Shown: piece after piece, positions 1 to 64,000 of the stretch
How the letters are laid out: each line of letters begins with the position of its first letter
Numbering within the stretch: position 1 is the first letter of the stretch
Assembly (NCBI GenBank): GCA_937916485.1
Contig: CALFSV010000118.1
Coordinates: 1 to 64,000 of the forward strand
Length of the DNA stretch: 64,000 nt
Origin: an uncultured Paracoccaceae bacterium
Lineage (GTDB): Bacteria; Pseudomonadota; Alphaproteobacteria; Rhodobacterales; Rhodobacteraceae
Reading direction: 5' to 3'
Position numbers and translations under genes: made by a program
The notes under the pieces: model-generated
Databases searched by the model: none
Seen by the model: the letters and a program-made list of their open reading frames with translations, nothing else
Told to the model about the DNA's origin: nothing

Positions 1-107
1 TCGGCAATCTGCATCGCCGCAACCGTCATCTTTTGGTTATGAGTCCTGACCCTAGGCTTGACGAAGGCCGTTTTGTCAAACGGGACGTTTTTCAGGGAAC
101 CCATTTC

Positions 108-734
108 ATGTCATTTTTTCAGACCAAATCCAAGACAGCTTTGGGCATTGTGATGATTGGAGCGGTGTTCGGCCTCGGCGGATGCGCAGAGCTTGTCGGC
201 AACCCATTCAGCTACGAATCCGTCCTCGATGCCGAAACCCAATATCAATTGCTCGACGATGTCGCTACGGCAGCTCAGCCCACAAGCGGGGCGGATTTGC
301 CGTCCTCGGACACGGCTACATACTATGGCCTTTCGTTCATTCGCGGGGACGAAGCGGTCTACACAAGCGCAACAAATCCGGTCGTCTATTATGGCCTGGC
401 TGAAGTGACCGCAAACTTTGCCGGCACCGGGACCGTAAATGGCATCGCCAATGGGTTCATCGACAGCGACAGCAATCCTGCTGACGGACAGCTTACGTTT
501 GCATCCTCGGCGATCACGCGCGGACCCTTGTCAGGGTTTACCGCGACCGTGGACGGAACCATCCAGCCCCAGGCAGGTGACCTGCAGGACTTTACCGGCA
601 TGCAGATTGTGGGCGGCTTCTCGGGGCCGAATGGTGAATACCTGAGCGGAGCGGGTTCCGAAACCATCATTGTGGGCGACGGGACAACGACGGAATCGGT
701 CGACGTCGATTTTACCTTCGTCACCCGGCAATAG
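108..734 (+). CDS. Small outer-membrane-type lipoprotein, TbpB-like beta-barrel domain
   Basis: Predicted 208-residue lipoprotein. The N-terminus has two lysines, a hydrophobic stretch and a lipobox ending LGGC, with the acylated cysteine at residue 26, so export and lipid anchoring are expected. The rest is Gly/Thr/Ser-rich with alternating short strands and the phrase GTGTVNGIANGF followed by GGFSGPNGE; this resembles the small eight-stranded barrel of transferrin-binding-protein-like lipoproteins common in Rhodobacterales. I chose the ATG at 108 because it places the signal peptide at the very N-terminus; the reading frame is open upstream to 33, but that extension would put a charged segment before the signal. 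Its ligand is unknown. Family assignment is moderate, lipoprotein status good. Confidence 0.72.
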   Translation: MSFFQTKSKTALGIVMIGAVFGLGGCAELVGNPFSYESVLDAETQYQLLDDVATAAQPTSGADLPSSDTATYYGLSFIRGDEAVYTSATNPVVYYGLAEVTANFAGTGTVNGIANGFIDSDSNPADGQLTFASSAITRGPLSGFTATVDGTIQPQAGDLQDFTGMQIVGGFSGPNGEYLSGAGSETIIVGDGTTTESVDVDFTFVTRQ

Positions 735-927
735 CGCGACGAGTGGGCGCAGTCCCTTGCCGCTCCCGCCCGTTTTGCTGCTCGAAACCGCAGGAACGGC
801 CTGATTTTTGGGCGGGGAGGTCGGTTGTGGGCGAAAACGCAATTGCCGCCAGCCGACATTTTCTGGCTAGGTGCTCTTAGCCTTTTGCTGAACCGATGAT
901 CCTGTCGCCAATCCAGGGAGACCGAAT

Positions 928-1911
928 ATGGAAGCCAGCTTTTCCCGCCGACAGCTTCTGACGCCGTCCGAACTGCGTCGTCTGACCGAACGGTCGGACC
1001 TGCACGGCGGCGTGCAGATGGCCAGCCATCTTGGGGCAATCGGTCTGGTCGCCCTTCTGCATGCGCAGGCGATGGGCACGGGTTGGGTCTGGTTGACGGG
1101 GGCCGCGCTGGGGATCCTGCTCAACTTTCTCTACGCCGCCCAGCATGAGCTAAGCCATGCGACCGTCTTCAAGACCCGTAAACTGAACGAGTGGTTCGGG
1201 CGGGCCATTGGCTTTGTCCAGATTTTCCCCCGCGACTACGACCAGATCATGCATTTCGCCCACCACCAGTACACTCAGGACTGGGAAAGGGACGGGGAAC
1301 TGGTCCGCGAACCCTACACCCTGACCACCTATCTGCTGTGGCTATCCGGCGTAACCTATTGGCGCAACAGGGTCTTTGGCGTCATCCGCCGGGCGCGCGG
1401 CATCATCGTCGAGCCCTATATCCGGGCCGAGGAAGAGGCCAAGGTCATCCGCGAAAGCCGCCTGCATCTGCTGGGTTATGGCGGGATCGCCCTTGTGGCC
1501 CTTGCGTTGGGCAGTTGGGCCCCACTGACATTCTGGCTGATCCCGATGATCCTGACCAAGCCGGTGCACCAGTTGCAGAACACCATCGAGCATCTTGGCC
1601 TCAGCCACGAGGCCGACATTCTTGAGAACACCCGCTCGACCCGGACCAACGCCTTGTTCCGTTGGATGTGCTGGCAAATGCCTTATCACACCGCCCATCA
1701 CACCTTTCCGGCTGTGCCGTTCTGGAAACTGCGCGACCTGAACGCCAAGATCGAGGAAAAGGCAGGCGAGGTGCATCGCATGGGCTGGATCGAATTTCAG
1801 ATCGAGGTGATCGCCCGGCTCATGGCCAAGGACGAAAGCCAGTACCCGATGAACGAGGTTTGGGTTCTGCCGTCGTCCGGTGGCCGCGCCAGACGGCTGC
1901 CCGCGGAATGA
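928..1911 (+). CDS. Membrane fatty acid desaturase family protein
   Basis: 327-residue integral membrane di-iron enzyme. The three histidine clusters of the family are visible: HELSH at 73-77, HFAHH at 109-113 and HTAHH at 254-258, with hydrophobic segments around residues 32-70 and 180-212. It probably desaturates or hydroxylates an acyl or related lipid substrate at the cytoplasmic membrane; which one cannot be read from sequence. A ribosome site (AGGGAGA) precedes the ATG at 928. Its stop overlaps the next gene's start as ATGA, so the two are translationally coupled although their functions look unrelated. No Rieske or cytochrome b5 domain is fused, so electrons must come from a separate ferredoxin system. 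Confidence 0.85.
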   Translation: MEASFSRRQLLTPSELRRLTERSDLHGGVQMASHLGAIGLVALLHAQAMGTGWVWLTGAALGILLNFLYAAQHELSHATVFKTRKLNEWFGRAIGFVQIFPRDYDQIMHFAHHQYTQDWERDGELVREPYTLTTYLLWLSGVTYWRNRVFGVIRRARGIIVEPYIRAEEEAKVIRESRLHLLGYGGIALVALALGSWAPLTFWLIPMILTKPVHQLQNTIEHLGLSHEADILENTRSTRTNALFRWMCWQMPYHTAHHTFPAVPFWKLRDLNAKIEEKAGEVHRMGWIEFQIEVIARLMAKDESQYPMNEVWVLPSSGGRARRLPAE

Positions 1912-2750
1912 GGCGGCTTCAGGTCTACACCTCGCTCTGGGCTATGCAGCCGCATGACCCAACCGGCGTTAAGCTGCCATTTGATCAGGTCTGCGACATG
2001 GTCGCCGGGGCAGGCTTTGACGGCATGGCGATTGACCTTGGCGCGTCCGACGTGGCCGTCGCCCATAAGGTGCGCCCGCATATGGAGCGGGTGGGGCTGA
2101 CCCCGCTGATCGTCGCCTTTCCCAAGACGATCGACAGCCTTGAGGACACGTTGCACATGGCCGCCGACTTTGGTGCGCCCTTTGTCGACGTGATCGGGCA
2201 GGTCATGCCGATTGCCCTCGATGACATGGTCCCGGTGATCGAAACCTGGATCGCCATGGCTGACCGGATCGGCGTGCCGGTGCAATTCGAGACCCATCGC
2301 AACTGCATCACCAATGATCTTTATACCACCCTGCAACTCTTGGACCGCATTCCCGACATGCGCATCTGTGCGGACCTGTCCCACTACGTGGTCGACCGGG
2401 AATTCTGGTTCCCACTGTCCGAGGCCGACATGGTCCTGATCAGCCGCATCCTGCGACGGTCGGACAGCTTCCAGGGCAGGGTGGCCAGTCGCCAGCAGAT
2501 CCAGCTGCAACTGGATTTCCCGCAGCATCAGAAATGGGTCGATCTGTTCAAAGGCTGGTGGCGCGAAGGCATGGCCGACTGGCGTGCGCGCAACCCGACC
2601 GGCGACTGCATCTTTGTCTGTGAACTGGGACCACCCGAATATGCCATGACCGGCCCAGACGGGCGCGAGATGTCCAACCGCTGGCACGAGGCCCAGATCA
2701 TCAAAGGCTGGGTTCGCGAAATCTGGGAGGATCTGGGCGGGGACGCCTGA
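1908..2750 (+). CDS. Sugar phosphate isomerase/epimerase (xylose-isomerase-like TIM barrel)
   Basis: 280-residue soluble protein. The pattern of an AP-endonuclease-2/xylose-isomerase-like barrel is visible: acidic and histidine residues at strand ends (FETHRN near 127, ADLSHYV near 156, CELGPPEY near 241) that would bind a divalent metal. Such proteins isomerise or epimerise keto-sugars or act on cyclitols. The ATG at 1908 overlaps the desaturase stop by four bases; the frame is open further upstream, but that extension lies wholly inside the desaturase gene. The KDG kinase begins 121 bases downstream, so a role in sugar-acid catabolism is plausible but not shown. Confidence 0.75.
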   Translation: MRRLQVYTSLWAMQPHDPTGVKLPFDQVCDMVAGAGFDGMAIDLGASDVAVAHKVRPHMERVGLTPLIVAFPKTIDSLEDTLHMAADFGAPFVDVIGQVMPIALDDMVPVIETWIAMADRIGVPVQFETHRNCITNDLYTTLQLLDRIPDMRICADLSHYVVDREFWFPLSEADMVLISRILRRSDSFQGRVASRQQIQLQLDFPQHQKWVDLFKGWWREGMADWRARNPTGDCIFVCELGPPEYAMTGPDGREMSNRWHEAQIIKGWVREIWEDLGGDA

Positions 2751-2871
2751 CCGTTGGGCATCTTCTGGGGCCTTTCGGTCCCACAACCGCCCGCCGATGG
2801 TTCAGAACGGTTTGCCGTTGGGCCAAGTTTCGGTCAAACCGGGCCAAGACACCCAGTTGACGGAGCCCGGT

Positions 2872-3774
2872 ATGTCCAAAGATTTTCTCTGCATCGGTGA
2901 ATGCATGGTCGAGATGGCCCCCGATGCGACGGGAGCGCGGTTCGACCTTGGCTTTGCCGGGGATACCTTCAACACTGCTTGGTATCTCAAGGCTTTGGCC
3001 CCCAAGGCTGATGTCCAATATCTGACCCGGGTCGGGCAGGACGACATCTCTGACCAGTTTCTGGCCTTTGCCCGCGCCGCCGGGATCGGGACCGACTTGA
3101 TCGGGCGGGACACCGACAGGACCCTCGGCCTGTACCTGATCTCGCTTCAGGATGGCGAGCGCAGCTTTGCCTATTGGCGCGGTCAAAGTGCGGCCCGCAG
3201 GCTGGCGGATGATGCCGACACCCTTGCCGCAGCCCTTGCCGGGGCCAACGTCGTCTACTTTTCCGGGATCACCCTTGGGATATTGACGCCAGAGGGGCGT
3301 GATACGTTGTTCAAGGCCGTGGCGACTGCGCGGGCCGCCGGGGCAATCATCGCCTTTGATCCCAACCTGCGCCCCCGGCTTTGGGACAGCCCCACCACGA
3401 TGTGCGACGCCATCATGCAGGCGGCGGCTACCAGCGATATTGCCCTGCCATCCTATGATGACGAGGCTCAGTATTTTGGCGATGCCAATCCCCTCGCCAC
3501 ATTGGCCCGCTACCAAGGGGCCGGGGTCCGGACAGTCATCGTCAAGAACGGGGCCCAGCAGATCGTCTATTCCCAGAACGGCACCACCGGCACGATCCAT
3601 ATCGCCCCGGCAGAGCGGGTCGTCGATTCCACCGCGGCCGGAGACAGCTTCAATGCCGGGGTGCTGGCGGCCCTTTGGGCTGGCCAGCCCATCGATCAGA
3701 GCATCGTTCAGGGCAGTCAGGTGGCGCGGCGGGTCATTGGCGGGCGCGGTGCGCTGGTCCCGCTGACGAACTAG
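2872..3774 (+). CDS. kdgK: 2-keto-3-deoxygluconate kinase (PfkB family)
   Basis: 300-residue cytoplasmic ribokinase-fold enzyme, expected to phosphorylate 2-keto-3-deoxygluconate to KDPG with ATP. Seen: the N-terminal ECMVEM strand, the substrate-lid Gly motif GFAGDTFNTAWYL near 30, the YWRGQSAAR segment typical of KDG kinases, and the C-terminal PfkB signature DSTAAGDSFNAG containing the catalytic Asp. The start at 2872 gives the usual N-terminus; an upstream in-frame ATG at 2797 would add a non-conserved 25-residue tail. It supplies the last step for the uronate genes at 14452-20105. No KDPG aldolase gene is in the window. Fructokinase is the main alternative reading. Confidence 0.85.
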   Translation: MSKDFLCIGECMVEMAPDATGARFDLGFAGDTFNTAWYLKALAPKADVQYLTRVGQDDISDQFLAFARAAGIGTDLIGRDTDRTLGLYLISLQDGERSFAYWRGQSAARRLADDADTLAAALAGANVVYFSGITLGILTPEGRDTLFKAVATARAAGAIIAFDPNLRPRLWDSPTTMCDAIMQAAATSDIALPSYDDEAQYFGDANPLATLARYQGAGVRTVIVKNGAQQIVYSQNGTTGTIHIAPAERVVDSTAAGDSFNAGVLAALWAGQPIDQSIVQGSQVARRVIGGRGALVPLTN

Positions 3775-4207
3775 CCCCCCGCGTCAGGCCGGTTTGCGAC
3801 GGCCTTGCACGCCTTATGGTTGATCCCGATTCGCCCTTTTAGGGGTGTTTCACCTGCCGTCCCCGCGTTTGGCCGCTGCTCGCTCCGGCCTCATTCAGCA
3901 TATTTTGCAAGGCATCGTCGCAGGGGCGGTGGGCGATCCTTCCTGTCCGGCAGAACCTTGAGGCCATTGGAAGAATTGCGGTCGTGGACCATCCCGGCCG
4001 GCGCGAAAAGGGATGCCCGGTCAGCTGACCAAGCAACAGGATTTCGCAGATCGGGGTCGTGAGGGGTGAAAATATACTTGAGCATTTGCTAACGTTATGT
4101 TCTTTTGCCCACGAGGACCGCTGTAGATACCCAAAACGCTTCGCCCCAGCCAGGGCGGTGCAGGGTGCGGCGGTAAGGGAAAGACACGCGTAAAAGGGAG
4201 GACTTTA
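3775..4207. other. 433-base intergenic region upstream of the polyol operon
   Basis: No convincing gene. It separates kdgK from smoE and must hold the smo operon promoter. I see a perfect 12-base palindrome at 4019-4030 and an AT-richer stretch near 4069-4110 (AATATACTTGAGC onward) that would suit a promoter, but no sigma-70 -35/-10 pair with good spacing that I can defend. A strong ribosome site, AGGGAGGA, lies just before smoE. No Rho-independent terminator for kdgK is evident. Confidence 0.6.
4019..4030. promoter_or_regulatory. Perfect 12-bp palindrome GGTCAGCTGACC, candidate operator
   Basis: GGTCAGCTGACC is an exact inverted repeat about 180 bases before smoE in the only sizeable gap of the region. 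Position and symmetry suit an operator for the polyol operon, whose regulator is not in the window. Half-sites GGTC/GACC resemble those of some GntR regulators, but the spacing differs. A palindrome of this length could be chance. Confidence 0.3.
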
Positions 4208-5521
4208 ATGTCTACGAAACGCATGCTGCTTGGCGCAACCGCCGGGCTTGGCCTCGTCGTTGGTTTGGCCAGCGCCGTTGCCGCACAGGATACCACGCTG
4301 ACGATCGCAACCGTGAACAACGGCGACATGATCCGTATGCAGGGTTACACGGAAGACTTCACCGCTGCGACCGGCATCGCCGTCGAGTGGGTGACGCTCG
4401 AAGAAAACGTGCTGCGTCAGCGCGTGACCACGGACATCACCACCAACGGTGGCCAGTTCGACATCATGACCATCGGCATGTACGAAACCCCCATCTGGGG
4501 TGCCAACGGCTGGCTCGTCCCGCTGGACGATCTGTCCGCTGAGTACAACGCCGCCGACATCCTGCCCGCAATGGCAGGCGGCCTGAGCCACGACGGCACG
4601 CTGTATGCGGCACCGTTCTACGGCGAAAGCTCCATGATCATGTACCGCACCGACCTGATGGAAGCTGCCGGTCTTGAGATGCCCGCATCGCCCACCTGGG
4701 ACTTTATTGCCGAAGCCGCGGCTGCCATGACCGACCGCGACGCCGACATCAACGGCGTCTGCCTGCGCGGAAAGGCCGGTTGGGGCGAGGGTGGTGCATT
4801 CATCACCGCCATGTCCAACTCCTTCGGCGCACGCTGGTTCGACGAAGACTGGAACGCACAGTTCGACACCGAAGCCTGGGCGAACACCGTTAACTTCTTC
4901 AAGAACATGATGGACGCCTCCGGCCCCGCTGGCTACGCCACCAACGGCTTCAACGAAAACCTGTCGCTGTTCAACCAGGGCAAGTGCGGCATGTGGATCG
5001 ACGCCACTGTTGCAGCCTCGTTCGTGACCGGCGCTGACTCCACTGTTGCTGACTCGGTCGGTTTTGCTCTGGCTCCGAACAACGGCCTTGGCAAGAACGC
5101 CAACTGGCTCTGGGCCTGGGCCCTCGCCATTCCGGCTGGCACCCAGCAGGCTGATGCTGCCAAGCAGTTCATCGAATGGGCCACCGGCACCGACTACATC
5201 GAGATGGTTGCCGCAAACGAAGGCTGGGCCAACGTTCCTCCGGGCGCCCGGACCTCGCTGTACGAAAACCCGAACTACATGGCAGTTCCCTTCGCACAGA
5301 TGACGCTAGACTCGATCCTGTCGGCTGACCCGACCAACCCCACCGTTGATCCGGTGCCCTATGTTGGCGTTCAGTTCGCAGCGATCCCCGAGTTTGCCGG
5401 CATCGCGTCTGAAGTGAGCCAGGAGTTCTCTGCAGCCTACGCAGGCCAGCAGACCGTGGAAGAAGCCCTGGCCAAGGCCCAGGCGATCACGACGGAAGCT
5501 ATGGAAGCCGCAGGCTACTAA
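4208..5521 (+). CDS. smoE: Sorbitol/mannitol ABC transporter substrate-binding protein
   Basis: 437-residue periplasmic binding protein of the family-1 (maltose-type) group. The Sec signal peptide runs to about residue 26 (AVAAQ cleavage region). The mature part has the expected TLTIATVNNGDM start, the YTEDFTAATGI helix, and the late WAWALAIP and QFIEWAT segments. It should capture hexitols for the SmoFG permease. Assignment rests on the gene order binding protein, two permeases, ATPase, sorbitol dehydrogenase, mannitol dehydrogenase, the order of the Rhodobacter sphaeroides smo/mtlK operon. A strong AGGGAGGA ribosome site precedes the start. Codon choice is more biased than in its neighbours (mostly aac, gac, ttc, aag), as expected for an abundant protein, and a hairpin follows the stop. 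Confidence 0.9.
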   Translation: MSTKRMLLGATAGLGLVVGLASAVAAQDTTLTIATVNNGDMIRMQGYTEDFTAATGIAVEWVTLEENVLRQRVTTDITTNGGQFDIMTIGMYETPIWGANGWLVPLDDLSAEYNAADILPAMAGGLSHDGTLYAAPFYGESSMIMYRTDLMEAAGLEMPASPTWDFIAEAAAAMTDRDADINGVCLRGKAGWGEGGAFITAMSNSFGARWFDEDWNAQFDTEAWANTVNFFKNMMDASGPAGYATNGFNENLSLFNQGKCGMWIDATVAASFVTGADSTVADSVGFALAPNNGLGKNANWLWAWALAIPAGTQQADAAKQFIEWATGTDYIEMVAANEGWANVPPGARTSLYENPNYMAVPFAQMTLDSILSADPTNPTVDPVPYVGVQFAAIPEFAGIASEVSQEFSAAYAGQQTVEEALAKAQAITTEAMEAAGY

Positions 5522-5534
5522 GCTATCCTCCCAG

Positions 5535-5564
5535 CCAGAGGGCGGTGACATCATCGCCCTCTGG
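5535..5564 (+). terminator. Hairpin after smoE (attenuator or mRNA-stabilising stem)
   Basis: CCAGAGGGCG at 5535-5544 and CGCCCTCTGG at 5555-5564 form a perfect 10-bp GC-rich stem with a 10-base loop, 13 bases after the smoE stop and 70 before smoF. No T-run follows, so full Rho-independent termination is unlikely. In binding-protein operons such stems protect the upstream mRNA and leave permease genes at lower expression. Confidence 0.75.
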
Positions 5565-5634
5565 TCAATTCCACACCCCCTAAATCTATGTCAACGTCAG
5601 GCGGCGCAAGTCCGTCATCGGAGGAGATGTATCC

Positions 5635-6513
5635 ATGGCTACAAAAGCCTCACGCTCAGCCGCACGTGTGATGATGGCGCCCGCCGTGATCCTGCTTTTG
5701 GGCTGGATGTTGGTGCCACTGGCGTTAACCCTGTTCTTTTCGTTCAAGAAATACCTGCCGCTGCGCGGCGACAAATGGCAAAACGGGCTCGAGTGGGTCG
5801 GTTTCGAGAACTATTCCCGCTTTCTGTCCTCCAGTTCGTTCTGGCCTGCCGTTACCACCACCCTGATCATTGTGCTGGGCGTGCTGATCATCACCGTCTG
5901 TCTGGGCGTGTTGCTGGCGCTGCTGCTGGATCAACCGATGTGGGGGCAAGGGGTGGTCCGTATCCTCGTCATCGCCCCCTTCTTTGTCATGCCGACCGTT
6001 TCTGCGCTGGTATGGAAGAACATGTTCATGGATCCGACCAATGGACTGTTTGCCCACCTGTGGCGGTTCTTTGGGGCCGAACCGGTCGCCTGGCTCAGCG
6101 AAGCCTCGCTACCGTCGATCGTCATTATCGTCAGCTGGCAATGGCTGCCTTTTGCCACGCTGATCCTGCTGACAGCGATCCAGTCGCTGGACAGCGAGCA
6201 GCTTGAAGCGGCTGAAATGGATGGCGCCCCCGCGCTCAAGCGGTTTGCCTATATCATCCTGCCGCACCTGGGCCGGGCGATCACCATCGTGATCCTGATC
6301 CAGACGATCTTTCTGTTGTCGATCTTTGCCGAAATCTTTGTGACCACGGGCGGTGCCTTCGGATCACGGACGCTCACCTACCTCATCTTCCAGCGGGTTC
6401 TGGAAAGCCAGAATATCGGTCTGGGGTCTGCGGGCGGTGTCTATGCCATCATCCTTGCCAATATCGTTGCCATCTTCCTGATGCGCATCGTCGGCAAGAA
6501 TCTCGATACGTAA
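5635..6513 (+). CDS. smoF: Polyol ABC transporter permease SmoF
   Basis: 292-residue inner-membrane permease of the MalF type with about six hydrophobic segments, the first near residues 15-35. The cytoplasmic EAA loop that contacts the ATPase is visible as EQLEAAEMDGAPALKRF near residues 193-209. It pairs with SmoG to form the channel fed by SmoE. The ribosome site GGAGGAGA lies ten bases before the ATG. The gene is 12 bases from smoG. Confidence 0.9.
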   Translation: MATKASRSAARVMMAPAVILLLGWMLVPLALTLFFSFKKYLPLRGDKWQNGLEWVGFENYSRFLSSSSFWPAVTTTLIIVLGVLIITVCLGVLLALLLDQPMWGQGVVRILVIAPFFVMPTVSALVWKNMFMDPTNGLFAHLWRFFGAEPVAWLSEASLPSIVIIVSWQWLPFATLILLTAIQSLDSEQLEAAEMDGAPALKRFAYIILPHLGRAITIVILIQTIFLLSIFAEIFVTTGGAFGSRTLTYLIFQRVLESQNIGLGSAGGVYAIILANIVAIFLMRIVGKNLDT

Positions 6514-6525
6514 GGGAGAGCGACC

Positions 6526-7356
6526 ATGGCACGTTCCGTCACGTCTCAGCGCAAACTGATCAACACTGGCCTGGCCTGGTTGATCGGTCTGATCATCTTC
6601 TTTCCGATCCTCTGGACCATCCTGACCAGCTTCAAGACTGAGGCACAGGCCATCAACGACCCGCCGATCTTCCTGTTCTTTGATTGGACGCTTGAGAACT
6701 ACGCGATCGTACAGGAACGGTCGAACTACATGCGGTTCCTGTGGAACTCGGTCATCATTGCCGGTGTGTCGACCCTTCTGGGTGTCATGATCGCGGTTCC
6801 AGCCGCATGGTCGATGGCCTTTGTGCCTTCCAAGCGGACCAAGGACATCCTGCTTTGGATGCTGTCGACCAAGATGCTGCCTGCGGTGGGGGTGCTTTAC
6901 CCCATCTACCTGATCTTTATCGAGCTGGGGATCCTCGATACGCGGGTCGGTCTGATTGTCGTGCTGATGCTGGTCAACCTGCCGATCATCGTCTGGATGC
7001 TTTACACCTATTTCAAGGAAATCCCCGGCGAGATCCTTGAGGCGGCCCGGATGGACGGCGCGTCACTGCGCTCCGAGATCCTCTATGTGCTGACGCCGAT
7101 GTCGGTTCCGGGGATAGCCTCGACCCTGCTTCTCAACTTCATCCTGGCCTGGAACGAAGCGTTCTGGACGCTGAACCTGACGGCGGCCAACGCGGCGCCT
7201 CTGACGGCCTTCATCGCCAGCTACTCAAGCCCCGAAGGGTTGTTCTATGCCAAGCTTAGCGCGGCCTCGACGATGGCAATCGCGCCGATCCTCATCCTGG
7301 GCTGGTTCAGCCAGAAACAATTGGTTCGCGGCCTCACCTTTGGCGCAGTGAAATAA
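6526..7356 (+). CDS. smoG: Polyol ABC transporter permease SmoG
   Basis: 276-residue MalG-type inner-membrane permease. Six hydrophobic segments are apparent, the first at residues 16-32. The EAA loop reads EILEAARMDGASLRSEI near residues 168-184. It is the second half of the hexitol channel with SmoF and should dock on SmoK. Spacing is 12 bases on each side, consistent with one transcript. Confidence 0.9.
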   Translation: MARSVTSQRKLINTGLAWLIGLIIFFPILWTILTSFKTEAQAINDPPIFLFFDWTLENYAIVQERSNYMRFLWNSVIIAGVSTLLGVMIAVPAAWSMAFVPSKRTKDILLWMLSTKMLPAVGVLYPIYLIFIELGILDTRVGLIVVLMLVNLPIIVWMLYTYFKEIPGEILEAARMDGASLRSEILYVLTPMSVPGIASTLLLNFILAWNEAFWTLNLTAANAAPLTAFIASYSSPEGLFYAKLSAASTMAIAPILILGWFSQKQLVRGLTFGAVK

Positions 7357-7368
7357 GGACATCAGACC

Positions 7369-8373
7369 ATGGGACGCATTACGCTTAGCAAAGTAACCAA
7401 GCGCTTTGGTGACGTCGAAGTCATTCCGCCGCTGGACCTTGAGATCAACGAAGGCGAATTCGTGGTCTTTGTCGGCCCGTCGGGTTGCGGCAAGTCCACC
7501 TTGCTTCGCCTGATTGCGGGGCTTGAGGATGTGTCGGGCGGGGTGATCAGCATTGATGGTCAGGACGCCACCGCAACACCGCCTGCCAAGCGTGGTCTGG
7601 CAATGGTGTTCCAAAGCTACGCCCTTTACCCCCATATGTCGGTGCGCAAGAATATCGCGTTCCCACTGCGCATGGCCGGTATCGACAAGGCCGAACAGGA
7701 TCGCCGCATCGACAACGCGGCCAAGGTTCTGAACCTGACCGACTACATCGACCGCCGCCCCGGTCAGCTGTCGGGTGGTCAGCGCCAGCGGGTCGCCATC
7801 GGGCGGGCAATTGTCCGTGAACCGGCAGCCTTCCTGTTCGACGAGCCCCTGTCCAACCTCGACGCCGCCCTGCGGGTCGGCATGCGGCTTGAGATTTCAG
7901 AACTGCACAAGCGGCTTGCCACCACGATGGTCTATGTGACCCACGACCAGGTCGAGGCCATGACAATGGCCGACAAGATCGTCGTTCTGCGCTCTGGCTA
8001 TATTGAGCAGGTGGGAAGCCCGCTTGAGCTGTATCGCAAGCCCAAGAACCTGTTTGTTGCGGGCTTTATCGGGTCGCCTAAGATGAACCTGATCTCGGGT
8101 CCCGAGGCTGCCAAGCACAACGCCACCACAATCGGCATCCGGCCCGAGCATATCTCGGTCTCGGCCACCGAGGGGATGTGGAAGGGCCGCGTCGGCGTGT
8201 CCGAACATCTAGGCTCTGACACCTTCTTTTATGTACACGATACGGGTCTGGGCACCGAGATGACCGTCCGCCTGAGCGGCGAGGTTGAGATGAAGTCTGG
8301 CGATACAGTCTACTTCACCCCCGATGCGGATAAGATCCATCGCTTTGACGACAAGGGGCTTCGGCTGGAATGA
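7369..8373 (+). CDS. smoK: Polyol ABC transporter ATP-binding protein
   Basis: 334-residue MalK-type ATPase. Walker [10 protein letters not shown] is near residue 37, the Q-loop FQSYALYPH near 81, the signature [14 protein letters not shown] near 134, Walker B AAFLFDEP near 154 and the switch histidine in VTHDQ near 192. The C-terminal part carries the TOBE/regulatory segment (IGIRPEHI near 255) usual in sugar importers. It energises SmoFG at the cytoplasmic face. Its stop overlaps the smoS start as ATGA, linking transport and dehydrogenase translation. Confidence 0.92.
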
Positions 8374-9143
8374 AGCGTCTGGACGGTAAATCGGCCCTGA
8401 TCACCGGGTCGGCAAGGGGCATCGGCCGAGGGTTCGCCGAGGCCTATGTGCGCGAAGGCGCGACTGTCGCCATTGCCGACATCAACCTTGCAGCCGCCGA
8501 GGCGACCGCCGCCGAGATCGGTCCTGCCGCCTATGCGGTCGAGTTGGACGTGACCCGGCAGGACAGCATCGACGCGGCCATCGCCGCCGTTGTCGCCCGG
8601 GCGGGCAAGATCGACATTCTGATCAACAACGCTGCCCTTTTTGACGCCGCCGAAACCGTCGACATCACGCGGGCCAGCTATGACAGGCTTTATGCCGTCA
8701 ACGTGGCGGGCACGCTCTTTACCCTTCAGGCCGCTGCCCGGCAGATGATTGCACAGGGACACGGTGGCAAGATCATCAACATGGCCAGTCAGGCTGGGCG
8801 ACGCGGCGAAAGCCTTGTGGCTGTCTATTGCTCGACCAAGGCGGCGGTGATCTCGCTGACCCAGTCGACGGGCCTCAACCTGATCCGGCATGGGATCAAT
8901 GTGAACGCCATCGCGCCGGGTGTTGTCGATGGCGATCACTGGGTGCATGTCGATGAATTGTTTGCCAAACTTGAAGGCAAGGTGCCCGGCCAAAAGAAGG
9001 CCGAGGTCGAAGCGGGCGTGCCTGCGGGCCGCTTTGCCACCCCGTCCGATCTGACCGGAATGGCGGTCTTTCTTGCCTCGCCCGAGGCTGATTACATCGT
9101 GTCGCAGACCTACAACGTCGACGGTGGGCAATGGATGAGCTGA
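8370..9143 (+). CDS. smoS: Sorbitol dehydrogenase (SDR family)
   Basis: 257-residue NAD-dependent short-chain dehydrogenase. Seen: nucleotide motif TGSARGIG near residue 12, the structural NNAA motif near 88, and the catalytic Ser in NMASQAG with Tyr/Lys in YCSTKAA near 153. Between smoK and mtlK this matches SmoS of Rhodobacter sphaeroides, which oxidises D-sorbitol to D-fructose and galactitol to tagatose. The ATGA overlap with smoK and the TGATG junction with mtlK indicate tight coupling. Substrate is inferred from context; SDR membership is certain. Confidence 0.88.
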
Positions 9144-10606
9144 TGCGCCTTTCGAACGACACACTAACCCAACTTCCCGACGACATCCGCAGACCGCGCT
9201 ACGACCGTTCGGCGCTGACGCCGGGGATCGTTCATATCGGTCTGGGCAATTTCCACCGGGCCCATCAGGCCTGGTATCTGCACCGTCTGTTCGACGAAGG
9301 GTTCAACCACGACTGGGCGATCATCGGGGCCGGAGTACGGCCCGGCGATGCCCTTCAGCGCGAGAGGCTGTTGGCGCAAGACTGCCTGAACACGCTGATT
9401 GAACTAGACCCTTCGGGCAAATCGGCCGAGGTGACGGGCGCGATGATCGACTTTCTGCCCGTCGAAGAGGGCAACGCCGCGCTGATCCGCCAGATGGCCG
9501 ATCCGGCCATTCGCATCGTGTCGCTGACCGTGACCGAAGGCGGCTACTACCTTGACCCGACGGGGGGCGGCTTTAATGCAACCCATCCCGATATCCTGCA
9601 CGACGTCGCCAACCCCGGCGTGCCGGGGACCGCGTTCGGGGCAATGGTCGCCGCCCTGAAACTGCGCCGGGACAATGGCATCGGGCCGTTCACCTGCCAA
9701 AGCTGCGACAACCTGCAGGGCAATGGCCATGTGCTGCGCCAGACCGTCGTTGGTCTTGCCCGGCTGTCGGACCCGGCCCTTGCCGATTGGATCGAGGCAG
9801 AGTGCACCTTTCCGAACTCGATGGTCGACTGCATCGTTCCGGCCACCGGCCCGAACGAGCTTGCCCTTGTCCGAACATTCGGGATCGACGATCAGGCCCC
9901 CGTCACCCACGAGAACTTTCGTCAATGGGTGATCGAGGACGCTTTTTGTGCCGGTCGTCCCGACTGGGACCGGGTTGGCGCCGAGCTGACTGACGATGTC
10001 CACGCCTTTGAGGCGATGAAGATCCGCATCCTGAACGGTGGCCATCAGGTTATTGCCAATGCAGGCGAAATGCTGGGGGTTGAAACGATTTCGGGCTGTA
10101 TGGATCATCCCTTGATCGAGGCCCTGTTCCGCAAGGTCGAGGACGAAGAGATCGCCCCCCATGTCGGCCCGGTCCCCGGCATGACACCCGCAAATTACGT
10201 CGCGCTGATCGGGCGGCGGTTTTCCAACCCTTCGATCGTCGACACCACGCGTCGGGTGGCCTTTGACGGGTCGTCCCGGCATCCGGGCTTTGTCCTGCCG
10301 GTCATCCGCGATGGTCTGGCGGCAGGCACCTCTGTCGAGGGGCTGGCGCTGGTCGAGGCGATCTGGGCCCGGATGTGTGCCGGCACGCGGGACGACGGGT
10401 CGGTGATCCATCCCAACGACCCCTATTGGGACGATCTGAAAGGTGCCGCACTTGCCGGGCGGGACGATCCGCAGGCATGGCTGGCGCAGCGCCACATCTA
10501 CGGGGACCTTGCCGACAATCCGGTCTTTGCAACGGCGTTTGGCCGCTGGCTTGGCCAGATCTGGACGCAGGGCTGTGCCGCAGCGCTTGCCACCTACGTT
10601 CAGTAA
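9143..10606 (+). CDS. mtlK: Mannitol 2-dehydrogenase
   Basis: 487-residue cytoplasmic enzyme of the polyol-specific long-chain dehydrogenase family, expected to oxidise D-mannitol to D-fructose with NAD. Seen: the N-terminal nucleotide-binding phrase HIGLGNFHRAHQ, the IRIVSLTVTEGGYY strand, the SCDNLQGNG segment, and the catalytic Lys-containing KIRILNGGHQ region. I chose the ATG at 9143 because it forms a TGATG junction with the smoS stop; an in-frame ATG at 9131 would add four residues. It is paralogous to UxuB at 17467-18918. Confidence 0.9.
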   Translation: MRLSNDTLTQLPDDIRRPRYDRSALTPGIVHIGLGNFHRAHQAWYLHRLFDEGFNHDWAIIGAGVRPGDALQRERLLAQDCLNTLIELDPSGKSAEVTGAMIDFLPVEEGNAALIRQMADPAIRIVSLTVTEGGYYLDPTGGGFNATHPDILHDVANPGVPGTAFGAMVAALKLRRDNGIGPFTCQSCDNLQGNGHVLRQTVVGLARLSDPALADWIEAECTFPNSMVDCIVPATGPNELALVRTFGIDDQAPVTHENFRQWVIEDAFCAGRPDWDRVGAELTDDVHAFEAMKIRILNGGHQVIANAGEMLGVETISGCMDHPLIEALFRKVEDEEIAPHVGPVPGMTPANYVALIGRRFSNPSIVDTTRRVAFDGSSRHPGFVLPVIRDGLAAGTSVEGLALVEAIWARMCAGTRDDGSVIHPNDPYWDDLKGAALAGRDDPQAWLAQRHIYGDLADNPVFATAFGRWLGQIWTQGCAAALATYVQ

Positions 10607-10620
10607 CGCGGGCGGGCTTA

Positions 10621-10634
10621 GGGGCGCGCGCCCC
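10621..10634. terminator. GC palindrome between convergent mtlK and glycosyltransferase genes
   Basis: GGGGCGCGCGCCCC is a perfect 14-base palindrome in the 30-base gap where two genes converge. It could fold into a short stem on either transcript and act as a bidirectional terminator, but there is no T-run on either side. Low confidence. Confidence 0.35.
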
Positions 10635-10636
10635 GA

Positions 10637-11485
10637 CTAAGGGGCCGCGCCCTTGATCAGGCCATCGGGGGTCCAGCTGCGCCCAGACTTGCGCACCTCG
10701 ATGATCCGCTGCCGGTTCTCACGGACCCTGTCGGCATGCACGTAGCCACGGGCATGGTCGAGATGGACCAAGGGGGCCGTGAATCGAAGGTGCCGCCCGC
10801 GGATGCCGGAGTTGGCAAGACGAATGCCAAACTCCTTGTCCTCGCCGCCATACTTCATCCGTTCGTCAAAGCCGTTCACCGCAACAATCGCGTCGCGATA
10901 GGCCGAAGCGTTGCACCCGCTCCAGGTTCGGCGAACGGGCGAGGCGACTTCAAGCGCAGAGAGCAGGGGTCTGGGCAAGGGCATCGCCTTGAGCCGAGTG
11001 GTCATCCGGTCAAAGGTTCCGTGGGCCCCCAGCCAGTCGCGGCCAAAGACGCGTCCGGTGGTGACGTCCTCTTCGGTGACGCTTGCCGTGGCCTCGGACG
11101 TCAGGCGGATCAGGCTGCCGCAGGCGTAGCGGCGGGGGCCCGAAAGCTCTACATGCCGGGCGACAAAGCAGGGATGCATCATGCAATCCCCATCGGTAAA
11201 GATCATCAGATCGGCGTCCGAGGTCGCGACGGCCCGGTTCAGAATGGCGTTCTTTTCAAACCCGCGATCCTCGTGCCAGACGTGGCGCAGGGGTAGGGCA
11301 GGATGCTCGGCCTGTATCCGGTCAATCGCCGCCCGCGTTTCGGGGCCAGAGCCATCGTCGGCAATGCAGATGCTGTCGGGAGGGCAGGTCTGGCGAAGCG
11401 TCGACAGCAGAGTCAGCCGCAGGGCATGGGGGGAGTTGTAGGTAGATATAACAAGCTCTGTTCGCATGCCGGTCTCTTCAGACAT
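10637..11485 (-). CDS. Glycosyltransferase family 2 protein
   Basis: 282-residue GT-A fold glycosyltransferase. The N-terminal VISTYNSPHALRLTL strand-helix, the ADDGSG nucleotide-sugar loop and the metal-binding FTDGDC motif near residue 88 are clear; the second half has the WSGCNASAYRDAI and GGEDKEFGIRL segments of the galactosyltransferase-C domain. It should transfer a sugar to an envelope glycan or lipid. I chose the ATG at 11485, which has a GGAGG site ten bases upstream; a TTG at 11503 is possible. It stands alone, diverging from the sulfatase gene. Confidence 0.8.
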   Translation of the reverse strand: MSEETGMRTELVISTYNSPHALRLTLLSTLRQTCPPDSICIADDGSGPETRAAIDRIQAEHPALPLRHVWHEDRGFEKNAILNRAVATSDADLMIFTDGDCMMHPCFVARHVELSGPRRYACGSLIRLTSEATASVTEEDVTTGRVFGRDWLGAHGTFDRMTTRLKAMPLPRPLLSALEVASPVRRTWSGCNASAYRDAIVAVNGFDERMKYGGEDKEFGIRLANSGIRGRHLRFTAPLVHLDHARGYVHADRVRENRQRIIEVRKSGRSWTPDGLIKGAAP

Positions 11486-11680
11486 CCTCAGGAATACCTC
11501 CAACGCTCTATCCTAGTTTGCTGGCCCCAAAAACCCAAAGAGTGGCCGTTGACGCGCAAAGCTTTTTTGGGCCCACCCGAAGGGCAAGCGTCCCGGTCAG
11601 GCCAAAAAGGGTTTGAAGGGGCCAGTGCCCCGCCCTAGGGTCGACAAACCGGGCTTCTGGGCGACACATCGGGGGGACAC

Positions 11681-13345
11681 ATGTTGAACATCCTTTTCAT
11701 CATGTATGACCAGTTGCGGTTCGACTACCTCGGCTGCGCCGGTCATACGCACCTTGAGACCCCGAATTTTGACCGGGTCGCCGCCATGGGTGTGCGGTTC
11801 ACCAATGCCTACTCCCAGTCGCCGGTCTGCGGGGCCAGCCGGATGAGCTTTTACACCGGTCGCTATGTGTCGTCCCATGGGGCGCAATGGAACGGCTATC
11901 CCCTGCGTGTGGGCGAACATACTTTGGGCGACCATCTGCGCGCCGCTGGCATGGACTGCTGGCTGATCGGCAAGACCCATATGAAGGTGGATGCCGAAGG
12001 GATGGCCCGCCTTGGCCTTGCCCCAGACAGCGTCATCGGGGCGCGGCAGGCCGAATGCGGCTTTGACGTCTGGGTCCGGGATGACGGGCTGTGGGGCGAG
12101 GGGCCGGACGGGTTCTATGACCAAAAGCGGTCGCCCTATAACGAGTACCTGAAATCAAAGGGTTATGAGGGCAACAACCCCTGGGCCGATTTCGCCAATG
12201 CCGGGGTCGAGGATGGCCAGATCGCAAGCGGCTGGATGTTCAAGAACGCCGACAAGCCCGCCAATATCCACGAAGAGGACAGCGAAACCCCGTGGCTGAC
12301 GTCAGAGGCGATCCGCTTCATGACCGAGGCGGCAGCCCCCTGGTGCACCCATGTCAGCTATATCAAGCCGCATTGGCCCTACATCGTCCCGGCCCCCTAT
12401 CATGCGATGTATGGCCCGGCCCATGTCGCGCCCGCCATCTGCCACCCGGTAGAGCAGGTGGACCCCCATCCCGTCTATGGTGCCTTTATGGGAAACAAGA
12501 TTGCCGCCGCGTTCCAGCAAGAGGCCGTGCGCCAGAAGGTGATCCCCGCCTATATGGGCCTGATCCGGCAATGTGATGATCAGCTTGGCCGCATCCTCGA
12601 CCACCTTGAGGCTACGGGCCAGATTGGTGACACGATGATCGTGCTGACCTCGGATCATGGCGACTACCTTGGGGACCATTGGTTGGGCGAAAAGGATCTG
12701 TTTCACGAACCTTCCGTAAAGGTCCCGCTGATCATCTACGATCCAAGGGCCGAGGCCGACACTACCCGGGGCACCACCTGCGATGCCTTGGTCGAGGCGA
12801 TTGATCTGGCCCCCACCTTTGTCGAGGCGGCAGGGGGCGCGGTGCCCAACCACATCCTCGAAGGACGCAGCCTGAACCCCTGGTTGCACGGTGCCGTGCC
12901 TGATTGGCGCGAGGTGGTGATCAGCGAATACGACTATTCCCTGACCCCGATGCGCGATGCCCTGGGGGTGTCCAATGCCGATGCCCGTCTGTTCATGGTC
13001 TTTGACGGGCGGTTCAAGCTGATCCATGCCGAAGGCGGGTTTCGCCCCATGCTGTTCGACCTTGCCACCGACCCGAACGAATATGTCGATCTGGCCAAGG
13101 CGGGCAGCCATGCCGATGATAATGCGCGGCTTTATGACCATCTGGCCAAATGGGGCCGGCGCATGTCGCAACGGGTGACGGTTTCGGACGACCAGCTTGC
13201 CGCTCGGAGGAAGGGATCGGATCGTGTCGGGATCCTGCCGTTCCTGGTGGACGGATCCGAGGTGCCGGAGGCGCTGACAGCAAGGTATCGTGGACCGGTT
13301 CGGAACGTGCACGCAGGGACCAAACCCGGGGCCAAGAAGACCTAG
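11681..13345 (+). CDS. Sulfatase / phosphonate monoester hydrolase-like enzyme
   Basis: 554-residue alkaline-phosphatase-superfamily hydrolase. The N-terminal metal site begins at Asp10; the nucleophile motif reads CGASR (Cys50-Arg54) followed by MSFYTGRY, so Cys50 is expected to become formylglycine. Later motifs are SYIKPHWPY, the metal-binding TSDHGDYLGDH, and DLATDPNEYVDL. The overall pattern, including APYHAMY and MGLIRQCDDQLGRILD, resembles rhizobial phosphonate monoester hydrolase/arylsulfatase more closely than polysaccharide sulfatases. No signal peptide, so cytoplasmic. The third position of the motif is Ala rather than Pro. No maturase gene is in the window. Substrate unknown. Confidence 0.85.
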   Translation: MLNILFIMYDQLRFDYLGCAGHTHLETPNFDRVAAMGVRFTNAYSQSPVCGASRMSFYTGRYVSSHGAQWNGYPLRVGEHTLGDHLRAAGMDCWLIGKTHMKVDAEGMARLGLAPDSVIGARQAECGFDVWVRDDGLWGEGPDGFYDQKRSPYNEYLKSKGYEGNNPWADFANAGVEDGQIASGWMFKNADKPANIHEEDSETPWLTSEAIRFMTEAAAPWCTHVSYIKPHWPYIVPAPYHAMYGPAHVAPAICHPVEQVDPHPVYGAFMGNKIAAAFQQEAVRQKVIPAYMGLIRQCDDQLGRILDHLEATGQIGDTMIVLTSDHGDYLGDHWLGEKDLFHEPSVKVPLIIYDPRAEADTTRGTTCDALVEAIDLAPTFVEAAGGAVPNHILEGRSLNPWLHGAVPDWREVVISEYDYSLTPMRDALGVSNADARLFMVFDGRFKLIHAEGGFRPMLFDLATDPNEYVDLAKAGSHADDNARLYDHLAKWGRRMSQRVTVSDDQLAARRKGSDRVGILPFLVDGSEVPEALTARYRGPVRNVHAGTKPGAKKT

Positions 13346-13432
13346 CCGGACCTCACCCGCCTTGCAGACCCGACCCCGCAAGGGCAGACTTCCCCGAATG
13401 CGCCGTATGGGGGCGGCAAGAAAGGGGACGTC

Positions 13433-14365
13433 ATGGGGCAAATGCTGGATGGCCGCTGGGTGGACGACGCCGCACTTGGCGTTATCAGAGCTGACGGCAG
13501 CTGGACCCGCGCGCCAAGCATCATTCGCCACCAGATCGGTGAGGAGGCGGAGTTTCCCGCGGTTCCCGGCCGCTACCGCCTTTATGCCGCCTGGAACTGT
13601 CCTTGGGCGCATAGGGTTCTGCTGACCCGGGCCCTCCTTGGTCTGGGTGACGCGATCCCGGTGTCCTTTGTCGCCCCGGCGCGGACGGATCAGGGGTGGG
13701 TTTTTGACCGGGCCACCGGCTACACTGACGATTTGCTGGGCAAGGCAGCCTTGCATGAGGTCTATGCGGCAGGGGATCCCGAATACACCGGCCGGGTTAC
13801 GGTTCCCTTGGTCTATGACACCGTAACTGGCACCTTGGTGTCGAATGAATCCGCCGATCTTGTCCGCATGTTGCCAACAGCCTTTGCCGGGGTGGCCCGC
13901 AGACCGCTGGACCTTTACCCACTGGCACTACGGCCCGAGATCGACCGTTGGAACGACCAGATTCACGCCAAGCTCAACAACGGCGTCTACCGCGCCGGTT
14001 TCGCCGAAAGCCAGTCGGCCTATGACAGTGCAGTCGAAGAGGTGTTCGCAACTCTCGACGCGATAGAAGACAGGTTGTCGCAAAGCCCCTATCTTGCGGG
14101 CGATCAGCTGACCGAGGCTGACGTCAGGCTGTTTCCCACGCTCGCCCGCTTTGACGTGGCCTATTACATCGCCTTCAAATGCTGCCGCAGACGGATCACC
14201 GACTACCCCCACGTCTGGCACTATGCCCGCGAGTTCTATGCCCTGCCGGGGGTGGCGGACACGGTCAGGTTCGACATTTACCGGAGGGGCTATTTCTCAC
14301 GCTCGGACAAGCGCAATCCGCTGGGGATTGTTCCCACGGCGCCCGCCATCGACTGGTCCCTTTGA
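13433..14365 (+). CDS. Glutathione S-transferase family protein, glutathionyl-hydroquinone reductase type
   Basis: 310-residue soluble enzyme of the omega-like/Xi GST class (YqjG/ECM4). The thioredoxin-fold active site is AAWNCPWAHR with Cys near residue 60; the conserved VPLVYD cis-proline segment and NESADLVRML glutathione-binding Ser follow near 122-145, then an all-helical C-terminal half. Such enzymes reduce glutathionyl-hydroquinones. It lies between the sulfatase and the uronate operon with gaps of 87 and 86 bases and no evident tie to either. Confidence 0.85.
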   Translation: MGQMLDGRWVDDAALGVIRADGSWTRAPSIIRHQIGEEAEFPAVPGRYRLYAAWNCPWAHRVLLTRALLGLGDAIPVSFVAPARTDQGWVFDRATGYTDDLLGKAALHEVYAAGDPEYTGRVTVPLVYDTVTGTLVSNESADLVRMLPTAFAGVARRPLDLYPLALRPEIDRWNDQIHAKLNNGVYRAGFAESQSAYDSAVEEVFATLDAIEDRLSQSPYLAGDQLTEADVRLFPTLARFDVAYYIAFKCCRRRITDYPHVWHYAREFYALPGVADTVRFDIYRRGYFSRSDKRNPLGIVPTAPAIDWSL

Positions 14366-14451
14366 CCCCGAGGGCGATAGACATGCCCGGACCGCTCGCC
14401 TATCACTTTGACCCAAGGGTTTGATCGCAGACGACCGCCAGGGAGGGCGCC

Positions 14452-15858
14452 ATGTATCGGTTGGACGAAGACCGGCTTTTCCCGATGGAGGGACGGGCCC
14501 GCGATCTTGCGCGGGCGCTCTATGCCTCTGTGCGCGATCTGCCCATCCTTAGCCCGCATGGCCACACCGACCCCCGCTGGTTTGCCGAAAACGCGGCCTT
14601 TGCGGACCCGGCCCAGCTGTTTGTAACCCCGGATCACTACGTGTTTCGGATGCTGCAATCGCAAGGCGTGCCACTCGAGGACCTTGGCGTTCCGCGCGCC
14701 GATGGCGGCGCGATCGAGGCCGACCCGCGCAAGATCTGGCGGCTGTTTGCCAGCCATTACCACCTGTTCCGGGGCACGCCCTCGCGGCTCTGGCTTGACC
14801 ACGCGTTTCAAGAGGTGTTCGGCGTGACCGAGCGGCTGTCGGCCCAGACGGCGGACGCCATCTATGACCAGATCGCGGGTTGTCTTTCCCAACCCGACTA
14901 CCGGCCCCGCGCGTTGTTCGACCGGTTCGGGATCGAGGCGATTGCCACAACCGAAAGCCCGCTTGATGACCTGCGCTGGCACCGGATGATCCGGGACAGC
15001 GATTGGGACGGACGGGTGCTGACCGCTTATCGGCCTGACGTGGTGGTTGACCCTGAAGGTGCCGATTTTGCCCGCAATGTCGAACAGCTCGGCGCCCTCA
15101 CCGGCGAGGATGCCACGACATGGACCGGATACCTTGCCGCTCATCGCATCCGGCGGGCCTATTTCAAGACGTTCGGGGCCACCTCCACCGATCATGGCCA
15201 CGCCACCGCCCGGACCGAGGACTTGCCACGGGACGAGGCTGCGGCCCTGTTCGACAAGGCCCTGCGTGGGCTGTGCACATCGCAAGAGGCCGACGCCTTT
15301 CGTGGCCAGATGCTGACCGAAATGGCCCGGATGAGCCTTGATGACGGCCTTGTCCTGCAAATCCATCCGGGCAGCTATCGCAACCATTCCCGCGCCACGC
15401 TCGAAACCTTTGGGCGGGACAAGGGCTATGATATTCCGATGCGGACCGACTATGTCCACGCCCTCAAACCGTTGTTAGATGCGGTGGGTACACGGGCAGA
15501 CCTGACGGTGATCCTGTTTACCCTGGACGAGACCGCCTACGCCCGCGAGCTTGCCCCCCTTGCCGGGGTCTACCCCGCCCTGCGCCTTGGCCCTGCCTGG
15601 TGGTTCTATGACAGCCCCGAAGGGATGCGCCGCTTTCGCGAGATGACGACCGAGACGGCAGGTTTCTACAACACTGTCGGGTTCAACGACGACACCCGCG
15701 CCTTCTGCTCGATCCCCGCCCGCCACGATGTGGCCCGGCGGGTGGATAGCGGATACCTTGCCACCCTTGTGGCCAGTGGCCGACTGGCCGAGGATGAGGC
15801 TTTCGAGGTCGCCCACGACCTGACTTACCGTTTGGCGAAAGAGGCTTACAGGCTTTAG
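14452..15858 (+). CDS. uxaC: Glucuronate isomerase
   Basis: 468-residue amidohydrolase-fold isomerase that converts D-glucuronate to D-fructuronate and D-galacturonate to D-tagaturonate. The metal-binding SPHGHTD motif (His36, His38) and TPDHYVFRML near 62 are visible, as are ESPLDDLRWHRMI and the C-terminal GFNDDTRAFCSIPARHDVARR segment. Length fits the family. It starts the uronate operon: kduI follows after 66 bases. A GGGAGGGC ribosome site precedes the ATG. Confidence 0.93.
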   Translation: MYRLDEDRLFPMEGRARDLARALYASVRDLPILSPHGHTDPRWFAENAAFADPAQLFVTPDHYVFRMLQSQGVPLEDLGVPRADGGAIEADPRKIWRLFASHYHLFRGTPSRLWLDHAFQEVFGVTERLSAQTADAIYDQIAGCLSQPDYRPRALFDRFGIEAIATTESPLDDLRWHRMIRDSDWDGRVLTAYRPDVVVDPEGADFARNVEQLGALTGEDATTWTGYLAAHRIRRAYFKTFGATSTDHGHATARTEDLPRDEAAALFDKALRGLCTSQEADAFRGQMLTEMARMSLDDGLVLQIHPGSYRNHSRATLETFGRDKGYDIPMRTDYVHALKPLLDAVGTRADLTVILFTLDETAYARELAPLAGVYPALRLGPAWWFYDSPEGMRRFREMTTETAGFYNTVGFNDDTRAFCSIPARHDVARRVDSGYLATLVASGRLAEDEAFEVAHDLTYRLAKEAYRL

Positions 15859-15924
15859 CCCACCCCAGCGACATCCGCGCGGCATCTGCCGCTTCCACGA
15901 CATTACCCCGAAAGGACCCCGCCC

Positions 15925-16749
15925 ATGCTGACCGTCGAGACCCGCCACGCCATTCACCCTGACCACGCCAAAGGGATGGACACCGCAGCATTGCGCCAGA
16001 ACTTTCTGGGGGAAGGGCTGTTTGCCGGGGGCGAGATCCGGTTGATCTATACTCATTACGACCGCTTTGTCCTTGGCGGGGCCGTGCCCGATGGGGCGCC
16101 GCTGACCCTTGACGTGGTGGACGAGACCCGGACCCCCACCTTCATGGACCGGCGCGAGATGGGCATTGTGAACATCGGGGGCACCGGCACCGTTTCGGCT
16201 GCGGGCACGGATCATGTGATGAACAAGGGCGATGTTCTCTATCTTGGAATGGGATCGGGCCCGGTGACCTTTGCGGGCGAGGGGCGGTTCTACATCACCT
16301 CAGCCCCGGCGCACCGGACCTGCCCAACCCGGCTGATCACGGTTAACGACGCCAAAGAGTTGAATATGGGCGAGCCTGCGACCTCGAACAAGCGCACGAT
16401 CCGGCAGTTCATCCACCCGCTGGTGATGGAAAGCTGCCAGTTGGTGCTGGGCTACACCACTCTGCACGACGGATCGGTCTGGAACACCATGCCGGCGCAT
16501 GTGCACGACCGGCGGATGGAGGCCTACCTATACTTTGGCATGACAGCCGAGGCCCGGGTCCTTCACCTGATGGGGGAACCGACCGAGACGCGGCATCTGT
16601 TCATTGCCAACGAACAGGCCGCGATTTCGCCGCCATGGTCGATCCACGCGGGTGCCGGTATCGGCGAATACACCTTTATCTGGGCGATGGCCGGGGACAA
16701 CGTGGACTATACCGACATGGACATGCTGCCCGCCGAGGCGCTGCTATGA
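15925..16749 (+). CDS. kduI: 5-dehydro-4-deoxy-D-glucuronate isomerase
   Basis: 274-residue cupin enzyme. It isomerises 5-keto-4-deoxyuronate (DKI), formed from unsaturated uronates released by polysaccharide lyases, to 3-deoxy-D-glycero-2,5-hexodiulosonate. The metal-binding signature PAHVHDRRMEAYLYF is near residues 190-205, with a further His near 235. The gene overlaps kduD by four bases (ATGA), so isomerase and next-step reductase are made together. Confidence 0.93.
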   Translation: MLTVETRHAIHPDHAKGMDTAALRQNFLGEGLFAGGEIRLIYTHYDRFVLGGAVPDGAPLTLDVVDETRTPTFMDRREMGIVNIGGTGTVSAAGTDHVMNKGDVLYLGMGSGPVTFAGEGRFYITSAPAHRTCPTRLITVNDAKELNMGEPATSNKRTIRQFIHPLVMESCQLVLGYTTLHDGSVWNTMPAHVHDRRMEAYLYFGMTAEARVLHLMGEPTETRHLFIANEQAAISPPWSIHAGAGIGEYTFIWAMAGDNVDYTDMDMLPAEALL

Positions 16750-17489
16750 GTGCGATTTTCTCTTTGACAGGTCGCAAGGCGCTGGTGACAGGGGCCAATG
16801 CCGGCATCGGGCAGGCTATCGCCATCGGTCTGGCCGAAGCAGGGGCAGAGGTTGTCTGCGCCGGTCGCCGCGCCAGCGACGAAACGGTGGCCGCGATCAC
16901 CGCCGCTGGTGGGACTGCATCCACCGTTCTGTGCGATTTCGCCGATCCGATGGCGGGGCAGGGCCTGTTTGCCGGGCAGGGGATCGACCTTCTGATCAAC
17001 AACGCAGGCATCATCCGGCGGGCGGATTCGCTTGATTTCTCGGAAGAGGATTGGGACGCGGTGATGGACGTGAACCTCAAGGCGCTGTTCTTCACCGCCC
17101 AGGCCTTTGCCCGCGAGATCGTGGCCCGCAAGGGGACGGGCCGGATCGTCAACGTCGCCTCGCTCCTGTCGTTTCAGGGGGGCATTCGGGTGCCATCCTA
17201 TACGGCCTCCAAGCATGGGGTGGCCGGGCTGACCAAGCTTTTGGCAAACGAATGGGCGCAAAAGGGCATCAACGTGAATGCCATTGCGCCCGGCTATATC
17301 GAAACAAGCAATACCGAAGCCCTGCGGGCCGATCCCAAGCGCAACGCCGAGCTGCTGTCGCGCATCCCCGCAGGCCGCTGGGGGCAGGCCGAGGATATTG
17401 CAGGGGCTGCCGTCTACCTTTGTGCGCCTGCGTCGAATTATGTGCATGGCACCCTGCTTAGCGTCGATGGAGGCTGGCTTGCCCGCTGA
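16746..17489 (+). CDS. kduD: 2-dehydro-3-deoxy-D-gluconate 5-dehydrogenase (SDR)
   Basis: 247-residue short-chain dehydrogenase that reduces 3-deoxy-hexodiulosonate to KDG. Motifs: TGANAGIG near residue 14, NNAG in LLINNAGII near 83, and the catalytic SYTASKHG near 149. Overlap with kduI fixes the start at 16746. The 3' end overlaps the uxuB start by 23 bases. The KduI-KduD pair implies growth on pectin-, alginate- or ulvan-type lyase products, though no lyase is present here. Confidence 0.92.
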   Translation: MSAIFSLTGRKALVTGANAGIGQAIAIGLAEAGAEVVCAGRRASDETVAAITAAGGTASTVLCDFADPMAGQGLFAGQGIDLLINNAGIIRRADSLDFSEEDWDAVMDVNLKALFFTAQAFAREIVARKGTGRIVNVASLLSFQGGIRVPSYTASKHGVAGLTKLLANEWAQKGINVNAIAPGYIETSNTEALRADPKRNAELLSRIPAGRWGQAEDIAGAAVYLCAPASNYVHGTLLSVDGGWLAR

Positions 17490-18918
17490 TCGCCTGACCC
17501 GCAGCGATGCCGCCCGGCCGGGGGTGGGTATTGTGCATCTGGGCCTCGGGGCATTCTTCCGGGGATTTGGGGCGGTCTATGTGGCCGATGCCATAACTGC
17601 TTCTGGTGGTGATTGGGGGATTGTCGGCGTGTCGCTCAAAAGCGCCGCCACCCGCGACGCGCTCGCTCCGCAGGACTTTGCCTATCAGGTCGTTTCCATG
17701 CGGCCCGAGGGCGAGACCCCGCGCGTCGTCGAGGTGCTTGAGGATGTGCGGGTAGCTCCCGAGGACCCCGAGGGGCTGCTGGCCCTGATGGCTGACCCGG
17801 CCATTCGGATCGTCTCGCTGACCGTGACCGAGAAGGGGTACTGCCACGAGCCGTCCACCGGGCGGCTGATGTTTGACCACCCCGACATTGTCCACGATCT
17901 GACCGCGCCGTTGCCCGTCTCTGCCCCCGGATTTCTGGTGCGGGCGCTGGATCGGAGGCGGCTCGCCGGGGTGCCCCCCTTCACGGTGCTGATCTGTGAC
18001 AACCTGCCTGAGAACGGCAAGATGCTGCGCGGCGTCGTGCTTGATCTGGCCCGTCGGATTGACCCGACCTTGGCCGACTGGATCGCGGCGGAGTGCCGGT
18101 TCCCCTCGACCATGGTCGACCGGATCACGCCTGCCACGACCACAGCCGACATCGACCGGCTGGCCAAAGCCACCGGGCATTTCGACGCCGCACCGGTGTT
18201 TTGCGAGCCGTTCCGGCAATGGGTGGTCGAGGATGACTTTGTCGGTGGCATCCGACCCGACCTTGCTGCTGCCGGGGTCGAGATGGTGCCCGATGTGACG
18301 CCATACGAACATATGAAGCTCAAGATGCTGAACGGCACCCATTCGGCGCTTGCCTATCTGGGATATCTTGGCGGGCATGAAACGATTTCAGACACCGTCG
18401 CCGACCCCGTCTTTGCCGGCTATGTCCGGGGCCTTTGGGCGGACGAGATCGCGCCCGCTGTCGATGCGCCCGAGGGGGTCAGCCTGACGGACTATGCCAC
18501 AGCCCTGTTCGACCGATATGCCAATCCGGCAATCCGGCACCGGACCTGGCAGATCGCGATGGATGGCAGCCAAAAACTGCCGCAAAGGATTTTGGGAACG
18601 CTTGAGACCAACTTTACCGCTGGTCGCCCGTCGCCCGGCCTCTGCCTCGCCGTCGCGGCCTGGATGCGCTACGTCGGCGGTGTGGACGAGGCGGGGCAAC
18701 CGATCGAGGTTAAGGACCCGATGGCAGTGGAACTGCGCAGGGTCTGTGACGCGACACCAACGCCCCAGGCGCGGGTCAAGGCGCTGCTTGGGCTGCCCCA
18801 GATTTTCCCCGAGGCGATTGCCAGCAAACTGGAGGGGCCTGTGACGACTGCAGCGACCCTCCTGTGGCAGGTCGGAGCGCGCAAAGCGGCAGCTCAAATG
18901 ACGGAGACATCGACATGA
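17467..18918 (+). CDS. uxuB: D-fructuronate reductase (mannitol dehydrogenase family)
   Basis: 483-residue polyol-specific long-chain dehydrogenase; converts D-fructuronate to D-mannonate with NADH. Seen: GIVHLGLGAFFRGFGAVYV nucleotide loop near residue 20, the IRIVSLTVTEKGYC strand, ICDNLPENGK, and the catalytic KLKMLNGTHSALAYLG region. The frame is open well upstream within kduD; the ATG at 17467 gives a normal-length N-terminus, and a TTG at 17479 is an alternative. Neighbours UxaC and UxuA decide fructuronate rather than tagaturonate or mannitol as substrate. Confidence 0.88.
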   Translation: MEAGLPADRLTRSDAARPGVGIVHLGLGAFFRGFGAVYVADAITASGGDWGIVGVSLKSAATRDALAPQDFAYQVVSMRPEGETPRVVEVLEDVRVAPEDPEGLLALMADPAIRIVSLTVTEKGYCHEPSTGRLMFDHPDIVHDLTAPLPVSAPGFLVRALDRRRLAGVPPFTVLICDNLPENGKMLRGVVLDLARRIDPTLADWIAAECRFPSTMVDRITPATTTADIDRLAKATGHFDAAPVFCEPFRQWVVEDDFVGGIRPDLAAAGVEMVPDVTPYEHMKLKMLNGTHSALAYLGYLGGHETISDTVADPVFAGYVRGLWADEIAPAVDAPEGVSLTDYATALFDRYANPAIRHRTWQIAMDGSQKLPQRILGTLETNFTAGRPSPGLCLAVAAWMRYVGGVDEAGQPIEVKDPMAVELRRVCDATPTPQARVKALLGLPQIFPEAIASKLEGPVTTAATLLWQVGARKAAAQMTETST

Positions 18919-20105
18919 TCGAAAGCTGGCGTTGGTACGGCGAGTTCGACAAGATCACCCTGCCCGAGGTCGCCCAGACCGGGGCCACCGGCATTGTCAC
19001 CGCCCTGCATGACATCCCCTATGGCGAGGTCTGGTCGCGCGAGGCGATCGGAACGCGCCAAGCGCAGGTGCGCGGGGCTGGCTTTGACTGGGTGGTGGTG
19101 GAAAGCTTGCCGATCCACGAACGGATCAAGCGGGGCGAGGGCGATCTGTCGACGCTGTTTGCCAACTACCGGCAATCGCTGGCCAATCTGGCTGCCGAAG
19201 GGGTCGACCGTGTCTGCTACAACTTCATGCCGCTTCTGGACTGGACGCGCACCGACCTGACCGCGCCGGTTGCACGCGGCGGGCAATGCCTGCGCTTCTC
19301 GGCCCCACGGATGGCGGCGTTTGAAATCCACATGCTGGGTCGCGAAGGGGCCGAAGAGGACTACTTGCCCGAGGTGCGGGCCAAGGCGGCCATCTGGTTT
19401 CAGCAGGCCAGCGAGGCCGACCGCGACGCCCTTTTGGCCTCGATCATGGCGGGATTGCCGGGGGCGTTTGACCGCTACAGCGTGGCAGGGCTGCGCACCG
19501 CGCTGGCGGGCTACGAGGGGATCGGCCGGGAAGAGCTGCGGGCCAACTACAAGCGGTTCCTGCAAGAGGTGATCCCTACAGCACAAGAGCTGGGCGTGCG
19601 GATGTGCGTCCACCCTGATGATCCGCCCCGTGACATACTGGGTCTGCCACGTATCGTGTCCACGGGCGAAGACCTTGCTTGGGTTCTGAACGCGGTGGAC
19701 GCGCCTGCCAACGGCATCACCCTGTGTTCGGGATCGCTGGGCGCGCATCCGGACAACGATGTCCCTGCCATCGCCCGGTCGGTCGCCCCCCGCATCCACT
19801 TTGCCCACCTGAGAAACGTCGCCAAAGAGGCTGATGGCAGCTTTGAAGAGGCGGCGCATCTGGAGGGCGATACCGATATGGTCGCCCTGATCGCGGTTCT
19901 GCTTGAGGAAGAAGGCCGCAGGCGTGCCGAAGGGCGGGCCGACGACGCCATCCCCTTCCGCCCCGATCACGGCCATGACCTGTTGTCGGACATCGGGCGC
20001 GACCTGATCCCCGGCTATCCCATGATCGGGCGACTGCGTGGCCTGGCCGAATTGCGCGGCGTGATCGCCGGCCTTGGCCACAGGCAGGGGACGCACCCCG
20101 CTTAA
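18915..20105 (+). CDS. uxuA: D-mannonate dehydratase
   Basis: 396-residue TIM-barrel dehydratase that converts D-mannonate to KDG. Conserved pieces include WRWYGEFDKITL at the start, CYNFMPLLDWTRTDL near 102, the metal-site MCVHPDDPPRDILGLPRI near 231, NGITLCSGSLG near 272 and RIHFAHLRNV near 295. The ATGA overlap with uxuB fixes the start at 18915. It ends the five-gene uronate operon; KDG goes to the kinase encoded at 2872-3774. Confidence 0.93.
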   Translation: MIESWRWYGEFDKITLPEVAQTGATGIVTALHDIPYGEVWSREAIGTRQAQVRGAGFDWVVVESLPIHERIKRGEGDLSTLFANYRQSLANLAAEGVDRVCYNFMPLLDWTRTDLTAPVARGGQCLRFSAPRMAAFEIHMLGREGAEEDYLPEVRAKAAIWFQQASEADRDALLASIMAGLPGAFDRYSVAGLRTALAGYEGIGREELRANYKRFLQEVIPTAQELGVRMCVHPDDPPRDILGLPRIVSTGEDLAWVLNAVDAPANGITLCSGSLGAHPDNDVPAIARSVAPRIHFAHLRNVAKEADGSFEEAAHLEGDTDMVALIAVLLEEEGRRRAEGRADDAIPFRPDHGHDLLSDIGRDLIPGYPMIGRLRGLAELRGVIAGLGHRQGTHPA

Positions 20106-20219
20106 CCTTGCGCTTGACCTTGGGCCTTGGCGGGCAAATACTCCGCTCTGCGACGGTTCGCCGCTGTCGCAATGACCTGCGCACTTTGGGAGAGGGGGCG
20201 CGGGCTAAGGGAGGAAAAT

Positions 20220-21287
20220 ATGCTGACCCAATGGTTTGCCGCCGAGAGCGAATACCTGATCGTCGCAGGCATCGGCCTGTTTGGCGGCGTACTTCTGGGC
20301 CTTTCCGCCCGGTTGGGCCGTTTCTGCACGATGGGCGCGATCGAGGACTGGCTTTACGGCCTTGACGACCTGCGGCTTCGCATGTGGGGGATTGCCATCG
20401 GTGTGGCCATCCTTGGCACCTTTGGGCTGATCGCGACGGGTCAGCTGGACCCTGCCCAGACCGTCTACCTGTCGCTGGCATGGTCGCCTCTGGCCAGCGT
20501 TCTGGGTGGCCTTGTCTTTGGCTATGGCATGGCGATGGCTGGGAATTGCGGGTTCGGCGCGCTTGCCCGTCTTGGCGGTGGCGATTTGCGTAGCTTCGTC
20601 ATCGTGCTGGTCATGGGGATCGCGGCCCTGGCCACGATTTCGGGGCCGCTCGCCTATCTGCGGGTTCTGGCCTTTCCGACCCGACCGGCCGAAGGGGCGC
20701 TGCCTGGTATTGCCCAGTCTCTGGGGGCGTGGACCGGGCAATCGGTGACGATGATCGGGCTGGCCATCGGCGCCCTTGTCATCCTGGTGGCTTTGTCCTC
20801 GGCCCGGTTCCGGGCTGCCCCGGCGATGATCTTCTGGGGCGCCCTGCCGGGCCTTGCGGTGGTATCGGCCTGGTGGGGGACGCAGTGGATGGCCTCGACC
20901 GGGTTCGAAGGGACGCCGGTTGTGGCCCATACCTTTGCCGCCCCGCTGGGCGAAGCGATCATGTACAGCATGACGGCGTCCGGGCGCAGCCTGTCGTTTG
21001 GGGTGGGGTCCGTCGTCGGGGTCTGGATCGGCGCCTTTGCGGGCAGCTTGATCAAGGGCCATTTCCGTTGGGAGGCCTGCGAAGACCCAAGGGAATTGCG
21101 CCGCCAGATCCTTGGGGCCGCCCTCATGGGGGTTGGTGCCGTAGTGGCCATCGGGTGCAGCATCGGGCAGGGGCTGTCGGCCTTTTCGGTGTTGGCATGG
21201 TCGGCCCCCGTCACTGTGCTTGCCATCATTGCGGGGGCGGCACTGGGCCTGCGCCAATTGATCGAGGGCTTTGCCCCGGCCGAATAG
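20220..21287 (+). CDS. YeeE/YedE-family thiosulfate (sulfur) transporter
   Basis: 355-residue integral membrane protein with many hydrophobic segments. The three cysteines that relay thiosulfate in this family are in place: GRFC (Cys36), GNCGFG (Cys110) and IGCSIGQG (Cys313). It should bring thiosulfate or another sulfur ion into the cytoplasm. It lies beside the sox region and 71 bases before the metallo-beta-lactamase gene, so it may correspond to SoxT of other sox clusters. The ATG at 20220 follows GGGAGGAAAAT; the frame is open upstream to 20127 but that part lacks membrane character. No SoxR-type operator is visible before it. Confidence 0.85.
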   Translation: MLTQWFAAESEYLIVAGIGLFGGVLLGLSARLGRFCTMGAIEDWLYGLDDLRLRMWGIAIGVAILGTFGLIATGQLDPAQTVYLSLAWSPLASVLGGLVFGYGMAMAGNCGFGALARLGGGDLRSFVIVLVMGIAALATISGPLAYLRVLAFPTRPAEGALPGIAQSLGAWTGQSVTMIGLAIGALVILVALSSARFRAAPAMIFWGALPGLAVVSAWWGTQWMASTGFEGTPVVAHTFAAPLGEAIMYSMTASGRSLSFGVGSVVGVWIGAFAGSLIKGHFRWEACEDPRELRRQILGAALMGVGAVVAIGCSIGQGLSAFSVLAWSAPVTVLAIIAGAALGLRQLIEGFAPAE

Positions 21288-21324
21288 GCATCGGTTTTTG
21301 CTTTCCTTGCCCGGGGCATCCTAT

Positions 21325-21344
21325 ATATTCATTTTGATGAATAT
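21325..21344. promoter_or_regulatory. SoxR/SqrR-type operator before the metallo-beta-lactamase gene
   Basis: ATATTCAT and ATGAATAT form a perfect 8-bp inverted repeat around TTTG, 14 bases before the start of the gene at 21359. The core ATTC-N8-GAAT (21327-21342) is the pattern reported for SqrR-type ArsR repressors and recurs at the sox promoters in this window. It is an AT-rich island in very GC-rich DNA and may also overlap the promoter. Confidence 0.7.
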
Positions 21345-21358
21345 GGGAGGAGACCTCG

Positions 21359-22279
21359 ATGCGGATCACACGTAGAACCCTGATGCAGGGTGGCACTGCG
21401 GCGGTCATGGGCGGGATTGTCCCGCGCTGGGCCTTTGCCCAGACCTCGCTGACCATTGGGGCCGCCACGATCGACACTGTCAGCGACGGTGGGCTGGTCC
21501 TTCCGACCGGCATGATCCTGTCGGATGTCCCTGTGGATGAGGCGCATAGGATCCTTGCCGATTACGGCCTCGACGGTGACACCCTGACGCCTGAATGCAA
21601 CCTGACCCTGCTGCGTCAAGGGGACCGGGTTGTCCTGTTCGACGCAGGGTCAGGCACCGAATTCATGCCTTCGGCCGGAAAGCTGCCCGATGCCATGGCC
21701 GCACTTGGCGTCGGGTATGAGGACATTACCGACGTCGTCTTTACCCATGCCCATCCCGACCACCTGTGGGGCCTGCTTGACGACTTTGCCGACATTGCCT
21801 TTCCCAACGCTGCTTTCCATATCGGCCGGGCGGAGTGGGACTACTGGACCGATCCCGACACCGTTTCCACGATCAACGAGGAACGGGTTGTCTTTGCCGT
21901 CGGTGCGCAAAACCGGCTTGGGTTGCTGGTTGACCAGATCAACCTGATCGAGGACGGGCAAGAGGTGCTACCGGGCGTTGGGGCGCGGCTGACCGCGGGT
22001 CACACGCCGGGGCACATGTCCTACATCATCGGTGAGGACAGCGACGCCGTGATGGTGCTGGGCGATTGCATTGCCAACCACCACCTGGCCTTTGCAAGAC
22101 CGGCCTGGCACTCAGGATCGGATCAGGATCAGGACATGGGGGCGCAAACCCGCGCCGGGCTGATCGCGGATCTGGCAAGCAGCCAGATGCCGGTGATCGG
22201 CTTCCACCTACCAGGCGGCGGGATTGGCCATGTTGAGACGGCAGGTGAAGGGTTCGTGTTCCGGCCAGCCATGGGCTGA
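21359..22279 (+). CDS. Tat-exported metallo-beta-lactamase-fold hydrolase, SoxH-like
   Basis: 306-residue protein. The N-terminus RITRRTLMQGG followed by a weakly hydrophobic stretch ending near AFAQ looks like a twin-arginine signal, so it should act in the periplasm after folding with its metals. The zinc-binding motif FTHAHPDHLWG is near residue 127; further ligands are expected at TAGHTPGHMS near 217 and VLGDC near 233. A related metallohydrolase, SoxH, occurs at the end of Paracoccus sox clusters; its substrate is not established. A SoxR-type palindrome sits directly upstream. Its 3' end is part of a local repeat. Confidence 0.82.
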   Translation: MRITRRTLMQGGTAAVMGGIVPRWAFAQTSLTIGAATIDTVSDGGLVLPTGMILSDVPVDEAHRILADYGLDGDTLTPECNLTLLRQGDRVVLFDAGSGTEFMPSAGKLPDAMAALGVGYEDITDVVFTHAHPDHLWGLLDDFADIAFPNAAFHIGRAEWDYWTDPDTVSTINEERVVFAVGAQNRLGLLVDQINLIEDGQEVLPGVGARLTAGHTPGHMSYIIGEDSDAVMVLGDCIANHHLAFARPAWHSGSDQDQDMGAQTRAGLIADLASSQMPVIGFHLPGGGIGHVETAGEGFVFRPAMG

Positions 22280-22360
22280 CCGGACACCGTTTGCCTTCGG
22301 GCCGGCCATGGGCTGACCGCCCACCTTTTACGTTCTGGCCGGCGACGGGCTGGCCAGAAC
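22263..22360 (+). repeat. Three degenerate tandem copies of a ~37-bp unit, ending in a perfect inverted repeat
   Basis: Copy 1 starts at 22263 and includes the gene's last codons and stop; GGCC(A/G)GCCATGGGCTGACCG recurs at 22300 with one mismatch in 20, and a weaker third copy begins at 22338. The third copy contains GTTCTGGCC (22332-22340) and GGCCAGAAC (22352-22360), a 9-bp stem with an 11-base loop lying between convergent genes. It may work as a bidirectional terminator, though no T-run follows. Confidence 0.65.
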
Positions 22361-22368
22361 CGTTGCGC

Positions 22369-23607
22369 CTACTGGGCCGCCATCGGCAGCCGGGCCAGCT
22401 GACATTGGGCCCAAAGCGTCCGCAAGGCCCCGACAAGGTGATCGATGTCGGCCTGGCTATGGACCGGCGAAGGCGTGATCCGCAGCCTTTCAGTCCCTTT
22501 GGGAACGGTAGGATAGTTGATCGGCTGGATGTAGATCCCGTAGTCCTGCATCAGCACATCGGCGATATACTTGCACTTGACCGGATCGCCGACGATCACC
22601 GGGATGATGTGGCTGTCGTTGTTCAGATGGGGGATCCCGATCTCGTCCAGGCGGGCGCGAACTTCGGCCACGCGGGCCTTTTGGGCCGCCCGCTCGTCCT
22701 GGCTATGCTTGAGGTGGCGGATCGAGGCCCGGGCACCGGCGGCAACAGCCGGGGGCAGGGCGGTGGTGAAGATCAGCCCGCTCGAGAAGGACCGGACGAA
22801 ATCACACAGCGCGGCACTGGCGGTGATGTAGCCGCCCATGACGCCAAAGGCCTTGCCCAGCGTCCCTTCGATCACGTCGATCCGATGGGCCAGACCGTCG
22901 CGTTCGCTGATGCCGCCGCCGCGCTGGCCGTAGAGGCCGACGGCGTGGACCTCGTCCAGGTAGGTCAGGGCGTTGTAACGCTCGGCCAGGTCACAGATGC
23001 CTTCGATGGGGGCGATATCGCCGTCCATCGAATAGACGCTTTCAAAGGCAATCAGCTTGGGCCGGTCTAGCGGCTGGGCGGCCAACTTGGCCTCGAGGTC
23101 GGCGAGGTCGTTGTGCTTCCATATCTGACGCTCGGCCCGGGAATGGCGGATGCCTTCGATCATGCTGGCGTGGTTCAGGGCGTCCGACAGGACCAGACAA
23201 TCGGGGATACGGGCGGCAAGGGTGCCAAGGCTGGCCCAGTTGGAGACATAGCCCGAAGTGAACAAAAGGGCGGCCTCCTTGCCATGCAGGTCGGCCAGCT
23301 CCTGTTCCAGCAGCACATGCTGATGCGTGGTGCCCGAGATATTGCGTGTCCCACCCGCGCCTGCGCCGACGGTATCAAGGGCCTCGTGCATCGCGGCGAG
23401 CACTGCGGGGTGCTGGCCCATGCCAAGGTAGTCGTTGGAACACCAGACCGTCACCTCGCTTTGGCCATCGCCGTTGTGGGCAGTGGCCCGGGGGAACGCC
23501 CCCCGGTGCCTCTCAAGATCGGCAAAGACGCGGTAATCTCCGTCGTCTCGCAGCCGGTCCAGTTGGGCCTGAAACAGACCATCGTAGTTCACACTCAAAT
23601 CAGCCAC
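22369..23607 (-). CDS. hemA: 5-aminolevulinate synthase
   Basis: 412-residue PLP enzyme of the alpha-oxoamine synthase family; condenses glycine and succinyl-CoA to 5-aminolevulinate, the alphaproteobacterial entry to heme. Seen: [14 protein letters not shown] near 55, [17 protein letters not shown] near 82, and the PLP-lysine region [14 protein letters not shown] near 245. The GTG at 23607 is chosen because AGGAGG lies six bases upstream; a TTG three bases earlier is too close. The start overlaps the DUF302 gene by eight bases, which places hemA at the end of the sox transcript. It could be an additional copy supplying heme for Sox cytochromes, or the sole copy. Confidence 0.92.
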
Positions 23608-24040
23608 CAACCGCCTCCTGCAAGATGTCCTCCAGCAGCGACTGGACGGCCTGCATGGCCCCCTCAGGATAGCTGCGATAACCGACCATCACCTCGCCGT
23701 CCCGGTCCGCCACGAAAATGGCGTAGGGGCAATGAGCGATGTTCATGGGATCGGCCTCCATCACTTCGCGCGACAGGCTGGCCGAACAGAACAAAAAGAT
23801 GTCGGCCGCGTCAAAGATGACAATGTCGCTGCCGACGTCCGCGCTGGTTCGGTTCAGCATCTCACCGGTGTGGCTGACATAGTCGATGACCAGGCCGCGC
23901 CCGATGATGGCACTTTCCACCGCAAAGGTGGCATCCTCGAACGAGCCATCGAAAGCATGGGTGATCGCCTCTTGGGCGGTTGCGGACGTCGCGGTTGCGG
24001 CAGCCAGAAATGCGGCTGCAATCAGGGTTGGTCTCATCAT
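23600..24040 (-). CDS. Periplasmic DUF302 protein
   Basis: 146-residue protein with a Sec signal peptide (cleavage likely after TSATA, about residue 22) followed by a DUF302 domain: a mixed alpha/beta unit with [15 protein letters not shown], the [20 protein letters not shown] segment and [14 protein letters not shown]. Two cysteines, near 82 and 103, could bind a cofactor or each other. Function unknown; DUF302 proteins recur near sulfur and redox genes. It starts with two successive ATG codons after GGGAAGAG; the first is used here. It overlaps hemA and lies 278 bases after soxF. Confidence 0.78.
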
Positions 24041-24318
24041 TGGTCTCTTCCCTTTGTCTGCGCCGGACTGGCGCTGTGTCAGAGGCCGGAGCCACGGGTC
24101 CGGCCCTCAAACTTAAGGCCGGACGAAGTGTCCTGGCGCAACATGTGCCGCCCGGAGTTGAATGCGACAGCGCGAATTTGCGCGCCTTCGCAGGACTCTT
24201 GTAAGCAACTTGCTACATTTGCGGACAGGTCTCGTATTCCGGCCAACTAACTTGGCAGTATAGTTGCACCATTGGGATTAGGCCTTGATCCAGATCAGGC
24301 CTGGTCCCAACCGTTACC

Positions 24319-25587
24319 TTAGCCAAACATGTCCGACGTGATGCCGTCATACCAACCGATCGATTCTTGATAGGTGGCTGCACGGACGTCGGCGCTTTCG
24401 CCGGTTTCGCTGATAAATCCGTCGACCTTTGCGATCTTTTCCTCAGTCGCCTCATAGGTGGCACCGACCTTGACACCATCATCGGTGTCAATCAGCGACC
24501 AGCAGGTGTTGGCAAACCGGGCCGGGAACACGGTAGAGCCAGTCAAAGCACCGCGAACGGCGTTGGCACAGACCTTCGCCTGCGAGTTGGCCGAGAAGCC
24601 GGACTTGGGCATGTCTCCCTGCGCCGAGGCGTCGCCAAGGATGTGAATGTTGGGATCAATCCGGGATGACATGTCGGCGGCGTGGACCGGGGCCCAGTTG
24701 CCTTCGGTCACACCGGCTAGCTCCGCGATCCGCCCGGCTTTCATGGCTGGAATGACGTTGCAGACATCGACTTTGGTCACTTCGCCATCAATGCTGAGGG
24801 TCATCGCGGCAGGGTCAACGGAAACGTTTCCACCACCAAAGTCCGATCCGATCCATTCGATCATACCGCCGTAGTGCTTGGCCCAACCCTCCTCGAAGAG
24901 GCCCTGCTTCGAGAACTTGTCCTTCGGGTCGGCGACAAGGATCTTGGCGGTTGGGTTTATCTCTCGGAGCGTATGGGCGACCATCGAAACCCGCTCATAG
25001 GGGCCGGGGGGACACCGGTAGGGATTGGGCGGGGCCACCATCGCAAAGGTTCCACCCTGTGGCATTGCAAGGATCTGGGCACGCAGCAATTCGGTCTGCG
25101 AACCAGCCTTGTAGGCATGTGGCATGGCGTTTTGGGCAGACAAGTCCCAGCCTTCGACGGCGCCGTCGACAAAGTCGATGCCGGGCGACAGGATCAGGCG
25201 ATCATAGCCTACGGAACCGCCACCTGCGAGGGCGACAGTCTTGGCATCGCGGTCGACACCGACAGCCCAATCGTGGACCACGTTGATCCCATACTCGGAA
25301 GCCAGGCCACCATAGCTGTGACCAAGTGACGACATTTCACGGAAGCCGCCAAGGTATAGGTTCGAGAAGAAGCAAGTATAGTAACTGCGGCTTGGTTCGA
25401 TCAGGGTAACGTCGATCTCGCCGGCGCTGTCTTTGGCGATGTAGCGGGCGGCTGTAGCGCCGCCCGCGCCGCCGCCGACAACGACGACACGAGGCCTGCC
25501 GTGGCCTGCCGCCATCACCATCGGCGCTGCAAGGGCTGCAGCTGTCGCCGTGGCGGTTCCGAGGAACGTTCTTCTATTAAATGACAT
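24319..25587 (-). CDS. soxF: SoxF, flavocytochrome c sulfide dehydrogenase flavoprotein-like
   Basis: 422-residue FAD protein exported by a Tat signal (FNRRTFLGTATATAA, cleaved near residue 27). The dinucleotide motif VVVGGGAGGATAA follows; further on are YDRLILSPGIDF near 128, the CPPGPYERVSM segment near 217 with one of the redox cysteines, and the FAD-binding HILGDAS near 321. With the c-type cytochrome SoxE it resembles sulfide:cytochrome c oxidoreductase; in Paracoccus SoxF raises thiosulfate oxidation and is proposed to reactivate SoxYZ. A leaky hairpin (AGGCCT near 24283-24304) follows the stop. Confidence 0.9.
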   Translation of the reverse strand: MSFNRRTFLGTATATAAALAAPMVMAAGHGRPRVVVVGGGAGGATAARYIAKDSAGEIDVTLIEPSRSYYTCFFSNLYLGGFREMSSLGHSYGGLASEYGINVVHDWAVGVDRDAKTVALAGGGSVGYDRLILSPGIDFVDGAVEGWDLSAQNAMPHAYKAGSQTELLRAQILAMPQGGTFAMVAPPNPYRCPPGPYERVSMVAHTLREINPTAKILVADPKDKFSKQGLFEEGWAKHYGGMIEWIGSDFGGGNVSVDPAAMTLSIDGEVTKVDVCNVIPAMKAGRIAELAGVTEGNWAPVHAADMSSRIDPNIHILGDASAQGDMPKSGFSANSQAKVCANAVRGALTGSTVFPARFANTCWSLIDTDDGVKVGATYEATEEKIAKVDGFISETGESADVRAATYQESIGWYDGITSDMFG

Positions 25588-25609
25588 GGTATCCTCCCGT
25601 TATTTTTTC

Positions 25610-26311
25610 TTAGTCTACGTCTTGAAAGAACGCGGCCAGGGCCGCGATCTCCTCGTCAGACAGCCGGCTGGCCATCATTTGCATGACCGGGTGGGGGCGG
25701 ATCCCCTCTTTGTAGGCATGCATCGCGATGACGAAATCCTCCGTTGGCCATCGCGTGATTGAGGGTATGCCCGAGGCTTCTCCATTGGCCTGGTGGCATG
25801 AGGTGCATTCGCCGGAAAGGTATTCTCCATAAGCAGGGTCTCCGACGATGGCGAGAACTTCCGGAGCGACAGAATGGTCCATCGCTGCTGACGTCGGCGC
25901 GGCTTCTGGAATGTCGGCTGGACTGTCGGAATAAATCCGGAGGTATGCGAGCAGGTTGTCCCTGTCAGCCTGATTGGCAAGGCCACGATAGCTCATCCTG
26001 GTGCGGCTGATCAGGCTGCGGGGGTCCTTCAGGAATTGGTCAAGGGTTTCATGGTTCCAGACCATCCCCCCTGCGGCCGCCCGTTGCAAGGCGTCGGAGT
26101 AGCGGTAACCTTCGACCTGACCGGCAGGGCGGTCAAACACACCGTTCAGATGCGGGCCGACGCGATTGACCGCGCCTTCCCCAATTTGGTGGCAACCAGA
26201 GCACTGACGATACACTTCTGCGCCAAGTTCTGGATCCCCGCCTTGATCAGCGGCGGCCATACCGGCCGCCGCCAACAAAAAAAGAGACATCATCAGTTCA
26301 GAAGCGCGCAT
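25610..26311 (-). CDS. soxE: SoxE, diheme c-type cytochrome
   Basis: 233-residue periplasmic cytochrome with a Sec signal (residues 1-21) and two CxxCH sites, CSGCH at 37-41 and CTSCH at 169-173, each followed by a class-I-like fold with Met ligands (SRTRMSYRG and HPVMQMM). It should take electrons from SoxF. The ATG at 26311 follows GGAGGCTAGG; a TTG at 26323 is disfavoured. The start is one base past the soxD stop, and soxF begins 22 bases downstream. Confidence 0.9.
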   Translation of the reverse strand: MRASELMMSLFLLAAAGMAAADQGGDPELGAEVYRQCSGCHQIGEGAVNRVGPHLNGVFDRPAGQVEGYRYSDALQRAAAGGMVWNHETLDQFLKDPRSLISRTRMSYRGLANQADRDNLLAYLRIYSDSPADIPEAAPTSAAMDHSVAPEVLAIVGDPAYGEYLSGECTSCHQANGEASGIPSITRWPTEDFVIAMHAYKEGIRPHPVMQMMASRLSDEEIAALAAFFQDVD

Positions 26312-26312
26312 C

Positions 26313-27545
26313 CTAGCCTCCAAAGCTCTCCAGATAGGCGATCATGGCTGCGATGTCGGCCTCGTTGCTGATGCCCCGGAAGGACATCTTGGTGCCCGGC
26401 ATTGCCCCGCGAGGGTCTGCAAGGAAGGCGGCGAGCGACACTTCGGTCCAGACGGTGCCTGCGCTGGCTGCTTCGGCAAACCCGTTCGAGTAGCGGAAAC
26501 CGTCGACCGAGCCGATGACCCGACCAACCACACCGTTCAGATGTGGGCCAGAGCGGTTTGTTGCACCTTCGCCAACCTGGTGGCACGCCCGGCAAGCACG
26601 GAAGACGCCTTCGCCAGCTGCGACCAGTGCCGGATCGGGCACGGCGGCCTGTACTACCTCGGCAGCCGGTGCTTCGGCAGGCGCTTCTTCGGCGACGACG
26701 TCGGCGACGACTTCTGTGGTGGCCACTTCAGCCACGGCGGGTGTCGCGCTGGCGGTGTCCTCTTCGGTATCGGGCGTCACGTCGAGGACGCTGGCGTGCA
26801 TCGTGATCTCGACCGAGGCTTTGCAGCCTTCCATGCAAGGCTCTGTGCTGAACAGCGGCAGTTCTACATCGGCCCTATCGTCCATGAAGAAGTTGTCGGC
26901 GTTGGGCATTTCGACGTCGAGGAAGTTCTCGTTCGACAGTTCGAAATCGTCGCCAACGATGTCATTGACGTAAAGCAGGTAGGCGGTGATGGCGTAGATA
27001 TCGTCGGGTTCAAGCGACTGAGCATACCCAAAAGGCATCGCCCGGTTGATGTAGTCGTAGACCGTTGAAAGATATGGCCAATAGGACCCGATGGTCTTGA
27101 CCGGGTCTTCGCGGGTCAGGGTGTCACGACCACCGGCAAGAACCGGCCAGCGGCCGACAGCCTCGCCAAAGTCGCCGTGGCAGACGGCGCAGTTTTCGAC
27201 AAACACCTCTTCACCGGTCCAGACGTCACCGCTGCCAACGGGCAGGCCCAGCCCGTCGGGCCGCACGTCGATGTCCCATGCCGAGATTTCCTCGGGCAGG
27301 GCGGTCCGGCCCAGACCAAAGCCACCCGGACGGGCAGGGGCCATTTCTTCGGTTGCAGCCACGGCAACGACGACAGCCTCGGGTGCTGCCTCGGGCGTCT
27401 CCTGCGCGTCGGCAGATTGCACCATCGTCACGCGGGCAAAACCGGGGATGTCGGACACAAACTGATCCGCCAGAACATAGGCCATGGCCAGTACTGATGC
27501 CGTTCCGAGCCCGGCGGGGGCCATTATCTTAAGAAATCTCGACAT
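26313..27545 (-). CDS. soxD: SoxD, diheme cytochrome subunit of sulfane dehydrogenase
   Basis: 410-residue cytochrome partner of SoxC. An N-terminal membrane-type signal (residues 8-30) precedes two cytochrome c domains: CAVCH at 119-123 and CRACH at 318-322, the latter followed by a second Met-bearing class-I fold. Between them residues 256-302 form an Ala/Glu/Val-rich acidic linker. An extra cysteine pair (CMEGC, 237-241) precedes the linker. SoxCD removes six electrons from the SoxY-bound sulfane sulfur. The gene overlaps soxC by 17 bases. Confidence 0.92.
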   Translation of the reverse strand: MSRFLKIMAPAGLGTASVLAMAYVLADQFVSDIPGFARVTMVQSADAQETPEAAPEAVVVAVAATEEMAPARPGGFGLGRTALPEEISAWDIDVRPDGLGLPVGSGDVWTGEEVFVENCAVCHGDFGEAVGRWPVLAGGRDTLTREDPVKTIGSYWPYLSTVYDYINRAMPFGYAQSLEPDDIYAITAYLLYVNDIVGDDFELSNENFLDVEMPNADNFFMDDRADVELPLFSTEPCMEGCKASVEITMHASVLDVTPDTEEDTASATPAVAEVATTEVVADVVAEEAPAEAPAAEVVQAAVPDPALVAAGEGVFRACRACHQVGEGATNRSGPHLNGVVGRVIGSVDGFRYSNGFAEAASAGTVWTEVSLAAFLADPRGAMPGTKMSFRGISNEADIAAMIAYLESFGG

Positions 27546-28815
27546 TTTCCGCCTCTCCCCGCTCGTTTACCGCCCAGGTCTGGATACCGTTGTTGTGATA
27601 GATGGAGTTCTCGCCCCGGATCTCGCGCAGCTGATCCTTGGTCGGCTGAACGTAGCCAGTTGAATCATGCGCCCGGCTTTGCAGGAGCATCGGGCGTCCG
27701 TCCCAGTCAAAGTCGTAGTAGAACCGATGCATCGACTTGGTGAACGACGGGCCGGACATCCGGGCCTGATGCCAGGTGATGCCACCGTCTATGGTGACAT
27801 CGACACGCGGGATGGTGCCGCGGCCGGACCAGGCCACACCGGTCAGAACCATGGGGCCGGGACCGTGGGTGATGGGGGCCTGCGGGCTGGGGTTGGTGAT
27901 GACCGACTTTGCGTCCATCTCCCAGGTGAACCGGCGGGCCTGACCATCGGCCAGAAGGTCGGTGTATTTGGACGTTTCTTCGCGGTGATGCCAGGGCTGA
28001 TCGCCCACTTCTAGGCGGCGCAACCACTTGACCCACATGTTGCCTTCCCAGCCGGGGACAACCAGGCGCACGGGATAGCCCTGTTCGGGACGCAGCGCCT
28101 CTCCGTTCATCTTGAAGGCGACAAGACAATCGTCGAGTGCCTTTTCCATCGGGATGGAGCGCGTCATGCCGCTGGCATCCGCGCCTTCGGCGAGCAGCCA
28201 TTTTCCTGTCGTCTTGACGCCTGCCTCTTCAAGAAGGAGGCGCAGCGGGACACCGGTATACATGACGTTGTGGATCATGCCGTGGGTGAACTGGCAGCCA
28301 TTAAGCTGGGCACCCGCCCATTCCATGCCGGAGTTGGCAGCGCATTCCAGGAAATAGACGTGGTTTTCACGCGGAAACCGCATCAGGTCCTGCATTGTAA
28401 AGACCAGCGGGTTGTCGACGAGGCCATTGATCATCAGGCGATGCTGGGCCGGGTCGACCTCGGCGATGCCGCCGTGATGCCGCTCAAAGCACAGCCCGCT
28501 GGGGGTGATGATGCCGTCCATCTCGTGCAAAGGCGTGAAATTGACCGAACTGACCGCATCGGCGGTCAGCCAGGGCACGTTGCGGCGCACGACGTGGGCC
28601 TCAAACTCGGACGGGACGCCATAGGGATTGGCGTCGACGCCCTCGCCCAGGAACTGCGCCCAGGGCTGTTTCTCGGTGATGGCGGGGTCGGGGGCGGCTT
28701 GCCCCTTGGCCATGGTCGCGCCGACGGTGGCGCCGCCAGCGGCCAGCGCCCCGGCCAGAAAGTTCCGGCGCGAGGGCTTTGCCCCTTTGTACAATTGTAC
28801 CAATGGATCCTTCAT
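27529..28815 (-). CDS. soxC: SoxC, molybdenum subunit of sulfane dehydrogenase
   Basis: 428-residue sulfite-oxidase-fold molybdoprotein. Tat signal PSRRNFLAGALAAGG (residues 14-28) indicates export after cofactor insertion. The Mo-ligating cysteine is Cys158 in VYFLECAANSG; the C-terminal dimerisation domain follows. With SoxD it oxidises the SoxY-Cys-bound sulfane sulfur, so this bacterium should oxidise thiosulfate fully to sulfate without sulfur globules. The start at 28815 follows GGAGGGATC; soxB ends 25 bases before it. Confidence 0.94.
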   Translation of the reverse strand: MKDPLVQLYKGAKPSRRNFLAGALAAGGATVGATMAKGQAAPDPAITEKQPWAQFLGEGVDANPYGVPSEFEAHVVRRNVPWLTADAVSSVNFTPLHEMDGIITPSGLCFERHHGGIAEVDPAQHRLMINGLVDNPLVFTMQDLMRFPRENHVYFLECAANSGMEWAGAQLNGCQFTHGMIHNVMYTGVPLRLLLEEAGVKTTGKWLLAEGADASGMTRSIPMEKALDDCLVAFKMNGEALRPEQGYPVRLVVPGWEGNMWVKWLRRLEVGDQPWHHREETSKYTDLLADGQARRFTWEMDAKSVITNPSPQAPITHGPGPMVLTGVAWSGRGTIPRVDVTIDGGITWHQARMSGPSFTKSMHRFYYDFDWDGRPMLLQSRAHDSTGYVQPTKDQLREIRGENSIYHNNGIQTWAVNERGEAENVEIS

Positions 28816-28839
28816 GATGTGATCCCTCCTCTGCTACGC

Positions 28840-30543
28840 TCAGGCACCCACGACCTTGACGGACGTGTTGGGGGCCACGCTGACTGTGTCCTGTTTGCGA
28901 ATGTGGTTTTCGACGACGTCCCAGATCTGGGGGCCTTCGGTGGCCTGGTTCACGCTGGCCCATCCGGCGACCACATAGGTGCTGGCCGGATCAAGCGTTT
29001 CCCCTGTCTTTAGCATGGTCAGGCCGGAAATCCGGCTGCCGATCGGCTGGTTGACGTCAATGGTGTAGCCAAGGCCACCCAGACGGACCATGTCGCCGCC
29101 CTGCTGGTAGTAGGGGTCGGGGTTGAACAGGTTGTCGGCCACGTCCTCAAGGATCGTGTGGATGAACTCGCCTGTCATTTCAGTCCGATAGGCCTTGCCG
29201 TAGGTCATAGACGTGACGTTCCAGATGTCCTCGCGGGTGATGTCTTGCCCCGGCATGATCGACGGGCCCCAGCGGACGCCGGGGGACATGGCGATGTCGG
29301 CCTCTCGTTCGCTGATCAGCGCATCGCAGATCAGATCGTCCCAGGATCCGTTGAAGTTGCCGCGCCGATACAAAAGCGTGTCGGCGTCTGTTGTGCCGAT
29401 CACCTCGGCCATTTCGTCGGCAAAGGGGGCATGCTCTGCCTCGACCAAGGCGGTCACCTCAGCGTCGGGAGCGATCACATCGGCGAAGATCGGGATCAGC
29501 TTGTGCCGGAAACCCATCATGCGGCCGTCGCGGACGTCCAGATCAACCCGGCTGATGAATTTCCCGTTCGAACCAGAGGCGATGATGATCGTCTCGCCCA
29601 CCAACACAGGCTCGGGCAGGGCGTCATGGGTGTGTCCGGCAAGGATCACGTCGATGCCCTGCACGCGGCTGGCCATCTTCTTGTCCACGTCAAAGCCGTT
29701 GTGGCTTAGGCAGACGACGAGTTCGGCGCCCATGCCGCGAACCTCATCGACCATCTCCTGCATCCGCTCGTCCCGGATTCCAAAGGAATACTCGGGGAAC
29801 ATCCAGCCGGGGTTGGCGATAGGCATATAGGGGAAGGCCTGACCGATGACGGCGATCTTGACCCCGCCCCGCTCAAAGAACGAATAGGGTTTGAAATCCT
29901 CGCTGGGTTCATCCCATTCGGCGTCAAAGATGTTCTGGCCGAGGGCATCGAACGGCAGGTCGCCGATGATCTCGCGGACCCGGTCAGAGCCAAGGGTAAA
30001 TTCCCAATGGAATGTCATCGCGTCGGGGCGCAGGGCATTCATGACGTTGACCACGTCCTGCCCTTCCGTCTTGTAGCAGGGCAGAGAGCCGTGCCAGGTA
30101 TCGCCGCCGTCCAGGAACAGGGCGTCGGGACGGTCGGCCCGGATCGCGTTGACGACAGTGGCAACGCGGTCGATCCCGCCCATCTTGCCATAGGTTTGGC
30201 CGAGGGCTGCGAAATCGTCGTAGGTCAGGGCGTAGTGCGAGGCGCTGCCATCGTCGATGCCGTAGAGGCGGCGGAAATCGGCGCCGGTCACATGGGGGAC
30301 CGCACCGCGATTGTCGCCCATGCCGATGTTGATCTCGGGCTCGCGGAACCAGATCGGTTTAAGCTGGGCGTGAAGGTCGGTCAGGTGGATCAGCGAGACG
30401 TTGCCAAAGGTCTCGAACTGAAGAAGCTGGTCCTGGGTCAGGGCCTGCTGGGCGGCAAGCCGGCCCCATTGGCCAAAGCCAGAGGCTCCGACTATTGCGG
30501 ATGCGGCCATGCTGGCCTGCAGAAAATCACGACGCGAGATCAT
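28840..30543 (-). CDS. soxB: SoxB, sulfate thiohydrolase
   Basis: 567-residue di-manganese hydrolase of the 5'-nucleotidase family; releases sulfate from SoxY-S-thiosulfonate in the periplasm. Tat signal ISRRDFLQASMAA; metal-binding HLTDLHAQ (Asp56, His58), the GDTWHGS loop near 149, MTFHWEFTLG near 181 in place of the usual GNHE, and LAGHTHD near 310. I use the ATG at 30543, which starts the Tat signal; the frame runs open upstream but through a terminator and operator. Those two elements suggest that soxB has its own promoter. Confidence 0.94.
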   Translation of the reverse strand: MISRRDFLQASMAASAIVGASGFGQWGRLAAQQALTQDQLLQFETFGNVSLIHLTDLHAQLKPIWFREPEINIGMGDNRGAVPHVTGADFRRLYGIDDGSASHYALTYDDFAALGQTYGKMGGIDRVATVVNAIRADRPDALFLDGGDTWHGSLPCYKTEGQDVVNVMNALRPDAMTFHWEFTLGSDRVREIIGDLPFDALGQNIFDAEWDEPSEDFKPYSFFERGGVKIAVIGQAFPYMPIANPGWMFPEYSFGIRDERMQEMVDEVRGMGAELVVCLSHNGFDVDKKMASRVQGIDVILAGHTHDALPEPVLVGETIIIASGSNGKFISRVDLDVRDGRMMGFRHKLIPIFADVIAPDAEVTALVEAEHAPFADEMAEVIGTTDADTLLYRRGNFNGSWDDLICDALISEREADIAMSPGVRWGPSIMPGQDITREDIWNVTSMTYGKAYRTEMTGEFIHTILEDVADNLFNPDPYYQQGGDMVRLGGLGYTIDVNQPIGSRISGLTMLKTGETLDPASTYVVAGWASVNQATEGPQIWDVVENHIRKQDTVSVAPNTSVKVVGA

Positions 30544-30560
30544 GGCGGGTTCCGATACGC

Positions 30561-30576
30561 ATTCCATAAATTGAAT
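30561..30576. promoter_or_regulatory. SoxR/SqrR-type operator before soxB
   Basis: ATTC-CATAAATT-GAAT, an exact ATTC-N8-GAAT site, 18 bases upstream of the soxB start and just downstream of the soxA terminator. It sits where repression of an internal soxB promoter would act. Confidence 0.65.
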
Positions 30577-30587
30577 ATTTAGGGGCG

Positions 30588-30618
30588 AAAAAACCCGCGC
30601 CGATTGTCTGGCGCGGGT
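30588..30618 (-). terminator. Rho-independent terminator after soxA
   Basis: Read on the minus strand, ACCCGCGCC at 30618-30610 pairs perfectly with GGCGCGGGT at 30601-30593 around an 8-base loop and runs into six T residues (30593-30588). It begins ten bases after the soxA stop codon. It is the clearest intrinsic terminator in the window and divides the sox genes into soxXYZA and soxBCDEF units. Confidence 0.85.
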
Positions 30619-30628
30619 CTTGGGAGGA

Positions 30629-31489
30629 TCAGGGACGGACGGAGGGGCCTTCGACGGACAGACCGTTGCCACGGCTTGCCACATAAAGCTCCAGCGCCAC
30701 GAACTCGGGCGAGCCGACTGCAAAAGTCTCGGCCCGGGTGTCGCGGATACAACCACGGAAGCGGTTGTGGGTCTGCACCAGGCCCGCATTCTTCAGCCGG
30801 TAGGTGGGAAAGCCGTTGATCTGGCCCTGGCTGAGGTGGTCGGCGCGGATGTAGTTGCCGTAGTTCTCCTCATGGCAGTTGGCACAGCTCAGCTCCAACT
30901 GACCAAACCGGGTGTAGTACAGCTCTTGCCCTTGCGCCCATGCGTCGGCTGCGGGGCCGTCGATGGCCACGTTGACGGGCATGCCGCGCGACTGGACCGA
31001 AATGAGGGCTTCCATCGCCGTCATGTCGGATTTGTCGTAGGCATAGGCATCAGCGCCCATCTGGTTGGTCCGGCAGTCGTTGATCTGACCGGCCAATGTG
31101 CGGACTTCGCCGGCCTCTTCGTTCCAGCGGGGGTAGACGGCGCGGACGCCGGCCATGCTTTCCTCTACATCGCCGTGGCAGGTGGCGCAGGATTTGCCCT
31201 CTGTCCCCTCGACGGTGTTCCAGGCCTCGATGCCCTGGTCAACGGCCAGGAAGGCCGGGTTGTCAAAATCGTCCATCTCAAGCTGACGGGTCTCGTCTGA
31301 CCGGAAGACCCAGCCTGACAGGATCGTGTCGATGCCCGTATCGCCCATATGAGCGGGGGCCGGGGCCCGGACGGTAATCTCGATCTCGCCGTTGATGACC
31401 AGGTCAGCGCCATCATCCTGGGCCATTGCAATCGAGGCAATGGAACCCAGGGCCATGGCGGCGACGGTCCTTTGAAGCACTTTTCTCAT
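30629..31489 (-). CDS. soxA: SoxA, diheme cytochrome of SoxAX
   Basis: 286-residue periplasmic cytochrome. Sec signal to about residue 23, then CATCH at 101-105 and CANCH at 202-206, so it is the diheme form. Cys139 (INDCR) and Cys247 (FRGCIRD) sit where the axial cysteine ligands of the two hemes lie, the latter being the active-site cysteine persulfide. With SoxX it joins thiosulfate to the SoxY cysteine. Start at 31489 follows AGGGAGGGA. The transcript meets a strong terminator right after the stop. Confidence 0.93.
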   Translation of the reverse strand: MRKVLQRTVAAMALGSIASIAMAQDDGADLVINGEIEITVRAPAPAHMGDTGIDTILSGWVFRSDETRQLEMDDFDNPAFLAVDQGIEAWNTVEGTEGKSCATCHGDVEESMAGVRAVYPRWNEEAGEVRTLAGQINDCRTNQMGADAYAYDKSDMTAMEALISVQSRGMPVNVAIDGPAADAWAQGQELYYTRFGQLELSCANCHEENYGNYIRADHLSQGQINGFPTYRLKNAGLVQTHNRFRGCIRDTRAETFAVGSPEFVALELYVASRGNGLSVEGPSVRP

Positions 31490-31517
31490 GGTTATCCCTC
31501 CCTCTGGACGTCGCGGA

Positions 31518-31847
31518 TCAGCTGACCGTGATCTCTTTGGTATCGGTGTAGACGGACCCGTCATCGTCGTACCAGGTGAAGGTAAAGGTCCCCGATTCCG
31601 GCACGGTCGCCGTAAATTCGAAATAGGGGTTTGTGGAAATCGCGGGCTCGAGCGTCACGTCGATGACGGTTTCGCCATTAAAATCGCACACGAAGCGGTT
31701 GATGATCGAGCGGGGGATGATGTTGCCATCACCGTCCCGACGCTGACCAGACTCCATCTGGTGGCTGATCAGTGTCTTGATCTCGATCACCTCGCCGGCG
31801 GCTGCCTCACGAGGGACGCGAATGCGGGGGGTTACGTTGTCTGCCAT
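31518..31847 (-). CDS. soxZ: SoxZ, sulfur-carrier complex subunit
   Basis: 109-residue protein without a signal peptide, as usual for SoxZ, which is co-exported with SoxY through the SoxY Tat signal. It has an all-beta immunoglobulin-like pattern; PRIRVPREAAAGEVIEIKTLI and RFVCDFNGE are family features. It holds the flexible C-terminal arm of SoxY between enzymes. Located 17 bases after soxY. Confidence 0.92.
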   Translation of the reverse strand: MADNVTPRIRVPREAAAGEVIEIKTLISHQMESGQRRDGDGNIIPRSIINRFVCDFNGETVIDVTLEPAISTNPYFEFTATVPESGTFTFTWYDDDGSVYTDTKEITVS

Positions 31848-31864
31848 CTGTCTGTTCTCCCTTA

Positions 31865-32281
31865 TCAGCCGCCGCAGCCGCCGATCGTGACCTTCACCTC
31901 TTGCGAGGCCTGAACGAATGAGCCGTCGGGCATCTGTGCGATGGCGATGACGTCCTGAGTGCCAGCCAACCGGATACGGGTGGAGGCCGATTGCGCGCCG
32001 GCAAGGGGACCAAAGTGGAAGATCCCGACAGCTGGAGTGGGGTTGCCTGCCGCCAGGATCATGATGGCCGTCGCACCTGGGGCGCTGACCGATACCGGGA
32101 CAGTGTTGCCGTTTTCAGCGATTTCGGGGGCGGTGAGCGTGATGCCACCTTCGCCGATTTCTGCGCCGCCGGTGAAGGCTGCGATATTGTCTTCGATCGC
32201 CGCTGAGAGCCGGAGGGGCAGGACCGCTGCTGCGGCTGCTCCCATGGACATCACCAGGGCTTGTCTACGATTGAATGTCAT
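31865..32281 (-). CDS. soxY: SoxY, sulfur-carrier subunit
   Basis: 138-residue periplasmic carrier. The N-terminus FNRRQALVMSMGAAAAA is a Tat signal; the chain ends with IGGCGG, where Cys136 on the swinging arm carries the sulfur substrate through the cycle. The usual ending is GGCGGGG or similar; here only two glycines follow the cysteine, still within the family range. SoxYZ is the central partner of SoxAX, SoxB and SoxCD. Confidence 0.94.
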   Translation of the reverse strand: MTFNRRQALVMSMGAAAAAVLPLRLSAAIEDNIAAFTGGAEIGEGGITLTAPEIAENGNTVPVSVSAPGATAIMILAAGNPTPAVGIFHFGPLAGAQSASTRIRLAGTQDVIAIAQMPDGSFVQASQEVKVTIGGCGG

Positions 32282-32303
32282 CCTGTATCCTTCCTCGTAT
32301 CGT

Positions 32304-32774
32304 CTATTCGGACAGGGTTTGCAGATAGGCGACCACGTCTTCGATCTGCTGAGCGGTCAGCAGAGGCGAAAGCTCGCCCGCGGCCTTGCCGGTAAAGGCG
32401 TCGCCGGGGCGAATGTAGCCACTGACGCGGTAGAACGACGGCATCACCGTATCGGGGAAAACCATCTTGGCATTGGCCACCAGGCCCCGAAGCTGATCGA
32501 CATCCCAACGATCGGCCACACCGTCCAGCGACGGCCCTACGTTGCCCTGAAAGGCCGCCGTGCTAACGCTGACCTGGTGACAGGCCACGCAGTTACCGGC
32601 AGACCGGGTTTCCATCACCCGAAGCCCTTCGGCGGGGTCGCCAGCGACCCCCGTCAAGGATTGGGCAATTGCACCGTAGTCATCATAAGCGACATCGCTA
32701 GGGGCGACATCCTCTGCTACGGCCGCTGTGCTCATTAGGGCGACAATCGTCGCCGAGAGTGCAAAACGGGTCAT
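32304..32774 (-). CDS. soxX: SoxX, monoheme cytochrome of SoxAX
   Basis: 156-residue periplasmic cytochrome with Sec signal (cleavage after AAVA, residue 20), a single CVACH at 62-66 and a Met axial-ligand region VMPSFYRVSG. The ATG at 32774 follows GGAGGAGAGA; earlier in-frame starts to 32822 would run through the operator. It begins the soxXYZA unit, with two SoxR-type sites upstream. Confidence 0.92.
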   Translation of the reverse strand: MTRFALSATIVALMSTAAVAEDVAPSDVAYDDYGAIAQSLTGVAGDPAEGLRVMETRSAGNCVACHQVSVSTAAFQGNVGPSLDGVADRWDVDQLRGLVANAKMVFPDTVMPSFYRVSGYIRPGDAFTGKAAGELSPLLTAQQIEDVVAYLQTLSE

Positions 32775-32792
32775 CTCTCCTCCCTCGTTCAT

Positions 32793-32808
32793 ATTCGAAT
32801 TTGTGTAT
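32793..32808. promoter_or_regulatory. SoxR/SqrR-type operator, soxX-proximal
   Basis: ATTC-GAATTTGT-GTAT lies 18 bases upstream of the soxX start. The wider sequence ATATTCGAATT followed two bases later by TGTATA is shared with the soxS/soxV intergenic site. It deviates from ATTC-N8-GAAT by one base. Confidence 0.65.
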
Positions 32809-32844
32809 ACGATAGGACACAAACTGCGCAGCTGACAACAACCA

Positions 32845-32860
32845 ATGCAAAATTTTGAAT
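32845..32860. promoter_or_regulatory. SoxR/SqrR-type operator, soxX-distal
   Basis: ATGC-AAAATTTT-GAAT is a near-perfect palindrome, one base from ATTC-N8-GAAT, in the soxW-soxX gap. Its centre is 52 bases (about five helical turns) from the proximal site. It lies inside a longer inverted repeat, GCTGACAA at 32831-32838 and TTGTCAGC at 32868-32875. Confidence 0.55.
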
Positions 32861-32886
32861 GTTTTATTTGTCAGCCACCGGTCAGA

Positions 32887-33453
32887 TCATTCAAGCAGGC
32901 CATCCTGCTCCAGCATACGGGCATGATATTTCTGGAAATTCTCGTCCCCAAGGTAGCCCTCTGCGACGATCCAGTTCAGCATGTTGAAGGTGGTGGAGCG
33001 GCCAAACGCGCCGGGCATCACAACAGCCGCCGCCTGCTGTCCAGAGGCCCCTTCGGGCACTTCGGGCGGATAAAACAGAATCGTCGGCGTGAAGAAAACG
33101 CCCCAGTGCTGGACCATGTCCTTCTCGCTCAGGACAGTGCCGTCAAAGTCGGTCACCTCGATGTCGCCGAACATGTTTATCTGCACGACAAAGAAGTTCT
33201 CGCGGATGTAGGCGTCGATGGCGGGGGTGGGAAACACCTCTTCGTGCATCTGGGTACAGTAGATGCAGCCACGTTGTTCGACGAGGACCATCAGGCGAAG
33301 CCCGAGGTCATTGGCCTCGGCCAGGTCCTCGCGCAGATCGCGGAAGGTGTCGCGCATCCAGTCGGTCTTGTGCAGGCCGTCGTCGCCAAGGGTGGCGGCG
33401 CTACTTGCGGCGGCCCAGATCAGGGCCGTGATGGTCAGGAGCAGGCGGTGCAT
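32887..33453 (-). CDS. soxW: SoxW, periplasmic thioredoxin
   Basis: 188-residue thioredoxin-like protein with a Sec signal (to about residue 20). The redox site is CIYC (Cys63, Cys66) in VEQRGCIYCTQM. It is expected to receive electrons from SoxV and to keep periplasmic thiols reduced; in Paracoccus it is a SoxV partner dispensable for growth. The start at 33453 follows GGAGGACCACCGA; the frame is open upstream into soxV. It lies 20 bases after soxV. Confidence 0.88.
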   Translation of the reverse strand: MHRLLLTITALIWAAASSAATLGDDGLHKTDWMRDTFRDLREDLAEANDLGLRLMVLVEQRGCIYCTQMHEEVFPTPAIDAYIRENFFVVQINMFGDIEVTDFDGTVLSEKDMVQHWGVFFTPTILFYPPEVPEGASGQQAAAVVMPGAFGRSTTFNMLNWIVAEGYLGDENFQKYHARMLEQDGLLE

Positions 33454-33473
33454 TCGGTGGTCCTCCCTAGGGT

Positions 33474-34211
33474 TCAGCCAAGGCGGGTAAAGACCGGAAA
33501 GGTCTCGATCAGCCATTGGGCGATGTAGTTGACGGTGTTGGTTGCGATCAGAATGGCAAAGACGATCAGCATGACGCCCATCACCTTTTCGACGAGGCCA
33601 AGGTATTGCCGGTTCCGGGCCATCCAGCCCAAAAACGGTCGGGCGAACAGGGCCGCAACAACAAAGGGCAGGGTCATGGCCAGGCCATAGACCAAAAGCA
33701 AGAGCCCGCCCTGCCAAAGGTCGCCCATCCCGCTTGCAATCATCAGGATCGAGGCGAGCGCCGGTCCGACGCAAGGTGTCCAGCCAAAGCCAAAGGCAAG
33801 GCCCATGACATAGGCACCGGCGATCGAGGTCGGGGCAACGGTCGAATCGATCCGCGCCTCGCGGTATAGGAGGGGAATGCGGATCACCCCCAGAAAATGC
33901 AGGCCAAAGATGAACAGGACAGCGGCGGCCACATAGGACAGCGGCTCTTTCAACTGGGCAAAGGCCTGTCCAAGGGCGGTGGCCCCTAGCCCCAGCAGCA
34001 CAAATATCGAGGTCACGCCGAGGGCAAAGGCGATGGCCGACAGCACAAGTTGCTTCTGCACCCCCGGCGCGATCTTGTCAGAACCCCGAAGCTCGGTCAT
34101 CGATATTCCGGCCATATAGCACAGGTAGAACGGCACCATCGGCAGGATGCAGGGGGTAAAGAACGACAGGAGTCCCGCAAGTGCTGCGCCGACATAGGAA
34201 ATCTCTAGCAC
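33474..34211 (-). CDS. soxV: SoxV, CcdA-type transmembrane thiol transporter
   Basis: 245-residue membrane protein of the CcdA/DsbD family with six hydrophobic segments. The two conserved redox cysteines are in FFTPCILPMVP near residue 20 and GWTPCVGPALAS near 142. It carries reducing equivalents from cytoplasmic thioredoxin to SoxW and SoxS. I chose the GTG at 34211 because AAGGAG lies six bases upstream and it places the first helix at the N-terminus; the open frame to 34271 would cross the operator. Confidence 0.9.
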   Translation of the reverse strand: MLEISYVGAALAGLLSFFTPCILPMVPFYLCYMAGISMTELRGSDKIAPGVQKQLVLSAIAFALGVTSIFVLLGLGATALGQAFAQLKEPLSYVAAAVLFIFGLHFLGVIRIPLLYREARIDSTVAPTSIAGAYVMGLAFGFGWTPCVGPALASILMIASGMGDLWQGGLLLLVYGLAMTLPFVVAALFARPFLGWMARNRQYLGLVEKVMGVMLIVFAILIATNTVNYIAQWLIETFPVFTRLG

Positions 34212-34229
34212 GACAGGCTCCTTGAAAAG

Positions 34230-34260
34230 TTCATATATTCGAATTATTGTATATGAATAT
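34230..34260. promoter_or_regulatory. SoxR/SqrR-type operator region between soxV and soxS
   Basis: The AT-rich gap between divergent soxV and soxS holds two overlapping sites: ATTC-N8-GTAT at 34237-34252 and ATTA-N8-GAAT at 34243-34258. Around them TTCATATA (34230-34237) and TATATGAA (34250-34257) are a perfect 8-bp inverted repeat, and ATTCGAAT is a smaller palindrome inside. One bound repressor here could control both directions, as described for SoxR at soxS-soxV in related bacteria. Confidence 0.75.
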
Positions 34261-34288
34261 TGTGCCGTCAATCAGCTGTGAGGGAATA

Positions 34289-34663
34289 ATGATCAGATTG
34301 GCTGCCGCAGCCCTTGCTTTGATGCTGTCCGCAACCGCCGCCTTGGCGCAGGCGCAGCTTGTCATGTTCGAAGAGGCGGGCTGCATGTGGTGTGCCCGTT
34401 GGAATGACGAGATCGCCGATATCTATCCGCTAAGTGCTGAGGGGATGGTCGCGCCGCTTGTCCGGCTCCAGATTGACGACTCGGTGCCGGCGGATGTATT
34501 CTTACAGCGTAAAGTGACCTTTACCCCGACATTCGTTCTTCTTTTGGACGGTGTCGAGACGGGCCGGATCGAGGGATATCCGGGCGAAGATTTTTTCTGG
34601 GGCCTGTTAGTTGTGCTTTTCGATCGGGCAGGGATCGAAACTGCAGCACAGGCAGATGGCTAG
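34289..34663 (+). CDS. soxS: SoxS, periplasmic thioredoxin
   Basis: 124-residue thioredoxin-fold protein with a Sec signal (residues 1-20) and the redox site CMWC (Cys32, Cys35) in FEEAGCMWCARW; the cis-proline loop FTPTFVLL follows. In Paracoccus SoxS reactivates SoxYZ through disulfide exchange. The ATG at 34289 follows GAGGGAATA; upstream in-frame starts lie within the operator. It diverges from soxV and is followed after 88 bases by soxR, probably co-transcribed. Confidence 0.88.
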   Translation: MIRLAAAALALMLSATAALAQAQLVMFEEAGCMWCARWNDEIADIYPLSAEGMVAPLVRLQIDDSVPADVFLQRKVTFTPTFVLLLDGVETGRIEGYPGEDFFWGLLVVLFDRAGIETAAQADG

Positions 34664-34751
34664 GTCAGTGCAAATCGGACACGCCTTGACTGCGGGTCCA
34701 AAAACCCCATTTCAAGATCGTCAAAGGAAGTTTATGGGCAATTTATAGACG

Positions 34752-35111
34752 ATGGGCCAATTTGAGAGGCATCGACTCGTGGGCACAGCAGTCAACGATC
34801 TTCGATTGTCAGAGACCGAACTCGACAAGATGATGTCGAGTGCGACCGAGGCATCTAATTTCCTCAAGGCGCTTAGCCATGAAGGAAGATTGATGATCCT
34901 GTGCCATCTGGTGACAGGCGAAAAAAGTGTGACCGAACTGGAAGAGCTGTTGTCATCCCGCCAGGCCGCCGTCTCCCAACAGTTGGCCCGTCTGCGTCTT
35001 GAAGGGCTGGTCACCCCCCGGCGCGATGGCAAGGCGATCTACTACAGCCTGACCGATAACCGTTCGCGCCAGATCATCGACATCCTGTTCGATATGTTCT
35101 GCAAGGACTAA
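34752..35111 (+). CDS. soxR: SoxR, ArsR-family sulfur-responsive repressor
   Basis: 119-residue winged-helix protein: NFLKALSHEGRLMILCHL helix pair, recognition helix SSRQAAVSQQLARLRLEGLV, wing PRRDGKAIYYSL. Two cysteines, Cys51 and Cys117, are 66 residues apart, the same spacing as Cys41/Cys107 of SqrR, which form a tetrasulfide bridge with reactive sulfur and release DNA. This is therefore a sulfur-switch repressor and not a metal sensor of the classic ArsR type; it is unrelated to the MerR-family SoxR of enterobacteria. Likely targets are the ATTC-N8-GAAT sites at soxS/V, soxX, soxB and 21325. Confidence 0.9.
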   Translation: MGQFERHRLVGTAVNDLRLSETELDKMMSSATEASNFLKALSHEGRLMILCHLVTGEKSVTELEELLSSRQAAVSQQLARLRLEGLVTPRRDGKAIYYSLTDNRSRQIIDILFDMFCKD

Positions 35112-35341
35112 AGGACCTTTCCTCCTTGGTCGGAACGACATGGCCCTGATCTAGCTGCCCCTTGGGATGCGCAGGTCTTGGACAGGCCAAAACCACCCAC
35201 CCCCACCCTTGTTACATTACTGTCATTGAAACCCGGCAACGGTGAATTTGCCAAGACCGTCTATATTGGACGAGAGCCGGTCGTGACCTGATGGCCATCT
35301 GGTGTATCTAGGTGTTCAGGGGTGCAGGAGGTTTGCCAAAG

Positions 35342-36118
35342 ATGACTGAGTTTGACGGCAAGATCGCGTTGGTCACCGGATCAAGCGGAATCGGACTGGG
35401 GGCCGCCCTGCATTTCGCCCGCGAAGGGGCACGGGTCTATCTTTGCGGCATAGACGAGGCTGTGAATGCGGCGGCCCGGCAGGAGGCTGAAGGTCTGCTG
35501 CTTCAGGTTGCCCGCGTCGATGTGTCGGATGCCGGGCAGGTCGAGGCCTGGGTCGAGGCCTGCGCAACCGAAGCGGGAGGCATCGACATCCTCGTCAATG
35601 CAGCCGCGATCCAGACCTATGGGGATGCCGCCACGACGGACCCCGCTGACTTTGCCCGGACCATCGCGGTCAACCTGACCTCTTGCTATCTGACCACACA
35701 TTTCGCCTACCGCCACCTCAAGGCGCGGGGCGGTGGGGCGGTGGTGCATGTGTCCTCGGTTCAGGGCCATGCCAATCAGAACAACGTGCTGGCCTATGCG
35801 ACCTCCAAGGGCGGGGTTCACGCGATGACCCGCGCGATGGCCGTTGACGCGGCCCGTGACGGCATCCGCGTCAACTCGATCAGCCCGGGGTCGGTGCGCA
35901 CCCCGCTGCTTGAGTATTCGGCCCGGCAGATCGCGGGAGAGGACGCATCCATCGAGGAGGCCATCGCAGGCTTTGGCCGCGCCCATCCCATCGGTCGGGT
36001 CGGGACGGTAGAAGAGACAAGCGCCCTTATCGCCTTTCTGTGCAGCGACAAGGCGGGGTTCTGTACCGGTGGCGATTATCTGGTGGACGGCGGTCTGACT
36101 GCGCATCTGGGGGTTTAA
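35342..36118 (+). CDS. Short-chain dehydrogenase/reductase with shortened glycine motif
   Basis: 258-residue SDR. The catalytic parts are intact: Ser in HVSSVQGH near 140 and Tyr/Lys in YATSKGG near 155, with the C-terminal GGDYLVDGG typical of the classical group. The nucleotide motif, however, reads TGSSGIGLG where TGxxxGxG is expected, one residue short; the DNA there (acc gga tca agc gga atc gga) shows no frameshift. NADH binding could be altered. The ATG at 35342 follows AGGAGG. Substrate unknown; it stands between soxR and the convergent CobW gene. Confidence 0.82.
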   Translation: MTEFDGKIALVTGSSGIGLGAALHFAREGARVYLCGIDEAVNAAARQEAEGLLLQVARVDVSDAGQVEAWVEACATEAGGIDILVNAAAIQTYGDAATTDPADFARTIAVNLTSCYLTTHFAYRHLKARGGGAVVHVSSVQGHANQNNVLAYATSKGGVHAMTRAMAVDAARDGIRVNSISPGSVRTPLLEYSARQIAGEDASIEEAIAGFGRAHPIGRVGTVEETSALIAFLCSDKAGFCTGGDYLVDGGLTAHLGV

Positions 36119-36129
36119 GGCCACCCGGA

Positions 36130-37098
36130 TCAGGACTGGGAAACCCCGGTAAAGTTTTGGAACGACAGACGAAGATCGTTCGGATCAAAGCCCCGTCCGA
36201 TCACCACGATCCCGTTGTCCAGCCCGTCGCGACTGTCGTCGACAGGCAGAATTTCAGGGGGCTGCACGACCTTGCGCACGGTCTGCAACAAGAGCCGGCC
36301 TGCCGGGGTGCGGACAACGCCCTTCACCCGCACAATCTCATCCCCTCGCGCATGCAGCAGGGCCGAGAGCCAGACGCCAAGCGCGGACCAGTCGGGATCG
36401 GGGCCAAGCGACAGGCGTATGGGCAAAAGCGGGACGGGCTCGCCTCCGACAAGGGCGGGGAGATCGGCTGGCCGTGTCCCAATGGGCGGGGCGGGCAGGG
36501 TGGTGGCAGACCCCATGACCGACCCCGACAAGGCTGCCCCGGGGTTGAGCGTTCGCAGGGTCAGTTGCAGCCGGGCAACTTCTGCGGGGTCTGCGGCGTC
36601 CAGCTTGGTCACGATCAGCTGGTCCGCCGCCTCGACCTGCCGCCGTCCCAGCGGTTCGGCGGCAAGTTGGGCAATCCCATGCGCCGCATCGACCGCCACG
36701 ATGATGTCCGAGATGACGATATGGCGGGTCAGGATCGGGTCGGCCTGCAACAGCGCGACGATGGGGGCAGGGTCGGCCAGCCCGCTGGTCTCAAGTATCA
36801 CCCGTTCCAGACGTTGCGACGGATCGGCGGTTTGACTGCGCCGATCGCAAAGCTGGCGCAGGGCCTTGACCAGGTCGGCCCCCGCCGTGCAGCAAACGCA
36901 GCCGCCTGCCAACACCGTCGGCCCCTCGGCCCCGCCCAACAGCGCATCATCCACAGGGATTTCGGCCGCCTCGTTCACGACCACATGCACGCGGCCAAAG
37001 GCCCCGGCGTGTAGCTGGTGGCGCAGCCACGTCGTCTTGCCCGACCCTAGGTAGCCGCCCAGGATCGTCAGGCGCAATCGGCCTTCTGTTTCAGTCAT
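36130..37098 (-). CDS. CobW/COG0523 (G3E) GTPase, putative metallochaperone
   Basis: 322-residue P-loop GTPase. Walker A is GGYLGSGKTTWL near residue 12; the metal-binding CxCC motif is GGCVCC near 66; the base-recognition motif reads TKLD instead of the common NKxD; a CobW C-terminal domain (LPIRLSLGPDPDW onward) closes the protein. G3E GTPases insert metals, often zinc or cobalt, into client enzymes. It is the last gene of the hydantoin operon and overlaps the preceding CxxC protein by eight bases, so the client may be one of the metal-dependent amidohydrolases here. Confidence 0.87.
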   Translation of the reverse strand: MTETEGRLRLTILGGYLGSGKTTWLRHQLHAGAFGRVHVVVNEAAEIPVDDALLGGAEGPTVLAGGCVCCTAGADLVKALRQLCDRRSQTADPSQRLERVILETSGLADPAPIVALLQADPILTRHIVISDIIVAVDAAHGIAQLAAEPLGRRQVEAADQLIVTKLDAADPAEVARLQLTLRTLNPGAALSGSVMGSATTLPAPPIGTRPADLPALVGGEPVPLLPIRLSLGPDPDWSALGVWLSALLHARGDEIVRVKGVVRTPAGRLLLQTVRKVVQPPEILPVDDSRDGLDNGIVVIGRGFDPNDLRLSFQNFTGVSQS

Positions 37099-37387
37099 TT
37101 GGGATCAGGAACCGTGGCGACAGCGGATCGATGGGGGCGCCGGTCAGGCGTTCAGCCTCGACCCAAAGTGCTTCGAGGTTGGGGACAATCGTCTGCGCGC
37201 CGCTCAGGGTCGATAGCTGGATGCCGGGCACCTGGCCCCCGTCGTAGGCAGAAAGGCCCGAGCCTTTCAGCGCCGTCGCCAACACCTGTGCCCGGCGAAA
37301 CCGGGCGCGCAGGCGGTCCGGGGCGGTTGCCGCCCCGGCCTCTGTCCAATGTCCCGGTGCCGCCGGATAGCCGCAGCTGGCGCACAT
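37091..37387 (-). CDS. Small CxxC protein linked to CobW
   Basis: 98-residue cytoplasmic protein of unknown function. It begins MCASCGYPAAPGHW, a single CxxC that could bind metal (perhaps as a shared site with a partner) and ends in a helix-rich part with PNLEALWVEAERLTGAPIDP. No signal peptide or membrane segment. It is 10 bases after the deacetylase-like gene and overlaps CobW by eight bases. The placement suggests a metal-delivery accessory or a chaperone client; this is inference only. Confidence 0.7.
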   Translation of the reverse strand: MCASCGYPAAPGHWTEAGAATAPDRLRARFRRAQVLATALKGSGLSAYDGGQVPGIQLSTLSGAQTIVPNLEALWVEAERLTGAPIDPLSPRFLIPND

Positions 37388-37397
37388 TCCGCCGTCC

Positions 37398-38300
37398 TCA
37401 GATCACTTCGGGGCGGGCCTTGCCCTCAAAGGGATAGCGGGCGCGGAAGTCGTCGGCGATGGCCTCGAAGGTCATCCACTCGCAGCCCTCGTGGCCGTTG
37501 ATATATTCGATCAACCGCTCCAGCATCAGCAGAACCTGCGGGCGGCCGGACACATCTGGGTGGATGGTAAAGGCAAAGACGGCGTAGTCCATTTCCCGGT
37601 AGACCCAGTCAAACTGATCGCGCCACATCTGTTCGATATCGCGCGGATTGACAAAGCCGTGGCTGTTGGGCGCCTTTTTCATGAACATCATCGGGGGCAG
37701 GTCGTCCACATACCAGTTGGCGGCGATATCGACGAGGTCGATTTCGTGCCCATGCTTGAGGGGGTGCATCCACTCTTGCGCCGTCTTGGTATAGTCGATC
37801 ACGTTCCACTCGTCCCCGACGCGGGCATAGAACGGCTGAAAGTCGCGATACCCCTGGCTGTGGTCATAGGAAAAGCCGTATTTCTGGAGCAGGGCGGCGG
37901 TGGAATTCGACATCTCCCACCAGGGGGCCACATAGCCCTTGGGGGCCTTTCCGGTCAGCTTTTCGATCAGCTCGATCGACTTGACCAGAACCGCCTCTTC
38001 CTGCGTCGGGGTCATCGCAACAGGGTTTTCGTGCATATAGCCATGTGCGCCAACCTCGTGGCCCGCATCCACGATCATCTGCATCTCCTTGGGAAAGGTC
38101 TCAAGGCTGTGGCCGGGGATGAAGAAGCTGGTCGGCATATCGTACTTCTTGAACAGGCGCAGCAGACGAGGGATGCCGACCTCGGTCGCAAAGATGCCGC
38201 GCTGGATGTCAGAAGGGCTGTCGCCCCCCCCATAAGAGCCGATCCAGCCGGCAACGGAATCGATGTCTGTGCCAAAGGCGCACATGATCTTCTTGGTCAT
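37398..38300 (-). CDS. Polysaccharide-deacetylase-fold amidohydrolase, PuuE-like
   Basis: 300-residue NodB-homology protein without a signal peptide. Candidate catalytic residues are Asp12/Asp14 (GTDID) and His86/His90 (GAHGYMHE), the D-H-H pattern of metal-dependent members; APWWEMS and [11 protein letters not shown] are further conserved parts. Cytoplasmic relatives such as PuuE open the hydantoin ring of allantoin, and the neighbours here (carbamoylases, hydantoin racemase) make cyclic-amide hydrolysis more likely than glycan deacetylation. The ATG at 38300 follows GGAG by nine bases; a TTG at 38303 is the other choice. Confidence 0.82.
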
Positions 38301-38361
38301 CAATCAGTTCTCCAAAAGGCGGGGCAGGACCCCTTTGTTGTCGTGGTATCGGGGGGCGGGA

Positions 38362-39300
38362 CTAAACCGGCGGTGGGACGGCGCCGGTGCGCTCTACGAT
38401 CAGGCCGTAGTGTTCGGGGCGGCGATGGGCGGCAAAGTCAAAGATCGTCTCGCGGTAGGTCTGGCCCATATCAAGGTCGCAGCGGGCGGTGATCACCTCA
38501 TCCTCGACCGTGCAGGCCATTGCGACGATTTCGCCCGAGGGGGCGATGATCACGCTTTGACCGCCCATCTTGGAGCCTTCTTCGTTGCCGCATTTCGCGG
38601 TTCCGACGACCCATGTGGCGTTCTGATAGGCCCCGGCCTGCATCGACAGGTGGTTGTGAAACAGGGTCAGGCTGTCCATCGCCTGGACGCCCACATGGCC
38701 AAAGGGGGTGTTGTAGCCCAGCATGACCATCTCAACCGCTTGCAGGCCCATGACGCGGTAGGTTTCGGGCCAGCGGCGGTCGTTGCAGATCGCCATGCCC
38801 ATGATCCCGTCAAAGCCACGAAACACCGGAAAGCCAAGGTCGCCCGGCTCAAAGTACCGCTTTTCGAGGTGCTGAAAGTCGCGGCCGGGCTGAGGTTTAG
38901 AATGGCCGGGCAGGTGGACCTTGCGGTATTTGCCGATGATCGTGCCGGTCGTGTCCACGAGGATCGAGGTGTTGAACCGCCGCTTTACCCCGTTTTCAAC
39001 AGTCAGTTCGGCGTAGCCAAGGTAAAAGCCGATCCCCAGCTTCTTTGCCTCGTCAAACAGCGGCAGGGTGGCCGCACTTGGCATCTCGGTCTCGTAGTAG
39101 CTGTCCAGCTCGGCCTCGTCCTCGATCATCCAGCGCGGAAAGAAGGTGGTCAGCGCCAGTTCGGTGAACACGACCAGCTCGCAGCCCCGTCCCTTTGCCT
39201 CGCGCATCATCTCGATCAGGCGTTTGACCGTATCGGCGCGGGTTTCCGACTTGGCGATGGGGCCCATCTGGGCCGAGGCGGTCAGCAGATAGCGGCTCAT
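38362..39300 (-). CDS. N-carbamoyl-D-amino acid hydrolase
   Basis: 312-residue nitrilase-superfamily enzyme that cleaves N-carbamoyl-D-amino acids to D-amino acid, CO2 and ammonia. The catalytic triad is Glu47 (FTELALTTFFPRW), Lys127 (KYRKVHLPGH) and Cys172 (AICNDRRWPE), the same positions as in Agrobacterium D-carbamoylase, and long stretches such as LEKRYFEPGDLGFPV match that enzyme. Cytoplasmic. The start overlaps the racemase stop as ATGA, coupling racemase and carbamoylase. Confidence 0.92.
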   Translation of the reverse strand: MSRYLLTASAQMGPIAKSETRADTVKRLIEMMREAKGRGCELVVFTELALTTFFPRWMIEDEAELDSYYETEMPSAATLPLFDEAKKLGIGFYLGYAELTVENGVKRRFNTSILVDTTGTIIGKYRKVHLPGHSKPQPGRDFQHLEKRYFEPGDLGFPVFRGFDGIMGMAICNDRRWPETYRVMGLQAVEMVMLGYNTPFGHVGVQAMDSLTLFHNHLSMQAGAYQNATWVVGTAKCGNEEGSKMGGQSVIIAPSGEIVAMACTVEDEVITARCDLDMGQTYRETIFDFAAHRRPEHYGLIVERTGAVPPPV

Positions 39301-39986
39301 GCGGGTTCTCTTTGTGGGGTGGTTGCGGCGGGCAGGGCGACAAGGCGGACCATGGCCTGCGCCATGCCGCAGGCCGCCGCCACGCCGTCGATGACGGGAA
39401 GGCCGTGATCCGACGTCAGCTCTGCAGCCAGATCGGCCATTCCGGCGCAGCCCAGAACAATGGCCCCTGCGCCATCCTCGGCCTTGGCGCGGCCCACTTC
39501 GGCCGAAACGCGGGCGCGGGCGTCCGATCCGGGGCGTTCGAGGTCAAGGACGGGAACCTCGCTTGCTCGGACCTTGAGGCAGTGGGAGGCCAGACCATAG
39601 GTGGCGATGTTGTCCTCGATGATCGGGACCGAAACCGACAGGGTCGTGACCACGCTATAGCGCTGCCCCAGCAGCATGGCGGCGTGAAAGGCGGCCTCTC
39701 CGATCCCGATGACGGGAATATCGACAAGGTTTCGCGCCTCGGCGAGGCCGGTGTCATCAAAACAGGCGATGATGCAGGCGTCCGAGGTAGGCGCGATGCG
39801 GGCGAGTTCGGCTAGAAGATGCGGCAGGGCCGAGGCCCCATCCTCGGCCCCTTGAATCGCGGGGGGGCTGCCAGCGCAGGTGTAGCCGGTAACTATTACG
39901 CCTGGGGCGGCGACGGCCTGCGCGGCTGCGGCGATCTTGTCCGTCATGCTTTGGGTCGAATTGGGGTTGATGACGGCGATGCGCAT
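39297..39986 (-). CDS. Hydantoin racemase (Asp/Glu racemase superfamily)
   Basis: 229-residue cofactor-independent racemase. The two catalytic cysteines are Cys75 (ACFDD) and Cys180 (LGCAGM), 105 residues apart as in Agrobacterium hydantoin racemase. RIAVINPNST at the N-terminus is the family signature. It should interconvert D- and L-5-monosubstituted hydantoins, so both carbamoylases in the island can use one substrate pool. It lies four bases after the permease gene and overlaps the D-carbamoylase. Confidence 0.88.
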   Translation of the reverse strand: MRIAVINPNSTQSMTDKIAAAAQAVAAPGVIVTGYTCAGSPPAIQGAEDGASALPHLLAELARIAPTSDACIIACFDDTGLAEARNLVDIPVIGIGEAAFHAAMLLGQRYSVVTTLSVSVPIIEDNIATYGLASHCLKVRASEVPVLDLERPGSDARARVSAEVGRAKAEDGAGAIVLGCAGMADLAAELTSDHGLPVIDGVAAACGMAQAMVRLVALPAATTPQREPA

Positions 39987-39990
39987 TCTG

Positions 39991-40833
39991 TCAGACCATG
40001 CCCTTGCCAGCGTCCGACCCTTGCCGCGCCCGACGCCGCTGAATGAACAGTGCGATGCACAGGAACACGCCGATGATCGACAGCGAAAACAGGGTGGTCA
40101 GGGTGCCAAGCGCGTAAAGAACCGGCGTGGTGACGTTGGTCGTCATGCCAAAAATCTCAAGCGGCAGGGTGTTATAGCTGCCCGAGGTCAACAAGGTGCG
40201 GGCAAATTCGTCATAGCTGAGGGTAAAGCCGAACAGGGCCACCCCGATCAGCGACGGCGCGATCAGCGGCAGGACGATGTGCTGGAACACCTGCCAAGAT
40301 GTGGCACCCTGATCGCGGGCGGCCTCTTCATACGCCGGATTGAACCGGTTGAAGACGGCGAACATGATCAGCAGGCCGAAGGGCAAGGTCCATGTCAGCT
40401 GGGCGCCAAAGCCTGAGGTGGACCAATGCACATCCCAACCCAGTTGCGAAAAGATCAGGCCAATGCCCAATGACACAAGAATCGAGGGGATCACGAGGCT
40501 GGCCATGATGATGTAGAAGACGATGTTTGAACCGGCGAACCGCTTGCGATAGGCCAGCCCGCCCATGATCGACAGGACGACCGTGGTCACCATGACCATC
40601 AACCCCAAGGCAAGGCTGCGGCGGAACGATCCCCAGATGTCACCCACGGCCTGGGTCTGGAACAGTTCGTCAAACCAGTGCAGCGACACGCCGCGCATCG
40701 GGAAGGTCAGACCACCGCCCGGCCCCTGAAAGCTCAGGATGCCGATGGTGAACGTGGGGCCATAGAGAAAGATCAGGAACAGCACGAAAAAGGCGCCAAG
40801 GATGTAGAAGGAAAGGGGGCGTTTGCCGTCCAT
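39991..40833 (-). CDS. ABC transporter permease (PotC-type), hydantoin operon
   Basis: 280-residue inner-membrane permease with about six hydrophobic segments and the EAA loop YEEAARDQGATSWQVFQHI near residues 171-189. PotC-type permeases pair with PotB-type ones for spermidine/putrescine-like or other small organic substrates. Here the operon content suggests hydantoins, ureido compounds or carbamoyl amino acids. ATG at 40833 has AAGGAG nine bases upstream; the upstream permease stops three bases earlier. Confidence 0.88.
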   Translation of the reverse strand: MDGKRPLSFYILGAFFVLFLIFLYGPTFTIGILSFQGPGGGLTFPMRGVSLHWFDELFQTQAVGDIWGSFRRSLALGLMVMVTTVVLSIMGGLAYRKRFAGSNIVFYIIMASLVIPSILVSLGIGLIFSQLGWDVHWSTSGFGAQLTWTLPFGLLIMFAVFNRFNPAYEEAARDQGATSWQVFQHIVLPLIAPSLIGVALFGFTLSYDEFARTLLTSGSYNTLPLEIFGMTTNVTTPVLYALGTLTTLFSLSIIGVFLCIALFIQRRRARQGSDAGKGMV

Positions 40834-40836
40834 GAT

Positions 40837-41700
40837 CTAAAGCTCCTTCCGGATATCGACGAAGCGCAGCATGATCGCGATGGTGATCAGGACCGTGCAA
40901 AGCAGGACCACGGCGGTTGCGGCGGCTGAGGGATATTGCAGCAATCCGATGTCATTCGAGATCAGCCTGCCGACATTGGCGATCTGAGATCCGGACATGA
41001 AGCGCACGGTGATAAAGTCGCCCATGACAAGCGCCACGACAAAGATCGACCCGATCATGATCCCGGGCTTGGTCAGGGGTATGATCACATTTGTGAGAAT
41101 TTGAAATCCCGAGGCTCCACCATCGCGGGCTGCCTCGATCAGGGATTTATCTATACGCATCATGGTGTTGAATATCGGAACAACCATGAAAAGGGTGTAG
41201 AGGTGGACAAAGGCCAGGATCACCGCAAAGTTGGAAAACAACAACCACTCCAGCGGCTCGTCAATGAGGCCTATGCCGATCAACGACTGGTTCGCGATGC
41301 CGTTTCGCCCCAGAAACGGCACCCACGAGATCATGCGAATGATATTGGAGGTCCAGAACGGGATCGTACACAGCAGGAACAGCGTGATCTGCCAGGTCAG
41401 AGTGTGAACATGGAATGTCAGGAAATAGGCGACGGTAAAACCGATGCTGAGGGTGATTGCCCAGGTGATCAGCGCAAAGGTGAAGGTCTTGATAAAGACG
41501 TTCCAGACAACCTGAGATCCGAACAGATATTCGTAGTTGTCGAACTGGAAGGCGGGATAAATCGAAAATTCGGTTGATCCCCAAAAGCTGACAGCCGTGA
41601 TCATGCCGATCGGCATCAACAGGAAAAACACCAATATCAGCATGATCGGCGAGACGAGCATCCAGCTTTGTGCGCCAGGACGGCGGAAAAGGCGTTCCAT
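40837..41700 (-). CDS. ABC transporter permease (PotB-type), hydantoin operon
   Basis: 287-residue inner-membrane permease; first hydrophobic segment at residues 14-35, EAA loop IEAARDGGASGFQILTNVI near 188-206. The ATG at 41700 was chosen because it gives the short cytoplasmic tail ERLFRRPGAQSW; the frame is open to 41802 over the end of the binding-protein gene, with no membrane character. Partner of the PotC-type permease just downstream. Confidence 0.87.
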   Translation of the reverse strand: MERLFRRPGAQSWMLVSPIMLILVFFLLMPIGMITAVSFWGSTEFSIYPAFQFDNYEYLFGSQVVWNVFIKTFTFALITWAITLSIGFTVAYFLTFHVHTLTWQITLFLLCTIPFWTSNIIRMISWVPFLGRNGIANQSLIGIGLIDEPLEWLLFSNFAVILAFVHLYTLFMVVPIFNTMMRIDKSLIEAARDGGASGFQILTNVIIPLTKPGIMIGSIFVVALVMGDFITVRFMSGSQIANVGRLISNDIGLLQYPSAAATAVVLLCTVLITIAIMLRFVDIRKEL

Positions 41701-41777
41701 GTCTATGCTCCGTCGCATGCCGGGGAAGGGGGACGCCCCCCGCTGATGCGGGAGGCGTGATTGATGTCGCTGCCCGA

Positions 41778-43055
41778 TCAGGCTGCGATGAACTCGTTCC
41801 ACTTGCGGACCATGTACTGGTTCTCGTCCATGACAGAGTTCCAGCAGGCAACAGCGCCCATACGGTCGATGAAGGAGCCGCCGTCACGCACTGCGCCGGG
41901 ACCTTCGAGGAGCTGGCCGCCGGGGGCCACGATGTCGCCCACCGATTCCTTGCCCTCGTACCAGTAGCCCCACTCGTCCTCGGACATGTACAGCTTGGAG
42001 GTTTCGGGAACGGCCGAGTAGTAGCCCTGCCGCATGAGGAAGCCGCCGACCCAACCGGACAGATACCAGTTGATATACTCATAGGCTGCGTCAAGCTTGG
42101 CGCCTTCCAGCGTGGCGGCCAGACCCATGCCGCCACCCCAGCTGCGGTAGCCCTCTTCGAGCGGCTGGTAGACGCAAGGAATGCCCTGCGACCGCACGGC
42201 GGTGATGGCGGGTGACCACATGGACTGGATCACGACCTCACCCGAAGCCATCAGGTTGACGCTTTCGTCGAACGACTTCCAGAAGGCGCGGAACTGGCCG
42301 TTCTTCTTGGCCTCGGTGAAGATGCCGATGGTCAGGTCGATCTCTTCGCGGGTCATGTTGCCCTTGTCGGGGTACTGGTATTCGCCCATCGATTCGACGA
42401 CCATCGCCATGTCCATGATGCCGATCGACGAGATGTCGAGGATCGACGCCTTGCCCGCAAACTCCGGGTTCAGCAGTTCGGACCAATTGGTGATCGGACG
42501 GCCGATCAGGTCGGGGCGGATGCCCAGAGTGTCGGCGTTGTAGATCGTGGGGATCAGGGTCATCCAGCCGGACTCTTCCTGAACAAAGTCGGTGCCGTCG
42601 ACGCCGGTGGTAAAGCCCACGGTGTGCGGGGCGGTGCCCTGAGCAATCTCGCTGGTCGGTGTCAGCTTGCCCGAGCGGAAGGTGCCCGCGATCTTGTCGT
42701 AGTTCGCGATCCGGCTGGTATCCATCGCCTGAAGGTTGCCGGTGGGCCAGACCTTCTTGCAAATCCAGTATTCGATGTCCGCGATGTCAAAGCTGTTGGC
42801 CTGTGTGGCGACGCGCTGAGTGACCGAGTCGGAGTCGAGGGCGGTCATCTCAAGCGTGATACCCAGATCCTCGAACGCCTTTTCGGCGATTTCGTTGAAT
42901 GCGGACACGCCCGTACCGGCCTGGCGCAGAACGATATTCGACTGCGCCCAAAGCATAGGGGCAGAGAGAGACGCCCCGGCGGCGGTGGCGCTTGCGGCGG
43001 CGCCCTTAAGAAGGGTGCGGCGGCTAAGTCCGTTCTTTTTAGTGTATTTGGTCAT
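41778..43055 (-). CDS. ABC transporter substrate-binding protein (PotD-type), hydantoin operon
   Basis: 425-residue periplasmic binding protein. The N-terminus LSRRTLLKGAAASATAAG is a Tat signal, cleaved near LWAQS (about residue 40). The mature part has the extracellular solute-binding family-1/PotD pattern and ends with DEWGYWYEGK and MVRKWNEFIAA. It is clearly paralogous to the signal-less protein at 49599-50753, which shares the late block (LDAAYEYINW, RQGYYSAVPE). ATG at 43055 has AAGGAG seven bases upstream; a TTG three bases earlier is less likely. Confidence 0.88.
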   Translation of the reverse strand: MTKYTKKNGLSRRTLLKGAAASATAAGASLSAPMLWAQSNIVLRQAGTGVSAFNEIAEKAFEDLGITLEMTALDSDSVTQRVATQANSFDIADIEYWICKKVWPTGNLQAMDTSRIANYDKIAGTFRSGKLTPTSEIAQGTAPHTVGFTTGVDGTDFVQEESGWMTLIPTIYNADTLGIRPDLIGRPITNWSELLNPEFAGKASILDISSIGIMDMAMVVESMGEYQYPDKGNMTREEIDLTIGIFTEAKKNGQFRAFWKSFDESVNLMASGEVVIQSMWSPAITAVRSQGIPCVYQPLEEGYRSWGGGMGLAATLEGAKLDAAYEYINWYLSGWVGGFLMRQGYYSAVPETSKLYMSEDEWGYWYEGKESVGDIVAPGGQLLEGPGAVRDGGSFIDRMGAVACWNSVMDENQYMVRKWNEFIAA

Positions 43056-43111
43056 CAAATTCTCCTTGTTGGTGGCATCGTTGGCCGGTTCTTTGAGGGG
43101 GTGGGGAAGTC

Positions 43112-44095
43112 TCAGCGGGTCAACAGGTGCAGGTCCTGACTGTCCCAGCCGACGCGCACGGTGGCGCCGGGTTCGATTGGCGCGGCAAAAAAGCCGTCCT
43201 CGGGGATCATCGCGGTGATCGCCGTGTCGCCGGGACCGATCATGCCAAGTGCTACATGGGTGCCCAGAAATTCGACCGAGGTGACAGCGGCATCCAGCCC
43301 TTCGACAGGCTTTTCCACCAGCCGAAGACGGTCGGACCGCAGGGCATAGTGTTTGCCCTCAAGCGAGATGACGTTGTGGCCGCCCAGAAAGCGGGCGACA
43401 AATTCGGTCTGGGGGGCGTTGAACACCTCACGCGCAGTTCCGGCCTGCTCGATCACCGCGTTGTTCATGACGACGACCTCGTCGGCGAGCGCCAGAGCCT
43501 CGTCCTGACCATGGGTGACGTGGACAAAGGTGATGCCCAATTCGCGCTGCAGCTTCTTCAACTCGCCCCGCATCCGGATGCGCAGGAACGGGTCAAGGGC
43601 GGAAAGCGGCTCATCCAGCAGCAGGACCTGGGGGTTCGTGATTAGCGCCCGGGCAAGCGCTGCCCGCTGTTGTTGACCGCCCGAAAGCTGTGCGGGCAGG
43701 CGCAGGGCCAGTTCGTCCATGCCGACCAGCTCAAGCAACTCGTGTGCCTTGCCGTGCCGGGTCTTCTTGTCGACGCCTTGCATTTTCAGGCTGAAGGCGA
43801 CGTTGTCGAGGATCGTCATATGCGGGAACAGCGCATAGGACTGAAACATCATCGCCGTGCCCCGCTTGGCCGGGGGCAGGCCGGAAATATCGCGTCCGTT
43901 CAGGAGGATAGCCCCATCGCTGACGCTTTCATGCCCCGCGATCATCCGCAGGGTCGATGATTTGCCGCAGCCCGACGGCCCCAGAAGGCAGACGTAGGCG
44001 CCGGGCGTAAACACATGGGACACGTTGTCCACGGCCACGGCAGAGCCGTAGCGTTTGGTCACGTGAACAAGTTCCAGATCATTTTGGGACCGCAC
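43112..44095 (-). CDS. ABC transporter ATP-binding protein (PotA-type), hydantoin operon
   Basis: 327-residue ATPase: Walker [10 protein letters not shown] near residue 39, Q-loop FQSYALFPH near 83, signature LSGGQQQRAALARA near 137, Walker B VLLLDEPLSALDP near 157, switch VTHGQDEA near 193 (Gly where Asp is usual). A TOBE domain follows. The start is GTG at 44095 with GGGAGGG upstream. It opens a nine-gene minus-strand run ending with the CobW gene at 36130. Confidence 0.88.
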   Translation of the reverse strand: MRSQNDLELVHVTKRYGSAVAVDNVSHVFTPGAYVCLLGPSGCGKSSTLRMIAGHESVSDGAILLNGRDISGLPPAKRGTAMMFQSYALFPHMTILDNVAFSLKMQGVDKKTRHGKAHELLELVGMDELALRLPAQLSGGQQQRAALARALITNPQVLLLDEPLSALDPFLRIRMRGELKKLQRELGITFVHVTHGQDEALALADEVVVMNNAVIEQAGTAREVFNAPQTEFVARFLGGHNVISLEGKHYALRSDRLRLVEKPVEGLDAAVTSVEFLGTHVALGMIGPGDTAITAMIPEDGFFAAPIEPGATVRVGWDSQDLHLLTR

Positions 44096-44279
44096 CAGCC
44101 GCCCTCCCGCTAATTGTTGAGTGACGATAATTTGGAAGTGTCAGCGATGCGAGTCAGAACAGGTCAAAACCACCCGCAGACTCGGCTTTGCCGCATTTGA
44201 AGCCAGTGCTAATGTGACATTGCCTGTTTTTTGGACACAGAATACAGAATGTGATGTCCGGCGATGTGCAGCCGAGGGG

Positions 44280-45521
44280 CTAATAGGCCAACTCGAATAG
44301 CGCGCCGGCAAGCACCTGGATGCCTGCCACGATGTCGTCGATGGTCGAAAATTCCTCGGGTGTGTGGCTGCGCCCGTCTTCGCTACGCACGAAAACCATG
44401 GCGACGGGGCAGATGCGTGCGATCTGCTGGGCGTCGTGCCCTGCGCCGCTTGCCATATGCAATGCAGGGATGCCCTGACGTTTCGCCGACGCCTCAAGGG
44501 CTGCAATCAGGGCGGGGTCGCTGGGGCTGCCGGGATGGTCGAACAGAACGAGGGTTTCCAGCCCAAGGCCGCGCCGTTCGGCGATCTCGGTCAGGGTCGC
44601 CGCGTGGGCGGCGTGCATCCGCGCCGCCTCGTCCTGTATCGGGTGTCGGGCGTCGACAGTAAAGGTGACGGACCGGGGGATGATGGCAGGCGCATTGGGC
44701 GACACATGGCATCGTCCGATGGTCGTCACCGCGGGGCGGCCCATCCGGTGCGCATGGTCGATCAGGCGCGACGCCACTTCGGCAAAGCCCGCCATTGGGT
44801 CGCGCCGCAGATCCATCGGAAAGGCCCCGGCGTGGTTCTGTTCGCCGGTCAGGGTGACCTCGGTATGCCGGATCGCGGTGATACCGGTGACCACAGCCAC
44901 GGGAATATCGGCGTGCTCCAACACCGGCCCCTGTTCGATGTGCAGTTCAACAAATGCGGCGATATCGTCGCGTTTCGCCTCGTCCAGCCGGGCCGGATCA
45001 AGGCCAACCGCCTGCATGGCCTGACCTATGGTGCCGCCATTCGCCTCCTTTACCGTGTCGGGATCCGTTGGGCTGACCCGCCCAACAAGCGCGCGAGAGC
45101 CCCAGAAGCCGGCGGTCGGAAAACGGCTACCCTCCTCTTCGCAAAGCGACACCATTTCGAGGGGGCGTTTAGGCGGGCCAAAGGTTTTCACCAGCGTCTT
45201 GATCGCAACAAGCGCCGCGATAACCCCGAGCGCACCATCATAGCGCCCACCCGGACATTGGCTGTCGATGTGAGAGCCGGAAACGATGGCCTTGCCCCCG
45301 TCGCTCCCCTCGATCCTGCCCCAAAGGTTGCCGGCTGCATCCATCCGGGTGGTCAGTCCGGCGGCGGTGGCCCAGTCCTCTACCATCGCATTGGCGGCGA
45401 CCCAGTCGTCGGAAAAGGCAGTCCGCCAGACTCCGGTTTCGGAATGCGCCCCGATGGCGCCAAGCGTCATGATCATGGTTTCAACTTCGACCGCATCGAT
45501 GGCGGGTATGGGGTTGGTCAT
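44280..45521 (-). CDS. N-carbamoyl-L-amino acid hydrolase / allantoate amidohydrolase family (M20)
   Basis: 413-residue di-metal amidohydrolase of the M20/AmaB-HyuC group. Metal ligands are visible in GSHIDSQCPGGRYDGALGV near residue 82 and in the tandem acidic CEEEGSRFPTAGFWGSRA near 128; VELHIEQGPVLE and GITAIRHTEVTLTGEQNHAG follow near 197-236. It cleaves carbamoyl groups from L-carbamoyl amino acids or ureido acids such as allantoate. ATG at 45521 has GAAGGAG eight bases upstream; GTG at 45530 abuts that site. It precedes the ABC operon by 184 bases. Confidence 0.86.
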   Translation of the reverse strand: MTNPIPAIDAVEVETMIMTLGAIGAHSETGVWRTAFSDDWVAANAMVEDWATAAGLTTRMDAAGNLWGRIEGSDGGKAIVSGSHIDSQCPGGRYDGALGVIAALVAIKTLVKTFGPPKRPLEMVSLCEEEGSRFPTAGFWGSRALVGRVSPTDPDTVKEANGGTIGQAMQAVGLDPARLDEAKRDDIAAFVELHIEQGPVLEHADIPVAVVTGITAIRHTEVTLTGEQNHAGAFPMDLRRDPMAGFAEVASRLIDHAHRMGRPAVTTIGRCHVSPNAPAIIPRSVTFTVDARHPIQDEAARMHAAHAATLTEIAERRGLGLETLVLFDHPGSPSDPALIAALEASAKRQGIPALHMASGAGHDAQQIARICPVAMVFVRSEDGRSHTPEEFSTIDDIVAGIQVLAGALFELAY

Positions 45522-45709
45522 GGCGCGCACTCCTTCAGGGACAAACCGACGATGCCGCCAATCTGTGCACCCGCCCAGAGCGGATGGCGTCTTTTGGACC
45601 GAGTCGGCGGTCTGTAAATGTGAACTGCCCTGTTCGGGTCTTTGGGCCCTGTCGGGTGCTGAAACTCTAGGCGGAGTCGAAAGGGTCCGGGTCTGCTGGC
45701 CTCAAATAA

Positions 45710-45727
45710 TGGTGCACTGTGCATCCA
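45710..45727. promoter_or_regulatory. Near-palindrome in the divergent hyu promoter region
   Basis: TGCAC-T-GTGCA (45713-45723) flanked by TGG and TCCA gives an almost symmetrical 18-base element in the 243-base gap between the carbamoylase gene (leftward) and hyuA (rightward). It is a reasonable operator for the GntR/FCD protein encoded at 50755-51735, but I found no clear second copy. Confidence 0.3.
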
Positions 45728-45764
45728 GAGTGCTATCGGTTGAGGGCATTGGAGAGGATTTATC

Positions 45765-47843
45765 ATGAAAGCGATTGGTGTGGATGTGGGCGGGACCTTC
45801 ACGGATCTCATCTATTGCGATCTCGCGACGGGTGCCCTTGGCATTCATAAGGTATCGACTACGCCCGATGATCCGTCGCGTGGCGTGATGGAGGGGATTG
45901 CCGCCCTTTGCGCGATGAACGGGGTGGCGCCGGGCGAGATCGAGCATGTGTTCCACGGCACCACCACGGCCACCAATGCGGTGCTAGAGGGCAAAGGCGC
46001 CCGCACCGGCATGATCACCAACGAAGGCTTTCGCGACATCCTGCACATCGGGCGGCACCAGCGGGTCGAACACTATTCGATCATGCAAGAGCTGCCCTGG
46101 CAAAACCGCCCCCTGATCCAGCGCCGCTATCGCAAGACGGTCGGCGGCCGCCTGATCCCGCCCACAGGGGCCGAGCTTGTCCCGTTGGACGAAGAGGGCG
46201 TGGCGCAGGCCGCAGAAGAGTTGAAGGCCGCCGGGGTCGAATCCGTGGCGATCTGTTTCCTGTTTTCCTACCTCAACCCGGCACACGAGCTTCGGGCCAA
46301 AGAGATCGTCGAGACGGTGATGCCCGACGCCTTTGTCACGACCTCATCCTTCATCTCTCCTCAGTTCCGCGAGTTTGAGCGGTTCACGACAGCGGCCCTC
46401 GCCGCCTTTGTCGGCCCCAAGGTTGATCGCTACATCGCGGGCCTTGGACAGGCGTTGCAGGACATCGGCGTCAAGGGCGACCTGCGCGTGATGGCGTCGA
46501 ACGGCGGGGTGGCGACCCCCCGGATGGTGACGGAAAAGCCCGCCTTGACCCTTTTGTCGGGGCTGGCGGCAGGTGTTTTGGGCGGCGGCTGGATCGGGGC
46601 GCAATGCGACCGGTCCCGGCTGATCACCTTTGACATCGGCGGAACCTCTGCCGACATCGGCATCGTCGTTGACGGGGTGTTTGCAGAAACCGACGCCCGC
46701 TCGACCTCGATCGCGGGCTTTCCCTTGCTGATGCCGATGCTGGACATTCATACCATTGGCGCCGGTGGCGGCTCTATCGCCCATGTCGACCGGGGGGGCG
46801 CTTTCCGGGTCGGGCCGCAAAGTGCGGGCGCGGTTCCCGGACCCGCCGCTTACGGCCGGGGCGGGACAGAGCCTACGGTAACGGACGCCAACCTTGTGCT
46901 GGGCCGGTTAGACCCCGGTGATTTCCTTGGGGGCGACATGGGTCTTGATGTCGAAGCCTCTCGCGCTGTTATCGGGGAACTCGCCAAGACCCTCGGCCTT
47001 GGCCTTTTGGAAACCGCCGAAGGGGTCCTGACGATCCTGAACGCCAATATGGCCAACGCCATCCGGTCGCGCACCGTGCAAAAGGGGATCGACCCGCGCG
47101 GATTTGCCCTTGTCGCCATGGGCGGGGCAGGGCCGCTGCATGGGGCCGATGTGGCCGCCATGTTGCAGGTGCCCGAGGTGATCGTGCCGCCCTATCCGGG
47201 GATCACATCGGCCATGGGCCTATTGACGACCGATCTGAAATACGACGCGATCCGCACGCAATTTCAGGTCTCGGTCAGCCTCGACGTTGCCCGCGTGGCC
47301 GGCGACTGCGCCGAGATGGAGGCCGAGCTTGCCGCCCGTTTTGCCGATGACGGTGTGCCCGCTGCAGATGTCGAGTATCTGCGCAGCGGTGACCTGCGCT
47401 ATGTGGGCCAGGGGTATGAGCTGAAGGTTCCCTTGCCCTCCGGCCTCATTGATGCGGCGGGGATGGCGCAGGTCTGGGAGGATTTTCACGCCGCCCACGC
47501 CGCCGAATATGGCCATGCCTTCCGCGAAAGCCCGATCGAGCTTGTCAACGTCCGCGTCACAGGCCGGGGGCCATTGCCCAAGCTGGCCGCCATGACAGCG
47601 CCGGCGGGCGGGTCGCTTGAGGCGGCTCTGGTCCGCCAGTCCGACTGTGTGTTCCGGGGGGCCGGCGGGTTGGAAACCCATAAGACGCCGGTCTATCGCC
47701 GGGATCAGCTGCCAGTCGATACCCCCTTCGACGGTCCCGCGATCCTTTTGCAAAAGGACAGCACGACCGTTGTCCCACCGCTGGCCCGTGCCGTCGTCCA
47801 CCCTTCGGGCAGTATCATCATCACATTGGGAGCCGCCGCATGA
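45765..47843 (+). CDS. hyuA: Hydantoinase/oxoprolinase subunit A
   Basis: 692-residue ATP-dependent hydantoinase A (N-methylhydantoinase/5-oxoprolinase N-terminal half). The actin-like nucleotide fold is marked by GVDVGGTFTDLIYCD at residue 4, HGTTTATNAVLEGKGA near 64, the TFDIGGTSADIG phosphate loop near 287 and GAGGGSIAHVD near 330. With HyuB it opens imide rings (hydantoins, N-methylhydantoin, oxoproline) using ATP. Its stop overlaps hyuB as ATGA. It diverges from the carbamoylase gene. Confidence 0.92.
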   Translation: MKAIGVDVGGTFTDLIYCDLATGALGIHKVSTTPDDPSRGVMEGIAALCAMNGVAPGEIEHVFHGTTTATNAVLEGKGARTGMITNEGFRDILHIGRHQRVEHYSIMQELPWQNRPLIQRRYRKTVGGRLIPPTGAELVPLDEEGVAQAAEELKAAGVESVAICFLFSYLNPAHELRAKEIVETVMPDAFVTTSSFISPQFREFERFTTAALAAFVGPKVDRYIAGLGQALQDIGVKGDLRVMASNGGVATPRMVTEKPALTLLSGLAAGVLGGGWIGAQCDRSRLITFDIGGTSADIGIVVDGVFAETDARSTSIAGFPLLMPMLDIHTIGAGGGSIAHVDRGGAFRVGPQSAGAVPGPAAYGRGGTEPTVTDANLVLGRLDPGDFLGGDMGLDVEASRAVIGELAKTLGLGLLETAEGVLTILNANMANAIRSRTVQKGIDPRGFALVAMGGAGPLHGADVAAMLQVPEVIVPPYPGITSAMGLLTTDLKYDAIRTQFQVSVSLDVARVAGDCAEMEAELAARFADDGVPAADVEYLRSGDLRYVGQGYELKVPLPSGLIDAAGMAQVWEDFHAAHAAEYGHAFRESPIELVNVRVTGRGPLPKLAAMTAPAGGSLEAALVRQSDCVFRGAGGLETHKTPVYRRDQLPVDTPFDGPAILLQKDSTTVVPPLARAVVHPSGSIIITLGAAA

Positions 47844-49588
47844 CCCGGATTGACCCGATCACCGCCACCGTCATCCAGGGCGGGCTTGAGAACATCGCCA
47901 TCGAGATGGGGCACAAGCTGATGCGCATGTCCTACTCCTCGATCATTCGGGAATCCGAGGATTTCGGGGCCGCCCTGACCGATGCGACCGGTCGCCAGAT
48001 GTGCGAATGCAAGATGTCGACCCCGCTCCAATCCGGCCCGATCCCGGGTTATGTGCGCAACGTTCTTGAGGTGCTCAAGGGGCGGGGCGACCCGATCCGC
48101 CCTGGCGATGTGATCATGCACAACGATCCCTATGGCGGGGCCAGCCACGGCCCCGATGTCGCCTTTTGTGTGCCGGTGTTTCACAAGGACGCCCTGATCG
48201 GATGGTCCGTAACCACCGCCCACCATCTGGATATCGGGGCCCTCAGCCCCGGCAGCTGTGGCATCGTGGACGCGGTCGATACCTATGCCGAGGGCCTGCA
48301 ATTCAAGGCGATCAAGGTCTATGACCGTGGCGAAAAGAACGAGGCCGTCTGGCATATCCTGCGCGCGAACATCCGGGCGCAAGAGCTTGTGGTGGGGGAT
48401 ATGGAGGCGCAGATCGAGGCTGCTCGTATCGGTGCCGCCCGCTTTCTTTCGCTGGTCGAGGGCTATGGCATCGACGATGTCTATGCCGCCTTCGAAGACC
48501 TGATGGACTACTCCGAGCGGCTGATGCGCGACGCCATCCGTGACCTGCCTAACGGAGACTACACGGCGACAACCCATCTGGACGGCTATCTCGACGATCC
48601 CGATCCGACGCGCCACCATCTGCCGCTTGTTGTCACGCTTAAGGTGCGCGGTGACACTCTGACGGTCGATCTTACTGGCACCGCCCCGCAACTGCCGGAC
48701 AAGCCGGTCAATATGCCCCTTGTGGGCACCGTCGATTGCGCGGTCTGGCTGACGATCCGGTCGATCCTTCTGGACAGCGCGGTCTATGGACCGATCCCCC
48801 AGAACTCGGGCCTGACCCGCCCGATCGAGATCGTTGCCCCGCGTGGCTGTATGGCCAACCCGATCTTTCCGGCCCCCGTCATTGCCCGCTTCTGCTCGGG
48901 CAACCAGTTGGCCGATACGGTGATGAAGGCGCTTGCACAGGCCGTGCCGCATCAGGTGTCGGCGGGCATCGGCAACCTGCGCGTCGTTGCCATTTCGGGC
49001 CTAAACGAGGGCAACCATTGGGTCCATATGGAAATCATGGAAGGCAGCTATGGCGGCCGCTACGGGATGGACGGGATGGACGCGGTCGATACGCTATACG
49101 CCAACACCCGCAACAACCCTGTCGAAGATATCGAAAGCCATATCCCCCTGCGCGTCGATAGATACGAACTGCGTGAAGACAGGGTTGCCCCCGGCGAATG
49201 GCGCGGCGGGATCGGGACGATCCGGGAGTTTACCTTCCTCGACGATGCGGGCTTTTCCCTCGAAGGGGATGGGCACGCGTTCAAGCCCTGGGGCTTTGAG
49301 GGCGGTGCAGAAGGACATGTCGCCTCATTGACCCTGCGCGGGATCAACGGGGATGAGAGGGCGCTGCCCTCCAAGGTGCCCTATTGCAAGGTCCGGGCGG
49401 GCGAGCGGTTGATTTCAACCGGACCCTGTGGCGGCGGCTATGGCATCGGGTTTGAACGCGATCCCGAGGCCGTCGCCTCGGACGTGGCGGACGAACTGAT
49501 CCCGGCGGAAACGGCCTTGCGCGATTTTGGGGTGGTTCTGATCGACGGCAAGGTGGATCACGCGGCGACGGCGGCGGCCCGCGCATAG
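47840..49588 (+). CDS. hyuB: Hydantoinase/oxoprolinase subunit B
   Basis: 582-residue partner of HyuA. Family features: PITATVIQGGLENIAIEMG at the start, SIIRESEDFGAALTDATG near 34, the metal-site HNDPYGGASHGPDV near 94, and EIMEGSYGGRYGMDG near 397 with the C-terminal GPCGGGYGIGFERDPE. Cytoplasmic heteromer with HyuA; acetone carboxylase beta/alpha subunits are relatives but the neighbours favour hydantoinase. Convergent with the next gene, ten bases away. Confidence 0.92.
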   Translation: MTRIDPITATVIQGGLENIAIEMGHKLMRMSYSSIIRESEDFGAALTDATGRQMCECKMSTPLQSGPIPGYVRNVLEVLKGRGDPIRPGDVIMHNDPYGGASHGPDVAFCVPVFHKDALIGWSVTTAHHLDIGALSPGSCGIVDAVDTYAEGLQFKAIKVYDRGEKNEAVWHILRANIRAQELVVGDMEAQIEAARIGAARFLSLVEGYGIDDVYAAFEDLMDYSERLMRDAIRDLPNGDYTATTHLDGYLDDPDPTRHHLPLVVTLKVRGDTLTVDLTGTAPQLPDKPVNMPLVGTVDCAVWLTIRSILLDSAVYGPIPQNSGLTRPIEIVAPRGCMANPIFPAPVIARFCSGNQLADTVMKALAQAVPHQVSAGIGNLRVVAISGLNEGNHWVHMEIMEGSYGGRYGMDGMDAVDTLYANTRNNPVEDIESHIPLRVDRYELREDRVAPGEWRGGIGTIREFTFLDDAGFSLEGDGHAFKPWGFEGGAEGHVASLTLRGINGDERALPSKVPYCKVRAGERLISTGPCGGGYGIGFERDPEAVASDVADELIPAETALRDFGVVLIDGKVDHAATAAARA

Positions 49589-49598
49589 GCGGGGGCCA

Positions 49599-50753
49599 TC
49601 ACGCCTCTAGAAAGTCGCGCCAGCGGCGCACGACGTGGGTGTGTTCGTCCATAAAGGTGTTCCAAACCCGCGCCCTGCTCATCCTTTCGCGATGCGACCC
49701 GCCTTCGCGGCGATGGCCGGTGGGCACGCAAATGCGGCCTTCGGGATCGGGCAGGGGGCGGGCGGCGCGAATGCCGCCGTACCAATAGTCCCACTCATCC
49801 GGGTGCAGATGCCCCCTGATCCTGTCGGGAAAGGTCGCGTAATAGCCTTGCCGTGCGAAACAGGCCCCGGCCCAACCGTCCTGGCACCAGTTGAGAAAGT
49901 CATAAGCCGCATCCAGCGTTTCCCCGCCGGTCGCGGCCGAAATGCACAGGTCCGAATGCCAGCCCCGACACCCTTCGGCCGGGGTCGAGATGACGATGGG
50001 CACGCCCAGCCCCCGCAGCTTTGCCGCCGCTGGGGAAAAGATGGTCTGCAAGACCACGCCGCCCCGCTGGATCAGGCGGACGGCATCCTCGGCCTGCGAC
50101 CAGACGCCTTTGAAATGGCCGATCTTCTTTTTGTGGATCAGGGTGTCGATGACTTCGTCGACCTCTTCGACGGACAGGTTTCCTATGTCCTCAAAGCTCA
50201 GACCGCGCGACGCTTCGACCGCCAATGCCCCTTCGATGATGCCCAGAACCGGGTCGCCGATCAGACCGACTTGGCCTGCCCAACGCGGGTCAAGCATCCA
50301 GCCCCAGGTCGCGGCCTCATTCGGGGCCAGCCCGTCGCGCAGGGCGGCCAGATAGCCAAAGCTGTCGACCCCGTGGACCAGTGGCAGCATGGACAACCGG
50401 TCTGACGGGGTGCGGGCCAAAGTGCCATCGGGCTGCACGAAAAGCTTGTCAAAGACGGTGTCGATGACCTTGCTGACCCCGGATTGGGACTGGGCCGCGG
50501 CCATGATCTCGGGCCCGGTCTTGAGGCGGGCAAGGTCGATGGCCTGAATGCAGCGGGCGGTCCAGATCAGATCGACCGTGTGCCATTGCAGGTAGACGTC
50601 AAAGCTTTCGGGGCGCGTCACGACCCGCTGCAACCCTTCGATCCCGTCGATCAGCTCGAATTCCACCGGAAAGTCGAGCTCTTCGGCTGCCTTTTGGCGA
50701 ATGGGCAGGGGCAAAAGCTCGCTTCTGCCGATGACACGCAAGGGGCGCTGCAT
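49599..50753 (-). CDS. Signal-less PotD-type binding-protein homologue coupled to GntR
   Basis: 384-residue protein with the fold of a periplasmic spermidine/putrescine-type binding protein but no signal peptide: it begins MQRPLRVIGRSELLPLPIRQ directly at the first strand. It parallels the exported protein at 41778-43055 to the end (LDAAYDFLNWCQDGWAG, RQGYYATFPD, DEWDYWYGG, VVRRWRDFLEA). The ATG at 50753 is one base from the GntR stop, so the two are co-translated. A cytoplasmic ligand-sensing partner for that regulator is the natural hypothesis; a transporter component that lost its signal is the alternative. The frame is open upstream but inside the GntR gene. Confidence 0.8.
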   Translation of the reverse strand: MQRPLRVIGRSELLPLPIRQKAAEELDFPVEFELIDGIEGLQRVVTRPESFDVYLQWHTVDLIWTARCIQAIDLARLKTGPEIMAAAQSQSGVSKVIDTVFDKLFVQPDGTLARTPSDRLSMLPLVHGVDSFGYLAALRDGLAPNEAATWGWMLDPRWAGQVGLIGDPVLGIIEGALAVEASRGLSFEDIGNLSVEEVDEVIDTLIHKKKIGHFKGVWSQAEDAVRLIQRGGVVLQTIFSPAAAKLRGLGVPIVISTPAEGCRGWHSDLCISAATGGETLDAAYDFLNWCQDGWAGACFARQGYYATFPDRIRGHLHPDEWDYWYGGIRAARPLPDPEGRICVPTGHRREGGSHRERMSRARVWNTFMDEHTHVVRRWRDFLEA

Positions 50754-50754
50754 C

Positions 50755-51735
50755 CTAGACCAGCCTTGTGAGGTAGGGGGCAATGGACGGATCGCCGAAG
50801 ACGGCCAGCACCTTGAGCCGGTCGCGGGTCCGGATATGGTCGGCATCCAGATGATGGCGCAGCGCCATCGCCGCCCCGGTGCCGTCGCGGATCGCCAGAT
50901 GGTCCAGCACCAGCCGGTGTTCCAGCAGCATCGCGGTTTCGTCATGGCGGGCGATGTAGGTGGCGAAAAGCCGGTTCACGACAAAGGACAGCTGCGCATT
51001 GCGCACCACCTGCGCGAGCCGCAGGTTCCGCAAAGGGCTAAGGCAGGTGACATGAAGGTCGGTTTCCAGCCGGTCGAGCATATCCTCGGTCAAAGTCTGT
51101 TCGGCAGAGAGCGCGGAGGCGGCCCGCCCGCGCATCGCGGCCACCATGCCAAGGTCAAGGGCCGGGGCGGCCCGGTCCAATGCCGCAGGCTCTACGATTT
51201 GGCGGATGTCGTGCAGATCGTCGAGCATCCGCGCACTCAGCGGTCCGGCGATCCAATGCGAGGCCCTGTCCTTGGAGATTGTGCCGCGGTCGTGCAGCCG
51301 GGCGAGAACCTCGCGGGTGACGGTCCGGCTGACCTTGAAATGGTCGCAGATGCCCGATTCAGAGATCTGGTAGATGCCAAAGGGGATGGCGTTCATCATC
51401 TCCTGATCGACCTTCTGCACGATCATCTCCCAACTGGGGGGGACGAGGGCGGTGGTCTCATTGCCGGGCAGGTGCAGGTCCAGAAGGTGCAGGTTCGGAC
51501 GGGTTGTATCGTGGACGACCGTTCGGCCCACCACATAGCCCCGCGCCCCGTCCCGGGTCACGACGCCTTCGTCCGACAATAACTCCAACGCACGTTTGAC
51601 AGGCGACCGGCTGACGGACAGCCGGTCCGCTACCGCAGCCACATAAAGCCGGGTGCCTTGGGGCAAGGCACCTTCCCCGATGTTCAGGGCAAGCACGTCG
51701 CGCACGATCTCGTAATATGCCTTATGAACGTTCAA
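50755..51735 (-). CDS. GntR-family regulator with two winged helices and an FCD domain
   Basis: 326-residue regulator, about 80 longer than ordinary FadR-type proteins. Residues 1-72 are a typical GntR winged helix (AVADRLSVSRSPVKRALELL, wing ARGYVVG). A second winged helix follows at about 103-165 (ISESGICDHFKVSRTVTREVL, then HWIAGPLS). Residues 168-315 form an all-helical FCD domain with the Asp/His metal positions in LETDLH, LEHRLVLDH and RHHLDADH. FCD domains bind small carboxylates. The start is TTG at 51735 and is uncertain. It is one base from the binding-protein homologue and probably controls the hydantoin island. Confidence 0.85.
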   Translation of the reverse strand: MNVHKAYYEIVRDVLALNIGEGALPQGTRLYVAAVADRLSVSRSPVKRALELLSDEGVVTRDGARGYVVGRTVVHDTTRPNLHLLDLHLPGNETTALVPPSWEMIVQKVDQEMMNAIPFGIYQISESGICDHFKVSRTVTREVLARLHDRGTISKDRASHWIAGPLSARMLDDLHDIRQIVEPAALDRAAPALDLGMVAAMRGRAASALSAEQTLTEDMLDRLETDLHVTCLSPLRNLRLAQVVRNAQLSFVVNRLFATYIARHDETAMLLEHRLVLDHLAIRDGTGAAMALRHHLDADHIRTRDRLKVLAVFGDPSIAPYLTRLV

Positions 51736-52047
51736 GCGGGTCTCATCTTGCTGGCACTTCGGGCAACTCTAACAGGACTTGGCCGGTGGTCCATGTGTTC
51801 TGCAGACAATTGGGCCAAAAGGGCTTTTCCCCGGTGCCGGAACCTGCCAAGCCGCTAGGTAAGGGATCGGTCTGATGTGACGACCGCACCGGCTACGCCA
51901 GTTCGAACGGGCGCTGGGCCATCTGGGCATCCAAAGTGGCACGCGGGTTTTGTGAACGACCGTCGCGGTGATCAACGGCCGCTTTCGGGGGCTGAGACTG
52001 GAGCGTGTCTTGCGCCTGAGCAACCGTTTGGCGGGCTGCCAAGCTTG
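51736..52047. other. 312-base intergenic region between GntR and the quinone oxidoreductase
   Basis: No supported gene, RNA or repeat. It lies upstream of the minus-strand GntR gene and so should hold its promoter. The minus strand stays open for about 50 codons (51893-52044) after the oxidoreductase stop, but without a start codon or recognisable family. Base composition is the same as the surrounding genes. No intrinsic terminator for the oxidoreductase gene is evident. Confidence 0.5.
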
Positions 52048-53031
52048 CTACGCTCCGACTTTCAGGATCAACTTGCCCGCCGTCTTGCGCGATGCGAGGG
52101 CAGCGAACATGTCCTCGATCGTATCAAGGGTAAAGACACCTTCGATTGGGACTGCGATCGTCCCGTTCTGCACCCCTTCGATGACCGCTGCGACGCCCTT
52201 GGCCCAATCGTCGGAACCGTAGTCCATGTGGCCCAGGTGCATCCGGGTGAAGGTCAGGGACTTTTGCACCAGCCGTTCCCACAGGGTGTCGTAGGGCTTG
52301 CCCTCGGCCTCGCCATAGCTGACCACATGGCCCAGCTTTCGGATGCAGTCAAAGCTGCGATCAAGGATCGACGCACCGGTGGAATCGACAACCTTGTCCA
52401 CGCCGCGCCCATCGGTAAAGGCGAGGGTGGCGCTTACGAAATCCTCTTCGGCCCGGTTAATGACAAGGTCGGCCCCATAGTCCAGGGCGCGGGCCTCTTT
52501 CCCGGTGGTGCCGACGGTGCCGATGACAGTTGCCCCGGCTGCCTTGGCCAATTGGGTCAGGAACAGGCCGACCCCGCCGCCGATGGCGTGGATCAGGATG
52601 GTGTCGCCTGGTTTCGTCTTGCTGACCGTATGAAGAAGGTTCCAGGCGGTAAGGGCCTGAACATAAAACGCGGCTGCCACGTCAAAGCCGATGTCCTTTG
52701 GCAGATGAATGATGCGTTCGACAGGCACCGCGCAAAGTTGGGCAAAAGCGCCCGCATCCTCGCTGAAGGCGGCGACGCGGTCGCCGGGGGCAACGCCCGT
52801 GACGCCGTCACCGACGGCGACGACAGTACCGGCCAATTCCAGCCCGGCAATCAGGGGATAGCCCTTGGGGTGCGGATAGATGCCGGTCCGCATCATCAGA
52901 TCAGCATAGTTCAGCCCGGCATATTCGATAGCGACAAGCGCCTGCCCGGGGCCTGCAACAGGGTCAGGCATATCCCGGATCACGGTCGAACCGGGTTTGC
53001 CGTCTGGCGTCTCAATCACCACTGCGCGCAT
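52048..53031 (-). CDS. Zinc-independent quinone oxidoreductase (MDR family)
   Basis: 327-residue NADPH-dependent medium-chain reductase of the QOR type. Seen: GroES-like start with VAIEYAGLNYADLMMRTG near 36, GLELAGTVVAVGDGV near 63, the AALTAWNLL-type segment near 127, the nucleotide loop HAIGGGVGLFLTQLA near 149 and the C-terminal RKTAGKLILKV. The zinc ligands of alcohol dehydrogenases are missing. It reduces quinones or enones. Single gene, no evident operon partner. Confidence 0.87.
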   Translation of the reverse strand: MRAVVIETPDGKPGSTVIRDMPDPVAGPGQALVAIEYAGLNYADLMMRTGIYPHPKGYPLIAGLELAGTVVAVGDGVTGVAPGDRVAAFSEDAGAFAQLCAVPVERIIHLPKDIGFDVAAAFYVQALTAWNLLHTVSKTKPGDTILIHAIGGGVGLFLTQLAKAAGATVIGTVGTTGKEARALDYGADLVINRAEEDFVSATLAFTDGRGVDKVVDSTGASILDRSFDCIRKLGHVVSYGEAEGKPYDTLWERLVQKSLTFTRMHLGHMDYGSDDWAKGVAAVIEGVQNGTIAVPIEGVFTLDTIEDMFAALASRKTAGKLILKVGA

Positions 53032-53598
53032 CTTGCTGGGTCTCCATCCGTGTTGTGCATTCGGGTCGGTCCGTCGGGTCGGTCAGTCGGGCCAGTCCCT
53101 GGGCGGCGTCCCCAAATATGACCAACGCCATCTTGGTATGGCGGGCCCGCTGTCACAAGCGGGGGCAAAGGGTCGATGTCCCCAAAGACCTTATCCCGAG
53201 GGGTACTCGACAATTTTTCGGTCAGTCTGACGCATTTTGCGGCGGTAGCCGGCAGGCTGCGCCGCTTTTGTTGGCGAAGAGGAAAATCCGGTTTGACCAC
53301 TGCCTTTGGTTTCCGCGACTTGTTGACGGGTCTTGGTTGCCCATTGGGCCGCCCAACCGGTCACCCAGTCGTTTGTCGGTGGTTTGACCGAACGGATTTT
53401 GCGCCGCCAGGGCAAAGCGAATGATGGTATCACCTCAATCAAATCAGCACAGATTGAGGGGGTCCCCTCACGAGTGTTTCGGGGAATGATCGTTTCCCCT
53501 CATCGGGCGATGATGGAATCTTTTCAGGAAATGCCGCTTGGGCCCTCCAACCGATGGGCCTATCCTGTGACCGACCCGGCCGGGAAAGGCGTTTGACC
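53032..53598. other. 567-base intergenic region between divergent quinone reductase and DUF1612 genes
   Basis: The largest gene-free stretch in the window. It must hold promoters for both divergent genes. Near 53063-53098 the GTCGG motif recurs several times (GGTCGGTCCGTCGGGTCGGTCAGTCGGG). The right part (53455-53502) carries a cluster of palindromes described separately. I see no supported gene or RNA; short open frames here lack ribosome sites and family features. It is slightly less GC-rich than the genes, as expected for regulatory DNA. Confidence 0.55.
53455..53502. promoter_or_regulatory. Palindrome cluster upstream of the DUF1612/HTH gene
   Basis: TGAGGGG-GT-CCCCTCA (53455-53470) is a perfect 7-2-7 inverted repeat. 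GGGGAA (53481-53486) and TTCCCC (53494-53499) form another. The octamer TCCCCTCA occurs at 53463 and 53495, exactly 32 bases or three helical turns apart. The set ends about 97 bases before the start of a helix-turn-helix protein, suggesting an autoregulatory operator. Confidence 0.5.
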
Positions 53599-54705
53599 AT
53601 GACACCACCTCATACACAACAGGGTGATCCCCCGGAAACCGATGTGTCGGACGAGGCCGACCTGTGGTTCCTGCAGGGACCGATCGAAGAGGATGCTGTT
53701 CAAAGTAAGTCGGGGCAAAGTGTGCCGGGGAAAAGAGTGCCGGGGCCGTCTGTGACCGGGACAAGCGCTCCCAATCCGCCCGCAAGGGCTGACGAGGTTG
53801 AAACCCTCACCCCCTGGATCAGAGCCGAGGCGCAGAATGCCGCAAAGCTGGGCCAGGCGGCGGCCCTCTTGGGGGCACTGGACGACCGGTTGGGCCGGGT
53901 TCCTGACGGTTGGCGCCAACGCCTCGCCCTTTTGGAGGCGGTCGAGATCGGCTGGCTGGCGGGGGATCGGGTGGGGCTGGATCAACTGTCGTTGTGGCTA
54001 TCCCTGCGCCTGACCCGGATGCAGGACGACGCCCAGGCGCTTGCGCGCACCGGATGGGCGGTGCGTCGGCTGACCGGGCAACTGCGCCCCGTCACCTACC
54101 TGATCCGCTTTCTTGGGCGATCAGAGGCGTCGGCGGAGGGGGATGATCGTCTGTCGGACCGGGTGGAAGGCTGGACCGCGATGATGTCGGCAGCGTCGGA
54201 CCTTCATCCGATCAGCCGTGCAGCAGTTGGTTTTAACCTTTGGTCTCTTGCCGGGCTTGGCCACCAGGGTGACCGGCTGGAGGCGGCGGTGACAGCCGCC
54301 CGGTTTGCCGCGTCCGACAGCCGGGGCGGCGCGGTGTTTGCACCGATTGCCCTAGGCGGCGGCACGGGGCTGCGCGCCTATGGCCCGCCGTCGGCCCGAA
54401 TGGCCCAGTGGTACGATGGTTTGTCCAATGCCGTTCGTGCCGCCATGCGCCACCTTGATGCGCTCGAGGCCTGGCAGAACGCCGCGACGTCGGCCATTGC
54501 GCCCCTGTCCGGACGAACCCCGGCGCGGCTGTTGCAGGTGGTGGCGGAATGGCCCGTCGTCTCGGCCCGGATGGCGGAAGAGGCGACAGGTGCCAGCCGC
54601 GCCGCCATTCAGCGCAACCTGACCTGGATGGAAGATAAGGGCCTTCTGCGCGAGGTGACGGGGCAGGGCCGTTTCCGCTATTGGGCGGCCCGTCTATCGC
54701 CCTGA
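53599..54705 (+). CDS. DUF1612 / helix-turn-helix protein
   Basis: 368-residue protein resembling rhizobial DUF1612-HTH proteins often found on plasmids. Residues 1-65 are Pro/Ser/Gly-rich and probably disordered. A helical DUF1612-like region follows (AAALLGALDDRLGRVPDGWRQ near 92, AVEIGWLAGD near 117), and a C-terminal winged-helix segment covers about 315-365 (VSARMAEEATGASRAAIQRNLTWMEDKGLL). It is likely a DNA-binding regulator, with no demonstrated role. The ATG at 53599 is chosen over 53554 for lack of conservation upstream; its ribosome site is weak. The 3' end overlaps the convergent ATPase gene by 28 bases. Confidence 0.75.
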   Translation: MTPPHTQQGDPPETDVSDEADLWFLQGPIEEDAVQSKSGQSVPGKRVPGPSVTGTSAPNPPARADEVETLTPWIRAEAQNAAKLGQAAALLGALDDRLGRVPDGWRQRLALLEAVEIGWLAGDRVGLDQLSLWLSLRLTRMQDDAQALARTGWAVRRLTGQLRPVTYLIRFLGRSEASAEGDDRLSDRVEGWTAMMSAASDLHPISRAAVGFNLWSLAGLGHQGDRLEAAVTAARFAASDSRGGAVFAPIALGGGTGLRAYGPPSARMAQWYDGLSNAVRAAMRHLDALEAWQNAATSAIAPLSGRTPARLLQVVAEWPVVSARMAEEATGASRAAIQRNLTWMEDKGLLREVTGQGRFRYWAARLSP

Positions 54706-55739
54706 TGGGGCAGAACCCAAAGGGCGCCGGGCGGCAGGTTGACGTCTATCACTTCTCCAACCGCTACCCCTTCGGCGGCGTCCGGGGGGACGACCGCCTC
54801 AAGCGGGATGTCGTTGACCGATAGCTTCAGCCGGGTCTGTGTGCCCAGAAAGATGCGCGCCGTCACCGTCGCCGTCAGGCTGTTGACGGGGGCCGGGCCC
54901 AGCCGCACCGCCTCGGGTCGGACGGTCAGCAGGCCCGCGCCCCTTGCGGCACCCTGGGGCAGCTGGAGCGGCCCAAGGGCGGATTGGAAAAGGCCGTCCC
55001 CGGATCGCCCCGGCACAAAGTTCTGACCGCCAAAGAACCGGGCGACATCCACACTTGCCGGACGTTTATAAAACGCCTCGGCCACGTCGTATTGGCAGAG
55101 CTTCCCGTTCAGAATGAGGGCCACCCGGTCGGCCAGCACGACGGCCTCTTCCTGATCATGGGTCACGAAAAGGGTGGTGATCCCCATCTCCTGCTGCAAG
55201 CCCCGGATCAGATCGCGCATCTCCAGCCGCAGATGGGCATCAAGGTTCGACAAAGGCTCGTCCAGCAACAAGACCTTTGGGCGCAGCACAAGCGCCCGCG
55301 CAAGGGCAACCCGCTGTTGCTGGCCCCCGGACAGTTCGGAGGGCATGCGCGGCCCAAGGTCAGGCAGGCGGACCCTGCCAAGTATCTCGGCCACCCTGTC
55401 GCGGACCTCTGCCTTGGGCCGCCGGCGCATCCGCAGGCCAAAGCCCACGTTGTCCGCCACGCTGAGATGCGGAAACAGCAGGTGGTTCTGAAACACCATG
55501 ACCGCCCCCCGCGCCTCGGGCGGATCATTCAGGACGGACCGTCCGTCAAAGGTCACATCGCCCGCGCTGGGCGACAAAAGCCCGGCGATCATCTTCATCG
55601 CCGTCGTCTTGCCACAGCCTGAGGGGCCCAGAAGGGCCGTCAACGACCCCGACGGAATGTCGAGGGTCAGGGCATCCAGCGCCGCCCCTGCCTCGCCGGG
55701 ATAGGTCTTGGTCAGGCTGGTCAGGCGCACCTCGGTCAT
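54678..55739 (-). CDS. ABC transporter ATP-binding protein (YnjD/PotA-like)
   Basis: 353-residue importer ATPase. Walker A GPSGCGKTT near residue 38, Q-loop FQNHLLFPH near 82, signature LSGGQQQRVALARA near 136, Walker [14 protein letters not shown] near 156 and switch VTHDQEEAVV near 192; a TOBE-type C-terminal domain (LLTVRPEAVRLGP near 270) closes it. It energises the two permeases encoded just upstream; start and permease stop overlap as ATGA. The 3' end runs 28 bases into the convergent DUF1612 gene. Confidence 0.9.
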   Translation of the reverse strand: MTEVRLTSLTKTYPGEAGAALDALTLDIPSGSLTALLGPSGCGKTTAMKMIAGLLSPSAGDVTFDGRSVLNDPPEARGAVMVFQNHLLFPHLSVADNVGFGLRMRRRPKAEVRDRVAEILGRVRLPDLGPRMPSELSGGQQQRVALARALVLRPKVLLLDEPLSNLDAHLRLEMRDLIRGLQQEMGITTLFVTHDQEEAVVLADRVALILNGKLCQYDVAEAFYKRPASVDVARFFGGQNFVPGRSGDGLFQSALGPLQLPQGAARGAGLLTVRPEAVRLGPAPVNSLTATVTARIFLGTQTRLKLSVNDIPLEAVVPPDAAEGVAVGEVIDVNLPPGALWVLPHQGDRRAAQ

Positions 55740-56557
55740 AACCGTCCAAGCCCCCCAATAGCCACGTTGCGTCCGGTCAGGTGCCGGGCGGTCAGGATCA
55801 GCACCAGAACGCCGGGCAGGATATAGATCATCCCGATGGCGCCTGCGATGTCATTGCGCCCGGAGGCCGCAAAGTTGAACAGCAAAAGCGGCAGGGTGAT
55901 CACCCGCCCCCCTCCGATCAAGAGGGTGAGGATGTATTGGCTCCACGATACAAGAAAGGCGAAAAGCCCCCCGACGATGATGCCGGGCAGGATGGCGGGC
56001 AGGGTGACATGGCGGAACGTCTGCCAGGGGCTGGCCCCAAGGCTGCGGGCCTGATCCTCGAACGCGGTATCGTAGTTGGCAAAGATGCCTGCCATCACCA
56101 GCGTCATATAGGGCAGGGTGGGGATCAGATGCACAAGGATCACCCCGGTCGTCGTGTTGGTCAGGCCAAGCCCGATGAACACCCCGTGCAGCCCAAGGGC
56201 CACGGCGATCCCCGGCACGATGATGGGGGCCAGGATCATCATCTCGACCAGCCCCTTGCCGCGAAAGTTTGAAAGCCCCAGTGCCCGCCCTGCCGGAACC
56301 CCGATCAGGATCGACAGGCCGGTCGCGCAGAGGGCGATCCAGATCGTCAACGTCAGGCTGTCCAGCACCCCCGAGGTATCGGACAGGGCATAGTTCCAGG
56401 CCTGCATGGTCCAGCTTTGGGGCAGGATATCGGGAAAGCGCCAGCCCCGGGCAAAGGACCATATCGCCAGCGGGATAAGCGGCAGGACAAGCCATAGGAT
56501 CAGGGCCAGCCCCGCAAGGCCGCGCAGGGTGCGCAGGAGGGCCGGGTCGCGGTCCAT
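55736..56557 (-). CDS. ABC transporter permease, YnjC-like second half
   Basis: 273-residue inner-membrane permease with six hydrophobic segments (first at 15-35) and EAA loop FEDQARSLGASPWQTFRHV near 169-187. Together with the next-upstream permease it corresponds to the single fused permease YnjC of enterobacterial YnjBCD systems. It starts directly after the other permease's stop codon with no gap and overlaps the ATPase gene by four bases. Confidence 0.87.
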   Translation of the reverse strand: MDRDPALLRTLRGLAGLALILWLVLPLIPLAIWSFARGWRFPDILPQSWTMQAWNYALSDTSGVLDSLTLTIWIALCATGLSILIGVPAGRALGLSNFRGKGLVEMMILAPIIVPGIAVALGLHGVFIGLGLTNTTTGVILVHLIPTLPYMTLVMAGIFANYDTAFEDQARSLGASPWQTFRHVTLPAILPGIIVGGLFAFLVSWSQYILTLLIGGGRVITLPLLLFNFAASGRNDIAGAIGMIYILPGVLVLILTARHLTGRNVAIGGLGRL

Positions 56558-57415
56558 CTAGCGTCCCCCCCTGCGTCGCGCTGCGCGGGTGTAGATCAGG
56601 ATCATCGCGGCCGACATCAGGGCGATGACCATCGCCATCGCCATCGCCTCGGGTCGGGAGGCAAGATCGACATCGGTATAGCTGCGATAGGCCAGGACCG
56701 GCAGGGCGGCGGGGTAGGAGGCGCCAAGAAGGGCGGGGATCTCGTATGCGCCAAAGGTAAAGGCAAACACGATAACCGAGGCGGACAGGACGCCGGGCCA
56801 GATCTGGGGCAAAAGGACATGACGGATGGCCTGCCACCGCGTCGCCCCAAGGCTGCGGGCGACAGCCTCATAGTCCTGACCGATGGCCTGCATGTTGGCC
56901 AGCACGATCACCCCGATAAAGGGGACCTCTTTCCAGACGTATTGCAGGATGATCCCGATGGCATTGGGATCGTAGACAAGGGCCGGAAACTCCGCCGGGC
57001 GATCAATCAGCGCCGCGGCATGGGCCAGCCGGGCAAAGCTGCCCGATTGGGAAAACAGGTAAAGGATGCCGATGGCCCCCACCAGATGCGGGACGGTCAG
57101 GTTCAATTGAAATAGGAACGTGGCCAGCCGACGGCCCGCAAAACTGCGCCGCAGCAACAGGGCAGCACTCACCGCCAGCACCGCCGACAGGATCGTCGAG
57201 GTCAGCGAAATATGCAGTGTCAGCCCGAACGACCGCAGAAAGTCGGGGTCCGACAGGACAGCGCGATAGGCATCAAGGTTCGGCTGCGTCAGCCCGATGA
57301 CCGGCATGTAATTGACCGACCGTATCAGCCCCATGACCAGCCCGCCAAAGAACAGAAGGCCGATCACGGTCAGGGCAGGTGCCAGACGCAGCAAGGTCTT
57401 GAGGTGTTCAGACAT
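56558..57415 (-). CDS. ABC transporter permease, YnjC-like first half
   Basis: 285-residue inner-membrane permease; first hydrophobic segment at about 10-30, EAA loop YEAVARSLGATRWQAIRHV near 181-199. The ATG at 57415 was chosen: it gives the usual short tail SEHLKTLLRLAP, while the frame open to 57637 covers the binding-protein gene and is Arg-rich shadow sequence. Third gene of a binding protein-permease-permease-ATPase operon. Confidence 0.87.
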   Translation of the reverse strand: MSEHLKTLLRLAPALTVIGLLFFGGLVMGLIRSVNYMPVIGLTQPNLDAYRAVLSDPDFLRSFGLTLHISLTSTILSAVLAVSAALLLRRSFAGRRLATFLFQLNLTVPHLVGAIGILYLFSQSGSFARLAHAAALIDRPAEFPALVYDPNAIGIILQYVWKEVPFIGVIVLANMQAIGQDYEAVARSLGATRWQAIRHVLLPQIWPGVLSASVIVFAFTFGAYEIPALLGASYPAALPVLAYRSYTDVDLASRPEAMAMAMVIALMSAAMILIYTRAARRRGGR

Positions 57416-57450
57416 GGCCCCTCTGAGGTGACCCCGGCCACTGTTGGCCC

Positions 57451-58677
57451 CTAGCGTCCGACGTTCTCGATCCATCCCTGTTCGATGGCGGAAATCCAGC
57501 CCGCCTGCAACTCTGGTAAGGCGTTTTGCGCCAGTTCGGTAGGGTCCACGACCGAGGGGTGCCGTTCGATCCCGGCGAAAGCGGTCTGAATTTCGGCCGA
57601 GGTACGGTCGACTTCGATCCCTGGAACGGTGCCCCAAACCTCGGGCAGGGCCTTTTCAAGCTGCGCTTCAGCCGAGAGGAGCACATTTTGTAGCACGAGG
57701 GCCGCGGCCTTGTTGGGCGAGTTGAAGGGGATGATGGTGTAGTTGGTGTTGCCGATGGTCCCGTCGGTCAGGCCATAGGACATGACCGTTTCGGGATACT
57801 GGCCCGACTGCACGCCCAGCCCGAACTGAGAGGGGTCGTAGTCAAAGGTAAACGCCACCTCCTGATTGGCGAACAGGCCGTTCAGCTGGGTGATGGAGGT
57901 CGGGTATGTCGCCCCCTCGCGCCAGAGAAAGGGCTCGATCTCGTTCAGGATGTCCCAGGTCGCGGCGGCAGCGGCGTCGTAGCGGGCTTGATCAAAGTCT
58001 CCCAAGAGCCCCTCAACGCCGCCGGCGGCATGGTAAAAGACGTGGCGCACGAAGACCGCCCCGTTGAAATCGGGCGGGGCGGGGTAGGTGAACTGGCCGG
58101 GGTTCGCCCTGATCCAGTCCAGAAGCTCGGGGATCGAACGGGGCGGGCTGTCTGTGCGAGCGGTGTCATAGGCAAAGGCGAACTGGGCGCGGTTCCACGG
58201 CACTTCGCAGCCGTCCACGGGCACGCCAAAGTCATTGGCGATGGCCGGATTGGACCAGTCGATCAGCACGTTGTTCGGCAGGGTCTCGGTGTAGCCGCAC
58301 CAAGCGAGGCCCGCCTGCTTCATCGTGCGGAAATTTTCGCCGTTTATCCAGATCATGTCCACGGCGCCGGCGTCCGTCACGCCGGCTTCCTTTTCGCCCA
58401 AGACGATGTTGATCGCTTCGGTCGTGTCGGTCAGGCCGATCCGGTTCAGGGTGATGCCATAGTCATCCATCAGCACGCCGCCGACATAGTCGCTGACATA
58501 GCGGTTGATGGTGTCGGAGCCGCCCCACATGAACCAGTTGACCTCACCGCCGCGGGCCATCTCGACGATGGTGTCCCAGTCCTGCCCGATCAGGGCCGAT
58601 CCATCGCTGGTGTCCGCGTGGACCAAAGCAGGGCTGCTCAGGCTGAGGGTCAGAAGGGCGATAGCCGTTGGCCGCAT
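57451..58677 (-). CDS. ABC transporter substrate-binding protein, YnjB family
   Basis: 408-residue periplasmic binding protein with a Sec signal (cleavage near LVHAD, about residue 22). The mature part starts with the DWDTIVEMARGGEVNWFMWGG segment typical of YnjB-type proteins, with INIVLGEKEAGV and DMIWINGENF further on. Ligand unknown; this group is related to thiamine- and polyamine-binding proteins. ATG at 58677 has GGAG eight bases upstream; an ATG two codons earlier (58683) is too close to that site. Confidence 0.87.
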   Translation of the reverse strand: MRPTAIALLTLSLSSPALVHADTSDGSALIGQDWDTIVEMARGGEVNWFMWGGSDTINRYVSDYVGGVLMDDYGITLNRIGLTDTTEAINIVLGEKEAGVTDAGAVDMIWINGENFRTMKQAGLAWCGYTETLPNNVLIDWSNPAIANDFGVPVDGCEVPWNRAQFAFAYDTARTDSPPRSIPELLDWIRANPGQFTYPAPPDFNGAVFVRHVFYHAAGGVEGLLGDFDQARYDAAAAATWDILNEIEPFLWREGATYPTSITQLNGLFANQEVAFTFDYDPSQFGLGVQSGQYPETVMSYGLTDGTIGNTNYTIIPFNSPNKAAALVLQNVLLSAEAQLEKALPEVWGTVPGIEVDRTSAEIQTAFAGIERHPSVVDPTELAQNALPELQAGWISAIEQGWIENVGR

Positions 58678-58730
58678 GGTCATGTCTCCGAAAATACTGT
58701 CGGTGCCGGGTGCTCATGCACCACGTTTCT

Positions 58731-58754
58731 GACCGGCTACAGGGTCAGCCGGTC
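58731..58754. terminator. Hairpin between the DUF3131 gene and the YnjB-like operon
   Basis: GACCGGCT (58731-58738) and AGCCGGTC (58747-58754) form a perfect 8-bp stem with an 8-base loop, 58 bases beyond the DUF3131 stop. No T-run follows on either strand, so it is at best a Rho-assisted terminator or processing site separating the two units. Confidence 0.45.
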
Positions 58755-58811
58755 CTTGTGCAACGGTTTTCCAACGCTGCACGCGGCAATGTGACAGATG
58801 TTTCGGCGCGG

Positions 58812-61358
58812 TCAGGTGAGGCTTGTGATGGCCTGAAGGATGATCCCGTTGGTGTTGATGTCGGCATAGTTCTCGGTCGGGCGGCCCGACTGGGAATAGA
58901 TCCCCGAAACAAAGCCATAAGGGGTGCGCCCGATGGTGCGTGTCAGGTCGCGCAGCAGGAAGGAATGCGGATGCGGACGCAGGATGGCCCAAAGGTAGGC
59001 CGCCTTGGGGCTGCCGGCCCGGGTTCGCTGGACAAAGTCCTCGGTCGTGTAGGCCGCATCGGTATTGGTGGTCTGCACCGTCCAGGGATCCCCTTCGGCG
59101 GCAAGGCGGAACCCCTGGTAGGTGAACCATGGCGACCGGTCGATGGGCGACTCCGACGGGAACAGCAGGCGGCCCGACCGCTCAAACTCTTCGATCTGGG
59201 CGGCCAGGAGGACGTCCGCGAGGTAGGCGGCCTGTGGTCTTTCGCCAAAGTCGATCAACTCTAGCAGAGCAGGCTCGGCCGCGACGGGACCGAATTGGGC
59301 GTGCGTGGCCAAGAGGGCCATCCGGTCGTCCGACGTGCTCAGATCCCTGATCTCATCATAGGGCGAGGCGACATCGAACCCCCAGGCCCGCAAGGCAAGG
59401 GCGGCATGATCCATATAGGTCGATCCATAGTCCGATACCCATTCCCCCGACTTGCGCGAATGCAAGCGCCCGTCGATCAGGATCTGTTCGATGTCGAGAC
59501 TGTCGACCAATTCGGCAGCAAGTCCTTCGGGATCGCGGTACAGCCTCAGGTCATGCAGCCCGGACAGCAGGCGGCAGGTGTCGATACCGTTGAAATTCGA
59601 TGTGCCCCGTGTCGATCCATAGCGGATTTCTTCGGGGGGCAGGTTGTTGCGGGATTGGGCGGCCTGCCCGATGCTGCCAAGAAGCTTTGCAATCCGGGCG
59701 TCAAAGTCATCGGTTTCGATCAGGCCCAGCTTGCAGGCGCCGATCAGCCCTTTGATGTGGCTGCCCACGTCCCACATGGTGACATATTCGGCCGGGTTCT
59801 GGCGGGACACTGCAAAGGCGGTGGTCGAGGAACACAGACCCGTGCTGCGGTCCGTGGCCCTTTCGATGTAGCTCCAGGCAGCCTGTGCATCCTCGCGCCA
59901 GTCGTCGGGCAGACGGTCCTTGCGGCGCACTGATGCGGGCACGTTGCTGGCCAGGAAGGTTTCGGTCCGCAGGTAATCGGCCAGAAGCGTATCGTCGGGC
60001 AGCATGGTCCGTGCCAGTTCGTCCAGCGGCATGATCCGGGTGATCTGGTCCTTTGACAGCTGGGTCAAAGCGCCAAGGATCGCCCTGCGCTGCCCCAATC
60101 GGGCAGCACCTGATGCCGAGATAGCAAGGACGCAATCATCCACCAGCCCGACCGAGGCCTGGATTTCGGCGGCCGAAATGGCGCGGTCCAGATGGGCCGC
60201 TACGGGCAGGTGCATGTCCCCCCGGTCAGACAGGCCCCGGAAGGCCACGTTGCCGTAGTCCAAGACGACGGGCAGACCCGGCTCGCGCCGCGCTGGGGAG
60301 TGCCAATAGGCGTGTCGGCCATTCCGCTCGGGCCGCCAGTTGATCTTTGTCAACGGTTCCCTTGAGGGGGCAGCCGGGGCCTTCAACCCGACCCAATAGG
60401 CCTGACGGCGGACGCCCTGACCAAACCCGGCCAGCGGTTGCCCCCTGCTGAAGGGGATGCCCGCCTCATCCAGAATCGTTGCCATTTCCTCAATCGCCTC
60501 TGCGCCGTCACTGTCTTCGGGATCGGCGTCGAACAGATGCAGGGCCAGTTTGCGGTCAAAGTTCGGATCAATCCGCATGGAAAGGTCCGAAATCTGGAAC
60601 ATGACAAGTCGGTCTTGCCGCTCATATCCTCCGGCGATGTTGCCAAAGCGGGCAAGATCGGCGCGCAGCTGGTGTTCGGGCTGGGCCGAGAAGGTGTTTG
60701 CCGACAACAGGACTACCGTCTGAAGCTGCCCATCCGGATTCTGCGGCAACCCTCGCAGACCGGCCCCAAAGGTTGACCGAATGCCGCCCATCAGATCAAG
60801 GACCCCGTTCGGTGCTTGCCGGGCGACGATCGGGGCATTGGTCGGTGACAGGGCAAGGACGGTGCGGATGCCGCTGCCACGGATCGAACCGGGAGCGATC
60901 GGGTCTTCGACGGCTTCTGTCGCTATGGTTCCGATTTGACGGTCCGACCAGGTCATCATGGTGACAAGGTTCAGGGCCCGGATCAACTCGGCGCGGGCCT
61001 CGCTGCTGGCGCGGGCCTGGGCGAAGGGGCGCATGTCGTGCAGGCCCTCGACCTTGGGCATCAGTTCGACAAGGCCGGGATGCCGTGTCGCCGCATCGCG
61101 CAGCAGGGCCGAAACCGGGTGGCGCGGCGACAGGGACTGGCCCCGCGCACGGATCGTCACCACGCACGAGAAAGGCACAGCCCGCTGGATCAACCCGTCC
61201 AGCACCAGTGCCAGCCTGTTCGGGTTGGTCGCGGGTCCGATGTCCGTCAGGGCGATGATCACCCGCAGCGTTGCCTCTCCGGCCCGGGCGGCGGTGCCCA
61301 GGAGCGGCAGGGATGAGGCGCTCAGCAAGAGCGATGCCAGGAAACGGCGGCGGTTCAT
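58812..61358 (-). CDS. Large exported DUF3131 protein, polysaccharide-associated
   Basis: 848-residue protein. N-terminal RRRFLASLLLSASSLPLLG is a Tat-like signal. Residues about 40-330 look like a polysaccharide-deacetylase-like or amidohydrolase barrel without clear catalytic motifs; the C-terminal half is a DUF3131 glucoamylase-like (alpha/alpha) domain beginning DDWREDAQAAWSYIERA near 500, with TMWDVGSHIKGL and STRGTSNFNGIDTCRLL. Such proteins occur beside glycan synthases. ATG at 61358 begins the signal; the four bases between its start and the GT2 gene stop show co-transcription. It may trim or modify the polymer made by that enzyme. Confidence 0.8.
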   Translation of the reverse strand: MNRRRFLASLLLSASSLPLLGTAARAGEATLRVIIALTDIGPATNPNRLALVLDGLIQRAVPFSCVVTIRARGQSLSPRHPVSALLRDAATRHPGLVELMPKVEGLHDMRPFAQARASSEARAELIRALNLVTMMTWSDRQIGTIATEAVEDPIAPGSIRGSGIRTVLALSPTNAPIVARQAPNGVLDLMGGIRSTFGAGLRGLPQNPDGQLQTVVLLSANTFSAQPEHQLRADLARFGNIAGGYERQDRLVMFQISDLSMRIDPNFDRKLALHLFDADPEDSDGAEAIEEMATILDEAGIPFSRGQPLAGFGQGVRRQAYWVGLKAPAAPSREPLTKINWRPERNGRHAYWHSPARREPGLPVVLDYGNVAFRGLSDRGDMHLPVAAHLDRAISAAEIQASVGLVDDCVLAISASGAARLGQRRAILGALTQLSKDQITRIMPLDELARTMLPDDTLLADYLRTETFLASNVPASVRRKDRLPDDWREDAQAAWSYIERATDRSTGLCSSTTAFAVSRQNPAEYVTMWDVGSHIKGLIGACKLGLIETDDFDARIAKLLGSIGQAAQSRNNLPPEEIRYGSTRGTSNFNGIDTCRLLSGLHDLRLYRDPEGLAAELVDSLDIEQILIDGRLHSRKSGEWVSDYGSTYMDHAALALRAWGFDVASPYDEIRDLSTSDDRMALLATHAQFGPVAAEPALLELIDFGERPQAAYLADVLLAAQIEEFERSGRLLFPSESPIDRSPWFTYQGFRLAAEGDPWTVQTTNTDAAYTTEDFVQRTRAGSPKAAYLWAILRPHPHSFLLRDLTRTIGRTPYGFVSGIYSQSGRPTENYADINTNGIILQAITSLT

Positions 61359-61362
61359 CAGG

Positions 61363-64000
61363 TTAGGTCTCCGCCGATGAGGCAGCAAGGCCAAAACGCT
61401 TGAGCTTGTTCCAGCCTGCCAGCTTGCCGCTCAGGGCGGACCACAGGGCGCGGTAGACCGAGATGTACAGCAATTGCCGGAAGTACAGGTTCAGGAAGGG
61501 CACCACCAACAACAGCTTGAAGCTTTCTCGCCGGTCAAACCGGAAAGCCGCCAGACCGACGAACAGATCCAGAAGCGGGATCGCGATCAGCGCAAAGACG
61601 GCATACTTCGGGATTTGCGGCAGATAGGCCCAATCCCCCGAGATATAGGCAGCCCCCGCCTGAATGGCCAACAAGAGAAACATCAGGTCGACGAGCGGCG
61701 CAATGAGGGGTGCGATGTAGCCAAAGAAGCCCAGATCAAACAGGGAGAACAGCCGCAACCGCGCCGTTTCACCAAAGGCGCCTTTGTGCTTCCACAGGAC
61801 CTGAAGGTTGCCAAGCGACCAGCGCAACCGCTGCTTGAGGAAGGCGCCGGCATGGGCGGGCACTTCGGTATAGGCCAGTGCATCCTCGGCATAAGCCATC
61901 TTGTAGCCGCCGCGCAGCATCCAGATGGTCAGGTCCGCATCCTCGGTCAGGGTCTCGTTTGAATAAAGGCCGACATCCCGCACCGCCTCGGCCCGCCAGG
62001 CGCCCAGGGCGCCGGGGATCACGATGATGCCGTTGATCCGTTCAAGCGCCCTGCGCCCGATGTTCTGTGACACAAAGTATTCAAACGCCTGTAACCGGGT
62101 CAGCAGGCCCTTCTTGTTGCCGACTAGGACAGTACCCGCCACCGCGCCAACCGAGGGGTCGGAGAAAGGTTGGACCAGGTGCCGGATCGCGCCGGGGTCG
62201 ATATTGGTGTCGGCATCGACGCACACTGCAATCTCGGTATCAAGAACCTCATAGGCGTAGTTCAGGGCCCGCCATTTGCCCTGATTGGGCTGGGTCAGGA
62301 TGGTGACGCTTTCGTGGTCACCGTAGGCTTCCTGAACCAGCCTGAGCGTTCTGTCGGTCGATCCGTCGTCAACCACCATGACCTTGAGGTTCGGGTAGTC
62401 CACGGACAGAGCGTTGCGCACGCTTTTGAGGATCACGACCTCTTCGTTGTAGGCAGGGATCACGATCGTCACAGAGGGCAGGGACGATTGGAAGCCGCCT
62501 TTGTGGGGTTCGCGCAGTTGCGCCAGGATCAGGAACAGGATGGAGCGGGACAGCCCAGCCAGCAGGATCATCCAGAAGGCACCCACGATCAGCCTGTCCA
62601 CGGCCCCCAGCGCACCGAAGGAGAGGAAGTTGAAACCGCTTGCGGTCCAGTCAGCGTCCGGCATCACCTCGGCGTCTGTCATCCCCAGCAAGGTGGCAAG
62701 GGACACGATCTCATAGCCATTGGCCCGGAGGGTCTGGATCAGCAGGGGTACCGCCTCTGCCGTATAGACGCCTTCGCTTCGGCCGTCGTGCATCACGATG
62801 ACGCTGCCGTCACCGCCTGCGAGGCGATCCATGGTGAAATCGACAATAAAGGGCGGTCGAAGTCCCGCCCAATCGGGTGGGACGATATCGGACCCGGCGA
62901 CAAGGTAGCCTTCTTCCTCCAGAAGGGCAAAGCTGGCCGCCTCGTTCCCGGTCAATGGACCCGGCCCGCGAACATAGGGCGGACGGAACAGGGTGACCTC
63001 TTTCCCGGTGATCCCCTGTACCAGGCTTTGAAGGGCGTTCATCTCAGACCGGGCACGGACGTCGGAGATTTCATTGATCCGGGGGTGAAAGAAAGTATGC
63101 GAGCCGATGGTATGGCCCTCGGCCACCATGCGGCGCAACAGATCAGGGGACCGCATGGCAGCACGGCCCACGACAAAGAACGTCGCGGACACGCCTTCGT
63201 TCTTGAGGGCATCGAGAATGGCGGAGGTCGCTTCTTCGTTCGGGCCATCGTCAAAAGTCAGCGCAACCTGTCCCGGTTCGGCTTCGCCATAGCGTTCCAT
63301 CGCGAAAGGGCGGGGGGGGAGGCTGAACCGTTGTTCGGTGATCCGGTCTGCCCGGGCGTCGCGGGTGATCGCCCTGACACCCGGTTCGGCAGCCGAGACA
63401 AGCCGGTAGAACGACCCTGCGCCCGAGTATTCGACATAGTCGGGCAGCACGACGTCGCGCAAATCTCCCGCAAGGTCGCCGGTCGGTGCCTCGAACTGCC
63501 CGATCACGCGCCAGAGGCCCGGATCCTCTTCGCCAAGGGCGCTGATCGCCACGCTGGACAGCCCCTGTTCCTTGAGAAAGGCCAGACTGTTGTAGGCAGA
63601 AGCCGCGTCTAGCATCCAGATCTGATGGCGATGCCCCATCGTATCGACAAAGCTGGCGTAGCTGTTCAGGATGGGTGCCGACAGTTCGAACACCGCCTCG
63701 GTATCGGCGATCCGCGTCATGGCGGTGGCAAAGCTCAGCCGTTCGGGGAGCGGTCGCCCAGACTCCCAGTCATACGCAAAATTACCAATCGAAATGACCA
63801 GCTTTTCCGCCCCGATATCGCGGGTCAATTCGGCCACGGTCGTCTCGAACCAGTCCGCTGCGGCAAGGGGCCCCGGGACAGAGCCGCGCCAGGGGGTGTC
63901 GAAGACACTGACGATGACCCGGTCCGTCGCCTCGATCACGCCGTCAACCTTGAGAAGGGGGTCGTCAAACGCCGTGACAAGGCAACTGGCGGCCTGGTAG
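61363..64000 (-). CDS. GH18-polysaccharide deacetylase-GT2 synthase, 5' end cut by the window
   Basis: At least 878 residues; the frame stays open with no stop to the right edge, so the true start is outside and an apparent GTG start at 63939 is not real. From the N-terminal side: a GH18-like barrel (LVISIGNFAYDW near 63800, HQIWMLDAASAYN near 63610), a NodB deacetylase domain (VALTFDDGPNEEATSAIL near 63250, GHTIGSHTFFHPRIN near 63090), then membrane segments and a processive GT2 (VTIVIPAYNEE near 62460, VVDDGSTDR, CVDADTN, TEDADLTIW, QRLRW). This combines polymerisation, N-deacetylation and cleavage of an amino-sugar polymer, functions split among PgaB and PgaC in poly-N-acetylglucosamine systems. 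Confidence 0.85.
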   Translation of the reverse strand, partial: YQAASCLVTAFDDPLLKVDGVIEATDRVIVSVFDTPWRGSVPGPLAAADWFETTVAELTRDIGAEKLVISIGNFAYDWESGRPLPERLSFATAMTRIADTEAVFELSAPILNSYASFVDTMGHRHQIWMLDAASAYNSLAFLKEQGLSSVAISALGEEDPGLWRVIGQFEAPTGDLAGDLRDVVLPDYVEYSGAGSFYRLVSAAEPGVRAITRDARADRITEQRFSLPPRPFAMERYGEAEPGQVALTFDDGPNEEATSAILDALKNEGVSATFFVVGRAAMRSPDLLRRMVAEGHTIGSHTFFHPRINEISDVRARSEMNALQSLVQGITGKEVTLFRPPYVRGPGPLTGNEAASFALLEEEGYLVAGSDIVPPDWAGLRPPFIVDFTMDRLAGGDGSVIVMHDGRSEGVYTAEAVPLLIQTLRANGYEIVSLATLLGMTDAEVMPDADWTASGFNFLSFGALGAVDRLIVGAFWMILLAGLSRSILFLILAQLREPHKGGFQSSLPSVTIVIPAYNEEVVILKSVRNALSVDYPNLKVMVVDDGSTDRTLRLVQEAYGDHESVTILTQPNQGKWRALNYAYEVLDTEIAVCVDADTNIDPGAIRHLVQPFSDPSVGAVAGTVLVGNKKGLLTRLQAFEYFVSQNIGRRALERINGIIVIPGALGAWRAEAVRDVGLYSNETLTEDADLTIWMLRGGYKMAYAEDALAYTEVPAHAGAFLKQRLRWSLGNLQVLWKHKGAFGETARLRLFSLFDLGFFGYIAPLIAPLVDLMFLLLAIQAGAAYISGDWAYLPQIPKYAVFALIAIPLLDLFVGLAAFRFDRRESFKLLLVVPFLNLYFRQLLYISVYRALWSALSGKLAGWNKLKRFGLAASSAET

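What the first reader, a model, noticed from the sequence alone, without database searches (positions are those of the whole stretch)
49599..51735. Cytoplasmic binding-protein homologue co-translated with a GntR regulator
The PotD-type protein at 49599-50753 has no signal peptide, begins one base after the GntR/FCD stop, and is paralogous along its length to the Tat-exported binding protein at 41778-43055 that belongs to the ABC operon of the same island. A duplicate of the transporter's ligand receptor seems to have been retained in the cytoplasm next to the regulator. I infer that it senses the imported ligand and modulates the GntR protein: a two-part cytoplasmic sensor. I know of no described system of this form, but I could not search.
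Basis: partly seen in the sequence, partly recalled or inferred. Interest (0 to 1): 0.75.

Follow-up and report, generated by a model that had tools for sequence, protein, structure and literature searches.

The report
Cytoplasmic binding protein partnering a regulator
A protein family that looks like a nutrient-uptake receptor has lost its export signal in many bacteria; its gene travels with a GntR-type gene regulator and is sometimes fused to it, so it is probably the regulator's nutrient sensor.

Summary
The 384-aa PotD-like protein (cSBP, 49599-50753, minus) starts one base after the GntR stop, shows no signal peptide, and is 30% identical over 374 residues to the Tat-type exported receptor of the neighbouring ABC operon. 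It is not a recent copy of that receptor: all 61 cSBP-family rows form one clade (SH-aLRT 100) in an 88-row tree. The GntR lies directly upstream in 16 of 16 informative loci, and on the same contig within about 12 kb in 38 of 40 cSBP genomes from two orders. Gene order varies (GntR-cSBP, cSBP-GntR, convergent), and the transporter may be Pot, Opp, sugar ABC or MFS type. Best of all, 14 natural proteins fuse the GntR-FCD regulator to a whole cSBP. Best reading: a two-protein, sometimes fused, cytoplasmic ligand sensor for hydantoin or amide catabolism. Against it: in 19 of the 40 genomes the immediate neighbour is a CobW GTPase instead. Ligand, contact and effect on DNA binding are not shown; a model of a fusion left the domain arrangement open (pTM 0.56). 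New variant of a known kind.

The parts
49599..50753 (-). cSBP: signal-less PotD-type binding protein, 384 aa
50755..51735 (-). GntR-family regulator with two winged helices and an FCD domain, 326 aa; stop codon one base before the cSBP start
41778..43055 (-). Tat-type exported PotD-like binding protein of the ABC operon (distant paralogue of cSBP)
43112..44095 (-). ABC transporter ATPase with TOBE_2
40837..41802 (-). ABC permease, PotB-like
39991..40833 (-). ABC permease, PotC-like
39297..39986 (-). Asp/Glu/hydantoin racemase
38362..39300 (-). carbon-nitrogen hydrolase (best NCBIfam match N-carbamoylputrescine amidase, below its cut-off)
44280..45530 (-). M20-type hydrolase
45765..47843 (+). 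hydantoinase/oxoprolinase subunit A (best NCBIfam match caprolactamase alpha, below its cut-off)
47840..49588 (+). hydantoinase/oxoprolinase subunit B, ending 10 bases from the convergent cSBP stop

Best explanation
The protein is the stand-alone cytoplasmic sensor subunit of a GntR-family regulator. An exported PotD-type receptor lost its signal peptide long ago and became the partner of a double-winged-helix, FCD-type GntR protein. In this cluster it would bind a cytoplasmic compound of the hydantoin/N-carbamoyl-amide pathway, close on it, and in that state bind or release the GntR dimer and so change transcription of the hydantoinase and transporter operons. Shown by comparison: absence of an export signal, shared ancestry, conserved linkage, co-inheritance, natural fusion. 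Inferred: ligand class, physical contact of the separate proteins, direction of the effect.
For: Natural fusions: 14 proteins of 727-806 aa hold the GntR helices, FCD, a basic linker of roughly 20-30 residues and a full cSBP. GntR directly upstream of cSBP in 16 of 16 loci with upstream DNA, gene ends from a 1-nt overlap to about 10 nt apart (start codons chosen by me). In 371 Rhodobacterales genomes 20 hold cSBP and 19 of these hold the GntR on the same contig; all 19 genomes with a GntR of 271 bits or more hold cSBP. In 397 Hyphomicrobiales genomes, 19 of 20. Over the 40: 19 adjacent, 19 at about 5-12 kb, 2 without. Order varies: GntR-cSBP, cSBP-GntR, convergent, fused. Distances of GntR and cSBP correlate at r = 0.96 over 49 pairs (permuted maximum 0.15; one pair is a duplicate, L011/L146); in the same 21 loci GntR-cSBP 0.98, GntR-exported SBP 0.77. 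The pair stays while the transporter is Pot-type (window), Opp-type (L010), sugar-type (L005) or MFS (L051, L052, L056, L058). Two of three likely FCD metal His are lost in 10 of 33 GntR proteins, all ten with cSBP adjacent. E260, G261, R263 and W265 are conserved in cSBP and exported receptors alike.
Against: In all 19 genomes where the GntR is distant, cSBP sits directly behind a CobW GTPase in the same orientation, so half of the family has another immediate neighbour and is not co-transcribed with the GntR. In 23 of 33 GntR proteins, the window's included, the likely FCD metal residues are intact, so the GntR may sense a ligand by itself; 19 of those 23 also have cSBP adjacent, so adjacency does not predict loss of the site. 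The model of a natural fusion has pTM 0.56 and an uncertain linker: no fixed docking is predicted. No common operator was found. Seven of 371 genomes hold a weaker GntR relative (214-253 bits) without cSBP. The sampled fusions (7 of 14) form one clade, so they count as one event. No binding or expression data exist.
Confidence: 0.72

Rival explanations
1. cSBP is a metabolic component: a cytoplasmic carrier, chaperone or enzyme subunit of the amide/hydantoin pathway. It is clustered with the regulator only because both belong to the same regulon.
For: In 19 of 40 genomes cSBP directly follows a CobW GTPase and a small protein inside the catabolic operon (also plasmid loci). cSBP-specific conserved residues Y54, Q56 and H58 could form a new site. 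Cytoplasmic SBP-fold enzymes are known (THI5/NMT1, recalled).
Against: Natural fusion to a DNA-binding protein; adjacency to GntR in several orders; no one enzyme among those I searched for is present in all cluster types in the stretches read.
Confidence: 0.16
2. cSBP works with the GntR only where it is adjacent or fused, and has a second job or a different partner (CobW) in the other clusters. This is not exclusive of the best explanation.
For: A clean split in 40 genomes: GntR next door in 19, CobW next door in 19, a partial CobW in G596, neither seen in G1012.
Against: A dual-helix GntR is still in the same cluster in those 19 CobW cases; the tree interleaves cluster types; the plasmid locus L051 has both neighbours.
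Confidence: 0.3
3. It is a second receptor for the transporter, exported by a missed signal or another route.
For: Family resemblance to the exported receptor.
Against: In-frame stops at most 20 codons upstream in 13 distinct loci, and an RR motif with a hydrophobic stretch in 0 of 51 rows tested; fusion behind a DNA-binding protein; clusters with unrelated transporters.
Confidence: 0.02
4. A decaying or hitch-hiking duplicate without function.
For: None found, beyond one degenerate cluster (L106).
Against: Conservation of length and core residues across 53 and 60 aligned relatives; occurrence in alpha-, beta- and gammaproteobacteria.
Confidence: 0.02

Closest known systems
SgrR / DsvR transcription factors
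   Same: A DNA-binding domain joined to a solute-binding-protein domain used in the cytoplasm (passages of PMC13060122).
   Different: There the helix-turn-helix is SgrR-type and the binding domain is SBP_bac_5; here GntR-FCD with a PotD-type protein, usually as two separate proteins.
AraR subfamily of GntR regulators
   Same: GntR winged helix joined to a binding-protein-like domain (passage of PMC4494728).
   Different: AraR has a GalR/LacI-type domain instead of FCD, one winged helix (recalled) and no separate subunit.
E. coli PotD as inhibitor of potABCD transcription
   Same: A PotD-type receptor with its ligand lowers transcription of its own uptake operon (passages of PMC4951125).
   Different: PotD is the transporter's receptor itself; here a separate signal-less family goes with a specific regulator.
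PlmA-PipX-PII
   Same: A GntR-family regulator that binds a separate partner complex tied to metabolite signalling (abstract and passages of PMC5083789).
   Different: The partner is PipX with PII, not a binding protein.
FadR/FCD-type GntR regulators
   Same: GntR winged helix plus FCD domain.
   Different: Two winged helices, a protein partner, and loss of two likely FCD metal His in 10 of 33.

Membership tests
PotD-type solute-binding protein fold | Two-domain binding-protein fold nearest to PotD/PotF | tested here: met
   Foldseek best hits VcPotD1, YdcS, PotD, PotF; profile hits in the PDB
ABC-transporter receptor (exported) | Signal peptide or lipoprotein signal | tested here: not met
   (simple hydropathy and RR-motif test, no SignalP; lipobox not scored)
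ABC-transporter receptor (exported) | Constant association with a matching permease/ATPase set | tested here: not met
   Pot, Opp, sugar or MFS transporters beside different members
GntR regulators of the FCD type | GntR winged helix and FCD domain above the Pfam cut-off | tested here: met
   (GntR 56.3 bits, FCD 33.2 bits)
GntR regulators of the FCD type | Metal residues of FCD (acidic residue, three His) | tested here: inconclusive
   Kept in the window protein and in 23 of 33 in all; two His lost in 10 of 33. Which residues bind metal is recalled
SgrR family | SBP_bac_5 domain in the same chain | tested here: not met
   Window proteins: no such Pfam match; fusions: precomputed Pfam lists GntR and FCD in 14 of 14, HTH_Crp_2 in 13, SBP_bac_8 in some, no SBP_bac_5
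AraR subfamily | GalR/LacI-type C-terminal domain | tested here: not met
   FCD and PotD-type domain instead
Ligand-sensing regulator subunit | Binds ligand and alters DNA binding of the partner | not testable with these tools
   needs biochemistry
THI5/NMT1-type cytoplasmic SBP-fold enzyme | Catalytic activity | not tested
   considered from recall only

The most novel reading that the evidence does not exclude
A widespread class of bacterial regulators in which a domesticated transport receptor, as a separate cytoplasmic protein or fused in one chain, gives an FCD-type GntR regulator a second ligand input. The set would show step by step how a transport receptor becomes a transcription-factor subunit: exported paralogue, free partner in either gene order, partner with the FCD metal site lost, and fusion.
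Probability: 0.6. Interest if true: 0.8.

Novelty: new variant of a known kind. Interest (0 to 1): 0.7.

Why it matters
Binding-protein folds are known inside transcription factors, but the route from transporter to regulator is usually only inferred. Here the proposed stages still coexist in relatives, from separate genes to full fusion, so the step can be tested directly. Members of the family are annotated as extracellular solute-binding protein, or even 'signal peptide prediction', so location and role are misread in databases. If right, it also names the regulator of many uncharacterised hydantoin and amide pathways and offers ready sensor parts.

Tried and rejected
Recent duplication of the window's receptor: rejected by the tree. 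Missed signal peptide: rejected. Random sample of the class: 1 of 385 alphaproteobacterial genomes had a member at over 50% identity (G002) and one more a distant member (G100, 37%, locus L023/L153), so that sample says little on linkage. Operator search by palindromes in about 300-base upstream regions of GntR, hydantoinase and ATPase genes: at most 3 regions shared a word, no more than in shuffles. Co-folding: only single chains could be modelled; the natural fusion gave pTM 0.56, no evidence for or against docking. An alignment mixing half-length rows with the concatenate (A4) seemed misaligned and was dropped. Fusions were not found in the plasmid collection (the 4 records covering at least 80% of the query are each in two pieces) nor among the places listed for 397 Hyphomicrobiales genomes (listing cut off). 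Polyamines as ligand: thought less likely, since the acidic residue at PotF position 247 of the PotD-like variants has no acidic counterpart in cSBP in the alignment; suggestive only. Literature: ten searches, of which 67 and 95-97 looked for known precedents, listed no description of a cytoplasmic PotD-type partner of a GntR protein; most subscription papers are not held.

Full report
WHAT IS THERE. The minus strand holds a GntR-family gene (50755-51735) and, one base after its stop codon, a 384-residue gene (49599-50753). The first has a GntR helix and an FCD domain above Pfam cut-offs and a second winged helix. The second, here called cSBP, passes no Pfam model at 1e-3, yet matches the exported receptor of the neighbouring ABC operon at 30% identity over 374 residues, and its model (pLDDT 91.4) is nearest to PotD, PotF and YdcS structures. 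Around them lie a hydantoinase/oxoprolinase pair, a hydantoin-type racemase, a carbon-nitrogen hydrolase, an M20 hydrolase and a Pot-type ABC transporter.

NO SIGNAL PEPTIDE. The N-terminus of cSBP aligns with the mature start of the exported paralogue. In the window upstream start codons in the same frame exist, but they read through the GntR gene and yield no RR motif and only a modest hydropathy peak. Relatives help more: in 13 distinct loci (L002, L003, L004, L007, L008, L009, L010, L014, L049, L104, L106, L107, L108) an in-frame stop lies at most 20 codons before the conserved core. By a simple test on the tree rows with N-terminal DNA, 0 of 51 cSBP rows show an RR motif with a hydrophobic stretch, against 21 of 27 comparison rows. 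Single features do occur in cSBP rows: an RR motif in L048, and a hydropathy peak of 1.1 or more in the window, L055 and L056, in stretches that run into upstream genes. No dedicated signal-peptide program was available.

FAMILY AND TREE. A protein search gave 807 relatives; most of the 120 listed are 380-400 residues long. In a quick maximum-likelihood tree of 88 rows chosen by me, all 61 cSBP-family rows, cut out of loci, proteins or fusions, form one clade (SH-aLRT 100) apart from 27 comparison rows. So the family is old and cSBP is not a recent copy of this operon's receptor. A caveat: three of the 27 comparison rows (L030, L034, L040) also show no RR motif and may lack a signal; they lie elsewhere in the tree, among the exported receptors.

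LINKAGE. The scan of one genome per species gave 17 loci. In 16 of 16 with upstream DNA the GntR is directly upstream on the same strand (cut by the contig end in L003); the seventeenth, L015, begins inside cSBP. From the positions, with the start codon nearest the GntR end taken by me, the gap runs from a 1-base overlap to about 10 bases; it is exactly one base in the window and in L001, L002, L003, L010, L012, L013, L014 and L048. In 371 Rhodobacterales genomes the cSBP profile splits sharply: 20 genomes at 405 bits or more, the next match at 369 or less, the latter lying in ABC operons where inspected (L080-L089). A GntR profile on the same 371 found 19 genomes at 271 bits or more, all of them among the 20 and on the same contig. 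The exception, G596, has a degenerate cluster. Seven further genomes hold weaker GntR relatives (214-253 bits) without cSBP. In 397 Hyphomicrobiales genomes 20 hold cSBP and 19 of these hold the GntR; the exception lies on a 6.8-kb contig. Over the 40 genomes, 19 are adjacent, 19 lie about 5-12 kb apart in the same cluster, and 2 show none. Caveats: both profiles contain members from these clusters, so scores are raised by construction; only a few candidates per genome were scored; the cut-offs were set after seeing the gap; and G001, G002 and G1060 are the genomes of L012, L010 and L011. Of 12 plasmid loci read, 10 have the GntR within about 10 kb (and the annotations); for L053 and L055 none was seen in the stretch, and the listing (60 of 106 records) does not decide.

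TWO KINDS OF NEIGHBOUR. In the 19 distant cases, 9 Rhodobacterales and 10 Hyphomicrobiales, cSBP directly follows a CobW GTPase and a protein of about 105 residues. So the immediate neighbour is GntR in 19 genomes and CobW in 19, with a partial CobW in G596. This is the strongest point against a simple one-partner reading; the GntR is still in the cluster in those 19.

GENE ORDER AND TRANSPORTERS. Adjacent pairs come as GntR then cSBP (window type, also L049 and L090), cSBP then GntR (L092-L095, L098, L100, L102, L103, L140-L142) and convergent neighbours (L023/L153, L144, L145); in plasmid loci also GntR downstream (L051) or divergent (L057). The transport system changes too: Pot-type in the window, Opp-type in Bradyrhizobium L010 and sugar-type in Reyranella L005, MFS in L051, L052, L056 and L058. 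A pair that stays together while order, enzymes and transporter change is best explained by a shared task.

CO-INHERITANCE. Over 49 pairs (43 loci, one of them a duplicate, and 6 fusions) the distance matrices of GntR and cSBP correlate at 0.96, against at most 0.15 after permutation. In the 21 loci that also hold an exported SBP the values are 0.98 for GntR-cSBP and 0.77 for GntR-exported SBP (duplicate L011/L146). Most distant CobW-type cases are not in this set, because their GntR lay outside the stretch fetched. Common descent alone makes such values high; the contrast is the informative part.

NATURAL FUSIONS. Searching with a concatenate of the two window proteins found 14 proteins of 727-806 residues that align from end to end: both winged helices, FCD, a linker rich in Arg and Lys, and the full cSBP, 48-50% identical to the concatenate. 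Two shorter hits (P0260, P0261) hold only part of the GntR half. I saw no organism names for them; P0250 and P0258 lie on contigs of 1.36 Mb and 153 kb. The seven fusions placed on the tree form one clade, sister to the separate 388-residue P0092 and next to the window's group, so they count as one event. A fusion to a DNA-binding protein puts this receptor-like domain in the cytoplasm in those proteins and joins it to the regulator.

MECHANISM. Residues E260, G261, R263 and W265 and others are conserved in both cSBP and exported receptors, while Y54, Q56 and H58 are particular to cSBP (43 cSBP rows against 17 exported rows). By a very weak alignment (about 5 bits there) that stretch falls near the PotF loop changed in the specificity variants named. 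I infer that cSBP still binds a ligand, perhaps related to but not the same as the transporter's. The enzymes suggest a hydantoin, N-carbamoyl or similar amide. In the GntR proteins the likely metal residues of FCD (E224, H228, H273, H295) are kept in 23 of 33, and two His are lost in 10 of 33; all ten have cSBP adjacent, but so do 19 of the 23 that keep the site. Among the 14 fusions 10 keep all four. This suggests that sensing can pass from FCD to cSBP, but the window's own GntR keeps the site and may sense on its own. The step 'ligand-bound cSBP changes DNA binding' is inference. The model of the fusion P0250 (pLDDT 81.3, pTM 0.56) leaves the domain placement open.

KNOWN RELATIVES. E. coli PotD with spermidine is reported to inhibit transcription of the potABCD operon (passages of PMC4951125). 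SgrR-like factors carry an SBP_bac_5 domain behind a helix-turn-helix (passages of PMC13060122). AraR joins a GntR helix to a GalR/LacI-type domain (passage of PMC4494728). PlmA is a GntR regulator with a protein partner (abstract and passages of PMC5083789). None of these combines FCD-type GntR with a PotD-type protein. Ten searches of the open-access library listed no description of it; absence there is weak evidence.

VERDICT. Observation confirmed; sensor idea well supported at the level of partnership and location, unproven at the level of ligand and effect; origin story corrected. New variant of a known kind, interest 0.70.

Noticed in passing
L053:5542-8161, L054:5579-8149, L091, L096, L097, L099, L101, L104, L105, L107, L108, L114-L123: A three-gene module: a small protein of about 105 residues (no Pfam family above its cut-off in the two scanned), a CobW-type GTPase and cSBP, in clusters with an allantoinase-like deacetylase or amidase in many. 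What a CobW GTPase does next to a binding-protein relative is unknown.
   Followed up: partly
L150-L152 (G043, G171, G268; rows L030, L034, L040 of the tree): A possible second lineage of receptor-like proteins without clear signal peptide, nested among exported receptors. In L151 it lies near an amidohydrolase and an MFS gene; no ABC genes of the searched kinds were seen in any of the three stretches.
   Followed up: partly
Plasmid records CP129670.1, NZ_CP147633.1, NZ_CP062119.1 and others: Members of the cSBP family carry the product name 'signal peptide prediction' although no signal peptide is apparent: an annotation artefact worth correcting.
   Followed up: no
window 53554-56557: A further ABC transporter ATPase and permease pair (minus strand), with an ORF carrying an HTH_13 match on the plus strand next to it, beyond the described cluster.
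   Followed up: no
L007:9940-10020: GntR and cSBP lie in the same reading frame, separated by a stop and a few codons; the fusion proteins align across both halves of this locus in one stretch.
   Followed up: partly
window 50750-50760 and the same place in L001, L002, L003, L010, L012, L013, L014, L048: A gap of exactly one base between the GntR stop and the cSBP start recurs in nine sequences including the window, and overlaps or gaps up to about 10 bases in the others, which suggests coupled translation.
   Followed up: partly
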